Positions 1 through 64,000 of a DNA stretch of 64,000 nucleotides are shown piece after piece. Position numbers and translations under genes: made by a program. The notes beneath the pieces are model-generated. The model ran no database searches, was not told where the DNA came from, and saw nothing but the letters and a program-made list of their open reading frames with translations. Location of the stretch: NCBI GenBank assembly GCA_009840355.1, contig VXNZ01000021.1, positions 1-64,000 on the forward strand, written 5' to 3'. The stretch's first letter is position 1. The number at the start of each line of letters is the position of its first letter. This stretch comes from Chloroflexota bacterium. GTDB taxonomy: Bacteria; Chloroflexota; Dehalococcoidia; Lucifugimonadales; JADFKI01.

Positions 1-54
1 CACCCCCACCCTAACCCTCCCCCGTCAAGGGGGAGGGGATTTGTGAAATCGTCT
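1..54. repeat. Dispersed repeat: GC hairpin plus MITE-like right end
   Basis: A perfect 9-bp hairpin (arms 15-23 and 29-37, loop GTCAA) is followed by TTGTGAAATCGTCT at 41-54. The last part matches the terminal sequence of the MITE-like element described at 12817-12977, so this looks like the right end of a related copy. The C/G-rich hairpin belongs to a second intergenic motif (runs of C or G around TTGA/TCAA) that recurs near 5520, 53412, 57950 and 59350. No coding potential is apparent. Confidence 0.6.
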
Positions 55-94
55 TATATCTTGTCCATCGATGTGAAATAAGGCGATGTGAATA

Positions 95-866
95 ATGTAC
101 GATCTGCATTCACATATTCTGCACGACACCGACGACGGCCCGACCTGCATCGAAGACGCCATTGAGATAGCGCGCATCGCCGCCGCGAACGGCACGCGCG
201 TTATGCTCGCCACGCCGCATCGCAAGGATGTAACCGAGCTGTCGTCCGTGCCGCGCCTCTACGAACTCGCCGCCGAACTGCAAGATTGCTTCGACGACGA
301 GGGCATACCGCTGTCGCTGTATGTGGGCATGGAAAATCACATGGATGAATCGCTGCCCGACGACTATGCCGACGGCAAGGCGATCACCATGAACGGCACG
401 CGCTACATCCTGGTGGAAATGCCGTTCTCCGGCACAATCGAAGAGCACGGCTACGCGGACGGGACGCTGCGAGACTTGCAAGCGCAAGGGCTGACTCCGG
501 TGCTCGCGCATCCGGAGCGCATCGAGTTGTTCATCCGCAAGCCCGCATTGCTGGAACGCTACATCGACGAGGGTATGCTCAGCCAGCTGACGCGGGGCAG
601 CCTGCTGGGGCACTATGGCGAAGAGATACGCCTGTTCTCGCTGGAACTGTTGCGCAACGGTGGCGCACATGCTCGCATCCGACACGCACTCCCCACGCCC
701 GCCGCGCACGCCAGAACTAGGTGAAGCACTGCAAATTATCGCCGCGATAGTGGGCGCAGGCAAGGCGCAAGCAATGGTCAACGAAGTCCCACGCGCCGTC
801 CTCTACGACCAGCCGCTCGACATCGCATCCCATCAACTTGGTAAGGTCGAGGCATTAGCGGGATAG
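95..866 (+). pseudogene. CpsB/YwqE-like PHP-domain tyrosine phosphatase, frameshifted
   Basis: The reading frame from 95 encodes a PHP-family metal-dependent phosphatase of the CpsB/CapC/YwqE type, which in other bacteria dephosphorylates capsule or exopolysaccharide tyrosine kinases. Visible metal-site motifs are DLHSH (residues 3-7), DDG, ATPHR, EMPF and LAHPER. The frame ends early at 724 in an unrelated tail. The missing C-terminus, with the conserved ASDTH motif followed by PRPPRTPELGEAL, is intact in another frame from about 660 to 866. The two pieces together give about 257 residues, the usual family size. One extra base (or two missing) near 657-662 accounts for the break. No capsule genes are nearby. 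A sequencing or assembly error cannot be excluded, so the gene may be intact in the organism. Confidence 0.75.
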
Positions 867-879
867 GCGGCCCGTTAAT

Positions 880-1284
880 CTACTCGTCGAGCCAGCCGAT
901 TATCTTCGTTGGCGTAATCGTCAGCAGGCAAAACTCCATCTCTTGCAGCGCCTGCCGAATGTAAATCTCGCCTTCTTCTTCGCCCTTATAGTGGATCGCC
1001 ATCGCGCGTACCTCGTCAGGGATGCCGTCGTTCGAGATTTTCGCCGTGCCGTTGACGATGACATAGCCATACGGCGCGTCCTGCTTGGACACCGCCATGG
1101 ACACGCGCGCGTCGTTGCGAATGTTGCGCACCTTGACCGCCGTCGTCTGCGTGAACACCTTCACCACATCGCCATCCCACCGAAACCAGACCGGCGCCAC
1201 ATGCGGCGAGCCGTCCGGGTTCACAGTCGCAAGGTCCGCAATCATCGGCAGCTTTAAGTATTCGTGAATCTGTTCCTGTGTCAT
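880..1284 (-). CDS. PPOX-family (pyridoxamine phosphate oxidase-like) flavin/F420 oxidoreductase
   Basis: A 134-residue single-domain split-barrel protein of the pyridoxamine 5'-phosphate oxidase-like class. Family hallmarks are the N-terminal ATVNPDGSPHVAPVWF strand pair, the V-x-N-I-R-N-D region after a K-V-R cofactor-phosphate contact, and YVIVNGTAKI. Members reduce substrates with F420H2 or FMN; the substrate cannot be told here. I chose ATG 1284, which has AGGA about 9 bases upstream and lies just past the tmk stop. The longer frame starting at 1338 would overlap tmk and adds a non-conserved tail. It is the last gene of a co-directional tmk cluster. Confidence 0.8.
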   Translation of the reverse strand: MTQEQIHEYLKLPMIADLATVNPDGSPHVAPVWFRWDGDVVKVFTQTTAVKVRNIRNDARVSMAVSKQDAPYGYVIVNGTAKISNDGIPDEVRAMAIHYKGEEEGEIYIRQALQEMEFCLLTITPTKIIGWLDE

Positions 1285-1319
1285 ATCGTATCCTGTCCTA
1301 TATTGTCCATCTTGTTGTA

Positions 1320-2057
1320 TTAAAAGAAGCGCCGGCAAAGTTCCGCCCAGATTATTTCGCTGACTCGCTCCTGCGGCTGCGTGGCGTCAATTATGCAGAA
1401 CCTGTCCGGCTCGCGCGCCGCCAATTCGCGGTAGCCCTGCCGCACGCGCTCGTGGAACTCCAGTGGTTCTTCCTCGAAGCGCGCGCCTTCCTGCGCTCTC
1501 GCCGCGCTCTCGTGCAGCACGCTGTCGTCCAAACGGAAGCCTAATTGCAGATTGCCGATGCGCGTCAGCCCGCTGACCGGCGGCAGGTCGAGCAGGAATG
1601 TCAGGTCGGGCATAATGCCCTGCGTGGCGAGCGCGTTCACCGCTTCGACCTGCGCCAACGGTATGCCACGCCCGTAGCCTTGATACGCCGTCGTGGAATC
1701 GACATACCTGTCCGCTATGATTATCATGTCGGGGATTGGCGTGTCGGGCTGTGCATCGGGCTGTTCGCCGCGCGGCATGTCCGGCTGCTCGGACGACAGC
1801 AGGGGTTGCAGCACCTTGAGCACAAGCTCCGCGCGCGCCGCTGAGAACAGCAGCAGTTCGGCGTGGTCGGACATATCTCCATCGCCGGGCAAGCCGCGCT
1901 TGAGTATGTCGCGCACTTGCCAGCCAAGCTCGGTGGTGCCCGGTTCGTGCACGAACTCCACGCCGATGCCGAGCGCAGTAAGCCTGTCGGTCAGGACTGA
2001 TGCCTGCGTCGATTTGCCGCTGCCCTCGCCGCCCTCGAACGATATGAACACCGCCAT
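1320..2057 (-). CDS. tmk: Thymidylate kinase
   Basis: dTMP kinase (dTMP + ATP to dTDP + ADP), cytosolic, needed for dTTP synthesis. The P-loop EGGEGSGKST is at residues 8-17, the EPGTTELG substrate loop near 38, DRY at 116-118 followed by S-x-x-A-Y-Q-G, and an arginine-containing lid region near residue 170. At 245 residues it is longer than the usual 205-215. The excess is mostly a Pro/Asp/Gln-rich stretch at about residues 89-110, just before DRY, that looks like a disordered insertion. It starts 5 bases after the stop of the upstream ATPase gene, so the two are probably co-transcribed. Confidence 0.93.
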   Translation of the reverse strand: MAVFISFEGGEGSGKSTQASVLTDRLTALGIGVEFVHEPGTTELGWQVRDILKRGLPGDGDMSDHAELLLFSAARAELVLKVLQPLLSSEQPDMPRGEQPDAQPDTPIPDMIIIADRYVDSTTAYQGYGRGIPLAQVEAVNALATQGIMPDLTFLLDLPPVSGLTRIGNLQLGFRLDDSVLHESAARAQEGARFEEEPLEFHERVRQGYRELAAREPDRFCIIDATQPQERVSEIIWAELCRRFF

Positions 2058-2062
2058 GCCGC

Positions 2063-3664
2063 CTACCGCCTGTACATCACCACATGGCGGTTAGGCTCGC
2101 GCCCTTCGCTGGACGAATAGACGCCGCGTTCGTTCGCGACCTTGTGCTGCAAATGGCGAACGAACGCCGCCTGCGGACTGAGCGTTACATGCTTGGTTTC
2201 GCCTTCTTCCAGCATCGACACGGCGCGCTCCGCCTCGTCGATGGCGTCGGAGTGTTCCATCTTGTGCTGCGCGTCCTGAGACTGCTTGCGCACTAGCGCC
2301 TGCACGAACTGCTGAATTTGCGCGAGAGTGTTCTTCCGCAGCACATACACGGGCTTGCCGCGCTGTTCTGCGAGCTGCAGCGCCTGCGTGCTGCGCCGGT
2401 AGTAGTTCTTCGTGGTGAGCAGCATATCCGCCTTGCCCAAGTCCGCGACAAGCTCGACGGGCGCGTTGAGGCTGCGAACGGCTTGCATCAGCTTGCCCTT
2501 GTTGATGCCATACGGCAATATGCTGACCGACTCGAGCGGCACTGCGTCCGGCTGTTCGTCCTGCGTTTGTATGCTCCAACCGCGTCGTGGCGTATCGCGG
2601 CGCGCGCTGCCGTTTTGGCTGCCACCATTGAACAACGCCGGCACTTTCGCCTCGGCGTGCGCGCGCTGCAGCCTGCCGAGTTCGTCAATCGTGCGCATCT
2701 GCGGCGCGATCGGCTGTCCGCGCAGCATCCTGTCCACGACATCGGACACATCTTCATGCACTACGACTTCGTTCCAGCCCTGTATTTCCACGAGAATGTC
2801 GAATGTGGGTGGCGCGCGCCGTTCGCGGACGGTCTTCTGCGTGCCGCGCCGCCGCGCCTCGATGTCGCCCAGCGTAACCGCTTCCACGCCGCCGACGAGA
2901 TCGGACAGCGTCGGGTTCATGATGAGGTTGTCGAGCGTATTGCCGTGCGCTGTGGCGACAAGCTGCACGCCGCGCTCTGCGATGGTGCGCGCCGCGTCCG
3001 CATCGTCGCCCGTGCCGATTTCATCGATGACGATGACTTCAGGCATGTGGTTTTCCACTGCTTCAATCATCACGGCGTGCTGAAGCGCGGGCAGGCGCAC
3101 TTGCATTCGCCGCGCTCTGCCGATGCCTGGATGGGGTATGTCGCCGTCGCCCGCGATTTCGTTAGAAGTGTCCACAATGATGACGCGCTTGAGGGCGTCG
3201 TCCGCAAGCACGCGGGCAATCTCGCGCAGCATGGTCGTTTTGCCCACGCCTGGCTTGCCGAGCAGAAGAACGCTCTTGCCGCTCAGCACCAGGTCTTCGA
3301 TGATGCGAATCGTGCCGTACACCGCCCTGCCCACGCGCAGAGTCAGTCCGACGACGCGGCCCGAACGGTTGCGAATGGCGGAAATGCGGTGCAGCGTGCG
3401 CTCTATGCCCGCGCGATTGTCCTCGCCGAAAGTGCTGACTCTATCGATTACAAAATCGATGTCCGATTGCGCAATCTCTTGGCTGGAAAGCACGAGGCTC
3501 TCGCTGAGAAAGCGCGCCTCCGGTTCCCTGCCGAGGTCGAGCACTACCTCCAGCAGTTCGTTCACATCTTCGCGCTCCAGCAGCAATTCTCGGATGTGCG
3601 GCGGAAGCGTATCGATCAGCGATTCAAGGTCCGCGTCCAACTGTGTTCTTAACAACTGAGTCAA
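2063..3664 (-). CDS. R3H-domain AAA ATPase (SpoIIIAA/Ycf45-like)
   Basis: A 533-residue protein with an AAA-type ATPase core and a nucleic-acid-binding C-terminus. The Walker A motif GKPGVGKTT is at about 136-144 and Walker B VIVIDEIGT at about 210-218, followed by a sensor-like ATAHGNTLDNL. A separate domain after about residue 370 (PYGINKGKL...VRSL) leads to the C-terminal R3H motif, in which Arg and His are three residues apart (VRHLQH), then GREPNR. This order is typical of the bacterial and plastid R3H-ATPase (Ycf45) family, whose role is poorly defined. The start is TTG at 3664, supported by GAGGAGG four bases upstream. It heads the cluster with tmk and the PPOX gene. Confidence 0.85.
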   Translation of the reverse strand: MTQLLRTQLDADLESLIDTLPPHIRELLLEREDVNELLEVVLDLGREPEARFLSESLVLSSQEIAQSDIDFVIDRVSTFGEDNRAGIERTLHRISAIRNRSGRVVGLTLRVGRAVYGTIRIIEDLVLSGKSVLLLGKPGVGKTTMLREIARVLADDALKRVIIVDTSNEIAGDGDIPHPGIGRARRMQVRLPALQHAVMIEAVENHMPEVIVIDEIGTGDDADAARTIAERGVQLVATAHGNTLDNLIMNPTLSDLVGGVEAVTLGDIEARRRGTQKTVRERRAPPTFDILVEIQGWNEVVVHEDVSDVVDRMLRGQPIAPQMRTIDELGRLQRAHAEAKVPALFNGGSQNGSARRDTPRRGWSIQTQDEQPDAVPLESVSILPYGINKGKLMQAVRSLNAPVELVADLGKADMLLTTKNYYRRSTQALQLAEQRGKPVYVLRKNTLAQIQQFVQALVRKQSQDAQHKMEHSDAIDEAERAVSMLEEGETKHVTLSPQAAFVRHLQHKVANERGVYSSSEGREPNRHVVMYRR

Positions 3665-3891
3665 GGAACCTCCTCAGTATCCGTCATCAACCTGCCAGCC
3701 GAATACATACACTTTATCATAGCATTGCAAATCGGCGTAAAGTAGAACCCTGCACAGCTAAGGCTGAGTATAATTGCCAAGATATGTGTCAAGATATGCC
3801 CCATCTCCATATCGGAGAGGGGTAGGAAGAGAGTAACGACCGATTTATTCCCAGAGCTATGACTAAGGCGTTAACGAACGCGCTAAATATG
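3665..3891. other. Intergenic leader region upstream of the R3H-ATPase gene
   Basis: An AT-richer stretch between the divergent tail of pdxT and the ATPase gene. On the minus strand TATGAT lies about 50 bases before the TTG start, near a TTGCAA, which is a plausible but not clear promoter. Around 3798-3822 there is an imperfect hairpin (CCCCATCTCC against GGAGAGGGG with one bulged A) of the same C/G-run type as the repeats elsewhere in the window. Confidence 0.35.
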
Positions 3892-4485
3892 CTAGGATCG
3901 CTGCTCGACCATGCGGGCGAATAGCTCGTGAATGCGTGAATCGTCAGTCAGTTCGGGATGGAATGAGGTCGCGAGCATACCGCCCTGGCGCACCGCTATG
4001 GGACGCCCGTCATCGAGAGCCGCCAGCACTTTAACCGACTCGCCCACGCTGTTCACCACCGGCGCGCGTATGAAAACGCAGTGGAAGGGCGCACCTTCGA
4101 TTTCCTCGAACTCGATGTCCGCCTCGAAGCTATCCACCTGGCGGCCAAAGGCATTGCGGCTAACTTCTATATCCATTAGGCGCAGCGGATCGGGACGCCT
4201 GTCCGTCAGCCTATCGGCGACGACAATCATGCCGGCGCAGGTGCCCCAGATTGCCATGCCCTCCCGCGACCTCTGCCGCAGCGAGTCGCGAAAGCCGTAC
4301 ATGTCAATTAACTGCACAATTGTCGTGCTCTCACCGCCGGGAATAATCAACCCGTCAATCTCGTCAAGTTGGTCAGGCAGCCGGATTTCGGGCGCGTCGA
4401 TACCCAGGCGGCGCAGCGCCTGTCTATGCTCCAGAAAGTCGCCTTGAACTGCTAATACGCCTATCCTGGGCGCGCCGCTCGACAA
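3892..4485 (-). CDS. pdxT: Pyridoxal 5'-phosphate synthase glutaminase subunit PdxT
   Basis: The glutamine amidotransferase of the DXP-independent vitamin B6 pathway; it hands ammonia to PdxS. The N-terminus reads IGVLAVQGDFLEH, the oxyanion/glutamine-binding motif PGGEST follows, the nucleophile is Cys 83 in WGTCAGM, and the His/Glu pair is in SFHPEL near the C-terminus. I place the start at TTG 4485, two bases downstream of the pdxS stop and about 8 bases after GAGG. This gives 197 residues, normal for PdxT. A longer frame from 4593 would overlap pdxS by 107 bases with a non-conserved leader. Confidence 0.92.
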   Translation of the reverse strand: MSSGAPRIGVLAVQGDFLEHRQALRRLGIDAPEIRLPDQLDEIDGLIIPGGESTTIVQLIDMYGFRDSLRQRSREGMAIWGTCAGMIVVADRLTDRRPDPLRLMDIEVSRNAFGRQVDSFEADIEFEEIEGAPFHCVFIRAPVVNSVGESVKVLAALDDGRPIAVRQGGMLATSFHPELTDDSRIHELFARMVEQRS

Positions 4486-4486
4486 G

Positions 4487-5386
4487 TTACCAGCCTCGTA
4501 CCGCAAGCTGCTCCTCTTCGGGCATACTCCGCACGTCCAGTCCCGGCATCGCCGCTCCCAAGCCCTTCGATATGTCAGCGAGGATTCCAGCATCGTTGTA
4601 GTGCGTGGTGGCTCTCACGATGGCTTCCGCCATAATCTCCGGATACTCGGACTTGAATATGCCGGAACCCACGAACACGCCGTCAACGCCGAGCTGCATC
4701 ATTAGGGCGGCGTCCGCGGGTGTTGCGATGCCACCGGCTGCAAAGTTGACCACGGGCATGTCGCCGGTATCGTGTATCTGCCGCACCAGTTCGTATGGAG
4801 CGCGAAGGTCTCTCGCCGTCGCCATGAGTTCATCGTCCGTCATATTCTGGATTCGCCGCATCTCGCCGATGACCTTGCGCGCATGGCGAACCGCCTCGAC
4901 GATGTTTCCGGTGCCCGCTTCTCCTTTGGTGCGAATCATCGCAGCGCCCTCGCCGATCCGTCGCAGCGCCTCGCCAAGATCGCGGCAGCCGCAAACAAAC
5001 GGCACTTTGAAGTCGTGCTTATTGATGTGGTTGTTCTCGTCTGCGGGCGTCAACACTTCGGACTCGTCTATGTAGTCCACGCCCATCGCTTCAAGGATCT
5101 GAGCCTCCACGAAATGCCCTATGCGTGCCTTCGCCATCACCGGAATCGTAACCGCGTCTATTATCTCCGCTATCATCGCGGGATCGGACATGCGCGCCAC
5201 GCCACCGGCTTTGCGAATGTCCGAGGGAACGCGTTCCAGTGCCATTACCGCAACTGCCCCGGCGTCCTCCGCAATCTTCGCGTGCTCCGGCGTAACGACA
5301 TCCATTATCACGCCGCCCTTCAACATCTGCGCCAGCCCTGATTTCACTAAGAATGTACCAGTCTCGGCGACCATATCAACTGCCAT
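4487..5386 (-). CDS. pdxS: Pyridoxal 5'-phosphate synthase subunit PdxS
   Basis: A (beta/alpha)8 lyase that builds pyridoxal 5'-phosphate from ribose 5-phosphate, glyceraldehyde 3-phosphate and ammonia. Nearly all conserved blocks are readable: [10 protein letters not shown] with the second-site region, [43 protein letters not shown] and [20 protein letters not shown]. Length 299 residues is typical. A strong Shine-Dalgarno (GGGGAGGG) lies just upstream and a sigma-70-like promoter sits at 5419-5447. pdxT follows directly, so the two form one transcription unit producing the 12+12 synthase. Confidence 0.96.
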
Positions 5387-5418
5387 CGTACCCTCCCCTT
5401 ATATTTTGGATTTAGTCA

Positions 5419-5447
5419 AGTATAGCCGACCGATACAGGCTTCTCAA
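5419..5447 (-). promoter_or_regulatory. Sigma-70-like promoter of pdxST
   Basis: Reading the minus strand, TTGAGA (5447-5442) and TATACT (5424-5419) are separated by exactly 17 bases. The predicted start of transcription leaves a short leader of about 25 bases before the pdxS ATG. No riboswitch-sized leader is present. Confidence 0.65.
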
Positions 5448-5646
5448 TGAGATAATCCCGCCCGAAAGGGACTCGTGGTTATATCAGACGCAGCTGCGTG
5501 TTCTTTACGGGTGCCAAAAGTCCCTTTGGCAATGAAGGGGGAAGGTTAGAACCTGCACCTGCATAGGCAATGCAAGTCAGGTTGTCGTATGCTGGCGCTC
5601 TGTTGTAAATTGTTAGGACTGCTTAATTCACAAGGCGGTTAACGGA
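5448..5646. other. Intergenic region with repeat debris
   Basis: A non-coding stretch containing a copy of the C/G-run repeat (AGTCCCTTTGGCAATGAAGG then GGGAAGGTTAGAACCTGC, about 5510-5552). The same motif is seen at 53405-53455 and in degraded form at 59345-59375. No further gene is evident. Confidence 0.5.
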
Positions 5647-5841
5647 ATGACGCATATAGCAATGTGCAATACGAAGTGCAGGGACAAGGCGCTCGCCAGC
5701 GGTACGCCGCAGCGCCGCAGCACATTCGTCGAAGTGGAACCGCTGCTGTCGCGCCCATCATCCAACGGCACAGGCTACTACCTCCGCTTGAAATGCCAGG
5801 GATGCGGAGAACTCCAATGGATTCTCTTCGCGGGGAGATGA
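5647..5841 (+). CDS. Possible small cysteine-pair protein
   Basis: A 64-residue frame that I do not recognise. It has a C-x3-C pair near the N-terminus (MCNTKC) and a C-x2-C pair near the C-terminus (KCQGCG), the spacing expected of a small zinc-ribbon protein. AAGGCGG lies about 9 bases before the ATG. The middle is Ser/Arg-rich and gives no fold clue. It converges on modC. It could be a real small metal-binding protein or chance; only conservation in related genomes would settle it. Confidence 0.3.
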   Translation: MTHIAMCNTKCRDKALASGTPQRRSTFVEVEPLLSRPSSNGTGYYLRLKCQGCGELQWILFAGR

Positions 5842-5878
5842 CGATAGATTCTTCCGCCCTGTCATCCTGCGTATCCCG

Positions 5879-6985
5879 TCAACCCCCGCCACCTTCTAGC
5901 GGCAGCACGCTGTTCGCCTTGATTATCAGATATATCTCCGTGCCATCGCGCAGTTCCAGCGCGCGCAGCGAATTCGGCGTAATTTCCACCACAACAGGCA
6001 CAACATCACTCACGCCAATGTCCGCATATAGCAGCACGCGAGAATCGACTATGTGAATCTGCAACACCGTTGCGCGGATGGCGTTGCGCGCGCTGGTCTG
6101 CGGCGGTATCTGCCGCGATACGATGATGTCGCCGGCGCGGATGGACACCGTGAGCGCATCGCCTTCGCCGCGCCGCACGCCTGCCGCAATCACGCGCGCA
6201 TCACCGATTTCCAGTTCCGCGATGTCCTCGTCGTCATGGCGTTGTGCCACCTTCGTCTCAAGCAGGTTTTCCAGCGTGTCGAACTGCGCGAATGCGGACA
6301 CTTCCGGCATCACTAGCGTCTCAGTCGCGCTGCCGTATGCGACTGCCCTGCCGTCTCGCAGCGCCAGCGCGTTGTCGGCGAGCGCCATCACTTCTGATAT
6401 GGAGTGCGAGACATAGACCATCGGCGTGCCAAGTTCGCGGCGGATGCGCTTTAGATAGCCGAGTATCACACCGCGTAGCCCGCCGTCGAGCGAGGCAAGC
6501 GGCTCGTCCAATAGCAGCAGACGCGGCGATGTGGCGAGCGCCCGTGCCAGCGCAACCCGCTGACGTTCGCCGCCGGACAAATTGCCCACGCCGCGATCCA
6601 TCAGCCGTTCCAACTGCAGCAATTCGACCAGATGCGACGGCTCTATGCGCCTGTTCGCTCGCGCGGTCAGCTTGTAGCCGTAGTGAATGTTGTCCGCGAC
6701 GCTCATGTGCGGGAACAGCGCCGAATCCTGAAACACATACCCGAACCGCCGCTTTTCCGGAGGCGCATAAACGCCTTCGCCGGACGAGTACAGCACATCG
6801 CCATCAAATGCGATATGCCCGTCGTCGGGACGCACCAGCCCTGCGATCGAGTTCAGCAGTGTGGACTTGCCGCTGCCCGACGGCCCAAATATCGCCGTAA
6901 TGCCATCGCCAAACCGAGCTTCGCATTGCAACGAAAAGCCGGCAAAACTCTTGCTTATCTTTAAGTCCAGCAGCGAATCAGACAT
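5879..6985 (-). CDS. modC: Molybdate ABC transporter ATP-binding protein ModC
   Basis: ATPase of the molybdate importer (also accepts tungstate in some systems). The Walker A motif GPSGSGKS is at residues 34-41, Q-loop YVFQDSALFPHMSV, signature LSGGERQRVALARAL, Walker B LLLLDEPLASLD and the H-loop YVSHS. After about residue 290 there is a Mop/TOBE molybdate-binding domain (SARNAIRATVLQI...VVPVVVEIT), which separates ModC from generic CysA-type ATPases. Length 368 is typical. It is the last gene of modA-modB-modC, about 50 bases after modB; the spacer carries one copy of the CCTGTCCATCGATG repeat. Confidence 0.92.
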   Translation of the reverse strand: MSDSLLDLKISKSFAGFSLQCEARFGDGITAIFGPSGSGKSTLLNSIAGLVRPDDGHIAFDGDVLYSSGEGVYAPPEKRRFGYVFQDSALFPHMSVADNIHYGYKLTARANRRIEPSHLVELLQLERLMDRGVGNLSGGERQRVALARALATSPRLLLLDEPLASLDGGLRGVILGYLKRIRRELGTPMVYVSHSISEVMALADNALALRDGRAVAYGSATETLVMPEVSAFAQFDTLENLLETKVAQRHDDEDIAELEIGDARVIAAGVRRGEGDALTVSIRAGDIIVSRQIPPQTSARNAIRATVLQIHIVDSRVLLYADIGVSDVVPVVVEITPNSLRALELRDGTEIYLIIKANSVLPLEGGGG

Positions 6986-7036
6986 AAGCCACCATTAAAT
7001 TATCGCTGTCCATTCCGCCTATCCTGTCCATCGATG

Positions 7037-7708
7037 TCAATTCCGGTTCTTCGCCGCCCTGTCCAACAGCCAGTTGTGTGCCAGCAGCGTAACGACCGCC
7101 AGTCCGACCGACACCGCAATCAGCCGCATCGTCATCGCGTCGTCGCCGAGCAGCACTTCGGAGTATATGGCGAGCGGCAGCGTCTGCGTCTTGCCGGGGA
7201 TGTTGCCCGCGACGATGATTGTTGCGCCGAACTCGCTGATGGCGCGCACGAATCCGAGCAGCACGCCCGCTAATATGCCGCGATACGCGAGCGGCACGGT
7301 GATTGTGAAGAAGACGCGAATCGCGCTCGCACCAAGACTGCGTGCCGCCATCTCAAGGTGTTCGTCCACGCCGCCCATCGCGACCATCACGGCGCGCGCC
7401 ATCAGCGGAAACGACACGACCGCGGCGGCGAGCGCGGCGGCGAACCATGTGAATACCAACTCCACGCCAAGCGCGTCTTGCAGCAGTCCGCCTATCGGTC
7501 CGCGATTGCCCAGCAGCAGCAGCAGCGCGTAGCCCACGACGACCGGCGGCACGGCGAGCGGCAACGACACCAGCGCGTCGAACACCAGCCGGCCGGGTAT
7601 GCGGCGCTTCACGATTAGCCAACTCACGCCCAGCGCAAGCGGCAGATTGATCGCCGTCCCCACCACCGCAATCTGCACTGTCAGCCCCAGAATACCTAGC
7701 AGTTCCAA
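7037..7708 (-). CDS. modB: Molybdate ABC transporter permease ModB
   Basis: Inner-membrane channel of the molybdate importer, 223 residues with about five hydrophobic helices. The ATPase-docking EAA loop is clear: EMAARSLGASAIRVFFTITVP, followed by the G-x4-A-x8-EFG block (LLGFVRAISEFGATIIVAG). PLAVPPVVVGYALLLLLG near the N-terminus is also characteristic of ModB. It lies between modA and modC on the same strand, and the 45-base gap to modA holds a degenerate copy of the intergenic CCTGTACATC repeat. Confidence 0.93.
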   Translation of the reverse strand: MELLGILGLTVQIAVVGTAINLPLALGVSWLIVKRRIPGRLVFDALVSLPLAVPPVVVGYALLLLLGNRGPIGGLLQDALGVELVFTWFAAALAAAVVSFPLMARAVMVAMGGVDEHLEMAARSLGASAIRVFFTITVPLAYRGILAGVLLGFVRAISEFGATIIVAGNIPGKTQTLPLAIYSEVLLGDDAMTMRLIAVSVGLAVVTLLAHNWLLDRAAKNRN

Positions 7709-7753
7709 TCGGCTATCCCGTCAATCCTGTACATCCATGTTTGTTCAGGTTCT

Positions 7754-8533
7754 CTACTCGAGTGGCGTGAACCCGTGCAAGCGGAATATCTCACGCGCGG
7801 AATCGCTCTGCAGGAACTCCAGCAGAGCCTTGCCGCCATCGGCGTTGTCCGCGCCTTCGATTACTGCCGCCGGATATACCACATCGGGATACGCATCAAG
7901 CGGCACGATGTCTTGAATTGTGACGGTATTGGATGTGGCGGCGTCGGTCTGGTACAGGAATCCGCCGTCAGCGTTGCCGCTCTCGACATATTCCAGCGTG
8001 GCGCGCACATCGTTGGCGAATACGATGCTAGGCAGTAAACGCTCCCATAGCCCCAGATTTTGCAGCGCGGTTCTGGTGTAATTGCCGGCAGGCGCAATCT
8101 CAGGGTCGGGCATTGCGATGCGATTCAAACCGCTGTCCGCAAGCGCGTCGATGCTGCCGAAATTCGGCGCGTCCGTGCCGGTGATGAGCACGATTTTGTT
8201 CGACAGCAGGCGCACCACGCCATCTTGCGCGACTTGCCCGCCATCTTGCAGCAAGTCCATCGGCGGCTGACCGGCGGCGAAGTACAGGTCCGGATTCGCG
8301 CCGCGTACTATCTGCTGTGCCAGGGCGCGCGATGGCCCAAAGCTGATTTCGATATTCGTGCCGCTTGTCGCCTCGTACTCGGCGGCGACTTCGGTCATCG
8401 CGTCCGTTAGGCTTGTGGCGGCGAATACGAGCAGCGTATCGTCGTCCGCGCCGCCGGCGCAGGACGCGAGCATCAGCGCAAGCGGCAACACGGCGAGCGG
8501 CAAAATGACACGGGAAGAGAAAAGGCTTAACAT
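7754..8533 (-). CDS. modA: Molybdate-binding lipoprotein ModA
   Basis: Extracytoplasmic solute-binding protein that captures molybdate for ModBC. From ATG 8533 the protein is 259 residues with a lipoprotein signal: a hydrophobic stretch ends in the lipobox LASC with Cys 25. The mature part starts VFAATSLTDAMTEVA, the ModA signature, followed by FGPSRALAQQI and GANPDLYFAA for oxyanion binding. Longer in-frame starts up to 8710 add an implausible Cys-rich leader and run into the divergent TPR gene. No Shine-Dalgarno is obvious at 8533 and the space to the divergent gene is only 55 bases, so the mRNA may be short-leadered or leaderless. Confidence 0.88.
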   Translation of the reverse strand: MLSLFSSRVILPLAVLPLALMLASCAGGADDDTLLVFAATSLTDAMTEVAAEYEATSGTNIEISFGPSRALAQQIVRGANPDLYFAAGQPPMDLLQDGGQVAQDGVVRLLSNKIVLITGTDAPNFGSIDALADSGLNRIAMPDPEIAPAGNYTRTALQNLGLWERLLPSIVFANDVRATLEYVESGNADGGFLYQTDAATSNTVTIQDIVPLDAYPDVVYPAAVIEGADNADGGKALLEFLQSDSAREIFRLHGFTPLE

Positions 8534-8588
8534 GAAAGGGCAGTACAGAGTGGCAGAGTCAACAGGATGGATATAAGGATATTTTATC

Positions 8589-9089
8589 ATGCAGCAGCGC
8601 GGCAGCGGCGGAAAACACGACCCGGAACAACTCGCGCGCATAGTCATCGAGACCACGCAAGCGATTGAGCGCAATCCGCAGGACGCGCAGGCGTGGTTCC
8701 GGCGTGGCAACGCGCGCTCGAATCAGGGCAGGTACGAGGATGCGAAGGCAGACCTGACGCAGGCTATCGCGCTAGAACCGTCTAACGGCATGGCGTGGAA
8801 CAATCGCGGCATTGCGCATCTGTGCACGGGCGACGCCGCGAGCGCCGTATCGGACATCAGCACGGCGATAGACCTGGACGCCAACTACCGCGACGCATAC
8901 CACAATCGCGGCTTGGCGTACTCCGAACTAGGCAGGCTCGACGAATCCATCGCCGACCTGACCCGCGCCCTGGATATCGACCCTGACTTCTGGAGCGCGT
9001 ACCGCCACCGGAGCATCCTGCACGCTATGAACGGTGACCACGACGCCAGCTACCGCGACTACCTAGCCGCCAGGGACAAGGGCTGGTGA
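8589..9089 (+). CDS. TPR repeat protein
   Basis: A 166-residue protein made almost wholly of tetratricopeptide repeats: about four units of 34 residues (AWFRRGNARSNQGRYEDAKA, AWNNRGIAHLCTGDAASAVS, AYHNRGLAYSELGRLDESIA and a final SAYRHRSILHAMNGDHDAS), each ending in the ALDIDP-type turn. TPRs form protein-binding superhelices. There is no signal peptide, so it is probably a cytosolic scaffold. AAGGAT about 8 bases before the ATG supports the start. It is divergent from modA with a shared 55-base promoter region. Confidence 0.85.
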   Translation: MQQRGSGGKHDPEQLARIVIETTQAIERNPQDAQAWFRRGNARSNQGRYEDAKADLTQAIALEPSNGMAWNNRGIAHLCTGDAASAVSDISTAIDLDANYRDAYHNRGLAYSELGRLDESIADLTRALDIDPDFWSAYRHRSILHAMNGDHDASYRDYLAARDKGW

Positions 9090-9094
9090 GTTAG

Positions 9095-9358
9095 TTCATC
9101 AGTTTTTCAGTTTTTCAGTCTGTCAGTATCTCGGCTAATGGTATCAGCATAGATATATGAGCAGACTGAGGCGGCGTTTCCTTTTCGGTGGTTTGAATAA
9201 CAACCCGTTCGTCCTGAGCTTGTCGAAGGGCGTGTCGGCAAACTCGCGTGGTTCGACAGGCTCACCACGAACGGAAATAAATGTCCTTGCTCACCTAAAT
9301 GGGAGCGATACCGTGCTGTGAAGTCTGACCGACTGACAGACTGACGAACTGACAGACT
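9095..9358. repeat. Intergenic repeat cluster: long inverted repeat flanked by CAGTCTGTCAG tracts
   Basis: Two 23-base arms (9205-9227 and 9252-9274) are inverted with three mismatches and would form a stem around a 24-base loop; each contains TGAGC..GTCGAA. The flanks hold iterated CAGT/CTGTCAGT heptamers: TCAGTTTTTCAGTCTGTCAG near 9104-9124, and GACTGACAGACTGACGAACT near 9331-9350. The same short tracts recur at 33904-33940 and 46208-46255. No gene is visible in this stretch. Confidence 0.65.
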
Positions 9359-10447
9359 TCACAGCACGCGCAGTCGCGGTATGGACAGCTCGCCGCAGAT
9401 GTCGTCGAACCATTCGATGACTTCCTTGTGCAGCGGGATACCGTTCTCACGCCTGTCCTGAATCTCTTCGTACTCGGACAGCCCCGGGTAAATCACCCTG
9501 TCGTGTCCGGGCGCGGGGGGAGTCTCTTTCAGCAGGCGGAGCATGCGATCCATACGCTCTTTGAAGTCGTCCACATCGGTGAACGCGGCTATGTTGAAGG
9601 CGGCGAAAGAGTGCTTCGAGCCGCCGTCCGGATCGACCATGCTCGGCAGCGCGCCGGACAGCATCGTGCCAAGAACTTCCGCCATCAGCGCAAGCCCGTA
9701 GCCCTTGTGCGAGCCCATCTCGCGCGTGCCGCCCATCGGAAGGTGCCAGTATTCGCCGCGTCCGCGCACATCGGTCTCTTCGAGAATGGGCGCGCCGTCG
9801 GGTTCGGTTATCCAGCCGGGCAGCAGGGATGCGCCCACCCTGCGCGCCAAGCCGAGCTTGTTGCCCGCGACATTCGAGGTCGCAGCGTCAAATAGGAACG
9901 GCGGCTCGGTGGCTGCCGGCGCCGCGAGCGCTATCGGGTTCGTCCCCAGCCGTCCGACAGAGCCGAATGTCGGCACGACTTGCGCTCCGCCCGCGGTGGT
10001 CACGAAGCCGACCATATCCTGCTCGGCGGCGAGCATCGCGTGATGGCCGATGCCGCCGGAATGACCGGCGTTGAACATCGTAACCACACCCACGCCCACA
10101 TCGCGCGCCTTGTCTATCGCCATCTGCATCGCCTTGGGTCCCAGAATGACCGCAAGCCCTTGGTCGGCGTCCATCACCGCGGTGGCAGGCGCTTCGCTGA
10201 TGATGCGCCAATTCGGCTGCGGGTTAAGGCCGCCTTGGTTGTACTGCTGCACATACGCGCGGAGCATGTTGGACACGCCGTGCGTCTCCACGCCGCGCAG
10301 GTCGGTCATTGTGAGCGTGTTCGCGCCGACAGCGGCATCTTCCTCGCTCACGCCCATCTTCTCGAAGACCGCCGCGACCGTCTCGCGCAGAGAGTCTTCC
10401 GGCACGCGCACTTGGTCTTCATACGGCACCTTGAATCGTTCCAGCAT
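9359..10447 (-). CDS. Ldh-family (type-2 malate/L-lactate/ureidoglycolate) dehydrogenase
   Basis: A 362-residue NAD(P)-dependent oxidoreductase of the malate/L-lactate dehydrogenase YlbC/AllD family, unrelated to the classical Rossmann-fold enzymes. Hallmarks: LTMTDLRGVETHGVSNM with the catalytic His, GVGVVTMFNAGHSGGIGHHA, a FGSVGRLGTNPIALAAP cofactor region and GSHKGYGLALMAEVL. The substrate is an alpha-hydroxy (or keto) acid that cannot be specified by sequence alone. I prefer ATG 10447, which has AAAGGA about 8 bases upstream, over 10456. An extended -10 promoter element lies at 10522-10530. Confidence 0.88.
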   Translation of the reverse strand: MLERFKVPYEDQVRVPEDSLRETVAAVFEKMGVSEEDAAVGANTLTMTDLRGVETHGVSNMLRAYVQQYNQGGLNPQPNWRIISEAPATAVMDADQGLAVILGPKAMQMAIDKARDVGVGVVTMFNAGHSGGIGHHAMLAAEQDMVGFVTTAGGAQVVPTFGSVGRLGTNPIALAAPAATEPPFLFDAATSNVAGNKLGLARRVGASLLPGWITEPDGAPILEETDVRGRGEYWHLPMGGTREMGSHKGYGLALMAEVLGTMLSGALPSMVDPDGGSKHSFAAFNIAAFTDVDDFKERMDRMLRLLKETPPAPGHDRVIYPGLSEYEEIQDRRENGIPLHKEVIEWFDDICGELSIPRLRVL

Positions 10448-10521
10448 TCTTATCATCCTTTCAACAAGCCTATCGGAGCAGAGTCCGGCTAGGCTGCACA
10501 AAGTGTCGATTCGCCCGCCAA

Positions 10522-10530
10522 AGTATAACA
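10522..10530 (-). promoter_or_regulatory. Extended -10 promoter element upstream of the Ldh-family gene
   Basis: On the minus strand TGT-TATACT (TGn plus TATACT) lies about 75 bases before the start codon. No good -35 hexamer is at the usual distance, consistent with an extended -10 promoter. The region 10535-10595 further upstream has no other recognisable feature. Confidence 0.4.
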
Positions 10531-10595
10531 CGGCGGAGGTGAACGAGAAATCTCGGATTGCGAGACAATATAGGCAGGATGGGGGGACAGCCAGC

Positions 10596-11404
10596 TTACA
10601 TCGTCTGAATTATAAGCCCGATCGCAGCCGTCGCAAGCCCAAGATACACAAGGAAGCCCAACACATCCGTCAGCGTTGTTACGGCAACCGCCGATGATAG
10701 CGCGGGGTCTATCTTCAATGCGCGGAAGCCTAGCGGAACTATGACGCTATTTATGCCTGCTACTACTAGGTTTGCGAGCATCGCGATTTCTACGACTAGC
10801 GCAAGGTATTCGCTACCCTTTCAGATGAACGCAACTACGCCCACTACCAGCCCGAGCGCCAAGCCGTGCACTAATCCGAGGCCGTTTTCTTTGAGCAGCA
10901 GTTGGGTCGTGTTCGACGGCGATACTTCGCCTAGCGTGATAGAGCGGATTATCAGCGTCAGTGTTTGCGTGCCGGCGATGCCGCCCTGCCTGCTATCACA
11001 AGCAGGAACGCGGCGAGCGCCACGACCTGCCCTATCGTGCTCTGGAACATCGTGATGACAAAGCCCGCGAGCACCGCAGTCGCCAAGTTCACCACCAGCC
11101 ACGGCAGACGATTGCGCACCGAGCGCCAGAACGGACTGAGCGCGCGTTCTTCTTCCGCCGCGCCTATCATACGGAACATATCCTCGGTGGCTTGGTCTTC
11201 CAGCACTTAGATCATGTCGTCCATCCACACAACGCCGACAAGCCTGCCGTCATCATCCACCACGGGCAAATTGAATATGTCGTAGCGCTCCATCAGACGC
11301 GCCGCGTGATCCTGCTCGATCTCCACACCCGGCCGAGATGATGTCTTCTCAAAAATCAGCGATATATGCTGGCTGCGCGTCGGAATCACTGTTGTTCGAT
11401 GCAA
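10596..11404 (-). pseudogene. mgtE: Decayed magnesium transporter MgtE (C-terminal two thirds)
   Basis: Pieces of an MgtE Mg2+ channel can be followed in order on the minus strand. A CBS-domain end (ERYDIFNLPVVDDDGRLVGV, about 11290-11240) is cut by an in-frame TAA at 11207-11209. ATEDMFRMIG and the first membrane helices follow, then a one-base deletion near 10988 just before GGIAGTQTLTLIIRS (normally GG-N/I-AGTQTL). An in-frame TGA at 10821-10823 sits where Trp would be expected. The last helices run to TM and the stop at 10596 (TTLTDVLGFLVYLG). The N-terminal MgtE domain and most of the first CBS domain are not found upstream. Four independent lesions make assembly error an unlikely full explanation. 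Confidence 0.85.
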
Positions 11405-11497
11405 TAGCCATAGAATTATCTTAACGGGGCGGACAGGACAAACCGGATATGTTCTATCCTACGCGTCCTGTCCTTCCTGCTAGAATTACGCCTGTCG
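11405..11497. repeat. Intergenic copies of the CCTGTCC repeat
   Basis: The stretch contains GGCGGACAGGACAAACCGGA followed by TATCCTACGCGTCCTGTCCT, forward and inverted versions of the CCTGTCC-type intergenic repeat seen throughout the window. No coding sequence is apparent. Confidence 0.45.
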
Positions 11498-11758
11498 TCA
11501 GTCGGCGGGCATTTCCAGCGCGACTTCTTCAGGCGAATAGGCGTCAAAGGCGAACGACGAGTTGTCGCGCTCCCACATCCAGCGGCGCAGTTCGTATATC
11601 CTGTCCGGCTGCGACAGGTAGTCTTCGATGCCCAGTGCCTTGGCTGTGGCGATGGCTATCTGCTCGGTGATGTCGTCGGAAAGCAGGGAATGGTCGGTGC
11701 ACACAAGATCCGGTATCTTCTGTGGATCCAAGTCTATTGTAATCTTAATTGACTGCAC
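11498..11758 (-). CDS. Hypothetical 86-residue protein
   Basis: I do not recognise this protein. It is acidic and soluble with no signal peptide or membrane segment. It begins with a beta-like SIKITIDLDP strand, contains LLSDDITEQIAIATAKALG, and ends RRWMWERDNSSFAFDAYSPEEVALE. The start is GTG 11758 with GGAGG about 9 bases upstream, good evidence of a real gene. It lies between the mgtE remnant and the DUF502 gene on the same strand. No partner gene suggests a function. Confidence 0.6.
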   Translation of the reverse strand: MQSIKITIDLDPQKIPDLVCTDHSLLSDDITEQIAIATAKALGIEDYLSQPDRIYELRRWMWERDNSSFAFDAYSPEEVALEMPAD

Positions 11759-11782
11759 TCAATAATCCTCCACCAGATTTAC

Positions 11783-11806
11783 ACAAGACGATTCCACAAA
11801 TCTCCA
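11783..11806. repeat. MITE-like terminal sequence, isolated copy
   Basis: ACACAAGACGATTCCACAAA resembles the terminal inverted repeat (GAGACGATTTCACA) of the element at 12817-12977. It sits just after the DUF502 stop codon with no recognisable second end nearby. Confidence 0.4.
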
Positions 11807-11815
11807 ACGCTACCA

Positions 11816-12631
11816 TCAATCACCAAATCCACCAAATCTCTTCGCAGGAATGCGATACAACTCATCCTTGTCCCGGTATCTGTATCCCATATATCCTCGA
11901 CGCTTGTTGCGGTGCCCGTCCAACATTAGTGAGAACTGCTCCTGTATGCTGGCATCAGTTTCATCTTTCCAGCGCGCCTTCACATCGACATCTCGCAGCT
12001 TCTCCGGAAGAGCAATCCCGCCCGACAGCACAAGCTTGAGCGCCTCCTCCACGCTTATGTCCGTGTCGTACACTTCCGTCTTGCTCATCAATGCGAACAT
12101 GCCCGAAGTCGGATTCGGCACAGTCGGTATGTATATCGCAATCCTTTCGTCCTCATCGCCCCGCAACTCGCACTGCCCGGTAACAAAGCCAAGCGCGAAC
12201 ACATTCGGCTTTGGCCATTCCACCAGCACCACGCGGCTGAACTCATCATAGGACGACAAATACCCCGTTACCTGCTCCGTCAATCCATATATGCTCTTTA
12301 CCACAGGTATGCGGCTGAAGACCGCATGCTGCGCCGCCATCGTCATTCTTCCCACGCGCGGCGACACCACTAAGCCGGTGAAATAGAAGATTATGAACAG
12401 TAACAACAGGCTGAGACCCGGAGGTATGAAGGGCAGCAAGTCCAGCACCGGCGCTAGCTGGTTCAGCAGTGGAGCCAACAGGTCGTCTGTGTAACTCACC
12501 AAAAGGCGCAGCACGAGGTAGGTAACGAGTATCGGAACGAACAACATGAAGCCCGCTTTAACTCGTCCCCAGACGTGGTTCTCTACACATCCCGACCTTT
12601 TGCCGGGGTGCCGATCCGCGCTGCCCTTCAT
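11816..12631 (-). CDS. DUF502 family membrane protein
   Basis: A 271-residue protein with two N-terminal hydrophobic helices (GFMLFVPILVTYLVLRLL and LSLLLLFIIFYFTGLVV), followed by a soluble domain with the DUF502 hallmarks PVVKSIYGLTEQV, VVLVEWPKPNVFALGFVTG and PTVPNPTSGMFALM. DUF502 proteins are widespread in Chloroflexota, Proteobacteria and plants (LCV-like); the molecular role is not established. The start at ATG 12631 is fixed by AAAGGAG five bases upstream. A longer frame from 12760 adds a non-conserved leader. Confidence 0.85.
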   Translation of the reverse strand: MKGSADRHPGKRSGCVENHVWGRVKAGFMLFVPILVTYLVLRLLVSYTDDLLAPLLNQLAPVLDLLPFIPPGLSLLLLFIIFYFTGLVVSPRVGRMTMAAQHAVFSRIPVVKSIYGLTEQVTGYLSSYDEFSRVVLVEWPKPNVFALGFVTGQCELRGDEDERIAIYIPTVPNPTSGMFALMSKTEVYDTDISVEEALKLVLSGGIALPEKLRDVDVKARWKDETDASIQEQFSLMLDGHRNKRRGYMGYRYRDKDELYRIPAKRFGGFGD

Positions 12632-12807
12632 ATCGGCTCCTTTCGTAAACATTACGCTAACTAGATTACGAAAACGCCATTGCACACTTAAAGCCTTTTT
12701 TGGATACCTTTTGACAATATGATTAGAAACTGCACAATCTGCAGATGCTAAATCAAGCACCCCATCCCAACCTGATTATCTTGCCCATTGAAGTAGGAAA
12801 TCGCGCC
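12632..12807. other. Intergenic leader of the DUF502 gene
   Basis: A non-coding stretch between the DUF502 start and the MITE-like element. It is AT-rich around 12655-12765. I see no clear -35/-10 pair, RNA gene or further repeat. Confidence 0.3.
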
Positions 12808-12986
12808 AAGTAATACGAGACGATTTCACAGATGCAGTTTATGCCTGTCATTTCGAGCGAAGCGAGAAATCTAAAGTCGGAAACAGGTTTGCAGGCAACG
12901 ATTTCAGATTCCTAACTGCGTTCGGAATGACAAGAACAGCGCGGAATGACAACATTAAGGATTTATGAAATCGTCTCAAGTAATAC
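12808..12986. mobile_element. 161-bp MITE-like element with 9-bp target duplication
   Basis: The element spans 12817-12977. Its left end GAGACGATTTCACA and right end TGAAATCGTCTC are inverted copies. It is flanked on both sides by the identical nonamer AAGTAATAC (12808-12816 and 12978-12986), a classic transposition footprint. Inside is an internal inverted pair: GTCATTTCGAGCGAAGCGAG against the reverse of GCGTTCGGAATGAC, with AATCTAAAGTCGGAAACAGG between. There is no open reading frame, so it must move in trans. It sits about 90 bp upstream of the response-regulator operon. Confidence 0.85.
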
Positions 12987-13004
12987 TTCAACCCCTTAAA
13001 ACGC

Positions 13005-13024
13005 TATAATGAAATGGTTATAAT
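13005..13024 (+). promoter_or_regulatory. Tandem TATAAT boxes before the two-component operon
   Basis: Two perfect TATAAT hexamers (13005-13010 and 13019-13024) lie 14 bases apart, about 40-58 bases before the response-regulator ATG. The second has TTAAAA at the right distance for a weak -35. Two alternative start points, possibly regulated, are plausible. Confidence 0.5.
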
Positions 13025-13062
13025 GTCTGGATAGACTGCTTTTGTAGCCGAGGATATTCGGT

Positions 13063-13848
13063 ATGACAGAGTCAAGACTTCAGCGTAGCATCCTCATCGT
13101 GGATGATGAGTGGGACTCCAAAGTCGTGCGCAGCGTCCGCAAGCGCTTGGACGAGGAGGGCTGGCGCACTAATGTCGTCGTGCCATTCGACTTTATCGTG
13201 TCAGGTGACGACTTCGAGGCGGAAGCGCTCTACGCCATTGAAGAAGACCGACCGGACGGCGTCGTTCTGGACGTGCGTTTCGGCGAGCACGGCTCGGATA
13301 GGTTCAAGGGCTTGGCTATCTTGCAGAAGATAGTTGAGCATCACCCGCAATTGCCGGTGCTGATGTTCACGCAGTATTGGAAGGGGCCCGACAGGGAAAT
13401 CGCTGTACGCGGCACGCTGAAGTGGGACGCGCAGGTGGACTTCATCGACAAGTTTGCAAGCCCGGAAGAGGTCGTCATGAGGCTGCGCCGTCTGATGGGC
13501 ACGACGCCGGACACGATACGCATAGGCGACCGTATTTCCATCGACAACGCGAACGAGGTTGTGTATGTGCACGACGAGGACAGCGCCACGCCGGTAACGG
13601 AGCTACATGGCTTGCGCTTCGACATCCTGCAGGAACTCGCATCGACTTGGTATAGCAGCCCCGGTGAAGTCGTGCCGTTCGCCAAACTGATGCGATACAC
13701 CGAAGGCGAAGATCCGCGCGCGTCTATCCGCGTGCGCATCCGCGAAATCAAGGTCGCTATCGGCAACGCGATGGGCGTGCGCTTCGGCGCGAGCGACCTC
13801 ATCATCAATGTACGCGACAGGGGCTATCGCCTCGCGCCGCCCGAATGA
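13063..13848 (+). CDS. OmpR-type response regulator
   Basis: A 261-residue transcription regulator. The receiver domain starts ILIVDDE (acidic pair Asp 14/Asp 15) and has the phospho-acceptor Asp 70 in VVLDVRF, Thr 103 in MFTQYW and the conserved Lys 130 in DFIDKFASPEE. It has a longer loop than usual around 40-55. The C-terminal winged helix (about 160-258) ends IINVRDRGYRLAPPE, the typical OmpR/PhoB wing. GAGG about 9 bases before the ATG supports the start. The kinase gene begins one base after its stop, so this is a coupled two-component pair. Confidence 0.88.
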   Translation: MTESRLQRSILIVDDEWDSKVVRSVRKRLDEEGWRTNVVVPFDFIVSGDDFEAEALYAIEEDRPDGVVLDVRFGEHGSDRFKGLAILQKIVEHHPQLPVLMFTQYWKGPDREIAVRGTLKWDAQVDFIDKFASPEEVVMRLRRLMGTTPDTIRIGDRISIDNANEVVYVHDEDSATPVTELHGLRFDILQELASTWYSSPGEVVPFAKLMRYTEGEDPRASIRVRIREIKVAIGNAMGVRFGASDLIINVRDRGYRLAPPE

Positions 13849-13849
13849 C

Positions 13850-14863
13850 ATGCTGCGCCACATCCCAGCACTAGCAATAGCGAAGTTCACGGGGCTTCTG
13901 ATTCTCGCCGCAGCAATCGCGTGCTTCGTGCTCGCCCCCATCATCGGCGAAGCGTTGTTCGCCAGCATATGGGGCGTGGAGCCGCTCACCTACGTCGGGG
14001 CGGCACTGCTCGCGCTCGGTTTGGCGGTCCTTCTGTTCGCCTTCGCACTGCCTCAGGCGTTGCGCCGCCCAAGCGAACAGTCCCAGCGCGACATGCAAGA
14101 CTGGGGCAGCGTCACGCAACAGTACTTCGAGCTGTTCGACCACGATCTAGGCAGACCGCTCCGCCGCATACTGGGCAAGGAACGCGAGTTGCGAGCATAC
14201 CTACGCGCAGCCGAGAACGGCGCGAACGGTCATATCGACATTGAGGAGGTAACCGAGCTGCTGGACGAGATAGAGATGCAAGCGCCCAATTTCCGCCTGA
14301 TGATGTCCAACATCCGCGTTCTCATCCAGCTGGAAGCGCCCAACGCTTCGCTCGAGCCGCAGCCGGTCGAGGTGCCGGAAGTCGTGCGCCGCATCATAGA
14401 CCGCTACAATCTCGTCGCAGGCGAGGCGAACAAGAGCATAAGTTGGTGGGCAGAGCCGCCCGAATTCGGCATCGTGTACTCGGACAGCGCGGCAATCGAG
14501 CATATCGTTACGAACCTCGTGGACAACGCCGTTCGATTCGCCGATTCGCAAGTCCATGTCTGGCTGACGCGAGAGGATGACCGCTTCAGCATCCATGTCT
14601 GGGACGACGGCGAAGGCGTGTCGGCACACTACCGCCCGCATGTATTCGATCGCGGCTGGACGCCCGCGGTCGCGCGCCGTGAGGAGAAGACAAGCTCCGG
14701 ATTGGGGCTGTACATCGCGTACACGCTGTCTATCGGCTACGGTGGCGACTTGACCATCGAAAGCGATACATCTTCGGGGTCCGACGACCATACGACTTTC
14801 GTGCTGACCCTGCCATCTCATCAGCCTGCGTCCGTGAGTGCGACTGCCGGAGAGATTTCTTGA
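13850..14863 (+). CDS. Membrane sensor histidine kinase
   Basis: A 337-residue kinase with two N-terminal transmembrane helices (about 10-30 and 46-68) and almost no extracytoplasmic loop, so it may sense membrane or intracellular cues. The H-box is FDHDLGRPLRRI with His 98. Downstream are the N-box HIVTNLVDNAVRFA, G1 WDDGEGV and G2 SSGLGLYIAYTLS with the ATP-lid region. A start at ATG 13850 follows the regulator stop by one base; the frame remains open further upstream inside the regulator gene, but that part is not kinase-like. Its stop overlaps the next gene's TTG start (TTGA), so all three genes are translationally coupled. Confidence 0.85.
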   Translation: MLRHIPALAIAKFTGLLILAAAIACFVLAPIIGEALFASIWGVEPLTYVGAALLALGLAVLLFAFALPQALRRPSEQSQRDMQDWGSVTQQYFELFDHDLGRPLRRILGKERELRAYLRAAENGANGHIDIEEVTELLDEIEMQAPNFRLMMSNIRVLIQLEAPNASLEPQPVEVPEVVRRIIDRYNLVAGEANKSISWWAEPPEFGIVYSDSAAIEHIVTNLVDNAVRFADSQVHVWLTREDDRFSIHVWDDGEGVSAHYRPHVFDRGWTPAVARREEKTSSGLGLYIAYTLSIGYGGDLTIESDTSSGSDDHTTFVLTLPSHQPASVSATAGEIS

Positions 14864-15591
14864 AGCCGACAGGTCGTACAGTTCACGCAATCGTCGCGCT
14901 GATGCTGCTCGCGCTCGCGCTGTTGGCGCTGTCCGCGTGCATAACGCCCGTGCCGAGAATCGCGCCGACGCCCGTACCTACGATAACACCAACGCCGCAG
15001 CCAACAGCAACACCGGCTCCTACACCCACGCCACCACCCACCAGCACGCCGCTGCCGACAGCCACGCCGACGCCCGTCATCGAAGGCTTGCTGGACTTGC
15101 AGGGACCTGAGGACAACACGGCGGTGCGCGCGGACAGCGTTGTCGTACACGGCTACGCGCGTCCGGACGCCGCCGTACAGGTCAACCGCGAGCCGGTCGA
15201 AGTTGACGAAGGCGGCAGGTTCAGGCAGATGATAGATTTGTCGCCCGGCTTCAACACCATCACGGTCGATGCGAAAACGCCGGACGGCGCGACTGAGAGC
15301 GCCAGCGTATCGGTCATATCGCTGATATTGCCGCCGCAGCCGTTCTTCCTGATAGTTACGCAACCGGAAGACCAGAGCTTCGTAACGCACCCAACCATCC
15401 CGCTTATCGGCCGCACGACGGCAGGCACAGTCATAACAGTCAAGGGCGTGGCGGTACCGGTGGACATATCCGGCGTATTCTCCACCACCATAACGCTAGA
15501 ACCGGGACCTAACCTAATCGAAGTACAGGGCATCAGCGCCGACGGCGAAGAACTAAACGCGCTGGTAGCGGTAATATACAGGGAGCAGTAG
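14860..15591 (+). CDS. Lipoprotein with PT-rich linker and two Ig-like repeats
   Basis: A 243-residue lipoprotein. The signal helix ends in the lipobox LSAC with Cys 27, followed by a Pro/Thr-rich linker (about 28-72) of the kind that holds domains away from the membrane. Two tandem beta-sandwich repeats follow (about 77-155 and 160-240), each with the pattern GPEDNTAV / QPEDQSFV, a small-residue turn, and GFNTITVDA / GPNLIEVQG. They resemble glucodextranase B-like or bacterial Ig-like domains used in surface binding. The start is TTG 14860, four bases inside the kinase gene, with GGAGAG upstream. Co-expression with a kinase that has little sensor domain suggests it could provide the sensing part; that is inference. 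Confidence 0.8.
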   Translation: MKPTGRTVHAIVALMLLALALLALSACITPVPRIAPTPVPTITPTPQPTATPAPTPTPPPTSTPLPTATPTPVIEGLLDLQGPEDNTAVRADSVVVHGYARPDAAVQVNREPVEVDEGGRFRQMIDLSPGFNTITVDAKTPDGATESASVSVISLILPPQPFFLIVTQPEDQSFVTHPTIPLIGRTTAGTVITVKGVAVPVDISGVFSTTITLEPGPNLIEVQGISADGEELNALVAVIYREQ

Positions 15592-15661
15592 GCGGGCATT
15601 TTGTCCCTATCCTGTCAAATTAGCCCCGTAGTCATTCAGAAACCACCGGCTGCCGTGGCGG

Positions 15662-15861
15662 GCGATTTCATAAATGCAATTTATACCTGTCATTTGCAAT
15701 TTACTCTTGTCATTTCGAGCGAGGCGAGAAATCTAAAGTCGGAAACAGGTTTGCATGCAACGATTTCAGATTCCTCACTGCGTTCGGAATGACATGGGAG
15801 TAGGTTCGGAATGACAAAAACAGCGCGGAATGACAACATTAGGGATTTGTGAATTCGTCTC
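15662..15861. repeat. Second, degraded copy of the MITE-like element
   Basis: About 200 bp with the same internal sequence as 12817-12977 (ATTTCGAGCGAGGCGAGAAA, then CTAAAGTCGGAAACAGG, then a GCGTTCGGAATGACA end and a final GTGAATTCGTCTC). It has an internal duplication of about 20 bp near the left end (CCTGTCATTTGCAATTTA region) and an extra GGTTCGGAATGACA unit. The left terminus has lost GAGA, and I see no matching flanking duplication. It fills most of the 15592-15956 gap between the lipoprotein and dgt genes. Confidence 0.75.
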
Positions 15862-15895
15862 AGCACAACCGCGCTAACTCAGACTATCAATTGTA

Positions 15896-15904
15896 TGCTA
15901 TACT
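15896..15904 (+). promoter_or_regulatory. Extended -10 promoter element upstream of dgt
   Basis: TGC followed by TATACT gives an extended -10 box about 55 bases before the dgt ATG; the -35 position is poor. The rest of 15862-15956 holds nothing else I can identify. Confidence 0.4.
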
Positions 15905-15956
15905 GGTATTTAGGTGTTTTTCATGGTCGCAGCGTGTGCGCTGCGTTTGCTTGTAG

Positions 15957-17219
15957 ATGGCATTGGTTGGTACGCAAATGGCATTAGAGGGCAGCGTCAC
16001 GCAAGATGACGGTATTTCGCATAAAGCGAAGGGGCGATCCAGCGTCCGTCTGCGACTCGAAGCGCGCGAGCGATACCTGTCCCCGTTTGCGGCGCAGTCC
16101 AGCCAATCAGCCGGACGCGCCATCCCCGAGCCTCCATCCGATGTCCGCACCGAATACCAGCGCGACCGAGACCGCATCCTCCACTGCAAGGCGTTCCGCA
16201 GGCTCAAGCATAAGACGCAAGTCTTCATCGCGCCATTGGGCGACCACTATGTTACCCGCCTTACCCACACTCTTGAAGTCAGCCAGATTGCGCGCACCAT
16301 TGCGCGCGCGCTCAATCTCAACGAAGACCTCGCCGAAGCGATAGGGCTTGGGCACGACCTTGGGCACACACCGTTTGGGCATATCGGTGAAGACGAGCTG
16401 GACAAGCTTCTGCCCGGTGGCTTCCGACACAACCAGCAAAGTCTTAACATCGTGGAGCGTGTAGAACGAGACGGGCACGGGCTTAACCTTACGCACGAAG
16501 TCCGACAAGGCATTCTCAGGCATTCCAAGCCGCGCGGCGATTTTATAGCGGCGCTCGACGAAGACCTCACGCTCGAAGCGCAAGTCGTGCGAATCTCCGA
16601 TGCCGTTGCCTATCTCAACCACGATCTCGCCGACGCTTTCCGCGCAGGCATCATTTCTCCCGCCGACCTTCCCGCATCCGTAGCCGCCACACTCGGCAAG
16701 CACCACTCCCAGCGCATCGACACCGTCGTATGCGACATCATCGAACATTCTTGGGACGCCACGGGGATGTCATGCGACTCAACTATAGACGACGACGCAT
16801 ACGACAGTGGCACAGATGCGGACGCCGTTGATAGAAATGCCGCAATTGCCAGTGTAAATGGATCGCTGCCCAAGCACGCGGAGAGCATTACTTCCCCAAA
16901 CCCCAATAGACCAGCCATCACCATGGGCGAAGAAGTGCGCGGCGCGTTTATGGAACTGCGCGAGTTTATGTTCAACACGGTGTATCTGCCCACTGACGAC
17001 ACGCCGGAGGGCTATGCCGCGCGGCGTATCGTGCGCTTTTTGCACGGCTATTTCAGCGAACTCAATCACAAAATCCCGCCGGAATACGCACAGCGCAGCC
17101 GCTCGCCGGAAGAAGCGGTTGTGGACTATGTGTCCGGCATGACCGACAACTACGCCATACGGCTCGCCGAGAAGCTGTCGCCCGGCATCGCCAAGACATT
17201 CTCCGAAAGATTGCTATAA
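15957..17219 (+). CDS. dgt: Deoxyguanosinetriphosphate triphosphohydrolase (dGTPase-like)
   Basis: HD-superfamily phosphohydrolase that removes triphosphate from dNTPs and helps balance nucleotide pools. The N-terminal RTEYQRDRDRILHCKAFRRL is diagnostic. The metal site is THTLEVSQIA (His 104), LGHDLGHTPFGH (His 133, Asp 134, His 137, His 142) and SDAVAYLNHDL. At 420 residues it is about 60-80 longer than this subgroup usually is. Much of the extra is a low-complexity, Asp/Ser/Asn-rich insertion at roughly 266-320. Two start codons (15957, 15978) are possible and neither has a strong ribosome site. Its stop overlaps the next gene's start (TAATG). Confidence 0.9.
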   Translation: MALVGTQMALEGSVTQDDGISHKAKGRSSVRLRLEARERYLSPFAAQSSQSAGRAIPEPPSDVRTEYQRDRDRILHCKAFRRLKHKTQVFIAPLGDHYVTRLTHTLEVSQIARTIARALNLNEDLAEAIGLGHDLGHTPFGHIGEDELDKLLPGGFRHNQQSLNIVERVERDGHGLNLTHEVRQGILRHSKPRGDFIAALDEDLTLEAQVVRISDAVAYLNHDLADAFRAGIISPADLPASVAATLGKHHSQRIDTVVCDIIEHSWDATGMSCDSTIDDDAYDSGTDADAVDRNAAIASVNGSLPKHAESITSPNPNRPAITMGEEVRGAFMELREFMFNTVYLPTDDTPEGYAARRIVRFLHGYFSELNHKIPPEYAQRSRSPEEAVVDYVSGMTDNYAIRLAEKLSPGIAKTFSERLL

Positions 17220-17485
17220 TGAACGACATCAGCCCTGCCGACCGTGTCCGCCTGCGAACTGCGCAGCTGCACATCAAGCGAATCCGCGAACATCTCGAAG
17301 CCATGCAGCGAGACGCGCACGGCGTGGAATATGCGCCGTGGAAGAGCGAGGTTGACAATATCTGGAGGGTGACGTTCGAGAACATAAACGAGATGAGCGA
17401 AACGCCGCAGCAAAGCGCCTTGGAATTGATACGCGAACCGTGGATGATGTACCTATCGCACTACGCCGCCATCGGCACCGAATAG
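17219..17485 (+). CDS. Hypothetical 88-residue protein downstream of dgt
   Basis: Not recognised. A small, mostly helical, charged protein (RLRTAQLHIKRIREHLEAMQ) without signal or membrane segments. Its ATG overlaps the dgt stop by one base (TAATG), so it is translationally coupled to dgt. It is followed by another orphan and then dnaG-rpoD, suggesting it belongs to a replication/transcription housekeeping unit, though its role is unknown. Confidence 0.6.
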   Translation: MNDISPADRVRLRTAQLHIKRIREHLEAMQRDAHGVEYAPWKSEVDNIWRVTFENINEMSETPQQSALELIREPWMMYLSHYAAIGTE

Positions 17486-17560
17486 CAGACATCCTACCCG
17501 TCCTGCACACTCCTATACGCGCAAAGTCATCGCAGCCCGTCATAGCAGAAAGAGAAAACC

Positions 17561-18004
17561 TTGAACCAGAACTCCGCCGCAACCGAAATGGAAGCCGACC
17601 TGAATCAGGCGCGTCGCACCGCGGTCATGGCACACAATGTCGTCATCCGCCTGCGCGAACTCGGCTTGCCCGACTCTCTGGACGCCGAACTCGCCAGCGT
17701 CAGCACCGACCTCGGCGATCTATGGGGTGCCCAGAAGGAGTTCACCGACCATCTGCACAATATGCTCAAGACCTCCCACGACTGGGAATCTGTCGGCGAT
17801 TCTTTCGTGGACATGCGCGCGGCAATTGAACATATGGCGTGGCATCTCCAAAGCATCCGCGAGCCGCTGACCAGGCTCGCCGAATACGCCTACTCCCAGT
17901 CTCACGACCCTGCGGCTGACAGCCCGCCGCCGCCCGGAGAACATTGCTGCGCTGCCGAACTGGATGAAATTCTGGATTCTGCCACCACAGGAACCACGAG
18001 TTGA
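17561..18004 (+). CDS. Hypothetical 147-residue helical protein upstream of dnaG
   Basis: Not recognised. The sequence is helical and acidic, with LNQARRTAVMAHNVVIRLRE and MRAAIEHMAWHLQSIREPLT suggesting a four-helix bundle. The tail has PADSPPPPGEHCCAAELDEI with an adjacent Cys pair. The frame opens with TTG 17561 behind a purine-rich AGAAAGAGAA; ATG 17588 is an alternative. It lies in the dgt-to-dnaG cluster, 70 bases before dnaG. Confidence 0.5.
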   Translation: MNQNSAATEMEADLNQARRTAVMAHNVVIRLRELGLPDSLDAELASVSTDLGDLWGAQKEFTDHLHNMLKTSHDWESVGDSFVDMRAAIEHMAWHLQSIREPLTRLAEYAYSQSHDPAADSPPPPGEHCCAAELDEILDSATTGTTS

Positions 18005-18074
18005 GATGCGCGAGTAGCGAATAAGCTGACCGAAAGAGTGAAAGACATGACCAACCAATCGGAAGACCAAAACC

Positions 18075-19934
18075 ATGACAGTTGTTGACGACATACGCGC
18101 CCGATTGGACATCGTTGATGTGGTGTCCGGCTATGTCACGCTGCAGAAGGCGGGCCGAAACTTCAAGGCGCCCTGCCCGTTTCATGCCGAGAGGACGCCG
18201 TCTTTCGTGGTCAATCCGGAGAGGCAGAGTTGGCATTGCTTTGGGGCGTGCTCCACAGGGGGAGACGCCTTTTCGTTTGTTATGCGGCATCAGAATGTCG
18301 AGTTTCCTGAGGCATTGCGCATCCTCGCGCAGCGCGCAGGCGTCGAACTCTCGCCGAATAGCAAGCAGGAGAACGACCATCGCAGCAAACTCCACCGCGT
18401 CAACCAGCTCGCGACAACATGGTATCAGGAACGGTTACGCGCTCCTGAAGGCGCGGCGGCGATGGAATATCTGAAGCGACGCGGCGTCAACGCGCAGATG
18501 ATCGATGCCTTCCAACTCGGCTACTCGCCCGACAGCTGGGACGGGCTGAAGAATTACTTGAACGGCTTTGGAGTACCGGAGCAGTTCGCCGTCGAATCAG
18601 GACTTATCTACCGCAATGACGAATCGGGAAGGGCATGGGACTTTTTCCGCGACAGGCTGATGTTCCCGATTCACGACAGGCAGGGCAAAGTCAGCGGCTT
18701 TGGCGGACGCCAGCTCAGCGAGCCGCCGCCGGACGCGCCCGGCTACAATCCGAAATACATCAATACTTCCAGCACGCCCATATTCGACAAACGCAGCATG
18801 CTCTACGGCATCCACCGCGCGAAGGACGCGATCCGCGAGTCCAACACCGGCATCGTCGTCGAAGGCTATATGGATGTCATCGCCGCCCACCAGCACGGCT
18901 ATCACAATGTCGTCGCGTCTATGGGTACCGCGCTCACGGAAAATCAGGTCGCTCAGCTGAAATCGCTGGCGACCAATTTTGTGCTCGCGCTAGACCCGGA
19001 CAACGCCGGGCAGGAAGCAACACTGCGCAGTCTCGAATCGTCGTGGCAGGTGATAGGCGTGCAGTCCGCGTCGCGTGGCAGGTCGCACAGCGTCATGCAG
19101 CAGCGCGAAGCCATCACCCTGAGCATAGCCGCGTTGCCTGAAGGCAAAGACCCGGACGAGCTGATCCGCCATGATCCCGCAGAGTGGGAGCGCCTGACAA
19201 CTGAAGCGCCGCCGCTGATGAGTTACCTCATACCGGCGATTGCGGCACGCTTCGACACCGGCACAGGGCAGGGCAAGAGTCAAGTCGTCGAGGCGATATA
19301 CCCGCTCATCGCGGCAACGCAGAACCCGTTTGACCAGCAGCGCTATATGCAAGATCTCGCGGACACGCTCGGCATCACGCTTGACGCGCTGAAAGCCGGT
19401 CTGCCGCGAACGATGCAGGCAAGCGCCCGTCAGCAGCGCCGCCAATACGACGCACAATCCGCACAGCCCGCACGATCGTCAAGTCAGCAGCAAATCACTG
19501 CATCTGCGTTAGACAGCAACCGCGAGAACACCCGCGAAGACTATATGCTAGGCTTGCTGCTGAACTTCCCGCAGCTGCGCGAATATCTGGACGAATTCTC
19601 GTCCGAGTACCTCAGCAGCAGCGCGAACCGCGAGATATTCGCGCGATGGCAGTTGTGCGCGGACATCGTCGAACTGCAGGACGCGCTGGACGACACGCTG
19701 CTGGCGCACATGCAGTCGCTGCTGGCAGCGGACATCGCGCCTTCCGACGGCCCTCGTTCCGAACGCGCGCGAGACGCATTGCGCCAGTGTCTGCAAAGTC
19801 TTAAGCGGCGGCACCTGCTCGAACTTCAGCAGACGCTGCTAGCCACCATCGACAACGCGACACCGCCACCGCGCGAACTCGCGGCGCAAATCACCAGCCT
19901 GAACGAGGGCATACGGGCGACCGAAATACGATGA
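18075..19934 (+). CDS. dnaG: DNA primase DnaG
   Basis: Primase that makes RNA primers at the replication fork. The CHC2 zinc finger is Cys 34, His 37, Cys 55 and Cys 59 (CPFH...HCFGACSTGGD), with three residues between the last two cysteines instead of the more common two. The catalytic core follows (FRDRLMFPIHD, GFGGRQL), then the TOPRIM motif VVEGYMDVIAAH near residue 260 with Glu and Asp metal ligands, and LDPDNAGQEA. After about 430 there is a Gln/Ser-rich linker and a C-terminal helicase-interaction region. 619 residues is normal. rpoD follows, the classical macromolecular-synthesis gene order. Confidence 0.95.
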   Translation: MTVVDDIRARLDIVDVVSGYVTLQKAGRNFKAPCPFHAERTPSFVVNPERQSWHCFGACSTGGDAFSFVMRHQNVEFPEALRILAQRAGVELSPNSKQENDHRSKLHRVNQLATTWYQERLRAPEGAAAMEYLKRRGVNAQMIDAFQLGYSPDSWDGLKNYLNGFGVPEQFAVESGLIYRNDESGRAWDFFRDRLMFPIHDRQGKVSGFGGRQLSEPPPDAPGYNPKYINTSSTPIFDKRSMLYGIHRAKDAIRESNTGIVVEGYMDVIAAHQHGYHNVVASMGTALTENQVAQLKSLATNFVLALDPDNAGQEATLRSLESSWQVIGVQSASRGRSHSVMQQREAITLSIAALPEGKDPDELIRHDPAEWERLTTEAPPLMSYLIPAIAARFDTGTGQGKSQVVEAIYPLIAATQNPFDQQRYMQDLADTLGITLDALKAGLPRTMQASARQQRRQYDAQSAQPARSSSQQQITASALDSNRENTREDYMLGLLLNFPQLREYLDEFSSEYLSSSANREIFARWQLCADIVELQDALDDTLLAHMQSLLAADIAPSDGPRSERARDALRQCLQSLKRRHLLELQQTLLATIDNATPPPRELAAQITSLNEGIRATEIR

Positions 19935-20194
19935 CACCGGATTATTAAGCGGAAAATTTAGTCAAGAGCGGGTGAACACGGACAGACGAAATCCAATAGG
20001 CAAGACTAACGGAAACAAATATGCGCTCGCCTCGTATTCCCTGGGGTGGGGAGGCAGCGGCCCGATGTGCCACTGTAAGGGCTGGGATGAGTTATCCCGG
20101 ATGCATAGCGGGCCGGAAGCATAACGGTGCGGCGGCGAGCGCAACGGCGGCAACGGAACGAAACCTTTTTGAAGCGATTGGGGGCGATAAGTAT
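19935..20194. other. dnaG-rpoD intergenic region
   Basis: About 260 bases between the dnaG stop and the preferred rpoD start. The rpoD reading frame is open back to 20021, but that part (Cys/Gly/Ala-rich, non-conserved) does not look like sigma factor. I see no convincing promoter hexamers, terminator or RNA structure here. Confidence 0.3.
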
Positions 20195-21727
20195 ATGAAC
20201 GCGAACTTGGACGGCGACGGCATTGACGATATGGTGATGGGCATACCACAAGGCGTATCGACCGGAGACCTCATCCAGACTAGCAAATCGCGGGAAGACG
20301 GATACCGGATGGGAGAGCCTGAGATTATCCTATCCGGACGCAACGGCGCATCTGACCGCAACGGCGCGAGCTACGACGACGATGAAGAGAAGGAATCCGA
20401 CGAGCCGGACATTGACAGCGAGTGGGTCAAGAAGCTGGAAAACGTTGACATCATCGACGATCCGGTTCGCATGTATCTACGCGAAATCGGCAGGGTCGGC
20501 TTGCTCAAAGCCGCCGATGAGCGCAAGCTCGCCCGCGAAATGGAAGAGTGGAAGCACATCGAGAAGGTCGAAGCGGAACTGCAATCCCTTCTCAGCAGGC
20601 GTCCCCGCGCTTGGCAGACCATCCACCAGTTCATGATAAACGTCGCCGCATCCGAACCACTTCTCGGCGCGTTCTGCCGCTACTATAATCTCCCCAAGCC
20701 CTCAACCCTCTACCAGATGCTCACCGACGAAGCACTGACCGAATGTCTCGACGGCGAATTGGGCGAGGAAATGCTCAACTTCATCGCCGAAATCCTCAAC
20801 CGCGAACCGGACGATGTCAAAGAGGAAATTCGTGAACTTTCGTTGAACAGCCGCCTGCTACCAGACGAGATTCACGACATTTTCGAGGTCTCGCCGACCA
20901 TAAGCCAGCTCAGTACGCTGGGCGAAACGCCGGGCTATTACAAGCAAATCGAGACATACGAACTCGCCTTCACGCGGCATATCAGCCGCACAAAGGTCGC
21001 CGGCAGGCGCGCGCAACGCCACCTAGCCGAGGCAAATCTGCGCCTTGTGGTCAGCGTCGCCAAGAAGTACATCGGCAGGGGCATGTCGCTGCTGGACCTA
21101 ATTCAGGAAGGCAACATCGGCCTTATACGCGCGGTCGAAAAGTTCGACTATCGCAAGGGTTACAAGTTCAGCACTTATGCGACATGGTGGATTCGACAGG
21201 CGATAACGCGCGCGATCGCGGACCAGGCGCGCACCATCCGCATACCCGTGCACATGGTCGAGACCATCAACAAGCTGCTGCGCGTCAGCCGCCGCCTCGT
21301 GCAGGAATACGGCCGAGAGCCGACCAGCGAAGAGATTGGCTCCGGCATGGATGTTACGCCCGAGCGAGTGCGCGAAATCCTGAAAATCTCGCAAGAGCCT
21401 GTATCGCTCGAAACGCCAATCGGCGAGGAAGAGGACAGCCATCTCGGCGACTTCATCGAAGACCGCAGCGCGCTCGCGCCGGCGGAAGCGGCGTCATATC
21501 AGCTTCTCAAAGAGCAGGTCGATGATGTGCTGCAAACGCTGGGCGAGCGCGAGGCGCGCGTGCTGCAACTGCGATTCGGCTTAGAAGACGGCCGCAGCCG
21601 CACGCTAGAAGAAGTCGGCAGAGATTTCGGCGTTACCCGCGAGCGCATCCGTCAGATTGAGGCGAAGGCGCTGCGGAAGTTGCGGCATCCGAACAGGTCG
21701 AAGAAGCTGCGGGACTTCCTTGAGTAG
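20195..21727 (+). CDS. rpoD: Primary RNA polymerase sigma factor RpoD/SigA
   Basis: Housekeeping sigma-70. An acidic N-terminal part is followed by region 1.2 ([17 protein letters not shown]). Regions 2.1-2.4 include [40 protein letters not shown] and [20 protein letters not shown]. Region 3 includes [15 protein letters not shown], and region 4.2 is [20 protein letters not shown] with the C-terminal [14 protein letters not shown] non-conserved insert of about 130 residues lies between 1.2 and 2.1, as in many primary sigmas. I prefer ATG 20195 (GGGGGCG 8-10 bases upstream, 510 residues); the frame extends to 20021 (568 residues). Confidence 0.94.
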
Positions 21728-21846
21728 GCCTTCTATCCAGCCCCTGCATACAGACTTATGAATAAGTCAATCTAATGGATATTCCCGCAACCCAGTCCCT
21801 TCAGATTAGGATGGGGGAACGAATATCCACGATAAGAAGAGTGCGA

Positions 21847-22968
21847 ATGACAACCCTAACACAACCTAAGCCAGCGCCACAGCCGGACGCAGCACGCACA
21901 ACGCCCACAGTCGCGGTGGTGCATACGACACCTGAGACTGTGCTAGACGACATCGGCGCAGCGATGCGGCTCGCGGGCTACGAGCGGGCACTGCCCAAAG
22001 ACTACGCCACGCTGCTGAAAATCAATATATCTTGGCAGCACTACTACCCGGCTTGCTCCACGGCACCTTGGCAGTTGGACGGCGCAATACGCGCGCTGAG
22101 AGCCGATGGATACGACCGCCTGATTCCGGCGCACAACGGCACGGTGGTCGTGGACGCGAAAGAAGGCGCGGTCAGGAACAAGCACAAGACCGTCGAGCGG
22201 CTGCACGACTTGGACGCGCTGTATCTCGAAGACGCGAACTGGGTCGATTTTCAGCCGCAGGATAGAATGCTCGCGCTCGACCGCATCTATCCGAACGGCT
22301 TTCAGATTCCGGCGGACTTCATCGGCAAGAACGTGCTGCACCTGCCCACGATGAAGACGCATGTGTTCACGACCATTACCGGAGCGATGAAGAACGCATT
22401 CGGCGGGCTGCTGAACCACAATCGCCACTGGACGCACTCCGCTATTCACGAGACGCTGGTTGACCTGCTGCAGATACAGAGGCAGATTCACCCGGGCATT
22501 TTCGCCGTGACCGACGGCACATTCGCCGGCGACGGCCCTGGTCCCAGAGCGATGCGGTGGCACGCGAAGAATGTGATACTCGCGAGCGCGGATCAGGTCG
22601 CTATCGACGCCGTTTCCGCCAAGATGATGGGCTTTGATCCACTCGGCATTGAGTTCATACGGCTGGCGCACGAAAAAGGGCTGGGATGCGGCGATATGCG
22701 CGAGATCGAGATCGTGGGCGCGGACATATCGAGCGTGGACTGGGGATTCAGCAGCGGCGAAAACACGCTCTTCAGCAGCGGCCAGAAGTCGGTCTATTGG
22801 GGACCGTTCAAGCCTCTGGAGAACGCCATAGCGCGCTCGCCGCTCGTCAACCTAGCCATCGCCGCCTCCAACCTGTACCACAACGGCTACTGGCTGCCCC
22901 TAATCGGCAAAAAGCGAGTTGAAGCCGCGATGCGGACGGAGTGGGGCAGGCTGTTCCAGAGTTACTAG
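21847..22968 (+). CDS. DUF362 domain protein
   Basis: A 373-residue DUF362 protein with the family's LLKINISWQHYYPACSTAP opening, LPTMKTHVFTTITGAMKNAF core, and DGTFAGDGPGP followed by VILASADQVAIDAVSAKMMG. Some DUF362 proteins are fused to ferredoxin domains and are thought to handle Fe-S or anaerobic chemistry; this one has no 4Cys ferredoxin motif. The start may be ATG 21847 (AGAAGAG upstream), 21811 or 21775. Its TAG stop overlaps the stop of the convergent LRR gene in the palindrome CTAG (22965-22968). Confidence 0.82.
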   Translation: MTTLTQPKPAPQPDAARTTPTVAVVHTTPETVLDDIGAAMRLAGYERALPKDYATLLKINISWQHYYPACSTAPWQLDGAIRALRADGYDRLIPAHNGTVVVDAKEGAVRNKHKTVERLHDLDALYLEDANWVDFQPQDRMLALDRIYPNGFQIPADFIGKNVLHLPTMKTHVFTTITGAMKNAFGGLLNHNRHWTHSAIHETLVDLLQIQRQIHPGIFAVTDGTFAGDGPGPRAMRWHAKNVILASADQVAIDAVSAKMMGFDPLGIEFIRLAHEKGLGCGDMREIEIVGADISSVDWGFSSGENTLFSSGQKSVYWGPFKPLENAIARSPLVNLAIAASNLYHNGYWLPLIGKKRVEAAMRTEWGRLFQSY

Positions 22969-25900
22969 CGCGCAGGCGTTGAACGCGAGTCCGTCTGAGG
23001 CGCGAACTGCGTGTACGGCGAATATGTCGGCGGCATTCGATGCTCTATACCGGCGTCGGCGGGAATGCCGCTTGGCATGCCAGAGCCGCTAGGCGGCGGG
23101 CAGCGAAACGTCCTATCGAACAGCGCGCTTCCGGTCTGTCCGTTCCAGTATGCCAGGTTCAAGTCAACTATCGTCAGCCATTCATAGTTAGTGCAAGCCG
23201 CACCCTCCATCTCAATGATGAACAAGCCGTTCGTCCCGACCACGTCGATATGCCCGAATGGGTTAGGCTTGAGCTGATGCCCCGTCGCCGTAACGATGCC
23301 GGTGATTCCTAGATTCGGCAGCACGGCGACACCGGAGGTGTCGGTAGTCAGCGTGAACTCCGGCGTAGCGTCCAAGATATGCCCTTCCGGCTGTAGTTCA
23401 TACTGATAGAAGCGCAGGGACACATCAGGCGTCGGGCTGCCGTCCGAATCCAGCACCCTGACGGATGTGGTTTGCGGCGTGTCGTACAGGTATTCGCCAT
23501 AGAAGCCGCGCCTATGGCCCGTGTTGCTACGCAAACCGCCGGCAGTGTGCGCGCCGACTATTTGATCAGGGGAACCTGACATGATGTCACCAATTCCCTT
23601 GGGAAACTCATAACAGATCCATTCATGGGTCCAGTAATCTTCGCCACATCCAGCCTTGTAGCCGGGTCTATTGGCGTCCCTAAGCAAGATGTTTTGTGGT
23701 CCTGGGCGCATTTGATAGAGGTCAATAGTACCGAGTTGATGCAGCAGTTCGTGGAGCAATCCCCAATCGATTTCCGGACGGTTCTGATAACCGTCAAGAG
23801 TGAAGAACGAACCTTCGTTATCGATAGTACCCCACCAGCCGTCCATGTAACGGCGCAAGTTATGGCTGGAGGCTAAGTTGCGATCTTCCGATATATGGAA
23901 AAGTTCAGCCCGAACACGCTCATCAAGACCCGCTTCGGCTAACAGCTCATTCAGGCGAGATACGTTACCGTGTATCCAATGCTCTGGCGACTGGATCGCC
24001 TGACCGGGTTCATTGGATAATCTGAGAGATTCGTAGGCAACGGGAGTGAAGTAAAACCCCAGAGTGTACCCCTTTATCCAGTCAACAAGCGTGTTGTTGT
24101 TTTCCAGCAACTCAAGAACGCTGTCATCAGGGTCTATCTCGAATGTAACGGTCGGGTTGCTTCCACTGCCTGGCCACCGCATCGAGAGCGGGATTTCGGC
24201 ACTTCCGCCCGTCTCCAGCCCTTCATGCCGTCCCGTGGATACAACTATCTCGCCCAACAGCCAACGATAATTGAACGGACCCGACGCCGTATCGCCAAAG
24301 TTCCATATATGCGCCCTCAGGTCAACCGTTTCGCCTGCATCCGGCCATCGTTTCACATTGTCCTGCTCAGGACATACTATCGGACCTCTAGGTTCGTCGA
24401 ATGGATACGGACATTCATACTGGTTTGCGAAGTAAGTAACCATGTAACTTGGGTAGCGTGGTAGCCGCTCTATGTAAGTAACTCCTAAGTCAATTCCACC
24501 GTCAAACACGGGCCTGTGAGACCATCCATAGTTGTCGGAGCAATTGATGCCTACGACCGTAGCAATTGATTGCAGCCATTCCTGAAACTCGGTACTGTCC
24601 GGAGCGCACAGACCGGAGTTGCTATCGAAGCGAAACTCTATAAGTTGATTAAAAGATGTCAGGCTTTCCGGCAGTTCTCCCATCAACTGATTGGCATGAA
24701 GAATTAGGTGCTTGAGATTTACGAGGTTGCCTAGTTCATCCGGTACCTTCCCCGTCAACTGATTGCTTCCCACGCTAAGCCAGGTCAAATTGACCATGTC
24801 GCCCATCTCTACTGGTATCGCGCCTGTCAATTTATTATCCCCAAAATCCAGTGCCTCTAGATCTGTCAGATTGCCCAACTCCGGAGGTATTTCGCCGGAC
24901 AGACTGTTATTGTTCAGCCACAATTCTCGCAAATCGCGCAGATTACCCAACTCGGACGGCAATTGCCCCATCAGATTATTCCATCCAATCCTCAATTCGG
25001 TAGCGCGCCCTTCGCTGTTCGTTCGCACACCGTACCATTGGTTCAGCGGCGCGTCGGTCAGCCAGTTCGTGTTGGCGCGCCAGTCGTCGCCGTTCGTGGC
25101 GTTGTAGAGCGCGACCAGCGCGGCGCGGTCGGCATCGGCAGAAGGCAGCGGCGTAGGATCCGGGGGCGTTGGCGGCGCATCTATGCCGCTCACCGTCAGC
25201 GTGAATCTGCCTCCTGCGTCCGAATCGTAGGTCGTCGCTTCTATCGTGTATTCCCCGGTTTGCAGCGGAACCTCGATGCGTGAGTTCGAGTCGCCGGCGG
25301 CATAGTCTATGTCGTCGTTCGAGTGCAGCGCATTTCCGCCGGCGCCCGCCCCGTTCAGCACATACAAGTATGTGTCGGTTTCCGATTCCAGCGTTATCGT
25401 TACATCCGAGCGTTCGACTAGGCGAAAAGTATAGTATCGCGCGTAGTAGTCGCCACCTCTCGGTCTTTTGTCGTCTGCAGGTCTGTTGTCGGATAGGCAG
25501 GCGTCAGTCCACACGCCGCTGATAGTGCCGTCTGCGCTCAGTGTTTCGACGCAGTCATCTACCACCGGAGGCTCGTCGCATGTATCACCCGTGAAGTTGG
25601 GGACGGTCAGCGTCCAGTCCTGAAATTCGGCGTCGTCCGGTGCGCAAAGCCCGGCGTTATCGTGAAAATGCAGAGTCTGCAAATACCGCAAGTTGGTCAG
25701 GCTCTGCGGCAACTGACCCGACAATGAATTGTCGTTCAGTATCAGGGAGTTCAGATAGGTGAGATTTCCCAACTCCGGCGGGACGGGCCCGGTCAGTTGG
25801 TTGAATTCCAACTCCAGATATACCAGACTGCCGAGAAGACTCAGTTCGGACGGAATCTCACCCGTAAGGTAGTTATGACTCAGAAACAAGCCTTTCGGGT

Positions 25901-26894
25901 TATGGATTTCCGTTAGCTCGGACGGAATGCCGCCGGTGAGCTCGTTCCCTTCAAGCCATAACGAATTCAGGTTGGCAAGCCTGCCCAACTCAGGCGGTAT
26001 TTCACCGCTAATCCGGTTGTATCCCAACGCCAGTTCTCGCAGGTGGCTGAGATTCCCCAACTCGGGCGGTATTTCGCCGCTAATCCGGTTGTTCCCCAAC
26101 ACCAGATATTGCAGGTGGCTGAGATTCCCCAACTCAGGCGGTATCGTACCCACGAGTTCGTTGTGCCCAAGCGATAATACGACAACCCGCCCGTCTGCAT
26201 CCACATGCACGCCATGCCACTCGCGCAGCGGCCTGTCGCTCAGCCAGTTCTCATTGTTGTGCCAGTCGTCGCCGTTAGTGGCGTAGTAGAGCGCGACCAG
26301 CACCTCAAAGTCCAAGAGGTTTGCGCCGGGCGGCACGGGTATCCCCGGGTCGTCGGCCGTGAATTCCAGCGTGAGCATGAAGAGTTCTCCGATACCCGCA
26401 GCCGGATCATAGGTCGTCGCCTCTATCGTGTACACGCCGGCATCAAGCGTCGCTTCTATGCGCGAGTTCAGATTTCCCCTATCGATGTCGTCATTCTTGC
26501 GCAGCGCCTCACCGTCCTTGCCTGCGCCGCTTAGCAGATACAAATATGTGTCCGTTGACGATTCCAGCGTTATCACCACCTCCGTTGTGCGGCTCAGGCT
26601 GAAGGGATGGTAGCGAGCGTAGTAGTCGCCATCGCTGGGTCTGTCCGCATCGACAGGTCTGTTCCCGGAGAGACATCCATCATTCCACTTTCCCTCGATG
26701 GTCGAGCCGGCAAGCAAGAATGGAATGGGATACACAGGATCGACGCAGTCATCTACGTAATGCGCGGGTGGCGCATACGTGTCGGGCTGCGCGCCGGCAG
26801 TCCCGCCGTTCGCCTGCGCGAACAGCGCGCCCACGACCGCAAGGACGATTACGACCAGACGAACTGACGTACCGGAACACCGCTTAACTGGCAA
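22965..26894 (-). CDS. Secreted PPC-LRR-CARDB protein with HExxHxxGxxD metallopeptidase motif
   Basis: A 1309-residue exported protein. The order is: signal peptide (about 1-35, VVIVLAVVGALFA); a PPC-like beta domain (about 45-190, DDYYAR-type YYARYHPFSLS and TDTYLYLLSGAG); a cap plus about eight plant-type LRRs of 24 residues (G-x-IPPELGNL-x-x-L); a second PPC-like domain (about 445-580); a second LRR block of about six; a CARDB-like domain (about 835-960); and a region with HELLHQLGTIDLY at about 1047-1059. That motif fits a zinc peptidase with two His and a Gly-x-x-Asp third-ligand pattern. A carboxypeptidase-regulatory-like fold (VRVLDSDGSPTPDVSLRF) follows. I choose TTG 26894, just after the SelA-like gene stop, because it places the signal peptide at the N-terminus; the frame is open to 27014. 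Likely a surface adhesin or protease. The protease activity is inferred from one motif. Confidence 0.8.
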   Translation of the reverse strand: MPVKRCSGTSVRLVVIVLAVVGALFAQANGGTAGAQPDTYAPPAHYVDDCVDPVYPIPFLLAGSTIEGKWNDGCLSGNRPVDADRPSDGDYYARYHPFSLSRTTEVVITLESSTDTYLYLLSGAGKDGEALRKNDDIDRGNLNSRIEATLDAGVYTIEATTYDPAAGIGELFMLTLEFTADDPGIPVPPGANLLDFEVLVALYYATNGDDWHNNENWLSDRPLREWHGVHVDADGRVVVLSLGHNELVGTIPPELGNLSHLQYLVLGNNRISGEIPPELGNLSHLRELALGYNRISGEIPPELGRLANLNSLWLEGNELTGGIPSELTEIHNPKGLFLSHNYLTGEIPSELSLLGSLVYLELEFNQLTGPVPPELGNLTYLNSLILNDNSLSGQLPQSLTNLRYLQTLHFHDNAGLCAPDDAEFQDWTLTVPNFTGDTCDEPPVVDDCVETLSADGTISGVWTDACLSDNRPADDKRPRGGDYYARYYTFRLVERSDVTITLESETDTYLYVLNGAGAGGNALHSNDDIDYAAGDSNSRIEVPLQTGEYTIEATTYDSDAGGRFTLTVSGIDAPPTPPDPTPLPSADADRAALVALYNATNGDDWRANTNWLTDAPLNQWYGVRTNSEGRATELRIGWNNLMGQLPSELGNLRDLRELWLNNNSLSGEIPPELGNLTDLEALDFGDNKLTGAIPVEMGDMVNLTWLSVGSNQLTGKVPDELGNLVNLKHLILHANQLMGELPESLTSFNQLIEFRFDSNSGLCAPDSTEFQEWLQSIATVVGINCSDNYGWSHRPVFDGGIDLGVTYIERLPRYPSYMVTYFANQYECPYPFDEPRGPIVCPEQDNVKRWPDAGETVDLRAHIWNFGDTASGPFNYRWLLGEIVVSTGRHEGLETGGSAEIPLSMRWPGSGSNPTVTFEIDPDDSVLELLENNNTLVDWIKGYTLGFYFTPVAYESLRLSNEPGQAIQSPEHWIHGNVSRLNELLAEAGLDERVRAELFHISEDRNLASSHNLRRYMDGWWGTIDNEGSFFTLDGYQNRPEIDWGLLHELLHQLGTIDLYQMRPGPQNILLRDANRPGYKAGCGEDYWTHEWICYEFPKGIGDIMSGSPDQIVGAHTAGGLRSNTGHRRGFYGEYLYDTPQTTSVRVLDSDGSPTPDVSLRFYQYELQPEGHILDATPEFTLTTDTSGVAVLPNLGITGIVTATGHQLKPNPFGHIDVVGTNGLFIIEMEGAACTNYEWLTIVDLNLAYWNGQTGSALFDRTFRCPPPSGSGMPSGIPADAGIEHRMPPTYSPYTQFAPQTDSRSTPAR
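25985..26150 (-). repeat. Near-identical 72-bp LRR-coding tandem repeats
   Basis: Within the first LRR block, units of 72 bp (24 codons) repeat with very few differences: CTGAGATTCCCCAACTC and GGCGGTATTTCGCCGCTAA recur at 72-base intervals between about 25985 and 26150. The DNA-level similarity, including third positions, points to recent unit duplication or gene conversion rather than old divergence. Confidence 0.7.
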
Positions 26895-26902
26895 ACTTAT
26901 CT

Positions 26903-28063
26903 CTACTTGTTGAACAGCGCAGCTATCCTCTCTCCGACCACATGCTCTTCGCCTTCGTTTAGGCCGAAGGTGTGAATGGTGATGCAGTCTTCCCAGTCTC
27001 GGACGCGCGTCCATATCGGCGGGTCGCCTGCCTTTAGCTTGTCCACGACTTCCTGCACGGTCATGCCGGTTACGGCTGGGTCAACGCGCAGGTCTAGTCC
27101 GAACGGCTGATGGCCGATGATGTTGTCCAGCATCACCGCACTCACGCCGTCGATGCCTTGCAGAGCGTCGATTATGGTCTGCGTCCTGCTCTCGGTGATG
27201 GCGAGACGCTCTTCGTGGTTCATTGTCATCCAGCGGCGCGTGGCGGCGACCGCGCCAATCATCTCCTGGCGGTCAATCTTCTGCGGCCTGCCCACGCCGC
27301 GCACTCGCCTGCCCTCGTAAGAGGCGAATGCCTGATAGCTGAGTTTGCGAATCATGTCCTCAGTGCCGAGCGCAAGCCCGACAGACTGCGGCGCGCCCAT
27401 GTACTTTGCCGCGATGCACTGGAAGTCGGCGCCCATCCGCACATATTTGCCGAAGTTTTCCAGCGGGTATATCTGCCCCGCCGCGTCCACGGTTACCGGC
27501 ACGCCGTGCGCGTGCGCTATCTCGATGGTGTCTTCCAAAGACAACGCCTGCGGGTCCGGCGACTGCTCGACGGCATAGTAATGCACGCCCGCAGTGTTGG
27601 GTCCAATGGCGTTCTCCAAATCTTCGCGCGTCGTCTGCTCATCAGAGCCGAAGTCCACAAGTTTCGCGCCGGCGAGTTCAAGACAGCGGTCGTACCAGTA
27701 GTGCTGCATATATCGCTGCCGCCGCTGGATGAGGATTTCGTTCTTCATGCCGGTGGTGTCGGGCAGCTGCTGAATCTTGTCGTCGTCGTCGCCCGCCATC
27801 AGCGCAGCCGTGGCGAGCGTGAGCGCGGAGCCCGCGCCCGATGTGATGTACGCGGCTGGCACATCCACCATGTCGGCAATCGCCTGTCCCGCGCGCTCCT
27901 GCAAGTCCATCAGCGGGATGTATGCTGCATCCGCCTTGTCCATCGCCTCGCGCACTTCCGGCGCGGGCGTTGAGCCGCCCAGCATCGTAACGCTGCCAAT
28001 GGCGTTGATTATCGGCGTTGCGCCCAGTTCCTTGTAAATCTCTGCCCAGTTGGAATCTGCCAT
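26903..28063 (-). CDS. SelA-like PLP-dependent enzyme (DgaE/aminotransferase-V fold)
   Basis: A 386-residue PLP enzyme of the SelA/DgaE-like branch of fold type I. The N-terminus PIINAIGSVTMLGGS matches the family's INA-G-T-x-T-LGGS pattern, then AAYITSGAGSALTLATAAL, TVDAAGQIYP and the PLP-binding Lys 220 in CIAAKYMGAPQS. True SelA (selenocysteine synthase) is larger and occurs with selB/selC, which are not seen here. A beta-eliminating lyase such as 2-amino-2-deoxygluconate-6-phosphate ammonia-lyase is more likely. ATG 28063 has GGAGAGG about 6 bases upstream. It is the third gene in a minus-strand run ending in the LRR protein. Confidence 0.8.
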   Translation of the reverse strand: MADSNWAEIYKELGATPIINAIGSVTMLGGSTPAPEVREAMDKADAAYIPLMDLQERAGQAIADMVDVPAAYITSGAGSALTLATAALMAGDDDDKIQQLPDTTGMKNEILIQRRQRYMQHYWYDRCLELAGAKLVDFGSDEQTTREDLENAIGPNTAGVHYYAVEQSPDPQALSLEDTIEIAHAHGVPVTVDAAGQIYPLENFGKYVRMGADFQCIAAKYMGAPQSVGLALGTEDMIRKLSYQAFASYEGRRVRGVGRPQKIDRQEMIGAVAATRRWMTMNHEERLAITESRTQTIIDALQGIDGVSAVMLDNIIGHQPFGLDLRVDPAVTGMTVQEVVDKLKAGDPPIWTRVRDWEDCITIHTFGLNEGEEHVVGERIAALFNK

Positions 28064-28087
28064 TTTATCCTCTCCTATATACATTTC

Positions 28088-28654
28088 CTACAATCTTGCG
28101 CTCTCAAATACGCCGGATACATCGATTTCTAAGTCTGGCAGCAGCGGCGACTTCACAACATCGCCCTCGCCGTACACTACCGCAGGAAGAAATTCCCCGC
28201 CTTGCGCGACATGGACTTCTATCGTTCTCGCGACTATATCGGCTATCCAATACTCGCGCACGCCGTGCCCTGCATACAGTTCTCGCTTCACTGTGCGGTC
28301 ATGCCGCGTGGTTGACGGCGACAAGACCTCGACCACCAGATCGGGGGCGCCTTGGATGCACTTTCCCCATTTGATTATGCTCAATCGCGCGTTGGAAATG
28401 AACATCATGTCCGGCTGAAGCACGACATCGTCAGCGAGCAGAACATCCTGAGGCGACATAATGACCCTTCCTAGGTTGTGCCTCGTGATGAACTCTTCAA
28501 ATACTTTGGTGAAGTAATACAGAAAAATCTGATGCTCTGGGATAGGCGTTGGCGCCATGCAAAGCTCCCCGTTTATGAGTTCGTACCGTTCGTCGGACTC
28601 CGGCAGGTCGAAGTAGTCTTGGGCGGTCAAGCGTGTCTGCGTCTTTGAAACCAT
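28088..28654 (-). CDS. Uma2 family protein (PD-(D/E)XK nuclease fold)
   Basis: A 188-residue Uma2/DUF820 protein. It opens with YFDLPESDERYELINGEL and has the nuclease-like core: Asp in LQPDMMFIS and Glu in PDLVVEVLSPST followed by a Lys-bearing KRELYAGHGVREYWIAD. The family is very abundant in Cyanobacteria and Chloroflexota and is predicted, not shown, to be an endonuclease. A perfect AGGAGGAG lies 5-6 bases before the ATG. It starts 10 bases after the preceding 104-residue gene. Confidence 0.85.
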   Translation of the reverse strand: MVSKTQTRLTAQDYFDLPESDERYELINGELCMAPTPIPEHQIFLYYFTKVFEEFITRHNLGRVIMSPQDVLLADDVVLQPDMMFISNARLSIIKWGKCIQGAPDLVVEVLSPSTTRHDRTVKRELYAGHGVREYWIADIVARTIEVHVAQGGEFLPAVVYGEGDVVKSPLLPDLEIDVSGVFESARL

Positions 28655-28664
28655 CGCACTCCTC

Positions 28665-28979
28665 CTAGCTCATATTCTGGAATCCGCCGTTGTTGTCGTA
28701 TTCGCGGGTGCTGTACACGCCGAGGTCTCGTCCCTGGTGCACATGGATGATAACTTCCTGCCGCACGATGCCTGCGGAATCCAGCAGTTCGCTGTCCAAA
28801 ATGTCGATGAGTTCGTGGACGTCTTCGCCGGTCAGGCTTTCATCGACACTCAATGTGCCGTGTACAATCACATCGGCAAAGTGCACATCCAGCCTGCCGA
28901 CGTTTCTGTTGCCTTCGATCACCGTGTAGCATTCCGAGAACGGTGTGCGGCACTCGCGTACGAAGTCATAATCTGCCAC
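28665..28979 (-). CDS. Hypothetical 104-residue protein paired with Uma2
   Basis: Not recognised. The N-terminus TPFSECYTVIEGNRNVGRLD and VHFADVIVHGTLSV suggest a small alpha/beta fold, with LTGEDVHELIDILDSELLDS as an acidic helix. It has no signal peptide. The GTG start at 28979 has AGGGG about 7 bases upstream. It precedes the Uma2 gene by 10 bases and heads the minus-strand run to the LRR protein. The close pairing with Uma2 suggests a functional link, which cannot be specified. Confidence 0.6.
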   Translation of the reverse strand: MADYDFVRECRTPFSECYTVIEGNRNVGRLDVHFADVIVHGTLSVDESLTGEDVHELIDILDSELLDSAGIVRQEVIIHVHQGRDLGVYSTREYDNNGGFQNMS

Positions 28980-29154
28980 TGTTATCCCCTACCTTGCCTA
29001 CCTTGAACGTCTGCCCTTGCACTCATATCGGATGCTGCTTTTATTGGATATTCAACGATTTGCTCATCGGTCAAATGGGTGGCGTTGTAATTCATTGTCC
29101 CCATCCTAGCCATTCTCTTGCGGGGAAGAGACTATTGCGAACGGGGCTAGATAA

Positions 29155-30459
29155 CTATCCTCGGATATGTCCGCTGCCCAGCACTGTCCATTTGTACGAT
29201 GTCAGTTCTTTCAGACCCATTGGTCCTCGAGCGTGCATTTTGTCAGTGCTGATGGCGACTTCTGCGCCTAACCCGAACTGCCCGCCGTCGTTGAAGCGCG
29301 TGGATGCGTTCACGAATACCGCGCCGGCGTCCACTTCGTCTAGGAAGCGCATTGCGGCTGCGTAGTCGTCGGTTACGATTGCCTCGGAATGGCCGGAGCC
29401 GTACATCTCGATGTGCTCCAGCGCCTCGTCCAGCGAGTCCACCACGCGCACACCTGCCGTCAGCGACAGATGCTCCGTGCTCCAATCTTCTTCGGTAACA
29501 TGCACCGCGCGCAAACCGGCGGACGACCCGAGCAGGCTGAGCGCGCGCGTGTCGCAGCGCATCTCGACGCCGGCATCTTCCCAACGCTTCGCAAGCGCGG
29601 GCAGGAACGACTGCGCCTGCGCCGAGTGCACCAACACGGTGTCCAGCGCATTGCACACAGAGGGGCGCGATACTTTGGCGTTGTTCACGATGTCCAACGC
29701 CATGTCTATGTCTGCTTGGCAGTCAACGTATGTGTGGCACACGCCGACGCCGCCGGTTATCGCCGGAATCGTCGCCTCTGACGCCACGCGGTTGATGAGC
29801 GCCTGACTGCCGCGCGGAATGAGCAAGTCAATGATGCCCTTCGCCGTAAGCATCTGCCCGACGACGGCACGGTCGGTCGTCTCCATCACTTGCACCGCGT
29901 CGTCCGGAATTCCTGCATCCGCTATTGAATCCTTGACCAGCGACGCGAGCGCGGTGTTGGAGTTTATGGCGTCGCTGCCGCCGCGCAGGATGATGGCGTT
30001 GCCCGACTTCAAGCACAGGGAGCTGATGTCGATGGTTACATTCGGCCGGCTCTCGTAGATCGCGCCGATGACGCCTAGCGGCACGCGCCGCTTGCCAACG
30101 CTCATACCGTTCGGCACATTGCGCATGTCGATCATCTCGCCAATCGGGTCAGGCAGCGCGGCGACGCCTCGCACATCGTTCGCCAAGCCTTCCAAGCGGT
30201 CAGGCGTGAGCAGCAAACGGTCAAGGAAATAGTCCTCCAGCCCGCGAGCCTTGCCATTGGCGATGTCTAGTTCGTTGGCGGCTAGTATCTCTTCTTCGCG
30301 CGCCTTCAAGCCGTTGGCTACATTGTGCAGCGCGGCGTTTTTCACTTCCGTGCTGATGGTCGCCAGCCTGCGCGCCGCCTTGCGAGCCACTAGTCCCTTG
30401 ACTTCGAGTTCATCGCTCGCCGTGCCGGATGTTCGTTCGATTGTCGCTGTACTCTGCAT
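29155..30459 (-). CDS. proA: Glutamate-5-semialdehyde dehydrogenase ProA
   Basis: Gamma-glutamyl phosphate reductase, second step of proline synthesis (NADPH-dependent). Clear motifs are VPLGVIGAIYESRPNVTID, KSGNAIILRGGSDAINSN, the catalytic Cys in KVSRPSVCNALDTVLVH, and FVNASTRFNDGGQFGLGAEV. From ATG 30459 the protein is 434 residues; CGGAG lies 7-8 bases upstream of it, whereas the outer ATG 30474 has no ribosome site. proB lies upstream on the same strand, but 277 bases including repeat debris separate them. Confidence 0.94.
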   Translation of the reverse strand: MQSTATIERTSGTASDELEVKGLVARKAARRLATISTEVKNAALHNVANGLKAREEEILAANELDIANGKARGLEDYFLDRLLLTPDRLEGLANDVRGVAALPDPIGEMIDMRNVPNGMSVGKRRVPLGVIGAIYESRPNVTIDISSLCLKSGNAIILRGGSDAINSNTALASLVKDSIADAGIPDDAVQVMETTDRAVVGQMLTAKGIIDLLIPRGSQALINRVASEATIPAITGGVGVCHTYVDCQADIDMALDIVNNAKVSRPSVCNALDTVLVHSAQAQSFLPALAKRWEDAGVEMRCDTRALSLLGSSAGLRAVHVTEEDWSTEHLSLTAGVRVVDSLDEALEHIEMYGSGHSEAIVTDDYAAAMRFLDEVDAGAVFVNASTRFNDGGQFGLGAEVAISTDKMHARGPMGLKELTSYKWTVLGSGHIRG

Positions 30460-30549
30460 CGGAAAACTCCGCATTCCAAAGGTTTGTGCTTATATTTGAT
30501 TCAATTGTTCTTTCTGCTAGGCTTTGTGGGCATTTTGACGATGTCTCTA

Positions 30550-30666
30550 ATTTGCTTGTCATTTCGAGCGAAAGCGAGAAATCTAAAGTCGAAAATAGGC
30601 TGATATACAATGACCCCTGCCTTCGCAGGGACATGCTTTAGATTCCTCACTGCGTTCGACATGATA
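30550..30666. repeat. MITE-family internal repeat between proB and proA
   Basis: GTCATTTCGAGCGAAAGCGA and AGATTCCTCACTGCGTTCG match the internal inverted pair of the element at 12817-12977, with an unrelated centre holding the hairpin CCTGCCTTCGCAGG (about 30617-30630). The terminal AGACGATTTCA repeats are missing. It occupies the centre of the proB-proA gap. Confidence 0.65.
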
Positions 30667-30736
30667 AGCGTATCTGCGCAAATGTCCACAGAACCTAGTT
30701 TAAGCAGATACTCCTACACTTACACAACACGGGCAG

Positions 30737-31981
30737 CTAAACAATAACCATGTTGTTGCGGTGGACTACTTCGTCGCCGTAGGTGACGCCTAGGATGTCG
30801 GCTATTTGTCGTGAGTGCTTGCCTTTTATTTCTGCGACTTCGCCGGCGCTGTAGTTGGTGATGCCCATGCCAATCTGCACGCTGTTGTCGTTTACGATGG
30901 ATACGAGATCGCCGCGTCGGAATGTGCCGTCCGCCGCTATGATACCTGCCGGAAGCAGGCTGCCGTGCCGCCGCTGCAATACACGCGCCGCGCCGCCATC
31001 GACACCGATTTCGCCCTTGATGGACAGCCCGCTCAGCATCCAGCGCTTGCGGCTTTCCATCCTGCCGCGCCGCGCCGGGAAAAATGTGCCGAGGTGCTCC
31101 CCGTCCACTATGCGCTCAATGATGTTCGGCGTCTTGCCGTTGGCGATGAACACATCGACACCGGAGCTCGCCGCGAGCTGCGCCGCCTGGAGTTTCGTGC
31201 GCATGCCGCCGCGTCCCAGCGCGTCGAGCGATGGTCCTCCCAGCCGTTCCACCTCTTCCTGCGTGACTCGCTCAACAAGCGGAATCATCCGCGCGTTAGA
31301 ATCGATATTCGGGTCGGCAGTGAATAAGCCATCAACCCTGCCCAGTATGATGAGCAGGTCGGCATCGACCAGATTCGCCACGAGCGCGGACAGCCTGTCG
31401 TTGTCGCCGAACACCTCGCCGGACAGTTCTTCGATGGCGACCACATCGTTCTCGTTGATGATAGGCACGACCCTGCGCCGCGAGAGTTCCATCAGTGCGT
31501 TGCGGATGTTGATGTAGCCCAGCCGGTCGGATATGTCGCGCTGCGAGATTAGCCCTTGCGCGATGGGGATTTCCTGCCAGCTGAAGAGCTGCTCGTAGGT
31601 GTGCATCAGGTGTCCCTGTCCGACGGCGGCGAGCGCCTGCTTCAGCGGCAGATTGCCGCCCTCCGCGGACACACCGAGCACGCGCCGTCCTGCTGCCACC
31701 GCCCCCGACGACACCAGCAGCACATCGCTGTTCCGAGCGTGCAGCCGGGCAATCTGTCCGACTAGCGCCGCCATCACTTCAATGTCGATGTTGTCGCCGC
31801 CGCCGGTCAGCAGCGCAGTGCCCGCCTTGATGACGACACGGCTGCTGTCGGGGCAGCCCTTCCATCTGTGGGCGGTCTTTGAATTGGCTGTGGCTATGGT
31901 TGTGTCGGTGGAATCGTGTGAGTTCTGCATAGTCGGCTCGGCAGCAGTCTGTTGCGGTTGATGTACGCGGCGGTAGGGCAT
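30737..31981 (-). CDS. proB: Glutamate 5-kinase ProB with PUA domain
   Basis: First enzyme of proline synthesis (glutamate + ATP to glutamyl 5-phosphate), feedback-inhibited by proline in most bacteria. The amino-acid kinase domain starts SRVVIKAGTALLTGG (an Ala replaces the usual Gly-Ser of KxGS), then VSSGAVAAGRRVLG, INENDVVAIEELSGEVFGDN, and GRGGMRTKLQAAQLAASSGV. The C-terminal 75 residues form a PUA domain (ARVLQRRHGSLLPAGIIAAD). The first about 45 residues are a non-conserved Thr/Ser-rich tail, so the true start could be ATG 31930. An extended -10 promoter lies just upstream. Confidence 0.92.
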   Translation of the reverse strand: MPYRRVHQPQQTAAEPTMQNSHDSTDTTIATANSKTAHRWKGCPDSSRVVIKAGTALLTGGGDNIDIEVMAALVGQIARLHARNSDVLLVSSGAVAAGRRVLGVSAEGGNLPLKQALAAVGQGHLMHTYEQLFSWQEIPIAQGLISQRDISDRLGYINIRNALMELSRRRVVPIINENDVVAIEELSGEVFGDNDRLSALVANLVDADLLIILGRVDGLFTADPNIDSNARMIPLVERVTQEEVERLGGPSLDALGRGGMRTKLQAAQLAASSGVDVFIANGKTPNIIERIVDGEHLGTFFPARRGRMESRKRWMLSGLSIKGEIGVDGGAARVLQRRHGSLLPAGIIAADGTFRRGDLVSIVNDNSVQIGMGITNYSAGEVAEIKGKHSRQIADILGVTYGDEVVHRNNMVIV

Positions 31982-32001
31982 GATACCCGAAACCCTGTGC
32001 C

Positions 32002-32010
32002 ATTATATCA
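32002..32010 (-). promoter_or_regulatory. Extended -10 promoter of proB
   Basis: On the minus strand TGA-TATAAT is a perfect extended -10 element 20 bases before ATG 31981. It implies a very short leader for that start, or about 65 bases if translation begins at 31930. Confidence 0.5.
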
Positions 32011-32089
32011 GCATAACAACGGCGAAACCTAACGGTGAACCCGTTACAATACAGTCTGACTAGCCGAAAGTGACACTCGGAGCCTTATA

Positions 32090-32852
32090 ATGGCGAATTC
32101 ACGGACAATCCCAAATGAGTGGAAGACAAGGACGTTCCCCGACATATTCTATGAAGAGCCGGAGATTGCCGAGGACGCTGCCGTGGGGGAAACCGCCCTC
32201 ATGCAAATCAAAGGACTGCTCTGGCAGCGATACGGTGGGCTAGCGGATGTGTTTATCGCAGGCATGGTCTATGTTGCCTACGACAAGTCGGACGGCAATA
32301 GGCGTGTGCAGCCGGACTACTTCATATCGTTCGATGTGGACGCGGAAGCGATACGTTGGCGTTTGCCGAACTACTGGCTATGGGAGGCGGGCAAGGCGCC
32401 GGACTTCGTGATGGAAGTCGGCTCGCCAAGCACTGCCCAGAACGATCTAGGCGCAAAGCGCGACCTGTACGCAGAAATGGGCGTCAAAGAATACTGGTTG
32501 TTCGATCCGGCGGACGGCGACATCTACGGGCGGCCGATGCAGGGTTTGCGCCTAGTCGATGGCGAGTATCAGCCAATCGACATCCAAATCGGCGAGGACG
32601 GATCGCTAATATCGCACAGCGCGGCTGCTTAACCTAGACTTCTACTATCACGAAGGCGAGTTCGACGTGCTAGATCCTGATACGGGAAGCACCATCAACG
32701 AACTGACAATCGCCCACGAAGATTTGCGCCAAATGCAAGAGCGCCTAGACTTGGAGCGCGAGACTAGCCTAGCGGAACGGCAAGCACGACTAGCCGCAGA
32801 GGCGGAAAACGCCAGTCTCGGCGAGCAGTTACGCCGCCTGCAAGGTCAGTAG
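32090..32852 (+). pseudogene. Uma2 family protein with C-terminal coiled coil, frameshifted
   Basis: The first frame (32090-32632) encodes a Uma2 nuclease-like domain: Asp in VQPDYFISFD, Glu in PDFVMEVGSPSTA and KRDLYAEMGVKEYWLFDP. It stops soon after GEDGSLISHSA. The usual continuation of this subfamily (LNLDFYYHEGEFDVLDPDTG, then a Glu/Arg-rich coiled coil LDLERETSLAERQARLAAEA) lies in the next frame up to 32852. One extra base (or two missing) near 32620-32625 explains it, and the joined protein would be about 254 residues, normal for coiled-coil Uma2. The truncated frame might still give a working nuclease domain. GGAG about 8 bases before the ATG supports the start. Confidence 0.75.
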
Positions 32853-32893
32853 CCTTTGCACACTAGGAGGCTTGCTATCCGACAGCCGCGCGC

Positions 32894-33844
32894 CTAAATC
32901 GTGCTGACCAGGTTTGTCCACAGCTCGGTGACGGCGGGGGCATCCACTTCCATGGCTACGGACACATTCGGCTTGGCGGTCGAGTTCTTGCGCAGGTCCG
33001 CCACCGTGAAGCCGCGCGCGAATTCGCCCTGCGTTTCTACTCGCACATGCATATCGCGCAAGCCAAATAGCTCGGGCGCGATCGCATACGCCATCGGGCT
33101 GAGGTCGGAGTATTGCACGCCATCCGGGTTGTGCAGGCGGTTGTCGTTCTTATAAGCGCGGTTGATGAAGCGCGTCGCCTGCTGCAGCAAATTCGTCGCG
33201 GGCGTTCCGGCATCCCAAACGCGCTGTTGCTGCGCGCCCGACACTTCCACCTGGTTGCACACGTCCAAGCCGACCTGCGTAACACGCGCGCCCGATCGAT
33301 ACACGGCGTCAGCAGCCTCCGGGTCGCCTGCGATGTTTGCGGTCGCCAGCGGGGTTACATTGCCCGGCTGGAAGAGCGCTCCACCCATCACCACAATCTC
33401 GCCGACGCACTCGGCAAAGCGAGGCTCGATGCTCATAGCGAGCGCGACATTGGTCTGCCGGCCAATAGCCATTATCGTTAGTTCGCCCGGTGCCGTCAGC
33501 ACGCGGTCGATGAGTTCGGGTACGGCATGCCTCACCCGAAGGCTCTTGATTGGCAGGGGCCATTCGATATTTCCGATACCGTCGTCGCCGTGAATATGGG
33601 ACGCGTAAGTCGGCACCTGATAGGTCAGTGTCCGCCCCACGCCTTGATACACCGGAATATCAGTGCGTCCGGCTGCTTCCAGTATCCGCAGCGCGTTCAC
33701 CGTGCATTGCTCCACTGATGCGTTGCCATGCACCGTAGTAATTGCTTCCACTTGCAACTTGTCGCTCGCCAACGCCATCAGAATAGCCGCCGTGTCGTCA
33801 ATACCCGGGTCGGCGTCAATTATCACCCGCTTTGCCTGTGCCAT
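32894..33844 (-). CDS. Inosine-uridine preferring nucleoside hydrolase family protein
   Basis: A 316-residue ribonucleoside hydrolase (nucleoside + water to base + ribose). The Ca2+-binding signature DADPGIDD (residues 10-17) and ITTVHGNASVEQCTVNALRI are unmistakable. LTIMAIGRQTNVALAM, EIVVMGGALFQPGNVTP and ANIAGDPEAADAVY follow as expected. Typical length. GAGG about 7 bases before the ATG. It probably serves purine/pyrimidine salvage; whether it prefers inosine, uridine or another nucleoside cannot be told. Single-gene unit. Confidence 0.92.
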   Translation of the reverse strand: MAQAKRVIIDADPGIDDTAAILMALASDKLQVEAITTVHGNASVEQCTVNALRILEAAGRTDIPVYQGVGRTLTYQVPTYASHIHGDDGIGNIEWPLPIKSLRVRHAVPELIDRVLTAPGELTIMAIGRQTNVALAMSIEPRFAECVGEIVVMGGALFQPGNVTPLATANIAGDPEAADAVYRSGARVTQVGLDVCNQVEVSGAQQQRVWDAGTPATNLLQQATRFINRAYKNDNRLHNPDGVQYSDLSPMAYAIAPELFGLRDMHVRVETQGEFARGFTVADLRKNSTAKPNVSVAMEVDAPAVTELWTNLVSTI

Positions 33845-33894
33845 CTCAAACCTCTAATCTTCGCAAATCATTCCCGTTCGTAGTGGGCTTATCG

Positions 33895-33940
33895 TACCAC
33901 CTTGCTGACAGACTGAAAAACTGCCACACTCACAGACTTA
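33895..33940. repeat. CTGACAGACTG repeat tract
   Basis: CTTGCTGACAGACTGAAAAA then CTGCCACACTCACAGACTT. This is the same short repeat type as at 9095-9130, 9320-9358 and 46208-46255, filling the small gap between the Nudix and nucleoside hydrolase genes. Confidence 0.5.
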
Positions 33941-34735
33941 CTACGGCGTCTCTTCGTATTCTACGCCTTCGGGCATGATGGTCTTTGGCAGGAAGAATTC
34001 GAACTGCTGACGGTCGCCGTAGCCTTCGATGAATCCCGGCGACACACCTTCCGAGTTCAGCGCCGCTGACACGATGGTCTTGTTGAACAGATGCACCGTA
34101 TCCGCCGCCAAATACTCGTCCACCGGCATCCAAAGCGCCGCCTCCAGCTCCTCCTCCTGCATCGTTATCTCAGTGCTGAGCGGCGACAGCCTGCACACAA
34201 AATAGATGTCAGACTTCCCGTACCTGTACCCATGCCAGTGACGCAAGCACACCATCGCCTCAAAGCGCGTTCGCACGCCCGTCTCTTCGAGCACTTCGCG
34301 AACCACGCCATCCGCCAAATGCTCACCTTGTACGAGCGCGCCGCCGGGCAGCTTGTACGACGGCCCGCTGCGTGGACGAATCTGATGCCGCTCGGACACG
34401 ACTAGCAGCTGCCTATCTTCGCTCAGCACCACGCCGCCCGCGCCGATGTAGTGCGTGGCGTGCGGTGGAATGTACGCGCCCTTCTCGATCTGCAGCGTCA
34501 TCATCACATAGTCTTCGCCAGCGTGGTGGTAACGGAAGCCCGCCTCAGCCGCGATTGGCACCAGCGCAGCGTTGGCGACCGGAACTTCCAGCCATGCAAC
34601 TTTGTAGCCGACATCCTGCCAGTCGTCCATCGCATCTGCCAGCCGCCGCCTGAACCGAGACGAATCCACCGGCAGCGCCCCCGGATTCACCACAAAGCCG
34701 CCGAATGGGTTTGGACTGCCTTCGAGTGTGCTCAT
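33941..34735 (-). CDS. Nudix hydrolase with NUDT6-like N-terminal domain
   Basis: A 264-residue protein with an N-terminal pre-Nudix domain (about 1-95; DVGYKVAWLEVPVANAALVP and AAEAGFRYHHA, as in FGF2-antisense/NUDT6 proteins) followed by the Nudix box. The box is GGALVQGEHLADGVVREVLE then ETGV, with all catalytic Glu residues present. Nudix enzymes cleave nucleoside diphosphates linked to other groups; the substrate is not predictable here. ATG 34735 is supported by AAGGA about 7 bases upstream; the frame runs open to 34789 without conservation. Confidence 0.85.
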   Translation of the reverse strand: MSTLEGSPNPFGGFVVNPGALPVDSSRFRRRLADAMDDWQDVGYKVAWLEVPVANAALVPIAAEAGFRYHHAGEDYVMMTLQIEKGAYIPPHATHYIGAGGVVLSEDRQLLVVSERHQIRPRSGPSYKLPGGALVQGEHLADGVVREVLEETGVRTRFEAMVCLRHWHGYRYGKSDIYFVCRLSPLSTEITMQEEELEAALWMPVDEYLAADTVHLFNKTIVSAALNSEGVSPGFIEGYGDRQQFEFFLPKTIMPEGVEYEETP

Positions 34736-34850
34736 AATAATTCCTTCTACTTCATGTGTAATTTGCGTCCGGTTGGCGGGGCGCATCAAATCACGGCCGG
34801 ATGCCTCTCCCGCGCCATTATCATGTTCCCATGCATCACGGTCCCACGCA

Positions 34851-35993
34851 TCATCTTCCCACGAATTCAGGCATTACGCCCTCCGCGAAGAGGCGCAGCT
34901 GCTCCATGAACTCGGCGCGCGGCATGCCTTCTGCCCAGTGCAGCATTATGTGCTCCAAGCCGGGGTATTTTGCCTCTAGCTCGCGCAGGAACTCGACGAA
35001 CTCTTCGGCGGTGCCGCATATCCACGCGCGCTGCTGCACGCCGTCTTCGATATGCGGCGTCCGTGCGGGCGCACCGGGCGTTCCCCACACGCGCCCTTGC
35101 TCGTCGGCATAGCGCACAAAGCCGAATGGCGCGAACCATTTGTAGCGCTCGTCGTGATACGGTCGCAACTTGTCCATCGCTTCTTGGCGGCCGTCCGCGA
35201 TGTAGAAGCCCACTTCGAGCGCGAGGTTCTCCCCCAATTCGAGGTCGCGGCCGTACTTGGCATTGGCATCTTTGTACTGCTCGAAAATACCTTCGACGAG
35301 CGTCTCGCCGGTCAGCCCGACTACGCCGTTGATGCCGTTGCGCGCGATGAAATCTATGGTGCGTCCGCTTACGATGGGCTGCCACATCTGCACGGGCAGG
35401 TGCTTTGGTCGCGGCACGAGCGTAACTTCTTGCAGGTCGTAGCCGCGATATTCGACTTCCGGCGGGATGGTGAAGTGCTTGCCCTTGTGCGAAAACGACT
35501 CTTCGTTGAACGCCTTGAATATGACATCCATCTGCTCCTCGAAGAGCGCGCGGTTGGCGTCGTTGTCGATGACGGGCGCGCCGAACGACTCGACCTCGCG
35601 GCTGTGATACCCGCGTCCGACGCCGAATATGATGCGTCCGTTCGTCAGGATGTCCGCCATCGCGTAGTCTTCGGCGAGCCGCACCGGATGCCACATCGGC
35701 ACGATGTTGAATGCGCAGCCGAACTTCAAACGCTCGGTCTTGCCCGCCAAATGCGTCCCCATCAGTATGAGATTCGGAATCGTCTCGTATCCTTCGCGCT
35801 GGAAGTGGTGCTCCGCCATCCACAGAGCGTAAAAGCCGAGCTCGTCCATCAGTCCCGCGACCTGCTCTGCGGTTTCCATGCTCTCTGTCAGCCGTTCGTT
35901 AGGATAGCGCCTTTCGTCCGAGGGCGTGCCGCCGCTGCCCACATCGTCTAGGTCGATATTGCCCACATACAGCACCGAAAAATTCTTAATCAT
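34851..35993 (-). CDS. LLM-class flavin-dependent oxidoreductase (luciferase-like)
   Basis: A 380-residue bacterial luciferase-fold protein (FMN or F420). Diagnostic pieces: MDELGFYALWMAEHHFQREG, LKFGCAFNIVPMWHPVRLAE, GRIIFGVGRGYHSREVESFG with EEQMDVIFKAF, and LPVQMWQPIVSGRTIDFIAR. Members oxidise alkanes, sulfonates, nitrilotriacetate or other organics; such genes are abundant in SAR202-type genomes. AAGGA lies about 8 bases before the ATG. It appears monocistronic; no reductase partner is adjacent. Confidence 0.88.
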   Translation of the reverse strand: MIKNFSVLYVGNIDLDDVGSGGTPSDERRYPNERLTESMETAEQVAGLMDELGFYALWMAEHHFQREGYETIPNLILMGTHLAGKTERLKFGCAFNIVPMWHPVRLAEDYAMADILTNGRIIFGVGRGYHSREVESFGAPVIDNDANRALFEEQMDVIFKAFNEESFSHKGKHFTIPPEVEYRGYDLQEVTLVPRPKHLPVQMWQPIVSGRTIDFIARNGINGVVGLTGETLVEGIFEQYKDANAKYGRDLELGENLALEVGFYIADGRQEAMDKLRPYHDERYKWFAPFGFVRYADEQGRVWGTPGAPARTPHIEDGVQQRAWICGTAEEFVEFLRELEAKYPGLEHIMLHWAEGMPRAEFMEQLRLFAEGVMPEFVGR

Positions 35994-36119
35994 CCAACAA
36001 GTCCTTGTGATGTCTTAGTCCAATAGTTCATTCGCAAAGTTTGTTACGCAGCGTTTCGCTGATAGCGTTTTCTGCCAAGCGCGATCGCTGGCAAATTCAC
36101 CACGCAATAATATCAGAAA

Positions 36120-36178
36120 GCGGACGTGTCATTGCGAACTATGCGTAGTTTGCTTCGCTCGGAATGGCAATCGTGGAC
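36120..36178. repeat. GTCATTGCGA...GAATGGCAATCG repeat
   Basis: GTCATTGCGAACTATGCG and TTCGCTCGGAATGGCAATCG form imperfect inverted halves of a short intergenic repeat, distinct in sequence from the MITE family but built the same way. It lies directly downstream of the HAD gene. Confidence 0.45.
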
Positions 36179-37018
36179 TTACCGCGATTGCAAGTCTCTA
36201 ATCCAATATGTCGGCATATCCTCGGACGCGGCGATTTTGGCAACGGGGGTTACGCCGCCGGCTACTAGCGCGGATTCGATGCCGAAGCTATTTGCGCCGC
36301 GTATGTCCGTTTCCAGCGTGTCGCCGAGCATCACCATGTCCATCGTGCCGGAGCGGGCGTGCGCCTCGGCAAAGATTGCGCCGTTGGGTTTGCCAAGCCT
36401 GTCGAATTGCAACTCTGCGCGGTCCGGGTATCGCTGCTCTAATGCGGATTCGATTATCAGCGCGACACTGCCGCTCGCCATACCGAAGCCGTCGTCGTCC
36501 GGGAATACGATGTCAGGATTGGGCAGCACTAGGCGCGGCGTATCACCGCCGTCGATCATTCGGAATAGCGTAGTCAGCGCCGCGTTCACGCCGTCCACGA
36601 ACGGAAAGCCATCCTGGTCGCCGACGACAAGCACATCGAATTCGTCAGCGGCATCCACGACGATGCCACCAGCGCGGCGCACAAATTCGGCGCTGTCCAC
36701 GGTACCAAGCACCGCGCAGTTGGAGCCTCGCAAGTCGTTCGCCGCGAAGTATCCGGTCAACAACCCGCCCGAAGTGATAATCCGCGCCGCATCGACATTC
36801 AAGCCTTCGCTGCGACACCGTGCCGCGCGTCTTTCCGGCAGCGCGGAGGAGTCGTTTGTCAGCACATAGTACGGTTTGCCAACTCGGTTCAGCCGGTCGA
36901 TGAGCGCCGCCGCGCCGGGCAGCGCGCCGACCGAATACGACAGCACACCAAAGGCGTCGAACAGCAGCACGGAATACCGCTCCACCAACTCGTCTATCGT
37001 TATTTCGCGCACATCCAT
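36179..37018 (-). CDS. HAD-IIA family hydrolase (NagD/PGP-like), DxF variant
   Basis: A 279-residue haloacid-dehalogenase superfamily IIA protein. Motif I is LLFDAFGVL: the nucleophile Asp 21 is kept, but the second Asp of the usual DxD is Phe 23. YYVLTNDSSALPERRAA (motif II region), PNPDIVFPDD, GKPNGAIFAEA and VMLGDTLETDIRGANSFGI (motif IV) follow. The canonical general acid is therefore missing, as in the related DxW-G subgroup, so ordinary phosphatase activity is doubtful. I chose ATG 37018, which fits the family; there is no clear ribosome site. An upstream in-frame ATG exists at 37063. Confidence 0.8.
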   Translation of the reverse strand: MDVREITIDELVERYSVLLFDAFGVLSYSVGALPGAAALIDRLNRVGKPYYVLTNDSSALPERRAARCRSEGLNVDAARIITSGGLLTGYFAANDLRGSNCAVLGTVDSAEFVRRAGGIVVDAADEFDVLVVGDQDGFPFVDGVNAALTTLFRMIDGGDTPRLVLPNPDIVFPDDDGFGMASGSVALIIESALEQRYPDRAELQFDRLGKPNGAIFAEAHARSGTMDMVMLGDTLETDIRGANSFGIESALVAGGVTPVAKIAASEDMPTYWIRDLQSR

Positions 37019-37063
37019 AGCAGGAGGTATTGTACAGCGTGCGTGGCGGCTTATCCTAGACAT

Positions 37064-37231
37064 TGCCAGTTAGTAAGGCGATTCCGTCCGGGCAACGATA
37101 GACCAATCATACTGACTATCCTGTCCACCCTGTTAATTGCCTCTAGCATGACCTTTCCGCGAGGGGAAGGGACTTTGAGATTCGGCATTATTTCAGTAGC
37201 GGGGAAAGTAACCGCATCGGACGCTGCGCGC
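37064..37231. other. Intergenic region between divergent HAD and rhomboid genes
   Basis: Holds one copy of the TATCCTGTCCACCCTGTTAA intergenic repeat (37117-37136) and a GCGAGGGGAAGGGAC motif of the C/G-run type (about 37155-37170). No gene is evident. Confidence 0.45.
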
Positions 37232-37260
37232 TTGAACCTGTAGTGCGCCGGTGCTATCGT
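37232..37260 (+). promoter_or_regulatory. Sigma-70-like promoter of the rhomboid gene
   Basis: TTGAAC (37232-37237) and TATCGT (37255-37260) are 17 bases apart, and TGC immediately precedes the -10 box (extended -10). The predicted leader is about 60 bases with GGGCGG just before the rhomboid ATG at 37326. Confidence 0.55.
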
Positions 37261-37325
37261 GAAATTAGGACTATTTCGTAGGAACGGCAGCGCGGCGTGG
37301 CATTGCAGCGCGACAAGGGCGGACG

Positions 37326-38405
37326 ATGAACAGGTTCGAGCAGGACGACGAGCAGCCTCAGCGCGAAGACGGGGCAGAGCGAGAGCGGCGAGAGCAAGCG
37401 GGCTTCGGCGCGGGACTTACGATGCCCGGCGCGGATGGCGTTGTTGTCATCACATGGATATTTCTCGCCATCAATATCGGCGTTTGGCTGATTATTCAGC
37501 TCGCGAGCGGCTCGTTCAACCAGGATGTGGACGTGCTGCTGCGCTTTGGCGCGATGTTCGGGCCGCTCATCGCAACCGGCGAGTACTGGCGCTTTTTCAC
37601 CGCGATGTTCTTGCACGCCAACATCATTCACCTGCTGTTCAACTGCTTCGCGCTTTTCATATTCGGCAGGTTAGTCGAAGGGGTGTACGGCAATGTGCGC
37701 TTCACAGTCATCTACCTGCTGGCAGGGCTGGCCGGCGGTGCGCTCAGTTATATGTTCAACAAGACGGCGATTGGCGTGGGAGCGAGCGGCGCGATATTCG
37801 GCATTCTGGGCGCGCTCGCCGCGTACTTCATCGTGCACCGCGACACGCTAGGCGAGATGGGCAGGCGCAATCTCACGGGTATCGCCACCATCGCCGCCAT
37901 CAACCTCGTCATCGGGCTGCTAATCCCCAACATCGATAACTGGGCGCACTTCGGCGGGCTTGCGGGCGGCTTCGTGATGGGCTTGGCGCTCGCGCCACGG
38001 TACATGTATGAAATCGTCGAAACGCCGTTCGGCACAATACGCCGCATCGTCGCGCAGCTGCCGCTCGGCGCGCGCTGGCTTGCCGTGCCCGCGTTCGCTG
38101 CATTTCTCGTAGCGTTCATCTGGTACACCGGCACGGATGTATCCGACACACAGCAGTCGCAGATATTCGTCGTCCGCGCGGAACGCCTGCTGCAGGACGG
38201 CGACGTAATGGGCGCATTAGAGCACGCCGAGCGCGCGGTGGAATTGGACTCGCTCAGCGGCAGCGCATACTATACGCGCGGCAAGATAATGGCACGAATC
38301 GGCGCAACCGACCAAGCGCGCTCCGACATCAGCGCCTCGCTGCGCCTCGGACTGCCACCTGACCAGCGCCAGGACGCGGTATCGTTCCTCGTGTCGCTGC
38401 GGTGA
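37326..38405 (+). CDS. Rhomboid intramembrane serine protease with C-terminal TPR
   Basis: A 359-residue membrane protease. A charged cytosolic head (1-35) is followed by about six helices. The catalytic Ser 154 is in VGASGAIFG, the catalytic His 208 in NWAHFGGLAGG, and the L1-loop/TM2 motif FLHANIIHLLFN and EYWRFFTAMF are present. A seventh helix (about 253-270) leads to a TPR-like tail (about 280-355; LQDGDVMGALEHAERAVELD and SAYYTRGKIMARIGATDQA). Rhomboids cut transmembrane segments of partner proteins; the TPR may recruit them. ATG 37326 has GGGCGG six bases upstream. Confidence 0.92.
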   Translation: MNRFEQDDEQPQREDGAERERREQAGFGAGLTMPGADGVVVITWIFLAINIGVWLIIQLASGSFNQDVDVLLRFGAMFGPLIATGEYWRFFTAMFLHANIIHLLFNCFALFIFGRLVEGVYGNVRFTVIYLLAGLAGGALSYMFNKTAIGVGASGAIFGILGALAAYFIVHRDTLGEMGRRNLTGIATIAAINLVIGLLIPNIDNWAHFGGLAGGFVMGLALAPRYMYEIVETPFGTIRRIVAQLPLGARWLAVPAFAAFLVAFIWYTGTDVSDTQQSQIFVVRAERLLQDGDVMGALEHAERAVELDSLSGSAYYTRGKIMARIGATDQARSDISASLRLGLPPDQRQDAVSFLVSLR

Positions 38406-38477
38406 GTTTGGGATGGCTGCGTCTGCGACAAGCGGTCAGCGATTCTTTCACTCCCAACCTATCCTCTCTCATCGTCG

Positions 38478-38557
38478 GAAACAGATTTACGTGTGATGAT
38501 TTTAGATTCCTCGCTGCGTTCGGAACGACAACATTAGGGATTTGTGAAATCGTATCA
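38478..38557. repeat. Truncated MITE-family copy (right half)
   Basis: CGGAAACAGATTTACGTGTG, AGATTCCTCGCTGCGTTCGG and AACATTAGGGATTTGTGAAA ending in TCGTATCAG are collinear with the right half of the elements at 12817 and 15662. The left half and its terminal repeat are absent. It lies in the 186-base gap before the flavoprotein gene. Confidence 0.65.
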
Positions 38558-38591
38558 GCCTTGCGCTGTGTTGCGAAATTCATGGTAGAGT

Positions 38592-39779
38592 ATGGGCATG
38601 ACACTTCCGAAGTTTCCCACGGAGCGCGATGAGAAGCGGCAGTATTTGCTGGATGCCGTAGATGCGATACGCGAGCGCGTGGCGGCGTCTGCCGATGAGT
38701 CGGAGCGGCTGGGCACGCTTGCGCCGGATGCCGTTGATGCGGTGCGAGATGAGGGATTGTTCACGCTGAAGCTGCCGATGGCGCTCGGCGGCGCGGAGGC
38801 AGACCCGGTTACGCAGATCGAAATCATCGAAGAGCTTGCGTACATCGATGCGGCTGCCGGATGGTGTCTGATGATTGGCGCGACCGCCATCGGCAGACCG
38901 GGCGCGTTCATCAGCGAAGACGCGGTGCCGGAAATGTTCCCGGGCGGGCGCATTCCCACCGCCGCGACATCCACCGCGCTCACGGGCAAGGCGATTCCGG
39001 TCGATGGCGGATATATGCTCAGCGGCAGGTGGCCCTTCGCGAGTGGCGTGCGGCACGCCGAGTGGATGACGGCGGGCGCGAGCATTCCCGCGCGAGGCAA
39101 CACCGAGGAGACGGGCGTTACGCTGGTCTATCCCGTGTCAGAGGGGCGCATCCACGACAACTGGCAGGTGATGGGGTTGGAAGGCAGCGGCAGCAACGAC
39201 ATCTCGGTGGAGAACCTGTTCGTGCCGGATGCGTTCGTGTGGGAGACGGCGCTTTGGGAGCCAAAGCGCGGTGGCGGGATTTACCGCATGGGCAGGCCCG
39301 GCTTCGTGGCGAACGAACACTCCGGCGTAGCGCTTGGCATCGCAAGGCGGGCGCTCGACGAGATAATGTACAAGGCGCCGTTCAAGAAGCGCGGCAACCC
39401 ACCAACGGCATCGCTCGCGGACCGCGAGGCGTTTCGCGGGGACATAGGCGTGTGCGACATGCGGCTGCGTGCCGCGCGGATGCTGGCGCACGATGTCTTC
39501 GAGCGCGCCTACGCAATCTGCTGCGCGGGCGAAGTGCCGGATGCGAATGTACAATCCGAGATGCGCGCCGTGTCCGCGTATGTGACGCAGGTCTCGGTGG
39601 ATGTGGCGACGACGGCGTTCCGTTACGAAGGCGGCTCGGCGATACACCGTAGCAATATACTGCAACGCTGCCTGCGCAACATCAACGCCGCCGCGCAGCA
39701 CTTCATGGTCAGCGACAGCTCCCTCGAAAGCTACGGCGCGACATTGCTAGATGTTGAGAATGTCCGGCCGATGGCGTAG
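38592..39779 (+). CDS. Acyl-CoA dehydrogenase-fold flavin monooxygenase (HpaB/DszC/HsaA-like)
   Basis: A 395-residue protein of the acyl-CoA dehydrogenase superfamily, group-D monooxygenase branch. The pattern FTLKLPMALGGAEADPVTQI, WPFASGVRHAEWMTAGA, WQVMGLEGSGSNDISVENLF and a C-terminal ALRYE-like TTAFRYEGGSAIHRSNILQR matches HsaA/DszC-type enzymes that hydroxylate aromatics or sulfur heterocycles with reduced flavin. The catalytic Glu of true acyl-CoA dehydrogenases is not where expected. No flavin reductase gene is adjacent. Alternative ATGs at 38592 and 38598. It stands alone between repeats and the toxin-antitoxin pair. Confidence 0.8.
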   Translation: MGMTLPKFPTERDEKRQYLLDAVDAIRERVAASADESERLGTLAPDAVDAVRDEGLFTLKLPMALGGAEADPVTQIEIIEELAYIDAAAGWCLMIGATAIGRPGAFISEDAVPEMFPGGRIPTAATSTALTGKAIPVDGGYMLSGRWPFASGVRHAEWMTAGASIPARGNTEETGVTLVYPVSEGRIHDNWQVMGLEGSGSNDISVENLFVPDAFVWETALWEPKRGGGIYRMGRPGFVANEHSGVALGIARRALDEIMYKAPFKKRGNPPTASLADREAFRGDIGVCDMRLRAARMLAHDVFERAYAICCAGEVPDANVQSEMRAVSAYVTQVSVDVATTAFRYEGGSAIHRSNILQRCLRNINAAAQHFMVSDSSLESYGATLLDVENVRPMA

Positions 39780-39868
39780 GGCGACTCTTCAAATCGGCAC
39801 ATCACACTTCATACTAATGCTCCATCATAGCCTTCACGCGGAGTGGAAGGCAAAAATACCGCAGCATG

Positions 39869-40171
39869 TCACTTCTGGTAAATCGTGATGCCATAAGTAT
39901 CGATGTGCCGCTTGAACGGCTTGTATCGGATGCTTTCGTATGCCGTCAGGTCGCATTTTTGTGGGATTGGCATGTCTTCGAGGTCAAGCGCGAGCCTACC
40001 AAGTCGATGTACGTCCATGATTCCAATAGTGGCAAGATCGATGTCCGAGCGCGGCTTCGCATTGCCCGTTGCTCGCGAGCCGTACAGTCTGACTTCCTTC
40101 AATTCGGGATACGAAGAGAATAAATCTGTCAACATTTGCACAGTTCGATCTGGTAAGTCAGGGGTGTTCAT
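39869..40171 (-). CDS. MntA-type nucleotidyltransferase antitoxin
   Basis: A 100-residue minimal nucleotidyltransferase. The catalytic GSx10DxD is intact: Gly 31-Ser 32, Asp 43 and Asp 45 in GSRATGNAKPRSDIDL. In characterised HepT/MntA systems the nucleotidyltransferase silences its HEPN toxin by adding AMP units to a Tyr in the toxin's RX4HXY motif, which the neighbour has. ATG 40171 has GAGG about 7 bases upstream and overlaps the end of the HEPN gene by 14 bases, so toxin and antitoxin are coupled. It could alternatively belong to a housekeeping HI0073/HI0074-like pair with no toxic effect. Confidence 0.85.
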   Translation of the reverse strand: MNTPDLPDRTVQMLTDLFSSYPELKEVRLYGSRATGNAKPRSDIDLATIGIMDVHRLGRLALDLEDMPIPQKCDLTAYESIRYKPFKRHIDTYGITIYQK

Positions 40172-40583
40172 TCTTCAACCTCTCTAACATTAGCTTCTGA
40201 TAAAGAGCGTCAAATAGAGCAAGGTACCGTGAGAATATGTTATCTACCACCTCCTTGAAACTTTCAAGATCGTAAGTATGCGACATTTTATTACGATCTA
40301 TCAGCATGTCTATCCAATCTTCGCATTCGTCAATCAACTCAGCATTACAAGCCGCACGGATTACATTACGAGGAGTGAGAGTTGGTATTATAACGCCATC
40401 ATATTGCAATCGATCTTTCAGGAGGTTCCAAGACAATTCAAAGGTAAATTCAAATCGCTGAACAACTCCTTCAAGTTCGAGTTGGTTCAACGGCTCGACG
40501 CCATCCTCAAGCGCCTCTCGAAGTAGAGCGTACGCACGTGAATAGTTGTCGAAGCGATATTTCCAGCGTATTTCTTGGCTCAC
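40158..40583 (-). CDS. HepT-type HEPN toxin (HI0074-like)
   Basis: A 141-residue all-helical HEPN protein of the nucleotidyltransferase-substrate-binding (HI0074) group. The RNase motif RX4HXY is present: Arg 97, His 102 and Tyr 104 in DRNKMSHTYD. N-terminal RFEFTFELSWNLLKDRL is the family signature. The start is GTG 40583. HEPN toxins cleave RNA; here the MNT partner overlaps its 3' end. Its AT-rich DNA (for example 40200-40480) differs from the GC-rich neighbours, a sign of horizontal transfer. Confidence 0.85.
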   Translation of the reverse strand: MSQEIRWKYRFDNYSRAYALLREALEDGVEPLNQLELEGVVQRFEFTFELSWNLLKDRLQYDGVIIPTLTPRNVIRAACNAELIDECEDWIDMLIDRNKMSHTYDLESFKEVVDNIFSRYLALFDALYQKLMLERLKNEHP

Positions 40584-40599
40584 TTATAGCAACCCCATA

Positions 40600-40625
40600 T
40601 CTTCCCCATTCTGTCCATCGATGTT
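40600..40625. repeat. CTGTCCATCGATGT intergenic repeat
   Basis: CATTCTGTCCATCGATGTTA lies between the HEPN gene and the ABC operon. The same CCTGTCCATCGATGT-type sequence occurs near 55, 7020 and 42385, with looser versions at 1290, 7722, 37118, 53520 and 62277. Confidence 0.6.
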
Positions 40626-40645
40626 AGCCGTGATGTCAGCCGTCG

Positions 40646-41359
40646 TCAGTCTCGGAAGCGCAAGCCTATTTCGGCTTGCTCTAGGAGCTGCCCGTCGCGG
40701 ATTTCTTTTACTTCGTCTGCCATGGATAGCAGCGTCGAGTCGTGGGTGGCGGAGACCACGCTGATTCCCTGCTTTATCACCATGTCTTTGAACAGGCCGA
40801 AGATTGCGTGCGCGTTGTTGGAGTCTAGTTCGCCGGTGGGTTCGTCCGCGAGGATTAGCGATGGGCGGATGACGATGGCTCGCGCGATGGCTACGCGCTG
40901 CTGTTCGCCGCCGGATAGTTCGTATGGACGATGCCGCGAACGTGTCCATAGCCCCACAATGTCCAACGCCTCCTTGGTGCGCTCGGCGCGTTCGCCGGCG
41001 TTCATGCCGCGAATTCGCAGTGGCAATTCCACGTTCTCGAACGCGGACAGCAGGGGCAGCAGCCCGAACGATTGGAATATGAACCCGATGCGATGGCGGC
41101 GCAAGTCGGTCAACTCTTGCTCGCTCATCTCGGCAAGGTCTTGCTCTTCGAACAGCACCTTGCCGTCGCTGGGCTTGTCCAAGCCTGCCATGATGTTCAA
41201 CAGCGATGTTTTGCCGGAGCCGGACCTGCCCACGACCGCAATGAACTGACCGGGGAACACGTTCAGATTCACGCCTCGCAGCGCGTGCACCTCTTCCGAG
41301 TCTAAGTCGTATCTGCGCTCCACATCAACGGCTGCCAGTAGTCTCTGTACTCTGCTCAA
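40646..41359 (-). CDS. MacB/LolD-type ABC exporter ATPase
   Basis: A 237-residue ABC ATPase of the MacB/LolD/FtsE group, the usual partner of FtsX-type permeases. Walker A is GRSGSGKTS (about 41-49), Q-loop FIFQSFGLLPLLSAFENVEL, signature LSGGEQQRVAIARAI, Walker B LILADEPTGELDS and H-loop ATHDS. The start is TTG 41359 with AGGAG about 9 bases upstream. It is the most distal gene of the four-gene operon and presumably pairs with the AbrB-tailed ATPase or acts as an alternative one. Confidence 0.88.
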   Translation of the reverse strand: MSRVQRLLAAVDVERRYDLDSEEVHALRGVNLNVFPGQFIAVVGRSGSGKTSLLNIMAGLDKPSDGKVLFEEQDLAEMSEQELTDLRRHRIGFIFQSFGLLPLLSAFENVELPLRIRGMNAGERAERTKEALDIVGLWTRSRHRPYELSGGEQQRVAIARAIVIRPSLILADEPTGELDSNNAHAIFGLFKDMVIKQGISVVSATHDSTLLSMADEVKEIRDGQLLEQAEIGLRFRD

Positions 41360-41379
41360 CTGCCTTGCTCCTGATTGGT

Positions 41380-41474
41380 TGTCAGTTTTTTGTCTTCAGT
41401 TTTCAGTTATCGGCAATCAGTCGTCTTATTCGGAAATGTCCGCGCTGACCACTGATAACTGATAACAAAAGTCC
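41380..41474. repeat. Intergenic inverted-repeat element between the two ATPase genes
   Basis: TCAGTTATC (41403-41411) and GATAACTGA (41454-41462) are perfect inverted arms, in a context of GTCAGTTTTTTGTCTTCAG. This is a familiar class of bacterial intergenic element with CAGTTATC/GATAACTG ends. It interrupts the operon without a visible gene. Confidence 0.5.
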
Positions 41475-42368
41475 CTATTGCACATCGTCCGGTGTCAGCG
41501 TAACCATGCCGTCTTGGGTGTCGATACGTGCGCGTTCGCCGATTTTCAGGCGGTCGATGATGTCGCGCGGAATCTGCACCCTGCCGCTGCCGTCCACCAA
41601 GATGAACTCTTCGAGCGGGTCGTCGGTGGATGCGGCGCCGGACAGTCGCTGGAATGTTACCCTGCGGCGCACTTCCGTCGCCATTTTGCCATCGCGAATC
41701 ATCACCACGCGCCCGACCTTGTACGCGATGTCCGGGTCGTGCGTAACGATTAGAATCGTGGTGTCCAGTTCGCGGTTAATCTCGCCGAACAGGTCGAGTA
41801 TTTCGGCGGCGGTGTTGTCGTCGAGTTCGCCGGTAGGCTCGTCTGCTAACAGCAGAGGCGGGTGATTGGCGAGCGCGACTGCGATGGCGACGCGCTGCTG
41901 CTCACCTCCGCTCAACTTCTCGGGCGTGTGCCCCATGCGATGTCCTAGCCCGACGAGTTCGAGCAGTTCTTCAGCGCGCTTTCTGCGCTCGCCGGGCGAT
42001 GTAAAGGTCAGCATCATCGGCAGCGCGACATTTTCCACGGCGGTCAGATACGGGAACATATTGCGGCTCGTCTGCTGCCAGATGAACCCCACTTCGTCGC
42101 GCCTGTACAATTCTGTTTCGTTCGGCGTCATTCGCAGCAGGTCTTTGTCTCCCACGCTCACACGCCCGGCCGACGGCGAATCATAGCCGGCGAGGATGTT
42201 CAGCAGCGTGCTCTTGCCGCTGCCGCTCGCACCTACGATTGCCACCACCTCGCTGCGCTGCACATTCAGGTCAAGCCCACGCAGCGCCACCACTTCCAGA
42301 TCGGCAATCTTGTATATCTTGAACAGGTCTTCGCAGACGATATACGCTTCTCGGTTTGCGTAGGTCAT
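41475..42368 (-). CDS. ABC exporter ATPase with C-terminal AbrB-like domain
   Basis: A 297-residue protein. The first about 235 residues are a MacB/LolD-type ATPase: Walker A GASGSGKST, Q-loop FIWQQTSRNMFPYLTAVENV, signature LSGGEQQRVAIAVAL, Walker B LLLADEPTGELDD and H-loop VTHDP. After a short linker (about 236-252) comes a domain of about 45 residues, EEFILVDGSGRVQIPRDIID then LKIGERARIDTQDGMVTLTP. It has the D-x-x-GR-x-x-IP-x-x-I-x-x-x-L-x-I pattern of SpoVT/AbrB/MazE swapped-hairpin domains. This tail might dimerise the ATPase or bind DNA; neither is shown. AAGGA lies about 7 bases before the ATG. It is 41 bases downstream of the permease gene. Confidence 0.85.
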   Translation of the reverse strand: MTYANREAYIVCEDLFKIYKIADLEVVALRGLDLNVQRSEVVAIVGASGSGKSTLLNILAGYDSPSAGRVSVGDKDLLRMTPNETELYRRDEVGFIWQQTSRNMFPYLTAVENVALPMMLTFTSPGERRKRAEELLELVGLGHRMGHTPEKLSGGEQQRVAIAVALANHPPLLLADEPTGELDDNTAAEILDLFGEINRELDTTILIVTHDPDIAYKVGRVVMIRDGKMATEVRRRVTFQRLSGAASTDDPLEEFILVDGSGRVQIPRDIIDRLKIGERARIDTQDGMVTLTPDDVQ

Positions 42369-42409
42369 GTATTTTTCCTTTTGTGCTGTACATCGATGTC
42401 TGTATCAGA

Positions 42410-45400
42410 CTAAAGCTCGCCCAGCCTCAATATCCTTTGCAGGGAGATGCGGCGGATGAACCAAATCATGCCCAGTATTATTGCGGTGAACACTAGGATC
42501 ATGAAGCCGTAGGTGATTGCCAGCGTGCCCCAGTCGATTTCCAGCACGAAGGGCGGCAGCACCTGTGTGCCGCGCTCGTTGTGGCTCAGGAACGGCATGA
42601 TTATCGCGCCGAGCCGCCGTCCCATCTCCGCGCCGAGCGCCATGCCCGCACCGATGACTATCGCCTGCTCCAGCCAGACCAGCGTTACCAGCTGCCGCAT
42701 GGAAAAGCCGACCGTGCGCATCAGACCGAACTGCATCTCGCGCTCGCGGAACGACACATACGAATGCACCAGGAAGCCGAGGCAGCTCAGTATCAGCACC
42801 GCGCCGAATGCCATGAACAGCAGCGCACGCCAGCCAGCCTGCACCAGCGGATCGACCGTAGCCTCTTCCAGCGCTTCCGCGCGGTCGTACACCGCCCTGC
42901 TCTGGAACGGCTCGCCGTTGTCGCGCATGTCAGCCACCAGCATCGCCCGGTCATAACCGTTGCCCGCCGCGCCGGAAATCGTATCGGATGTCGTGCGCAG
43001 CCACATCTCGTTGGGCTTAATTTCGGCGGATGTCGGCTCTAGGTTCGTGTAGCGCACGACAGACGCGACATCGGCGACGAGGTATCGCTTGCCAACGGTG
43101 TCGAGCGTCGGGAAGTATTCGAACGAATCTATGATGCGTATCGGCGTGCGGTGTCCTGAAATCGAGACCGTGAACTCCTCGCCGACGCTGTGTCCGGTGT
43201 CCGACAGGAACGAACGGCTCGCCAGCACGGGCAGCGGGCTTGCCTCCGGACCGTGGTATATGCCGCGTCCAGTGAGCGGGGGACCTTCCGACCAGATGAA
43301 CTGCGCCGCGCCTTGTTCTGCCTCGCCGTTGTCGCCGGCGCTCACGGGCTGCAGGATGTCTGTGATGGACTCGCGCGCGCCGCGCAGCACCGTCCAGTCT
43401 GATACGGCATCGAAGTCTTCGAGTACGGTTACGCGGTTTGAGCCGTCGCGCACCCAGATTTCGTCGATGGTGATGTTGCCGGCGCGCAGTCTGCCACGCG
43501 AGTTTGTGTCGTGTATCGCGAGCGAGACCATCGTCAGCGGCTGCGTGGGCTGTAGCGGTATGAAGCGGCGGAAGTTCGTGCCTCGCGCAAGTCCGCGCTC
43601 AAGCGTCAGCCAGTCGCCATTGCCGCCAAGCAGTCCCATCACATAGGTGAAGTACCTGTCGTTGGCGTCTTTGATGCGGATGGACAGCGCCAGGCTTTCA
43701 CGCGGTCTATCCGGCTTGACGCGAATTCCAATGCCGCGCGAATCTACTGGCAGGTCAATGCCGATGGGCGGGTTGGCGTGGTCGAGCTGCGTGAGCAACT
43801 GCGACATCGGGCGTTCCGAGAAGTCGCCGCGGAACCAGCCCACGCGGTTGAGCGTATCGCCGTCCACCGCGACCATTGTGTAACTTTCGCCCAGCAATTT
43901 CGACAAGTCCGTGCCGAACGCCTTCACGACGGGCGACGCCTCATCTACCAGCTCGATGTTCTCGTATGTCTCAACGAGCGGGACGCTGCTGCCGCGGCTG
44001 TTGACAGTCAGCCCTTCCACGCGGATGTCTGCGCCGGTAGCGTACTGCGCCTGCTCTCTGAAGCTGCGCTCCAGCGTACCGCCGAAACTCGCGGCGAATA
44101 TGCCCAAGCCCGCCATCAGGATGAGCAGCAGCGACATCCGCGCGTAGTGCGTGGGGTTGCGCGCCATCTGCCACATTCCCATAGAGAAACCGACCGGCGC
44201 TCTCTGCGCGAACGCCGCAAACGCCAAGAATATCAGACCGAGCGGCAGCGGCACGAAGAAATTCACGCCTGCCGACACGCTTACCAGCAGCACACCACCC
44301 ACGATGCCGGGCGTTATCGCCGTGCTGCCGTTGTTGTACGCGAGGAACTCAAGCACAGGCACGGTCGCGGGGCTGAGCACCAGCGCGGCAATCAGGACGA
44401 ACTGCGCGGCAAGTCCTATCGCGCGCAGTCTGCCGTCTCGCAGGCGTTCCGTCGCGGCGTACATCGCGGTCATAAGCGCCACTATACCCAGAGATATGCC
44501 GCGCGCCGTCCAGTCCCATTCGCCACCATTTGCGCCACCATTTGCGCTGCCGAATATGATGGTCGCCGCTTGCACGGCAGCCGCCACGCCGACAATGAGG
44601 TGCATTAGATTAGGCGAATCTCCGCTGATGTAGCGGATGGATAGGGGGAATAGCCGCAGCAGCGACACGGCGAACGCGACGAGTATCAGCGCAGGCACGG
44701 CGAGCAGCGCCTGATTGACCGCGACCGTACCGAACAGCCCGGTCGCTACCACTGAGCCCTGATCGTGCAGTTGGCGGAACAGGAAGATGCTAATCACCAG
44801 CAGCATTACGTCGAGGTAGAAGCGCTGGTAGAACGGCGGGCCCGTGGGACGCGCGGATTGCTGCCTGTGCCGCGTAACGCCGATGCGAGACGCGCGCACT
44901 GCGGGTATGAGCAGCGCCGCAAAGCTGAACAGTCCGCCCAGCCCGCTCATCAGATACGCGCCTCTTGTGATGAACACATTTAGCCGTTCGCCGCCGCTCA
45001 GGTCTGCGAAGGCGGGCGTGAATCCCATCAGGCTGATTATAGACGCGGCAAGCAGCGGCGCGACCACTATGGCAATAAGCGAGATCGTCGCGCCCTCCAA
45101 TATGAACACGACGAGTATTTGCCCGGAGCTTGCGCCGCGGCTGCGCAGCAGCGCTAGTTCACCGCGCTGCTGTTCGACTAGCAGCGACGACAGCGTTACG
45201 ACATAGTAGATAATGACAACCGCTATAAGCACCATCACCACGAACATAGGGATCTTGCTGAAGAACAGCCGCCTGTCGTAGTCGGCGAGCGTGGAATCGA
45301 GCGTTGTCAGCTGACGAAATCCGAACAGGTTCGTGGCGAGCTGCGAGCGCATCGTGCGCACTTGCAGGTGCGTTATCGTGGTGTTCCCCGCGTTCAGCCT

Positions 45401-46207
45401 ATCGCGGTCGGTGTCCAAATGCCACGCGTACGACGAGTCCATATCGGTGAAGTTCGCGCCGAGTATGTTGAAAAACATCTGCTCGGAGACGAAGAACGGC
45501 ATCGTGCGGAATGATCCGGAAGTGATTGACCTGAACAGCGTGTCGTGCTGATGCCAGAACTCCGAGTTCGGGTCATTGCGCTCGAATATGCCGCTGATGA
45601 CAACGCTGGTGTATGGAGTGCGGTCGCGCCAGTATGGAACGGCGGATATATTATCGCCAACGCCAACGCCGAACATTTCGGCTGCGTCCGCCGGCACCAG
45701 CGCTTCGAGTGCGAGCGGCGCGCCGGCGAGTTCGATGGGCTGTTCGTTGGGGAATCTGCCGCCGGGCAGCAGCGTGATGTTGTCCGTCAGGCGCGGGTTG
45801 AAAGTAAAGAACGCGCGCGCGTCATCCCTGCCCGCGTTCTCTTCGTTGCCCGGCACGGTTAGGTAGAATGTCGCGGTCTTCGCGCTGCGTTGCACATCTT
45901 GGAACAGCCAGTTGAGCCGCCCTTCGTACTGGTAGGTCATCGCATCGGCGACCCTCCCGTATTCTTCGACCGTGGTCGGACCGCGCTCAGCCTTCAGCAA
46001 TATGTCAAGCTGCAGCGGCTCTACCTGATTGAGCGAGTTCTTGAGCGCAAGTTCGCGCAGCGCGTCGAAGTAGATGACCGTGCCCGCCATCACCGTGGAC
46101 GACAGCAGCACGCCAATGACGACCGTGGACAGCAGCCGCCAGTGCGACAGGCTGCGCTTAGCCACCATTGGCCAGGCCGCGATTATTGCTGAAAGTGCTG
46201 CGCGCAT
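42410..46207 (-). CDS. Giant FtsX-type ABC permease (second of pair)
   Basis: A 1265-residue membrane protein. An N-terminal helix (about 27-47) leads to a MacB-PCD-like extracytoplasmic domain (about 50-300), then three FtsX helices (about 310-440) with the characteristic LVEQQRGELALLRSRGAS loop. Further helices (about 475-680) precede a second large extracytoplasmic region (about 700-1110), and a final FtsX helix set carries MQFGLMRTVGFSMRQLVTLV. Inside the second region is a beta-rich segment (about 870-960: GNITIDEIWVRD, then VLEDFDAVSDWTVL) resembling a carbohydrate-binding module, present also in the upstream paralogue. It probably works with the adjacent ATPases to export or release lipids, peptides or envelope components. 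No ribosome site is evident at ATG 46207. Confidence 0.88.
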   Translation of the reverse strand: MRAALSAIIAAWPMVAKRSLSHWRLLSTVVIGVLLSSTVMAGTVIYFDALRELALKNSLNQVEPLQLDILLKAERGPTTVEEYGRVADAMTYQYEGRLNWLFQDVQRSAKTATFYLTVPGNEENAGRDDARAFFTFNPRLTDNITLLPGGRFPNEQPIELAGAPLALEALVPADAAEMFGVGVGDNISAVPYWRDRTPYTSVVISGIFERNDPNSEFWHQHDTLFRSITSGSFRTMPFFVSEQMFFNILGANFTDMDSSYAWHLDTDRDRLNAGNTTITHLQVRTMRSQLATNLFGFRQLTTLDSTLADYDRRLFFSKIPMFVVMVLIAVVIIYYVVTLSSLLVEQQRGELALLRSRGASSGQILVVFILEGATISLIAIVVAPLLAASIISLMGFTPAFADLSGGERLNVFITRGAYLMSGLGGLFSFAALLIPAVRASRIGVTRHRQQSARPTGPPFYQRFYLDVMLLVISIFLFRQLHDQGSVVATGLFGTVAVNQALLAVPALILVAFAVSLLRLFPLSIRYISGDSPNLMHLIVGVAAAVQAATIIFGSANGGANGGEWDWTARGISLGIVALMTAMYAATERLRDGRLRAIGLAAQFVLIAALVLSPATVPVLEFLAYNNGSTAITPGIVGGVLLVSVSAGVNFFVPLPLGLIFLAFAAFAQRAPVGFSMGMWQMARNPTHYARMSLLLILMAGLGIFAASFGGTLERSFREQAQYATGADIRVEGLTVNSRGSSVPLVETYENIELVDEASPVVKAFGTDLSKLLGESYTMVAVDGDTLNRVGWFRGDFSERPMSQLLTQLDHANPPIGIDLPVDSRGIGIRVKPDRPRESLALSIRIKDANDRYFTYVMGLLGGNGDWLTLERGLARGTNFRRFIPLQPTQPLTMVSLAIHDTNSRGRLRAGNITIDEIWVRDGSNRVTVLEDFDAVSDWTVLRGARESITDILQPVSAGDNGEAEQGAAQFIWSEGPPLTGRGIYHGPEASPLPVLASRSFLSDTGHSVGEEFTVSISGHRTPIRIIDSFEYFPTLDTVGKRYLVADVASVVRYTNLEPTSAEIKPNEMWLRTTSDTISGAAGNGYDRAMLVADMRDNGEPFQSRAVYDRAEALEEATVDPLVQAGWRALLFMAFGAVLILSCLGFLVHSYVSFREREMQFGLMRTVGFSMRQLVTLVWLEQAIVIGAGMALGAEMGRRLGAIIMPFLSHNERGTQVLPPFVLEIDWGTLAITYGFMILVFTAIILGMIWFIRRISLQRILRLGEL

Positions 46208-46275
46208 GTTAGTCAGTCAGTCGTTCAGTGGGTCAGTCTATCAGTCTGTCAGCCGGGAGCGGCTAGGCGGTATTG
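46208..46275. repeat. CAGT-repeat tract between the two permease genes
   Basis: GTCAGTCAGTCGTTCAGTGG then GTCAGTCTATCAGTCTGTCA: iterated CAGTC/CAGT units with 7-8 base spacing, the same family as the tracts around 9100, 9330 and 33910. Confidence 0.55.
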
Positions 46276-49200
46276 CTATTCCAGCCGTGATATGGCGTGG
46301 AAGTCTAGGTTGCGCATGCTGCGGGTTAGGCGATAAACGGCTAAGGCGAATATGCCGATTAGCACGGCGTACAGCGCTATGAGGAAGCGCAGGTCGGTTT
46401 CCAGTATGAACGGCGGTATCACTTCCCTGCCGTTCTCGGTAACCGCAACCGATGATACCATAAGGTCGCTCATTAGCCAGCCCGCGCCCGTGCCCAAGCC
46501 TATGCCCACCGCCACGATGATGAAGTGTTCGAGCATCAGCAAGCCCGCCATCTGCCGCGACGACAGCCCGACAGACTGCAAGAAGCCCATCTCGTTGCGG
46601 CTGCGATTGGCGAACGCGAGCAGGTATGTTATGTAGCCTAGCCCTGCGGTGAAGACGATGATAATCATCGCGAGCAGCACCATCGCCTGCCAGCCTGCGG
46701 TGATGAGCGGGTCTAGCCGCACCTGATCCAACTGCGTCTCGCGGTCGTGCACAAGATCGCGCCCGACAAGCCGCGTTACCACATCGCGTACCGATGTACC
46801 CGCGCCGGACGCCTTTTCGATGAACATCTCGTTGGGAGACGCCACGACCGCCGGGCTGAGGATGTTGATATGGCGGACCAGCGTTTCCATGTCGGCAATC
46901 AGGAAGCCGGCGCCGGCGGGATTGAGCGTGGGGAAGAAGTCAACGGAATCGCGCACTTGCACCGGCACAAAGCGTCCCTTCAGCTCCACGATGAGTGCGT
47001 CTCCGATGCGCGCGCCGGATGTCCGCAAGAACGAGTTGCTCGCAACAACCGGCACAGGACCTCCACTCGGACTGCGGTATATGCCGCGCAGTCCGTTGTC
47101 CGTGTCCTTGCCGAATGAGAACATCCCGGTCTGCTCACCCTCGAACACATCGTCTCTCGCGTACGCCAGCGAGTCCGAAGATATTGTCGAAGTGGCGAGC
47201 GGCAGCCATGTGGAGCGGCTGTCCTCAAAGTCTTCCAGCACCTGCGTTGTGCCGTTGCGCCGGATGGCGTGCAGGTCGTCGATGCGGATGTTGCCCGCCG
47301 TGCCGGCGGGACCGAAGACCGGCTCGTATATCTGAATGGACGCCAATTGCAACGGACGCTTGAGTCGCGGCGGCACTCGCAGCGTGCGCAAGTGCCATTC
47401 CGGGGGCCCCATATTGCCGAACGACACGGTGTCCAACACGCCGTCCGCGTCTTGCAATACTAGCCACATGAACATGTTCGGATACACTTCCGCAGGCTTA
47501 ACCCAGACGCCTATGCCTTCGGTATCGTCAGGCAGGTCGATGGACTCGCTGACGGTGAGCGGGCTAAGCGCGCGCATCACTTCCGGCAGCGAACTGCGAG
47601 AGAAATCGTCTCTGTACCACGCGTGATAGTGGAAATCGTCCGATTCCACGCCGAGCATGCGGAAAGTGTTGCCCGAGTAGTTCGCGCCAAGCGTGCCGCG
47701 GTCACGCCACGCCAGCGACACAGCAGTTACGCCGGGGATGGTAAGGTAGCGGTCGCGCAGCCCGTCAACGCTGCGCGCGATAAAGCCGGGTATGTTGGAC
47801 ACGCGCATGTCCGCTGCCGTGTCGTAGAGTATGCGCTCTTGGTAGCTCCTATTGAGCGTGCCTCCGACCGTCGTGGCGAGCACCGCGAGTCCGGTTACCA
47901 TCACCAACAGCAGCACCAGCCAGCTGTATTGCAGCGGGTTGCGCGCCATGTGCCACAGGCTCAGCGACACCCACACGGGCGACCTTTGCGACAGCAGTAC
48001 CAGCCCGTAGAAAAGCAGCTGCAGCGCTATTATCGCGGCGAAGCCGAGCGTGGGCAGGTAGGCGACCGTGCCGTCCGTCGGCGGGTAGAAATATATAAGA
48101 GCGGCGATGACGACGAGTTGCGCGGCAAAGCCGTACAGCGTGCTGCGAACCCGCCCGGCGCGCTGCGTCGCCCAGTACGCGCCCGCGCCCGCAAGCGCAA
48201 TGCAGATTGGCAGAATCGCGCCTGTAAGGTCGCCCTGCCGCATGCCGTCCAACGCGAGAGTAGCCGCGAGCGCCGCGGTTATGACCCACACATACAGGTG
48301 TACCAAGCCGGGAGATTCGCCGCTAATGAAGCGCACGAACAGAGGGAAGAAGCGCATGAAAACCAGCGCGACAAGCGTCAGCAGCAGCACGGGCGCGAAC
48401 AGCAGCGCCTCGTTTATTTCGATGCCGCTGAACAGACCGCCGCTTACCAGCTGCCCGCGCGCGTTCAGCTCCCAGAAGACCAGCCCGCCGATAGCGAGTA
48501 CCATGATGTCGAGGTAGTATCGTTGGAAGAACGGCACTTCGGGCGGGCGGGACGAGCGCAGTTTGTGGATGATAAGCCCGGTGCGCGCGCCGATGACGCT
48601 TGGCACGACGAATATCACAAGGCTAAGCGCGCCCACTCCGGCAGCGACTAAGAACGGCGTCCATCGCCAGTTGACGGGCAGCAAGTCGCCGCCCGTGATT
48701 TCCGTGAAGTACGGCAGCTTGCCCGATATGGCGATGACACCCATGGCAAGCAGCGGCGCGATTATGACGGCGACCGCCGTTATCACCAGCCCTTCGATGG
48801 AGTACAGGCGCACCAGCTGCGCCATGCTCACGCCGCGGCTTCGCAGCAGCGCGACATCGTCCTCGCGGCTTTGCACCAGATATGACACCATCATAGACAT
48901 GTAGTACAGCACCGTGATGACCATGATTGTCAGCAGCAGCAGCAGCGGAATGCTCGTGAAGAAGCTGCGCCGTTCAAAGCGGTCAAGCAGCGCGGTGATG
49001 CCCGTGAACACGGCGCTGCCTTGCATCTGCACCGCCATGCCGTTTTCCAGATTGTCGATGCGCGTGCGCAAGTCTTCCGGGCGAATGCGCTTGAGCGGCG
49101 CCTTATCCACAAAGATGAACCACGACGAAGATACCAGGCTGCCGGGGTACGCCTCGCCGAGGCTGTCCAACAGCGCCTGCCGCGTTACGAACATCGCGAT

Positions 49201-49923
49201 GGGCGGCTCTTCGGGATCGACCTCGATGCCCACATCGGGGATTTCTTCCAGCGGCGCGGGTTCCATGAACACATTCGCGTTCTGCTGCCAGTAGTCTTCG
49301 GTGGGGTCGGTAGGATCTATCAGACCGACGACTTCGGCGAAAATCGCCACATCGCTGCCGAGCGAAGGGCGTAGTTCAAGCGTGTCGCCCACTTGCAGGT
49401 CGAACACATTCGCCGGAGTCGCGCCAATCAGCACTTCGACATGCAGACCGTCACCGACCGGCGTAACCGTGTCCGTGTACGCGCGACCGGATGTGAAATC
49501 GACATGGTGTTCCACATTGGACAAGTATTGCAGATAGCCGCGCGACACGAGATCAACATCGGCATTGGCAAGCGGACGCCAAGGCGTGCCAACGAGCATC
49601 GTGCTGCCCTTGAGAAAGCGCTCGCGGCTCACATAGAAGTCCGAGATGTTATCTTCGATGAGCCTGTCTATCTCGGCGTCGGTGACATTCAGGCGCTCTT
49701 CGTTCAGGGGAATGTTCGGCGCGTAGGCGAAGATGTTCAGGAAGAGGATGGAGGAGCGGTCGATGGAAGTGTTGAGCGTGAGACGCGCCAGCGAGTTCAG
49801 ATACACGGGCGCGCCCGCAACCAGTGTGGACGCTATGATGATGCCTGCAAAGATGCTGAGCAGAAGCTTCCAGTCGGAGCTGAATCGCTTCGCGATGTAC
49901 CCGAAAGTCGAAAAAGAACGCAT
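46276..49923 (-). CDS. Giant FtsX-type ABC permease (first of pair)
   Basis: A 1215-residue paralogue of the adjacent permease with the same plan: N-terminal helix (about 15-37), extracytoplasmic domain, FtsX helices with the cytosolic LVQSREDDVALLRSRGVSMA loop, a middle helix group (about 455-640), a second extracytoplasmic region and C-terminal helices with SRNEMGFLQSVGLSSRQMAG. The beta-rich insert is at about 865-960 (GNIRIDDLHAIRR, VLEDFEDSRSTWLPL). Length and twin FtsX segments resemble lipoprotein or lipid exporters whose two permease halves have fused. It is the first gene of the operon; ATG 49923 has only a weak AGGT nearby, and a dispersed repeat starts within 20 bases upstream. Confidence 0.88.
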   Translation of the reverse strand: MRSFSTFGYIAKRFSSDWKLLLSIFAGIIIASTLVAGAPVYLNSLARLTLNTSIDRSSILFLNIFAYAPNIPLNEERLNVTDAEIDRLIEDNISDFYVSRERFLKGSTMLVGTPWRPLANADVDLVSRGYLQYLSNVEHHVDFTSGRAYTDTVTPVGDGLHVEVLIGATPANVFDLQVGDTLELRPSLGSDVAIFAEVVGLIDPTDPTEDYWQQNANVFMEPAPLEEIPDVGIEVDPEEPPIAMFVTRQALLDSLGEAYPGSLVSSSWFIFVDKAPLKRIRPEDLRTRIDNLENGMAVQMQGSAVFTGITALLDRFERRSFFTSIPLLLLLTIMVITVLYYMSMMVSYLVQSREDDVALLRSRGVSMAQLVRLYSIEGLVITAVAVIIAPLLAMGVIAISGKLPYFTEITGGDLLPVNWRWTPFLVAAGVGALSLVIFVVPSVIGARTGLIIHKLRSSRPPEVPFFQRYYLDIMVLAIGGLVFWELNARGQLVSGGLFSGIEINEALLFAPVLLLTLVALVFMRFFPLFVRFISGESPGLVHLYVWVITAALAATLALDGMRQGDLTGAILPICIALAGAGAYWATQRAGRVRSTLYGFAAQLVVIAALIYFYPPTDGTVAYLPTLGFAAIIALQLLFYGLVLLSQRSPVWVSLSLWHMARNPLQYSWLVLLLVMVTGLAVLATTVGGTLNRSYQERILYDTAADMRVSNIPGFIARSVDGLRDRYLTIPGVTAVSLAWRDRGTLGANYSGNTFRMLGVESDDFHYHAWYRDDFSRSSLPEVMRALSPLTVSESIDLPDDTEGIGVWVKPAEVYPNMFMWLVLQDADGVLDTVSFGNMGPPEWHLRTLRVPPRLKRPLQLASIQIYEPVFGPAGTAGNIRIDDLHAIRRNGTTQVLEDFEDSRSTWLPLATSTISSDSLAYARDDVFEGEQTGMFSFGKDTDNGLRGIYRSPSGGPVPVVASNSFLRTSGARIGDALIVELKGRFVPVQVRDSVDFFPTLNPAGAGFLIADMETLVRHINILSPAVVASPNEMFIEKASGAGTSVRDVVTRLVGRDLVHDRETQLDQVRLDPLITAGWQAMVLLAMIIIVFTAGLGYITYLLAFANRSRNEMGFLQSVGLSSRQMAGLLMLEHFIIVAVGIGLGTGAGWLMSDLMVSSVAVTENGREVIPPFILETDLRFLIALYAVLIGIFALAVYRLTRSMRNLDFHAISRLE

Positions 49924-50406
49924 TACCTATATTGTCATTCCGAACACCCACACCTGTCGTTCCGAGCGAAGTGAGGAATCTAAAATCCTTGCATCAAGGG
50001 CAGGCACACGCTTGAAGCTTTCAACTCAATATGATGGCTGAAGCGCCTTCGACACCCGCAACGCCATAGTAGCACATAATCGCAACCCCCGTGCTTTCTC
50101 CCATCAACAAGACGATTTCGCAGATCAAGATCGCGGCTCTTTCCGCTCGCCCCTACCCGAACGGAAAGACGGATTTGTTAAATCTTCAGCGTCTCAGTTT
50201 GAAATGCAGAGCAGTCCACACCCCAGCCCACAACTCAGAATCCGATTCGGTGTTGGCTGAGGCAATTACAGTCACAAGAAGTCATATAACTTCACAATAA
50301 AGTTACCACATTGTGACATAGAAGAATGGTATTATCTAACATCCTTTGATTATTGACATTATCAGCCCCGACACCGTGGCCCAATTCTGCCGAAGGAACG
50401 GACCTA
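49924..50406. other. Divergent promoter region between ABC operon and SBP gene
   Basis: About 480 non-coding bases. At 49950-49985 there is a copy of the GTCGTTCCGAGCGAAGTGAG dispersed repeat. At 50106-50120 AGACGATTTCGCAGA resembles the MITE terminal repeat. From about 50270 to 50350 the DNA is strongly AT-rich (for example ACTTCACAATAAAGTTACCA, TTGTGAC, GGTATTATC), and this probably holds the promoter of the solute-binding protein gene, though no hexamer pair with ideal spacing stands out. Confidence 0.45.
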
Positions 50407-53388
50407 ATGCGAAATACTCTTGCGTATATAAACTCTAGCACTGCCTTAACTCTTCTTGCCGTCATTCTAGCTATGACACTGTTGTTCTTGGCGTCCTCAA
50501 ATCCGCCTACCGCCAGCGCTCAGCAACCACAGACGACGCCCAGCGCTTATGGTGAATCTCCCGACCTCGCCGCCAAAGTCGCGGCCGGCGAGCTTCCGCC
50601 GGTCTGGGAGCGTCTGCCATCCGAGCCCATGGTTATCCCGACGCTGGAGGACGGCATCGGGAAATACGGCGGCACACTCAGGCGTTTCTACCTAGGTCCC
50701 GCCGACGGCTGCAACTTCTTCCGTCTTTCGAGGGCGTCGCTCGTCCGCTACTCACAGGATGGCTTCTCGCTCATCCCGTCGGTTGCCAGATGGTGGGAGG
50801 TCTCGGACGACGGTAGGGAGTGGACATTCTTTCTGCGCGAGGGGATGAAGTGGTCTGACGGTGACGACTTCACTGCGGACGACTTCGTGTATCAGTACGA
50901 AGATGTGATTCTGAACGAAGAGCTGAATCCGAATCCGCCATTCTTCCTGAAGATTGGCGCTGAGGTAGGCTCGATACATAAGGTGGACGACACCACAGTT
51001 ATGTTCAAGTTCCCTGTGCCGAACTTCCTGTTTCTGGAGATAGTGGCGCAGGCGGACGAGGCTTGCTACGGCTCGACGAAGAACGTGCCTTGGGCGCCTT
51101 CGCACTACATGAAGCAGTTCCATGCGAAATACAACCCGGATGCCCGGGCAAATGCCGAGGCTGCGGAGTTCGAGAGCTGGACGCAATACTACGACTTTAA
51201 GACCCAGTACAACTTGAACCCTGAAAAGCCCACCATCGCACCATGGAAGTACGCCAATCCCCTGGGCGACCGGGTAGTCAGAGCAGAGCGCAACCCGTAC
51301 TTCTGGGCTGTTGACCCGGCCGGCAACCAGCTTCCGTACCTTGACGACATTCAGTTGACGCTGGTGGATGGTATCGAGCTTGGCACGCTGATGGCGGTAC
51401 AGGGCGATGTTGACATGCAGGGTCGGCACATCCAGCTAGACCAGTACACGATACTGAAACAAGGAGAAGCCGACAGCGACTATGAAGTTCTGACCTGGCC
51501 CGCCTTCGCAGGCTCGGATGTCGCGTTCTTCTTCAACATGAGCCTGCCCGGTCCTACGGGCGACGCTATCCGGACTAAGGAGTTCCGACAGGCGCTGTCT
51601 CTTGCTATCGATAGGAGCGCAATCCAAGAAATCCAGTTCTTGGGGCTTGGCGAGATTCGGCAGAGTGTGCCCCCGCCTGGTCACCCACACTATCCGGGCG
51701 ACGACATCGCAAGACTCCGCACCGAATACGACCCCGATGCGGCGAATGCCTTGCTTGACAGCGTATTCCCTGACAAGGATCGAGAGGGCTTCCGCCTGAA
51801 CGATGGCGAGCGCATTGTGATGAGCATCACCGTCACTGACGCATTCGGCACGTGGCCGGACGCCGCGCAGGTCGTCGGGCGTGCTTGGGAGGCTGTCGGC
51901 GTCAAGGCCGATGTGAACGTGACCACGCGCAGCCAGCACTTCACACGCTGGCAGACGAACGAATGGGCTGTGATGGTGTGGAACGAGTTCACATCGGGCT
52001 TCACCTTCAGCTCCATAAACCTTCGCGCGCCCGAGGGCATTGGCAATTTCCACGCGCCGGGTTGTGGGCTGTGGTTGATAGACGCCAATGATGAATATGC
52101 CTACCCGTGCCTGCAAGAATCGATAGACCTGCTGGAGATGCACAGGCGCGGTCCCAGCCTGCCCGAAGCAGAGCGTAACGCGCTGGGCAAGGGAATCTAC
52201 AGGACCATAGTCGAGAACCAGTACAACATCGGCATCGTCGGGCTGTCGCCGATGGTGCAGGGCGTTATCGTCAAGAAGAACAATCTCAATAATGTCCCGG
52301 ACACCGCCGCCAACGACTGGCCTCTGAGAACGCCGAACACTGGCTTCCCGGAGCAATGGTACTTTGAAAACGGTGTTCCGCCTGCACGAAGTGCGCCAAC
52401 CCCCGACGACCAGTGCGTAGAGCAGCTACCTGACGACGGCGTAGTGAACGGCAAATGGGCAGACGATTGCGCCTCTGAAAACAGGTCTCCAAACCACTAC
52501 TCACGCTACTATACACTCACCCTGAGCGAGCAAGCTGAGGTAACCATAACGCTGGAATCGAGCGCGGACACATACCTCTACTTGCTTGCAGGTGCGGACA
52601 GGGACGGCAGAGTATCGCACGAAAACGACGACCACGCCACACTCGTCAATACCGAAGCTTGCGCCGACGCTTCCTGCCTCGAACAATACGACTCGTGCAT
52701 AACGGCATCGCTTGGCGCCGGTGACCACACCATCGAGGCGACCACATTCGACCCGAACACGGAGGGCACGTTCGAGCTGACCGTGATCTTCAGCGGGACA
52801 GTCGCGCCGCCGCCCCGACCAACCCCACCTTCAACCCTCGAAGCCGCCGTCTGCAACGAAGACGACATCGCCAACGCCAATCTCAGCGGCTTCCTCCTTG
52901 TCGATGCCAATAGTTTCCGTTCCGCCGACCCGGGCTACTGGGGCGTAATCGGATGGCACAGCACTTCCTGGATCAATGGCGTTGTCGCTGCCATTGCTTG
53001 CGGCGCAATTCAATACGACAGCATCGAAAACGCGCGGTGGAACTCCTTAAACTACTCAACGGCTATGCAGCAATTGGGCTCAAACTTTGAAGTCCTTGAT
53101 CATGAACAGGTATTCCCGTCGTACATCGGCGACGACATGCTGGCATTCAGGTATCGATACGAAGTCGAGAGCGATTCGGATGCGCTTGAGTTCACGGCGA
53201 CCGAGGTTAGATTCCTGAACGCCGACTCCATCATCGTCAGCTCGGTTACCTACTACCTGCTCGACACTCATGACTACGCGCCGATCGACGATGTCGAAGC
53301 CATCGCCGATAGCGTTGCCGACCGAATCGGGATAGGTAGCGCGCAGAGTTCAAACCGCGCGGCTGAACTCTTCGGATTCATCGACTAG
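50407..53388 (+). CDS. Family-5 solute-binding protein fused to a PPC-like domain
   Basis: A 993-residue exported protein. A signal peptide (about 1-38, AVILAMTLLFLAS, cut after TASA) precedes an ABC peptide/oligosaccharide-binding protein domain of family 5 (about 40-650). Its marks are WTFFLREGMKWSDGDDFTAD, VRAERNPYFWAVDPAGNQLP, IRTKEFRQALSLAIDRSAI and WPDAAQVVGRAWEAVGVKAD. A PPC-like beta domain (about 668-800; HYSRYYTLTLSEQAEVTITL, SSADTYLYLLAG) follows, closely like the two copies in the LRR protein at 22965-26894. A C-terminal domain (about 810-993) resembles the PsbP/Mog1 alpha-beta fold in outline only. There is no lipobox and no permease or ATPase gene nearby. ATG 50407 has AAGGA about 9 bases upstream. 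Confidence 0.85.
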   Translation: MRNTLAYINSSTALTLLAVILAMTLLFLASSNPPTASAQQPQTTPSAYGESPDLAAKVAAGELPPVWERLPSEPMVIPTLEDGIGKYGGTLRRFYLGPADGCNFFRLSRASLVRYSQDGFSLIPSVARWWEVSDDGREWTFFLREGMKWSDGDDFTADDFVYQYEDVILNEELNPNPPFFLKIGAEVGSIHKVDDTTVMFKFPVPNFLFLEIVAQADEACYGSTKNVPWAPSHYMKQFHAKYNPDARANAEAAEFESWTQYYDFKTQYNLNPEKPTIAPWKYANPLGDRVVRAERNPYFWAVDPAGNQLPYLDDIQLTLVDGIELGTLMAVQGDVDMQGRHIQLDQYTILKQGEADSDYEVLTWPAFAGSDVAFFFNMSLPGPTGDAIRTKEFRQALSLAIDRSAIQEIQFLGLGEIRQSVPPPGHPHYPGDDIARLRTEYDPDAANALLDSVFPDKDREGFRLNDGERIVMSITVTDAFGTWPDAAQVVGRAWEAVGVKADVNVTTRSQHFTRWQTNEWAVMVWNEFTSGFTFSSINLRAPEGIGNFHAPGCGLWLIDANDEYAYPCLQESIDLLEMHRRGPSLPEAERNALGKGIYRTIVENQYNIGIVGLSPMVQGVIVKKNNLNNVPDTAANDWPLRTPNTGFPEQWYFENGVPPARSAPTPDDQCVEQLPDDGVVNGKWADDCASENRSPNHYSRYYTLTLSEQAEVTITLESSADTYLYLLAGADRDGRVSHENDDHATLVNTEACADASCLEQYDSCITASLGAGDHTIEATTFDPNTEGTFELTVIFSGTVAPPPRPTPPSTLEAAVCNEDDIANANLSGFLLVDANSFRSADPGYWGVIGWHSTSWINGVVAAIACGAIQYDSIENARWNSLNYSTAMQQLGSNFEVLDHEQVFPSYIGDDMLAFRYRYEVESDSDALEFTATEVRFLNADSIIVSSVTYYLLDTHDYAPIDDVEAIADSVADRIGIGSAQSSNRAAELFGFID

Positions 53389-53390
53389 AT

Positions 53391-53460
53391 AAGACGATTT
53401 CACAAGTTCCTTTCCCTTTGATGGGGGAAGGTTAGAGCCTGCCCCTGCGAAGGCAGGAGA
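53391..53460. repeat. Composite repeat: MITE-like end plus C/G-run motif
   Basis: AAGACGATTTCACAAGTTCC at 53391 is a MITE-type terminal repeat starting two bases after the SBP stop. It runs into CCCTTTGATGGGGGAAGGTT and GAGCCTGCCCCTGCGAAGGC, the second intergenic repeat family (compare 5510-5570). Confidence 0.6.
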
Positions 53461-53467
53461 TGGGGGC

Positions 53468-53502
53468 AAAAAAGGGCGCGGGACATCAAAAGTCCTGCGC
53501 CC
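53468..53502 (-). terminator. Rho-independent terminator of the trans-sulfuration gene
   Basis: On the minus strand an 11-bp stem with one G-T pair (53502-53492 against 53484-53474) and a 7-base loop is followed directly by TTTTTTGC (53473-53468). It lies about 33 bases after the stop of the gene at 53535-54659. On the plus strand the stem follows the SBP gene but lacks a T-run. Confidence 0.8.
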
Positions 53503-53534
53503 TCCGCGCCTACCACTCTATCCTGTACATCCTG

Positions 53535-54659
53535 TTAGTTTCCGCCCAACGCCTGCGCCATGTCCGCCAGCAGATCGTCCATATGCTCGATGCCTACCGA
53601 CACGCGCAGCAGGTTGTCCGGCGTCTGCGTGTCAGGTCCCTCGACCGAGGCGCGGTGCTCTATCAGGCTTTCCGTGCCGCCGAGGCTTGTGGCGCGCGTG
53701 AATAGCCGCAGTTTTGCCGCAACTTCCATCGCCTGCCGCCGTCCGCCTACGACTTGGAACGACAGCATTCCGCCGAATTCCGACATTTGCGCCGCCGCGA
53801 CTGCCTTCTCCGCAGGCGCGGCAAGCCCCGGATAGTGCACGGCTTCGACTCGCGGATGCTCTGCGAGGTATGCTGCGACTGCCCGCGCGTTCTCACAGTG
53901 AGCGCGCATACGGAGGTGCAGCGTGCGAATGCCGCGCAAAGTCAACCAGCAGTCGAACGCGGACGGCGTCGCGCCGTATGTCACCTGCACCTGCCGCACA
54001 TTGCCGAAGAATGCGTCGTCGCGCGCCGATACCACCGCGCCGCCCATGACATCGCTGTGGCCGGATATGTACTTCGTCGTGGAGTGCACCACCAAGTCCG
54101 CGCCCAGCTCAATCGGGCGTTGCAGCATTGGCGTTGCCCATGTGTTGTCGCACGAGAACACGGCGCCGGCGTCGTGCGCTATGTCTGCGATGCGCCGTAT
54201 GTCCGTAACCTTCAGCATCGGGTTGGACGGCGTTTCCGCCCAGATTAGGCGCGTGTTCGGCAATGTGGCGGCTTGCACCTGCGCTGCGTCCGTGAAGTCC
54301 ACGAACGAGACTTGCAAGCCCCATCGCGCGAACACATCGCGCAGCAGAGCGCGGGTGCCGTGATAGCAGTCGTTCGGCGCGATAGCATGGTCGCCGCCGG
54401 CGAGCGCCTGAAAGACCGCCGCGCTCGCAGCTGACCCTGACGAAAAGGCGGCGCACATCGCACCGCCTTCGAGGGTTGTCAGTGTGTTTTCAAGCTGCTC
54501 GCGGTTCGGATTGCCCGTGCGAGAATAGATGTAGCCGCCGGGATATTCGCCGTCAGGCGCGCGCTCGAATGTCGTCGATGGCTGTATCGGCGTAAGAATC
54601 GCGCCCGATTCAGGGTCGATGTGATGGCTTGCGCGCGCCGCGCTTGTCTCGATGTTCAC
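53535..54659 (-). CDS. Cystathionine gamma-synthase/lyase family PLP enzyme
   Basis: A 374-residue trans-sulfuration enzyme (Cys/Met metabolism PLP family). Key features: PIQPSTTFERAPDGEYPGGY, YSRTGNPNREQLENTLTTLE, SSGSAASAAVFQAL, ETPSNPMLKVTDI, DNTWATPMLQRP, the PLP Lys 196 in VHSTTKYISGHSD, and the C-terminal SLGGTESLIEHRAS followed by LLRVSVGIEHMDDLLADM. Synthase, gamma-lyase or O-acetylhomoserine sulfhydrylase activity cannot be separated by eye. I place the start at GTG 54659, 10 bases after the stop of the zinc-finger gene; the frame is open to 54722. A strong terminator follows. Confidence 0.88.
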   Translation of the reverse strand: MNIETSAARASHHIDPESGAILTPIQPSTTFERAPDGEYPGGYIYSRTGNPNREQLENTLTTLEGGAMCAAFSSGSAASAAVFQALAGGDHAIAPNDCYHGTRALLRDVFARWGLQVSFVDFTDAAQVQAATLPNTRLIWAETPSNPMLKVTDIRRIADIAHDAGAVFSCDNTWATPMLQRPIELGADLVVHSTTKYISGHSDVMGGAVVSARDDAFFGNVRQVQVTYGATPSAFDCWLTLRGIRTLHLRMRAHCENARAVAAYLAEHPRVEAVHYPGLAAPAEKAVAAAQMSEFGGMLSFQVVGGRRQAMEVAAKLRLFTRATSLGGTESLIEHRASVEGPDTQTPDNLLRVSVGIEHMDDLLADMAQALGGN

Positions 54660-54669
54660 TGGACAGCAT

Positions 54670-54900
54670 TCACTGCGACAGGAAGTCGTACAGCGGCACA
54701 ACGCCTGTCGGCTTCGAGCCATTCCGCAGCATGTTCTCGATACGCTGCATCGCTATGGAGCTCAGCAGCGTATCGCCACAGGTCGCGCAGACTTCCGCCG
54801 GCACGTTGTCGAACAAGACGATTCGCTCGCCGTGCCTGTATGTGTGCACGATGTACTGCGATTCATACTTGCCGGTACAGCCCGGAATGGTGCAATCCAT
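54670..54900 (-). CDS. YgiT-type zinc finger protein
   Basis: A 76-residue protein whose N-terminal half carries two Cys pairs, C-x4-C (Cys 3, Cys 8 in CTIPGC) and C-x2-C (Cys 38, Cys 41 in VCATCGD), with NVPAEVCATCGDTLLSS as in YgiT/MqsA-type zinc ribbons. YgiT fingers form the N-terminus of MqsA antitoxins, but the HTH half is absent and there is no MqsR toxin beside it. It sits between an acyl-CoA dehydrogenase (14 bases upstream) and the trans-sulfuration gene (10 bases downstream), so all three are probably co-transcribed. Confidence 0.75.
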   Translation of the reverse strand: MDCTIPGCTGKYESQYIVHTYRHGERIVLFDNVPAEVCATCGDTLLSSIAMQRIENMLRNGSKPTGVVPLYDFLSQ

Positions 54901-54914
54901 AGCATTTTTCCGCG

Positions 54915-56039
54915 TTACAGCCCGATGTTGTCCGCCACGACTTCCAGATGGAAATCGGTGTCGCCGAATGCGAGTTCCGCAGCCTTCGCGCGCCGCGAAT
55001 ATAGCTGCATGTTGTGCTCTTTGGTGAAGCCGATCGCGCCGTGGCACTGGTGTCCAAGCGCGCAGATGCGGCGGTACGCGTCGCTGACCCATGCCTTCGC
55101 CATTGCGACTTCCTGCGTCGCGTCCTCGCCTTCGGACAGCCGCCACGCAGCCTGATAGGTGATGTAGCGCGAGCCTTCGACATCGGTCGCCATGTTCGCG
55201 CAGTGGTGCTGTATCGCTTGGAATGTGCCGATGGGCCTGCCGAACTGCGTGCGCTGCTTGGCGTATTCGACGGTCATGTCGAGCACCTGCTCCGCGCCGC
55301 CGACCATCTCTGCGCACTTGCCGATGGCGCCCCATGCGAGAACCTTCTCGATGGTGTTCCAGCCGCCGTTGACCTCGCCCAACACTGCGGACGCAGGCAC
55401 GCTCACATTGTCGAATGCCAACTCGGACTGCCTGTCGGATGCGATGGTCTTCAGCAGCGTCTGGCTCACGCCGTCAGCGCCGCGCGGTACCAGGAACAGG
55501 GTGATGTCCTGCTCGCCTTCGCCGGTGCGAGCCGCGACCACGAATGTGTCGGCGACATGGGCGTTCGGCACGAATAGCTTTACGCCGTTTAATACCCAGC
55601 CATCGTCGCTCTGCGTGGCGGTCGTCTGCACGCCTTCGGCATCCCAGCGCGCGCTAGGCTCGGTGAGCGCGAGAGTCACGATGTGCTGCCCGTCGCTAAT
55701 CTGCGGCAGCAACTCTTGCTTCTGCGCGTCGGAGCCGGCGTCCATAATCGCCATACCGCCCATCACTACGGTGGAGAAGAACGGTCCCGGTAGCAGAGCG
55801 CGTCCCGTCTCTTCCAGCAGCACGGAGAGGTCAAGGTAGCTGAGGCCGACGCCGCCGTATTCTTCGGGGAAAATCAAGCCCAGCCAGCCCTGCTCGGCGA
55901 CCTTCTGCCACATCTCGGGCGTATAGCCGCGCTCGTTCTCTTCCATCTCGCGCACATAAGTGTCCGGGCATTCCGCCTGCAGGAACTCGCGCGCGCTGTT
56001 CCTGAGCATCTGCTGGGTTTCGTTCAGTCCAAGGTCCAT
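54915..56039 (-). CDS. Acyl-CoA dehydrogenase (FadE-type)
   Basis: A 374-residue flavoprotein oxidising acyl-CoA thioesters. N-terminal helices (LGLNETQQMLRNSAREFLQA), LGLIFPEEYGGVGLSYLDL, the FAD-contact LALTEPSARWD, WVLNGVKLFVPNAHVADTFV and FGRPIGTFQAIQHHCANMAT are present. The C-terminus ICALGHQCHGAIGFTKEHNM lacks the catalytic YEG-Glu of short-chain enzymes. In steroid-degrading actinobacteria such subunits form alpha2-beta2 heteromers with a partner subunit; the two dehydrogenase genes at 56695 and 58113 would fit that. AGGAG about 6 bases before the ATG. Confidence 0.88.
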   Translation of the reverse strand: MDLGLNETQQMLRNSAREFLQAECPDTYVREMEENERGYTPEMWQKVAEQGWLGLIFPEEYGGVGLSYLDLSVLLEETGRALLPGPFFSTVVMGGMAIMDAGSDAQKQELLPQISDGQHIVTLALTEPSARWDAEGVQTTATQSDDGWVLNGVKLFVPNAHVADTFVVAARTGEGEQDITLFLVPRGADGVSQTLLKTIASDRQSELAFDNVSVPASAVLGEVNGGWNTIEKVLAWGAIGKCAEMVGGAEQVLDMTVEYAKQRTQFGRPIGTFQAIQHHCANMATDVEGSRYITYQAAWRLSEGEDATQEVAMAKAWVSDAYRRICALGHQCHGAIGFTKEHNMQLYSRRAKAAELAFGDTDFHLEVVADNIGL

Positions 56040-56081
56040 TGCTTGCTTCTCCTAGATTATGATTCTTAATCGGCTGATTGA

Positions 56082-56408
56082 TTAGGTTCTAGTCTTCAGA
56101 ATCTGATCGCCTAAGTCGAGATACTTAGGATCAGGCAGGCCGCTCGCTCCGAGCGTGCCGTCCGGGCTTCTTACCTGATGAACTACAGCGATAAGTTCAT
56201 GTACATCGTTATAATAGCGAACAGCCTGACTTCGAGAACAATATCGAAAGCCCTTCTCTCGCGCCTGTTCCGGAGTGTAATGAGTATCGCGTTCTAGCCG
56301 TGTGTAAAACTCTCCCCTTAACGCTCGCTCCCAGAATTGCCCAGAGTTGAAAGCTTCCCGTATAATGGTCGGTGAAACAAAAATTCCTTCAGGTCGGTTA
56401 GAAGACAT
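56082..56408 (-). CDS. Hypothetical 108-residue protein, divergent partner
   Basis: Not recognised. Compact and charged: GQFWERALRGEFYTRLERDT, ARYCSRSQAVRYYND-like FRYCSRSQAVRYYNDVHEL and a C-terminal LPDPKYLDLGDQI. No signal or membrane segment. ATG 56408 has AAGG about 8 bases upstream. Its start overlaps the start of the plus-strand gene at 56407 on the opposite strand (CATG), so the two are divergent with no space between. It is less GC-rich than the neighbouring dehydrogenase genes. The arrangement resembles small toxin/immunity pairs, which is only a guess. Confidence 0.55.
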   Translation of the reverse strand: MSSNRPEGIFVSPTIIREAFNSGQFWERALRGEFYTRLERDTHYTPEQAREKGFRYCSRSQAVRYYNDVHELIAVVHQVRSPDGTLGASGLPDPKYLDLGDQILKTRT

Positions 56409-56685
56409 GAATCAAGCCTTAGTTCAGGAACGGATTCGGCGTTACTTCGATGGGGAAATCTCCATTGTAGAACTTCGCCGATGGGCGTATGACAACATCC
56501 CTACTAGGCTTGAGGACGAGAACCTTCCCGGCGTCGACTACGGTGCGTTCTGGAGTTTGTTTCTAGCTCTCTGCGATTATGACCACTGCCGCAATTATTC
56601 GGGATGGTCTGTCGCCAAATCAGAAGCGTTTTTCCGCGATCTCATCACCGATCACTTCACTATCGAAAGCGCAAAGATTTCCTGA
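56407..56685 (+). CDS. Hypothetical 92-residue protein, possibly immunity-like
   Basis: Not firmly recognised. VQERIRRYFDGEISIVELRR followed by a Trp/Tyr-containing helix (WAYDNIP) and FWSLFLALCDYDHCRNYSGW suggest a small all-helical protein. The opening 'short helix, G-x-I-S, E-x-x-x-W/Y' is reminiscent of colicin-immunity-like proteins. The frame is open upstream to 56347, but ATG 56407 (AGAAGA upstream) fits better. Its stop lies 8 bases before the end of the convergent acyl-CoA dehydrogenase gene. Confidence 0.5.
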   Translation: MNQALVQERIRRYFDGEISIVELRRWAYDNIPTRLEDENLPGVDYGAFWSLFLALCDYDHCRNYSGWSVAKSEAFFRDLITDHFTIESAKIS

Positions 56686-56694
56686 CGCCTCCCC

Positions 56695-57864
56695 CTACCT
56701 CGGCAAGCCCAATCCTCTTGACGCTATGACGTTGCGGTTTATCTCGGATGTGCCGGCGGCGACTGTGCCTCCGTGTGAGCGCATCCAGCCGTTTTCGATG
56801 CGACCACGCAGCGGCGCCCACTTCGATTCAGGGTCGAGCTGACCGTACAAGCCCATCACCTGCATTCCGAGGCTGTACAGCCGGATCATCATCTCGGTGC
56901 CGTATGCTTTCGTGATAGACGCTTCCTTGTTTGGAATCATCTCCTGGCTCTGCATCCATGCGACGTTGTAGCACATCAGACGGCAGGATTCTATTTGCAC
57001 TGCCATCTCTGAAATGCGCTGCCGGACGGATACATCGGCGGCGAGCGGCTGTCCGTTGCGTTCGTTTTCCTTGCAGAAGTTCACAATGTCTTCGAGCAGT
57101 CGCTTGGCGCGCGCGGGTCGGTCCACGCCGGAGCGCTCGAAGTCCAGCAATGCCGCGCCGACATACCAGCCGCGGTTTAGTTCGCCCACGAGGTTCTTCT
57201 TCGGCACGCGCACATCTTCAAAGGTTACCAGCGCGCGATGTGCGTCCCACATCATCGGTATTTTCTCTACGGTTACGCCCGGCTGCTGCATTTCGGTAAG
57301 CAGGAAGCTGATGCCGCGATGCTTGGGCGCGTCCGGTTCGGTGCGCGCCAGCATGAACATCCAGTCCGAGCCGGAGTGCGCGCCGTTCCATATCTTCGAG
57401 CCGTTAACAACGAAGTCGTCGCCGTCTTCTACTGCGCGCGTCTGCAATGATGCGAGGTCCGAGCCGCTGTCGGGTTCGGAATATCCCTGCGACCAGTCGA
57501 TGTCCGCCTGCGCGATGCGTGGCAGGAAGTATTGCTTTTGCTCCTCCGAGCCGTACAGCATCAGGATGGGACCGACCATGCGCACGCCGGAATCGCCGGC
57601 TGGCACGCCGCGGTACGCCATCTCTTCGTTGAAAATCATCTGGCGCATGTGAGGCGCAGCCTGACCGCCGTACTCTTCGGGCCAAGCCATCGTCAGCCAG
57701 CCGTTGTTGGCGAGCTTCTTCTTGAACTCGCGCACTAGGACCGCGTCCTCAGGCTCCTCGGCGTCCACGGCTTGCTCGCGCCAGTCCCAAGGCAGCTCGC
57801 CATCTACGAAGTCGCCTACTTCCCTGCGGAAGGCGTTGTCTTCATCGCTGAAGCGGAAGTCCAT
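56695..57864 (-). CDS. Acyl-CoA dehydrogenase (FadE-type), paralogue 1
   Basis: A 389-residue acyl-CoA dehydrogenase closely related to the next gene. Shared blocks include MAWPEEYGGQAAPHMRQMIF, GYSEPDSGSDLASLQTRAVE, FVVNGSKIWNGAHSGSDWMF and ENLVGELNRGW-like NLVGELNRGWYVGAALLDFE. The C-terminus GGTVAAGTSEINRNVIASRG has Ala where YEGT-type enzymes carry the catalytic Glu. Family knowledge says this is common in ChsE-like heteromeric enzymes. GAGGTGA lies upstream of the ATG. Confidence 0.9.
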   Translation of the reverse strand: MDFRFSDEDNAFRREVGDFVDGELPWDWREQAVDAEEPEDAVLVREFKKKLANNGWLTMAWPEEYGGQAAPHMRQMIFNEEMAYRGVPAGDSGVRMVGPILMLYGSEEQKQYFLPRIAQADIDWSQGYSEPDSGSDLASLQTRAVEDGDDFVVNGSKIWNGAHSGSDWMFMLARTEPDAPKHRGISFLLTEMQQPGVTVEKIPMMWDAHRALVTFEDVRVPKKNLVGELNRGWYVGAALLDFERSGVDRPARAKRLLEDIVNFCKENERNGQPLAADVSVRQRISEMAVQIESCRLMCYNVAWMQSQEMIPNKEASITKAYGTEMMIRLYSLGMQVMGLYGQLDPESKWAPLRGRIENGWMRSHGGTVAAGTSEINRNVIASRGLGLPR

Positions 57865-58112
57865 GTGTTCACCTCGATGCTCTTGTATCTATTTTCGACC
57901 GGCTTTCTTATGCTGTCGCCACTGCGGTTGTCTCTGCCCATTTCTCATTGATGGGAGGGGTGATGCGATTGCGCCTGCCCCTATCGAATTCCGAACGGAT
58001 TGCGGATTGCGATTTCAGATTCCCCACTTCGTTTCAGAATGACAAGGCTTTCGTTCGGTATGACATGCCTTGTTACGAGTGGCGCACCATTCGGCGTACC
58101 ACTCGAACAAGA
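57865..58112. repeat. Intergenic repeat remnants between dehydrogenase paralogues
   Basis: Contains a C/G-run remnant (ATTGATGGGAGGGGTGATGC near 57945) and pieces of the MITE-family centre (GATTTCAGATTCCCCACTTC, TTTCAGAATGACAAGG, near 58010-58047). No intact ends and no gene are visible. Confidence 0.45.
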
Positions 58113-59279
58113 CTACCTCGGCAAACCCAGACCGCGGGAGGCGATGATGTTGCGCTGGATTTCGGAGGTGCCCGCGGCGATGGTCGCGGATACGGATGTC
58201 ATGTAACTCTGCTCGATGCGGCCCTGCAATGGGGCATACTTCGATTCGGGCTCGAGCTGTCCGTATAGGCCTAGGATTTCCATTCCTGCACGCGCTACTG
58301 CCTGCTGCAATTCTGTGCCGAAGCTCTTGCCCATCGAGGACTCTTTGTTTGGAACGAGACCGGCGCTCTGCATCCACGCTATCTGGTAGGAGATGAGGCG
58401 GCTAATTTCGGTCTTGACCGTCAGGTCGGCGAGCTTGCGACTGATTTTCGGGTCGTCTATCAGGCGCATACCGTTGCGGGTGTTGTCCTTGCAGAACTGT
58501 ACAAGCTCCTCAAGGGTGCGCTTGGTGCCGGCGGAGTATTCTACGCCGGAGCGTTCAAAGTCTAGCAGCGTCGCGCCGACATACCAGCCGCGGTTGAGTT
58601 CACCGACTAGGTTTTGCTTCGGCACGCGCGCATCGTCGAAGACGACCATGTTGAAGCTATGGTTGTTCGCCATGTTGATGATGGGGCGAACTTCGATGCC
58701 CGGTTGGTGCATATCAGCGAGCAGGAAGCTGATACCGCGATGCTTGGGCGCGTCCGGGTCAGTGCGCGTCAGCACCATCACGTGGTCGGCGTGGTGCGCG
58801 TTGGATGTCCAAATCTTCGTGCCGTTGATGACGAAATCATCGCCGTCTTCGACTGCCCGCGTTTGCAGCGAGGCGAGGTCCGAGCCGGACTCGGGCTCCG
58901 AGTAGCCTTGGCACCACTGCACTTCGCCGCGCGCGATGGGCGGCAGGTATTGGCGCTTCTGCTCTTCCGTGCCGTGAATCATCAGCGTTGGCGCGAGCAT
59001 CTTCGTGCCAAACTGGTCGCGTCCCGGCGCGCGCTGGTACGCCATTTCCTCGGCGAAGATGAGCTGCATCATGTGCGATGCGCCTTGTCCGCCATACTCT
59101 TCGGGCCATGCCATAGTGAGCCAGCCCTTGTCCGCCAGCTTCTTGCGCATTTCTAGCTCGAAGTCCCAGTTGTCGCCTTCTTCGCCGCCACCCGTCCAAT
59201 CTTCGGGTAGTTCCTTCTGCAAGAACTCGCGCAATTCGGCGCGAAAGTTCTCTTCATCAGCCGTGAATTTGAACTCCAT
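58113..59279 (-). CDS. Acyl-CoA dehydrogenase (FadE-type), paralogue 2
   Basis: A 388-residue paralogue of the adjacent gene. It has MAWPEEYGGQGASHMMQLIF, CQGYSEPESGSDLASLQTRA, INGTKIWTSNAHHADHVMVL, DARVPKQNLVGELNRGWYVG and the C-terminus TIAAGTSEIQRNIIASRGLG. As in its sister the canonical catalytic Glu position is Ala. Tandem arrangement and shared length point to a local duplication. GGAGGA about 6 bases before the ATG. The substrate is probably a bulky or branched acyl-CoA, by analogy with FadE/ChsE enzymes. Confidence 0.9.
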   Translation of the reverse strand: MEFKFTADEENFRAELREFLQKELPEDWTGGGEEGDNWDFELEMRKKLADKGWLTMAWPEEYGGQGASHMMQLIFAEEMAYQRAPGRDQFGTKMLAPTLMIHGTEEQKRQYLPPIARGEVQWCQGYSEPESGSDLASLQTRAVEDGDDFVINGTKIWTSNAHHADHVMVLTRTDPDAPKHRGISFLLADMHQPGIEVRPIINMANNHSFNMVVFDDARVPKQNLVGELNRGWYVGATLLDFERSGVEYSAGTKRTLEELVQFCKDNTRNGMRLIDDPKISRKLADLTVKTEISRLISYQIAWMQSAGLVPNKESSMGKSFGTELQQAVARAGMEILGLYGQLEPESKYAPLQGRIEQSYMTSVSATIAAGTSEIQRNIIASRGLGLPR

Positions 59280-59334
59280 TAGACTTCCTCCATTGCATTC
59301 GGTGGTTCTTACCTGGGGCTGGGCATAACTGTCG

Positions 59335-59380
59335 CTCCTATTATCCCTCTCCTTTGACGGGGGAAGGTTATGATGGGGTG
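59335..59380. repeat. C/G-run intergenic repeat copy
   Basis: CCCTCTCCTTTGACGGGGGA followed by AGGTTATGATGGGGTG: the same motif as at 15-37 (inverted) and 53405-53440. It lies between the RAM-domain gene and acyl-CoA dehydrogenase paralogue 2. Confidence 0.5.
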
Positions 59381-59426
59381 AATCGAATTATGCCAACTTT
59401 TCTCTGCTGCCCGCTTAGCGCGGGAC

Positions 59427-59666
59427 TTATACGCTGCCGACGGAAAGGCAGGTTACGGTGCGAACGATACCGTTGATGGTGTGTATGCTGCTGGTAACCA
59501 TATCACCAACCGAGTTAAGGTCGGGCGCCGCCACGACTGCGATGATGTCGTATGGTCCCGTAACTGCATCGACGGTCTCGATGCCGTCAAGGGAGCGCAA
59601 AGCGTTAGCGACATCCCGCGACTTGCCCACTGCGGTCTCTATCAAGATATATGCCCTGGTTGACAC
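59427..59666 (-). CDS. Stand-alone RAM (Lrp/AsnC ligand-binding) domain protein
   Basis: A 79-residue protein that is just the C-terminal effector-binding domain of Lrp/AsnC regulators: AYILIETAVGKSRDVANALR, VTGPYDIIAVVAAPDLNSVG and SIHTINGIVRTVTCLSVG. With no HTH it cannot bind DNA alone. Such 'SARD/RAM' proteins bind amino acids and may modulate partner proteins. The start is GTG 59666 with AGGAGG about 9 bases upstream. Confidence 0.85.
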   Translation of the reverse strand: MSTRAYILIETAVGKSRDVANALRSLDGIETVDAVTGPYDIIAVVAAPDLNSVGDMVTSSIHTINGIVRTVTCLSVGSV

Positions 59667-60011
59667 TTGTAATTCCTCCTAATAATAGGTGCGACGCTAG
59701 CCAATCGCATTGCCACCCGTAGTTCGGGCACAGCGGCTGATGACAGCACAGGCGCAAGCAACAACATATCTCTGCCGCGCACACCGCAAACCGCCATACG
59801 TCTATCGCCCATCTTAAATGTCCTTGCATTTTATAAGGGCGCAAGAATGAGTGTCAAACAAACCGCGCATGGCGCAGTTCAGGTCTGCATAAGACGCGCT
59901 TCGCCCCGTTACGGCGACAGGAGATTCTACGCTCACAAAATAGAAAAGATCGATCGCAGACCATCTATTCCATTGGGGAGATACATGTGGAGATACAGAA
60001 GGAAGTTCGGT
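59667..60011. other. Intergenic region between RAM and arrestin-like genes
   Basis: About 345 bases with no convincing gene. A frame of 83 codons from 59847 on the plus strand has AAGGGCG before its ATG, but it is Arg-rich, gives no recognisable fold and runs into the end of the arrestin-like gene. The minus-strand leader of the RAM gene is near 59670-59700. No repeats or RNA genes were recognised. Confidence 0.35.
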
Positions 60012-60890
60012 TCACACGCCAACCCAAATCTCTCCCCCAACCTGCGAGTCGAAGCGCATCCTTCTCGCCAGCACGCACTTGATCAGCCATTTAACTGAGG
60101 AATAATCAGTCCTCAGCGTAGGCGCATAGACATCTCCCGTCTCCAACTGAAAATGCCACTCCCGTGTTTCGCCGCGCCGAAGCGCCAGATTGCCATCGAT
60201 CTTCACCCTGCCCCCACGGTACTCTTTTTCTACTACATAAGGGCCGAACGCTTCTACTCTGATTAGTTCAGCCCTGACTTCGGACACCCTCATGTCCTGT
60301 GAAATCTCCGCGCGCAGGATGCCGTCCACAGTCTGCCCGGAGCGAGCGTTTCGCTTGGGCAAAGTTAGAGTAAGGGCACATCGGTCGTCTGCGTTCTGCG
60401 CCACGAGCGGACTCGATAGTTCCCTGCCGATCGCTCGTGGCGCAACTACCGTAATCTCTTGGTCATCATGAAAATCGCCCGCGTCCGCCACATCCATAGA
60501 GGTTGCAACGCTCCAGACGATACCCACATCAATTGAATCTATGCGTACGCCTCTCGCGGTAGGTGGCGCGTTTAGCGGCACTTGCCAATCAACATCGAAC
60601 GAGTAAGACAGACCGCGCCGCATTGCGCTTACTCCCACAAAGACCTTCTCGTACCGGCTCAGGATACGAGTCTCCCCATAGCGCCGCGGGCCATGCCGCG
60701 TCGTCTGCCTTGTTCTGATCTCGTCCACATAAGTCTCAGCGCCAACTATCTCCACTCTCCCGCGCCGCGCCTGAAAGTCTTCCCGCGGGACGATGGATAC
60801 CCGAATCTTCAACTTATCTCCGGGGCGGAGCGTCGTCTTGCTAAGTTCAACCCTAAAATCGGCAGCAGGTCGCCGAAATCCTGAAAGCAT
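60012..60890 (-). CDS. Arrestin-like beta-sandwich protein
   Basis: A 292-residue protein with no signal peptide. Two beta-sandwich halves can be traced. The N-terminal half starts FRVELSKTTLRPGDKLKIRV, the 'L-x-PG-D-x-L' opening of arrestin/SpoOM-type domains, and has SYSFDVDWQVPLNAPPTARG. The C-terminal half includes LPKRNARSGQTVDGILRAEI and VRAELIRVEAFGPYVVEKEY, with a MRRGE-like LALRRGETREWHFQL strand. Arrestin-fold proteins act as scaffolds in eukaryotes; bacterial ones (SpoOM-like) are less understood. AAAGGTGA precedes the ATG, and the gene starts 9 bases after the epoxide hydrolase stop, so the two are co-translated. Confidence 0.6.
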   Translation of the reverse strand: MLSGFRRPAADFRVELSKTTLRPGDKLKIRVSIVPREDFQARRGRVEIVGAETYVDEIRTRQTTRHGPRRYGETRILSRYEKVFVGVSAMRRGLSYSFDVDWQVPLNAPPTARGVRIDSIDVGIVWSVATSMDVADAGDFHDDQEITVVAPRAIGRELSSPLVAQNADDRCALTLTLPKRNARSGQTVDGILRAEISQDMRVSEVRAELIRVEAFGPYVVEKEYRGGRVKIDGNLALRRGETREWHFQLETGDVYAPTLRTDYSSVKWLIKCVLARRMRFDSQVGGEIWVGV

Positions 60891-60899
60891 CTTTCACCT

Positions 60900-62045
60900 T
60901 TACCGAAGCGGCCTAAAGAACGCCCGCAAATCCTCCACAAGCGCATCCGGCTTTTCCAGAGCGGCGAAGTGGCCGCCATCCGGCATTTCTGTCCAGTGCT
61001 GCAGGTTCATCACGCGTTCTGCCCACTCGCGCGGCGGGTAGCCGATGTCCTTGGGGAATCGCGCCACGCCGGACGGCGCGCTCACCTTCTCGCCCTTGCC
61101 CAGCGTCAGCGGCGCGCGCTGCGATTCGTAGTAGATTCGCACCGACGAGCTTATCGTCTGCGTTACCCAGTAGATGGTGATGTTCGTGAGCAGCTCATCC
61201 TTCGTATAGACGCTCTCCACATCGCCGTTGCAGTCCGACCACGCGCGGAACTTTTCGACAATCCACGCGGCGAGTCCGACCGGCGAGTCCATCAGCCCGT
61301 ACGACAATGTCTGCGGCTTGGTGCCTTGAATGTGCCCGTATGCGCCTTCGTCTTCGCGCCACTGCGCACGCGCGCGCTGGAACTCTTTCTCGGCGTCCGT
61401 GAGCGGCGGAGAATCGTCGTCGATGTGCGGCGTCGCGGATACGGCGGTTACATGCACGCCAATCATCCTATCGGCGTGCGAATATCCCAGACGCGCCGTA
61501 ACGCCCGCGCCCCAGTCGCCGCCGTGCGCGCCGAACTTATCGTAGCCGAGCACGTCCATCAGACTGACCCACAGATCGCCAACGCGCGACACACTCCACC
61601 CTCGTTCGGTCGTGCGGTCGGAGAAGCCGTAGCTCGGCATGGACGGCGCAATCACATCGAAGGCGTCCGCCGCATCGCCGCCATGCGCCGCCGGGTCAGA
61701 CAGCATCGGGATTATCTTGTGCATCTCGAAGAAGGTGCTGGGCCAGCCGTGCGTTATCACCAGCGGGATGGGGTTCGGTCCCTTGCCGCGTTCGTGGATG
61801 TAGTGGATGCCCATACCCTCGACATCGGCGCGGAACTGCGTGAAGCCGTTGAGCATCATCTCGTGCTTGCGCCAGTCGTACTCGTTCAGCCAGTAGTCCG
61901 CCAGCTCGCGCACATACGCCATGTTGGAGCCGTAGTCCCAGTCGCTGCTCGGAATCTCATCGGGCCAGCGAGTATCCGCAATGCGCCGCCGCATATCGTC
62001 CAGCACATCGTCCGCGATGTTGATCGTGAATGGTTGTATTGCCAT
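60900..62045 (-). CDS. Epoxide hydrolase family protein (alpha/beta hydrolase with EHN domain)
   Basis: A 381-residue enzyme with the N-terminal EHN region (PFTINIADDVLDDMRRRIAD, TRWPDE) followed by an alpha/beta hydrolase core. The oxyanion motif HGWP is at 99-102, the nucleophile Asp 177 in GAHGGDWGAGVTARLGYSHA, and the catalytic His lies in MPDGGHFAALEKP. It opens epoxides to diols in detoxification or catabolism (microsomal or juvenile-hormone type). AAGGAG about 8 bases before the ATG. It is followed after 9 bases by the arrestin-like gene. Confidence 0.92.
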   Translation of the reverse strand: MAIQPFTINIADDVLDDMRRRIADTRWPDEIPSSDWDYGSNMAYVRELADYWLNEYDWRKHEMMLNGFTQFRADVEGMGIHYIHERGKGPNPIPLVITHGWPSTFFEMHKIIPMLSDPAAHGGDAADAFDVIAPSMPSYGFSDRTTERGWSVSRVGDLWVSLMDVLGYDKFGAHGGDWGAGVTARLGYSHADRMIGVHVTAVSATPHIDDDSPPLTDAEKEFQRARAQWREDEGAYGHIQGTKPQTLSYGLMDSPVGLAAWIVEKFRAWSDCNGDVESVYTKDELLTNITIYWVTQTISSSVRIYYESQRAPLTLGKGEKVSAPSGVARFPKDIGYPPREWAERVMNLQHWTEMPDGGHFAALEKPDALVEDLRAFFRPLR

Positions 62046-62299
62046 TTGTGCGTCTCCTTATGTCGAGAAAATGTAGCAAAATGCAAGATATGGTCTGATG
62101 TTGTACGCTTCACTTGCCCCCGTAGTTTAATTGATAATTTCGTTTATGCAACAAGTCATGATGAGGTATTAGAGAGTTAGGGCGCGGTGAAAAGTTCGAT
62201 TGGACTAATCTGGCGCAAGGAGCGTTCTCCATTTGGGGAGCGCCCTTTCATATTATGTGGAAAGACGGGTTGAATGTCCTGTCCATCCTGTCAGCCCCG
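62046..62299. other. Intergenic region with hairpin and repeat
   Basis: At 62218-62251 AAGGAGCGTTCTCC and GGGGAGCGCCCTT pair over about 14 bases with one mismatch around an ATTT loop, but no T-run follows on either strand, so a terminator role is uncertain. TGAATGTCCTGTCCATCCTG (62271-62290) is the intergenic CCTGTCC repeat. A TTCGATT at about 62200 recalls a tRNA T-loop but no tRNA folds around it. Confidence 0.4.
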
Positions 62300-63778
62300 C
62301 TACCTGACACCTGATACCTGACGCCTGACAGGCTTCACCGGCTTCTTAGCCAGCAAGAACATCGCCCCGCCGATGAAGTTCAGGAATGCCAGGGAAAGGA
62401 ACGCGAAGTCGTAGCTTCCGTAGGCGTCGTGCAGGATCGCCGGGTATATCGGCGCGCCTAGCAGCATCACGTTCATCGGGACTTGCGACATGCCCATTAT
62501 CTTGCCGAACGAACTGCGCCCGAAGTATTCGCCGCGTATCGATGTGCTGATGGGGTTTCGTCCGCCGAATCCTATGCCGAACAGTATCGCGAAGGCGAAT
62601 ACTATTACGAGACTAGGCAAATGCAGCAGCGCCGCGAGCTCCGGCACGAACACCAGCACGACCACCGCGCCAGCCTGTATCGATGTGAAGCAGAAGTACG
62701 CGAACCGCTTGGAAATCATGTCGCCCACATATCCGCCGACAATCTGAAATATCATGGACATAGCGGTATATGTGGACACGACCCAGCCCGCCATCGGCAC
62801 GGACACGCCCTGGTCCCACAGCATCGGCGCGAGGTGCGCCATCATCGCTATCAGCACCATGGATGTGAAGCCTTGACCGAACGATATAAGCCAGAATGTG
62901 GGCGTCCGCATCGCATCTCGAAGCGAAAAATCGCCGTCAGACGGCGGCGCACGCCTTGCGGCAGGACGATCGGAACGGCTCGCAGATGGCGCACCCGTTG
63001 ACGCATTAGTCGGCGAACCGGCAGGTGTATCGACAGGCTTGTCTCCGTCCGGCAGCAAGCCGTAGTCTTCCGGGCGATTGCGTATCAGGCGGCTGATGGG
63101 GATGACCATCACCAGCGTAACCACGCCTAGCAGCAGCGCCGTCATGGACCAGCCGAAGTTGTCCTGCTCCGGGTCAACCGCCCACGCAATCGCCGGTATC
63201 AGCACGAGCGCGCCGAGCCGACCTATCGCGCTGGAATAGCCCATCGCCTTCGCCTTGTGCCGCGTGAACCAGTTGTTCAGCATCGTGTTCATCGTCAGCC
63301 AGCCGCTCAAGCCCTGCCCAAGCGCCATTATCATAAACACGATGTAGAACATCAACGCCGGCACGATGATGTGCATGAAGCCGGGCAGTAGCTCGAATGG
63401 CAAGTCGCGCACTACGGGTATGTCCTTCGTGTCGCGCACCTGGCTGAACAGCAGGAAGCCCAGCCCAAGGATGCTCAGGCCGATGAGCACCATCCGACGC
63501 ACGCCAAGCCTGTCAACAAGGTAGCCTTCGATAGGACCTAGGATTCCGCCTTCGATGCGCGTGAACGAGAACGCCAATGAGAGTTGCGTGCGATTCCAGC
63601 CGAACGCGGACTCCAGCGCGACGAACCACAAGCCCATAGCGTGGAATAGCGGCACGCTCGTCGTCATATGAACGATACCGCTGATCGGCACAAGCCACCA
63701 GCCGTAGAACACGCCGCGCAGCCGTCTTCGCATACGAGCCGGGTTAAACATCGCCGCCCGGAACGCCGAATCTTCCAA
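62300..63778 (-). CDS. MFS transporter (monocarboxylate/OFA-like)
   Basis: A 492-residue major facilitator with about 12 helices. It begins GVFYGWWLVPISGIVHMTTS, the opening of monocarboxylate/OFA-type carriers, and has YLVDRLGVRRMVLIGLSILG for the MFS loop 2-3 signature, WFTRHKAKAMGYSSAIGRLG and a Ser/Pro/Ala-rich central loop (about 245-290). I place the start at TTG 63778, four to five bases after a perfect AGGAGGG. ATG 63751 is the next choice and 63898 the outer limit. It probably imports or exports organic acids. Confidence 0.85.
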   Translation of the reverse strand: MEDSAFRAAMFNPARMRRRLRGVFYGWWLVPISGIVHMTTSVPLFHAMGLWFVALESAFGWNRTQLSLAFSFTRIEGGILGPIEGYLVDRLGVRRMVLIGLSILGLGFLLFSQVRDTKDIPVVRDLPFELLPGFMHIIVPALMFYIVFMIMALGQGLSGWLTMNTMLNNWFTRHKAKAMGYSSAIGRLGALVLIPAIAWAVDPEQDNFGWSMTALLLGVVTLVMVIPISRLIRNRPEDYGLLPDGDKPVDTPAGSPTNASTGAPSASRSDRPAARRAPPSDGDFSLRDAMRTPTFWLISFGQGFTSMVLIAMMAHLAPMLWDQGVSVPMAGWVVSTYTAMSMIFQIVGGYVGDMISKRFAYFCFTSIQAGAVVVLVFVPELAALLHLPSLVIVFAFAILFGIGFGGRNPISTSIRGEYFGRSSFGKIMGMSQVPMNVMLLGAPIYPAILHDAYGSYDFAFLSLAFLNFIGGAMFLLAKKPVKPVRRQVSGVR

Positions 63779-63899
63779 TCTTCCCTCCTGAACCGGCGAC
63801 AACCATGCCGCCGAAAAGCAACTAAAGTCTATCACACCACATACACGCAGTACGGAATGGCAAATCAACGGGATGTTAGTTTCACGGCGACAGTTCAAC

Positions 63900-63957
63900 T
63901 TGCGCGGTTACCGTGTCTGTATTATATTGAGCGCACGGACAAATGCGCTTTGTCCGT
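63900..63957 (+). promoter_or_regulatory. Plus-strand promoter followed by a hairpin, reading out of the window
   Basis: TTGCGC (63900-63905) and TATATT (63923-63928) are 17 bases apart. Directly downstream a perfect 9-bp hairpin (63935-63943 with 63949-63957, loop TGCGC) would sit at the start of the RNA. The gene it would serve begins beyond the window end. The remainder, 63958-64000, holds a TTTTT run but no gene. Confidence 0.4.
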
Positions 63958-64000
63958 CCAGTTCTACTTGTCAAATTTTTCGCGGCTATACCCGTGCCGA

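Follow-up and report, generated by a model that had tools for sequence, protein, structure and literature searches.

Gene and domain organization

The window, which is the whole 64,000-nucleotide stretch of Chloroflexota DNA analysed here, carried on its minus strand a gene (22965..26894) encoding a secreted multidomain protein of 1309 amino acids. The reading frame was intact, with 1309 uninterrupted codons from a TTG start at 26894 to the stop at 22965; the upstream gene, encoding a PLP-dependent (SelA/aminotransferase-like) protein, had its stop at 26903, a few bases before the TTG. With the TTG read as Met, the N-terminus was MPVKRCSGTSVRLVVIVLAVVGALFAQANGGTAGA, and residues 1-35 (26790..26894) were predicted by eye as a signal peptide without a lipobox. 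This was followed by two PPC-LRR cassettes, a CARDB domain, the HELLHQLGTIDLY motif and an Ig-like tail, and no pro-segment was recognised in the 1309-residue protein.

PPC (two copies), LRR_1, LRR_4, LRR_8, LRR_14 and CARDB were above the Pfam cut-off. The first PPC domain (about residues 50-180; 26355..26747) matched PF04151 (46.1 bits) in two stretches, and the second (about residues 447-572; 25179..25556) had its best stretch at 486-553. The LRR blocks occupied about residues 195-440 (25575..26312) and 587-785 (24540..25136), with LRR_1 scoring 107.7 bits and LRR_14 matching residues 643-760 of the second block. A strict plant-type consensus fitted 11 units (block 1, six; block 2, five), and plant LRR receptor kinases were the best PDB sequence matches of the protein, with plant receptor matches to block 1. 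CARDB (PF07705, residues 851-936; 24087..24344) was found at E=4.8e-9 (36.8 bits against a cut-off of 22.7) and, in a second search, at E=2.7e-9. The corresponding part of our first AlphaFold model resembled the CARDB domain of PF1109 (3idu; Z 14.8, 105 residues, rmsd 1.6), and the structural Ig domain of this region began before the Pfam limit, at about residue 800.

The zinc-peptidase-like domain (about residues 940-1140; 23475..24077) was delimited by a 37-member alignment and matched no family over its cut-off. It contained HELLHQLGTID at residues 1048-1058 (23721..23753), in which H1048, H1052 and D1058 are the predicted zinc ligands and E1049 the predicted general base, and GDIMSG at residues 1102-1107 (23574..23591), a predicted Met-turn with M1105. 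The C-terminal Ig-like domain (about residues 1141-1268; 23091..23474) was conserved in another alignment of relatives (A1), and its model matched 3e8v (Z 8.8 over 82 residues). A secreted protein combining PPC domains, plant-type LRRs, CARDB and HExxHxxGxxD had been proposed in the original prediction, and this was confirmed by the open reading frame, the Pfam matches, the consensus units and the motif. The motif residues had been numbered one too low (1047-1057).

The same genome had over a dozen further sites with similar LRR and/or PPC blocks, some in ORFs of >1000 aa, and is rich in these modules. At 50353-53388 (plus strand), the C-terminal part of a 1011-aa SBP_bac_5 solute-binding protein shared 51% identity with the second PPC region across about 145 residues, which makes this protein an unusual fusion. 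At 41475-49923 (minus strand), next to an ABC ATPase, lay two ORFs in tandem (1215 and 1265 aa) that have FtsX-like permease ends.

Relatives and distribution

When 250 genomes of the same order were searched with the single protein, relatives were found in five others at 55-64% identity, one of which had two tandem copies; these assemblies were labelled Chloroflexi or Dehalococcoidia. A sixth match in the order, from the same genus, covered the C-terminal 36 residues only. The match to G092/L023 (6.5e-4) in the single-protein search was rejected as spurious; it covered the C-terminal part only, without the motif. A further relative at 35% identity came from an assembly labelled Armatimonadota, and about 20 copies were detected in that genome with an eight-sequence profile. 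The same profile matched about 92 of 291 genomes in an Armatimonadota-centred search; it includes CARDB, and the weakest of these 92 matches may be CARDB only. The family is rare in the wider Chloroflexota: of 400 genomes sampled, four had a match to the peptidase profile, namely that of the window, one with a family member, one with an M6-type protein and one with a doubtful partial match. The window genome held one copy of the family. No relative was found in the plasmids and viral contigs searched. The six Chloroflexota sequences formed one clade in the tree with full support and a long branch, and paired Cys residues were conserved among Chloroflexota members.

The constant core of the family was CARDB-peptidase-Ig. 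Plant-type LRRs were present in the window protein and in all five complete relatives of the order, on one side of this core or the other. L031 and L032 had a lipobox-like N-terminus, a Thr/Pro-rich stalk and LRRs, and L033 had its LRRs after the core. In L034 (3993-10454) there were two tandem members, the first with a cyclophilin-type prolyl isomerase domain before the LRRs. A distant Chloroflexota member had HELGHARSLADLY with CARDB-like and Ig-like parts and no LRR, L134 had no added partner modules, and the partners in Armatimonadota members were BNR-like repeats, F5/8 type C, dockerin and weak fn3 domains. The LRR-less relative and the other partners in Armatimonadota show that the family can do without LRRs. 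Their position on either side of the core would fit an exchangeable aiming part, and it is plausible that they aim the enzyme at a target. In sponge symbionts, which include Chloroflexi, a role in contact with the host has been proposed for LRR and other eukaryote-like proteins (PMC6306507). Like the window protein, the plant-type LRR proteins of sponge-associated bacteria are secreted and carry LxGxIP repeats. In the window protein, however, the LRRs are joined to a predicted peptidase.

Conservation of the predicted active site

Active-site residues were counted in an alignment of 37 peptidase regions with a mean column identity of 27%; its members were 18-61% identical to the window protein, most of them 18-33%. 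Only five columns were invariant (37/37): Glu1049, His1052, Asp1058, Tyr1060 and Met1105. H1048, W1021 and N982 were kept in 36 of 37, and Q1053 and G1055 in 35, so that every element of HExxHxxGxx[HD] was retained in at least 35 members. The window copy and 36 of the 37 members kept all three predicted ligands plus the Glu. The family signature was HExxHQxGxxDxY, then G-[ILM]-M, then R-G-[FY]-[FY]-G-[ED]. Asp1058 and the Met1105-type residue were separated by 25-49 residues (median 33), although a Met at such a distance is a loose criterion that gapped alignment may help to satisfy.

HExxHxxGxx[HD] arose by chance in 5 of 20,000 shuffles of a protein of the same composition. Conservation across the family is a stronger case against chance than this shuffling. 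Without use of the site, it would be difficult to account for the retention of HExxHxxGxxD and a downstream Met in such divergent members. The metzincin-like zinc peptidase reading of the original prediction finds good support in this conservation and is probably right.

Comparison with known zinc peptidases

Residues 940-1140 had no Pfam, NCBIfam or PDB sequence match above threshold, in agreement with the earlier statement that clear similarity to named peptidases is lacking. When members were compared with Pfam, matches below the cut-off were to M43 (0.006), reprolysin (0.05) and M6 (0.058). The only PDB sequences matched by the family profile at E<=10 were two snapalysins at E=0.05 (0.053 over 48 positions), aligned on the motif. 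Full-text searches of open-access papers found neither such a family nor LRR-metzincin fusions described.

Zincins are divided by their third ligand and Met-turn, and Asp-zincins, clan MA(D), have an Asp third ligand and no Met-turn (PMC3890501). The predicted Asp ligand of the family fits this group, but the invariant downstream Met argues against the lack of a Met-turn. Snapalysin (family M7; PDB 1c7k, 4hx3) shares HExxHxxGxxD, the Asp ligand and a Tyr two residues on; it is, however, a tiny single-domain protein, and its Met is nearer the third ligand, about ten residues after it (PMC3890501). Pappalysin (family M43, PF05572), the best single-member Pfam match, has HExxHxxG and a Met-zincin layout in common with the family. 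Membership of M43 was rejected: the third ligand was His in most M43 proteins compared and Asp in all 37 members, and the profile match covered only 11 columns.

The leading alternative was M6 (immune inhibitor A; PF05547, TIGR03296), of which the family might be a true but highly divergent member rather than a separate family. M6 proteins are likewise secreted and multidomain, with HExxHxxGxxDxY, a downstream Met and H-x-x-A after the Met. Placed side by side, M6 proteins from the same phylum had HExxHxxGxPDxY, then for example G-x-W-S-L-M-A, then H-x-x-A, and their Met and that of the family stand in a common G-x-x-LM/IM-S/A/G context. An M6-type protein was also among the matches of the family's peptidase profile (E=2.5e-5), and hhalign aligned the family with M6 at 95% probability over 130 columns, compared with 0.2% for a reversed-profile control. 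However, the probability fell to 0.2% when the motif columns were masked, and we therefore do not claim M6 membership; no similarity to a known peptidase outside the motif was demonstrable in this masked comparison, although absence of such signal at this distance would be no proof against homology to M6.

The scores also stood against M6. Of the 37 members, 18 had a match to TIGR03296, the best at 0.003 and all far below the cut-off of 110.8 bits; the window protein had no match to PF05547 or TIGR03296, and the members reached neither cut-off. PF05547 matched none of 60 relatives, controls included, and this search was uninformative. M6 genes of the same phylum that passed the cut-off were at other loci than the family members. 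In contrast to M6, the family has a longer Asp-Met loop (shorter in the M6 examples compared), a conserved Gln after the second His, R-G-[FY]-[FY]-G-[ED] after the Met, and CARDB before and Ig after the peptidase domain. Taken together, a place inside M6 is possible but doubtful. More distant paralogues in G642 (L079, L081-L085) had HEFGHCCIALPDLYG, HELTHGLETPDLYGHP or similar strings, intermediate between the family and M6-like motifs, and may link the two.

A homologue with an altered zinc ligand

Loss of the two His residues was looked for in close homologues. One of five, L031 (family member at 1547-4153), had lost the first His only, with Tyr in its place; the codon is TAC, against CAC in L032, its nearest relative. 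In the comparison of the two peptidase domains dN was about 0.12, dS 0.8-0.9 and dN/dS about 0.13-0.15, indicating that the L031 domain is under purifying selection. The Tyr may be an artefact of assembly or mark a copy that is inactive. A domain preserved by selection after loss of a ligand, in a protein made up mostly of binding domains, is what would be expected if the family were an inactive relative that keeps a metal-bound fold as a binding or structural module. We consider this unlikely, as the three ligands and the Glu, itself invariant, are present together in the window copy and in 36 of the 37 members, and the motif stays while the binding modules vary among members.

Structure models

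The AlphaFold model of 479 aa built with 7 sequences had a pLDDT of 59 with a poor peptidase part, and that of the 215-aa peptidase region had a pLDDT of 42; the low confidence is probably owed to the shallow alignment. Both models being poor in this region, the zinc geometry and the Met-turn are proposed from sequence only. The pLDDT 42 model had strands, helix A, strands, the active-site helix and a late helix, an order compatible with a metzincin. More than half of its top 50 Foldseek matches were adamalysin/ADAM (ADAM-8)/TACE metzincins and the rest were mostly unrelated; with E values of 0.06-0.5, the metzincin matches may be taken as a hint only. VIA-align of the same weak model, a comparison of little weight, gave no metzincin; the folds listed were of the periplasmic-binding and LysR kinds, none above Z 5.

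That the protein is an HExxH metalloenzyme other than a peptidase, or belongs to a different zincin subclan, is very improbable: three members weakly matched TIGR04267 (aKG-HExxH peptide hydroxylase; 0.085 or worse) and the models gave no reliable fold, but the spaced G and D after HExxH with the invariant Met are a metzincin layout, and the better sub-threshold matches were peptidases.

Proposed function

We propose that the protein is an exported, zinc-dependent, metzincin-like endopeptidase of a CARDB-peptidase-Ig family that has no Pfam or NCBIfam model above threshold, with the LRR, PPC, CARDB and Ig parts serving in positioning; judged from the sequence evidence, the probability of this reading is roughly 0.77. 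Zinc would be held by H1048, H1052 and D1058, E1049 would activate water, and the loop with M1105 would form the Met-turn below the zinc site, as suggested by conservation in the family. The two LRR arcs with PPC, together with CARDB and Ig, may hold the enzyme at an extracellular protein target or surface. By its layout, the best reading is that the enzyme would act like an M6 or snapalysin-type metzincin, and we set it in neither family.

Since nearly all relatives retain the active-site residues and no Pfam or NCBIfam family was above threshold, this is probably a targeted protein-cutting enzyme of an undescribed family. The fuller proposal has about an even chance: that CARDB-peptidase-Ig proteins are a separate metzincin-like family with an Asp ligand and Met-turn, expanded in Armatimonadota, and that one clade in a Chloroflexota order carries LRR arcs on either side as interchangeable aiming parts.

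The finding points to a well-defined, testable zinc-peptidase family that has a clear active-site signature and is unnamed in Pfam and NCBIfam. With LRRs naturally joined to a protease, it would be possible to test directly whether plant-type LRRs of bacteria serve in substrate targeting.
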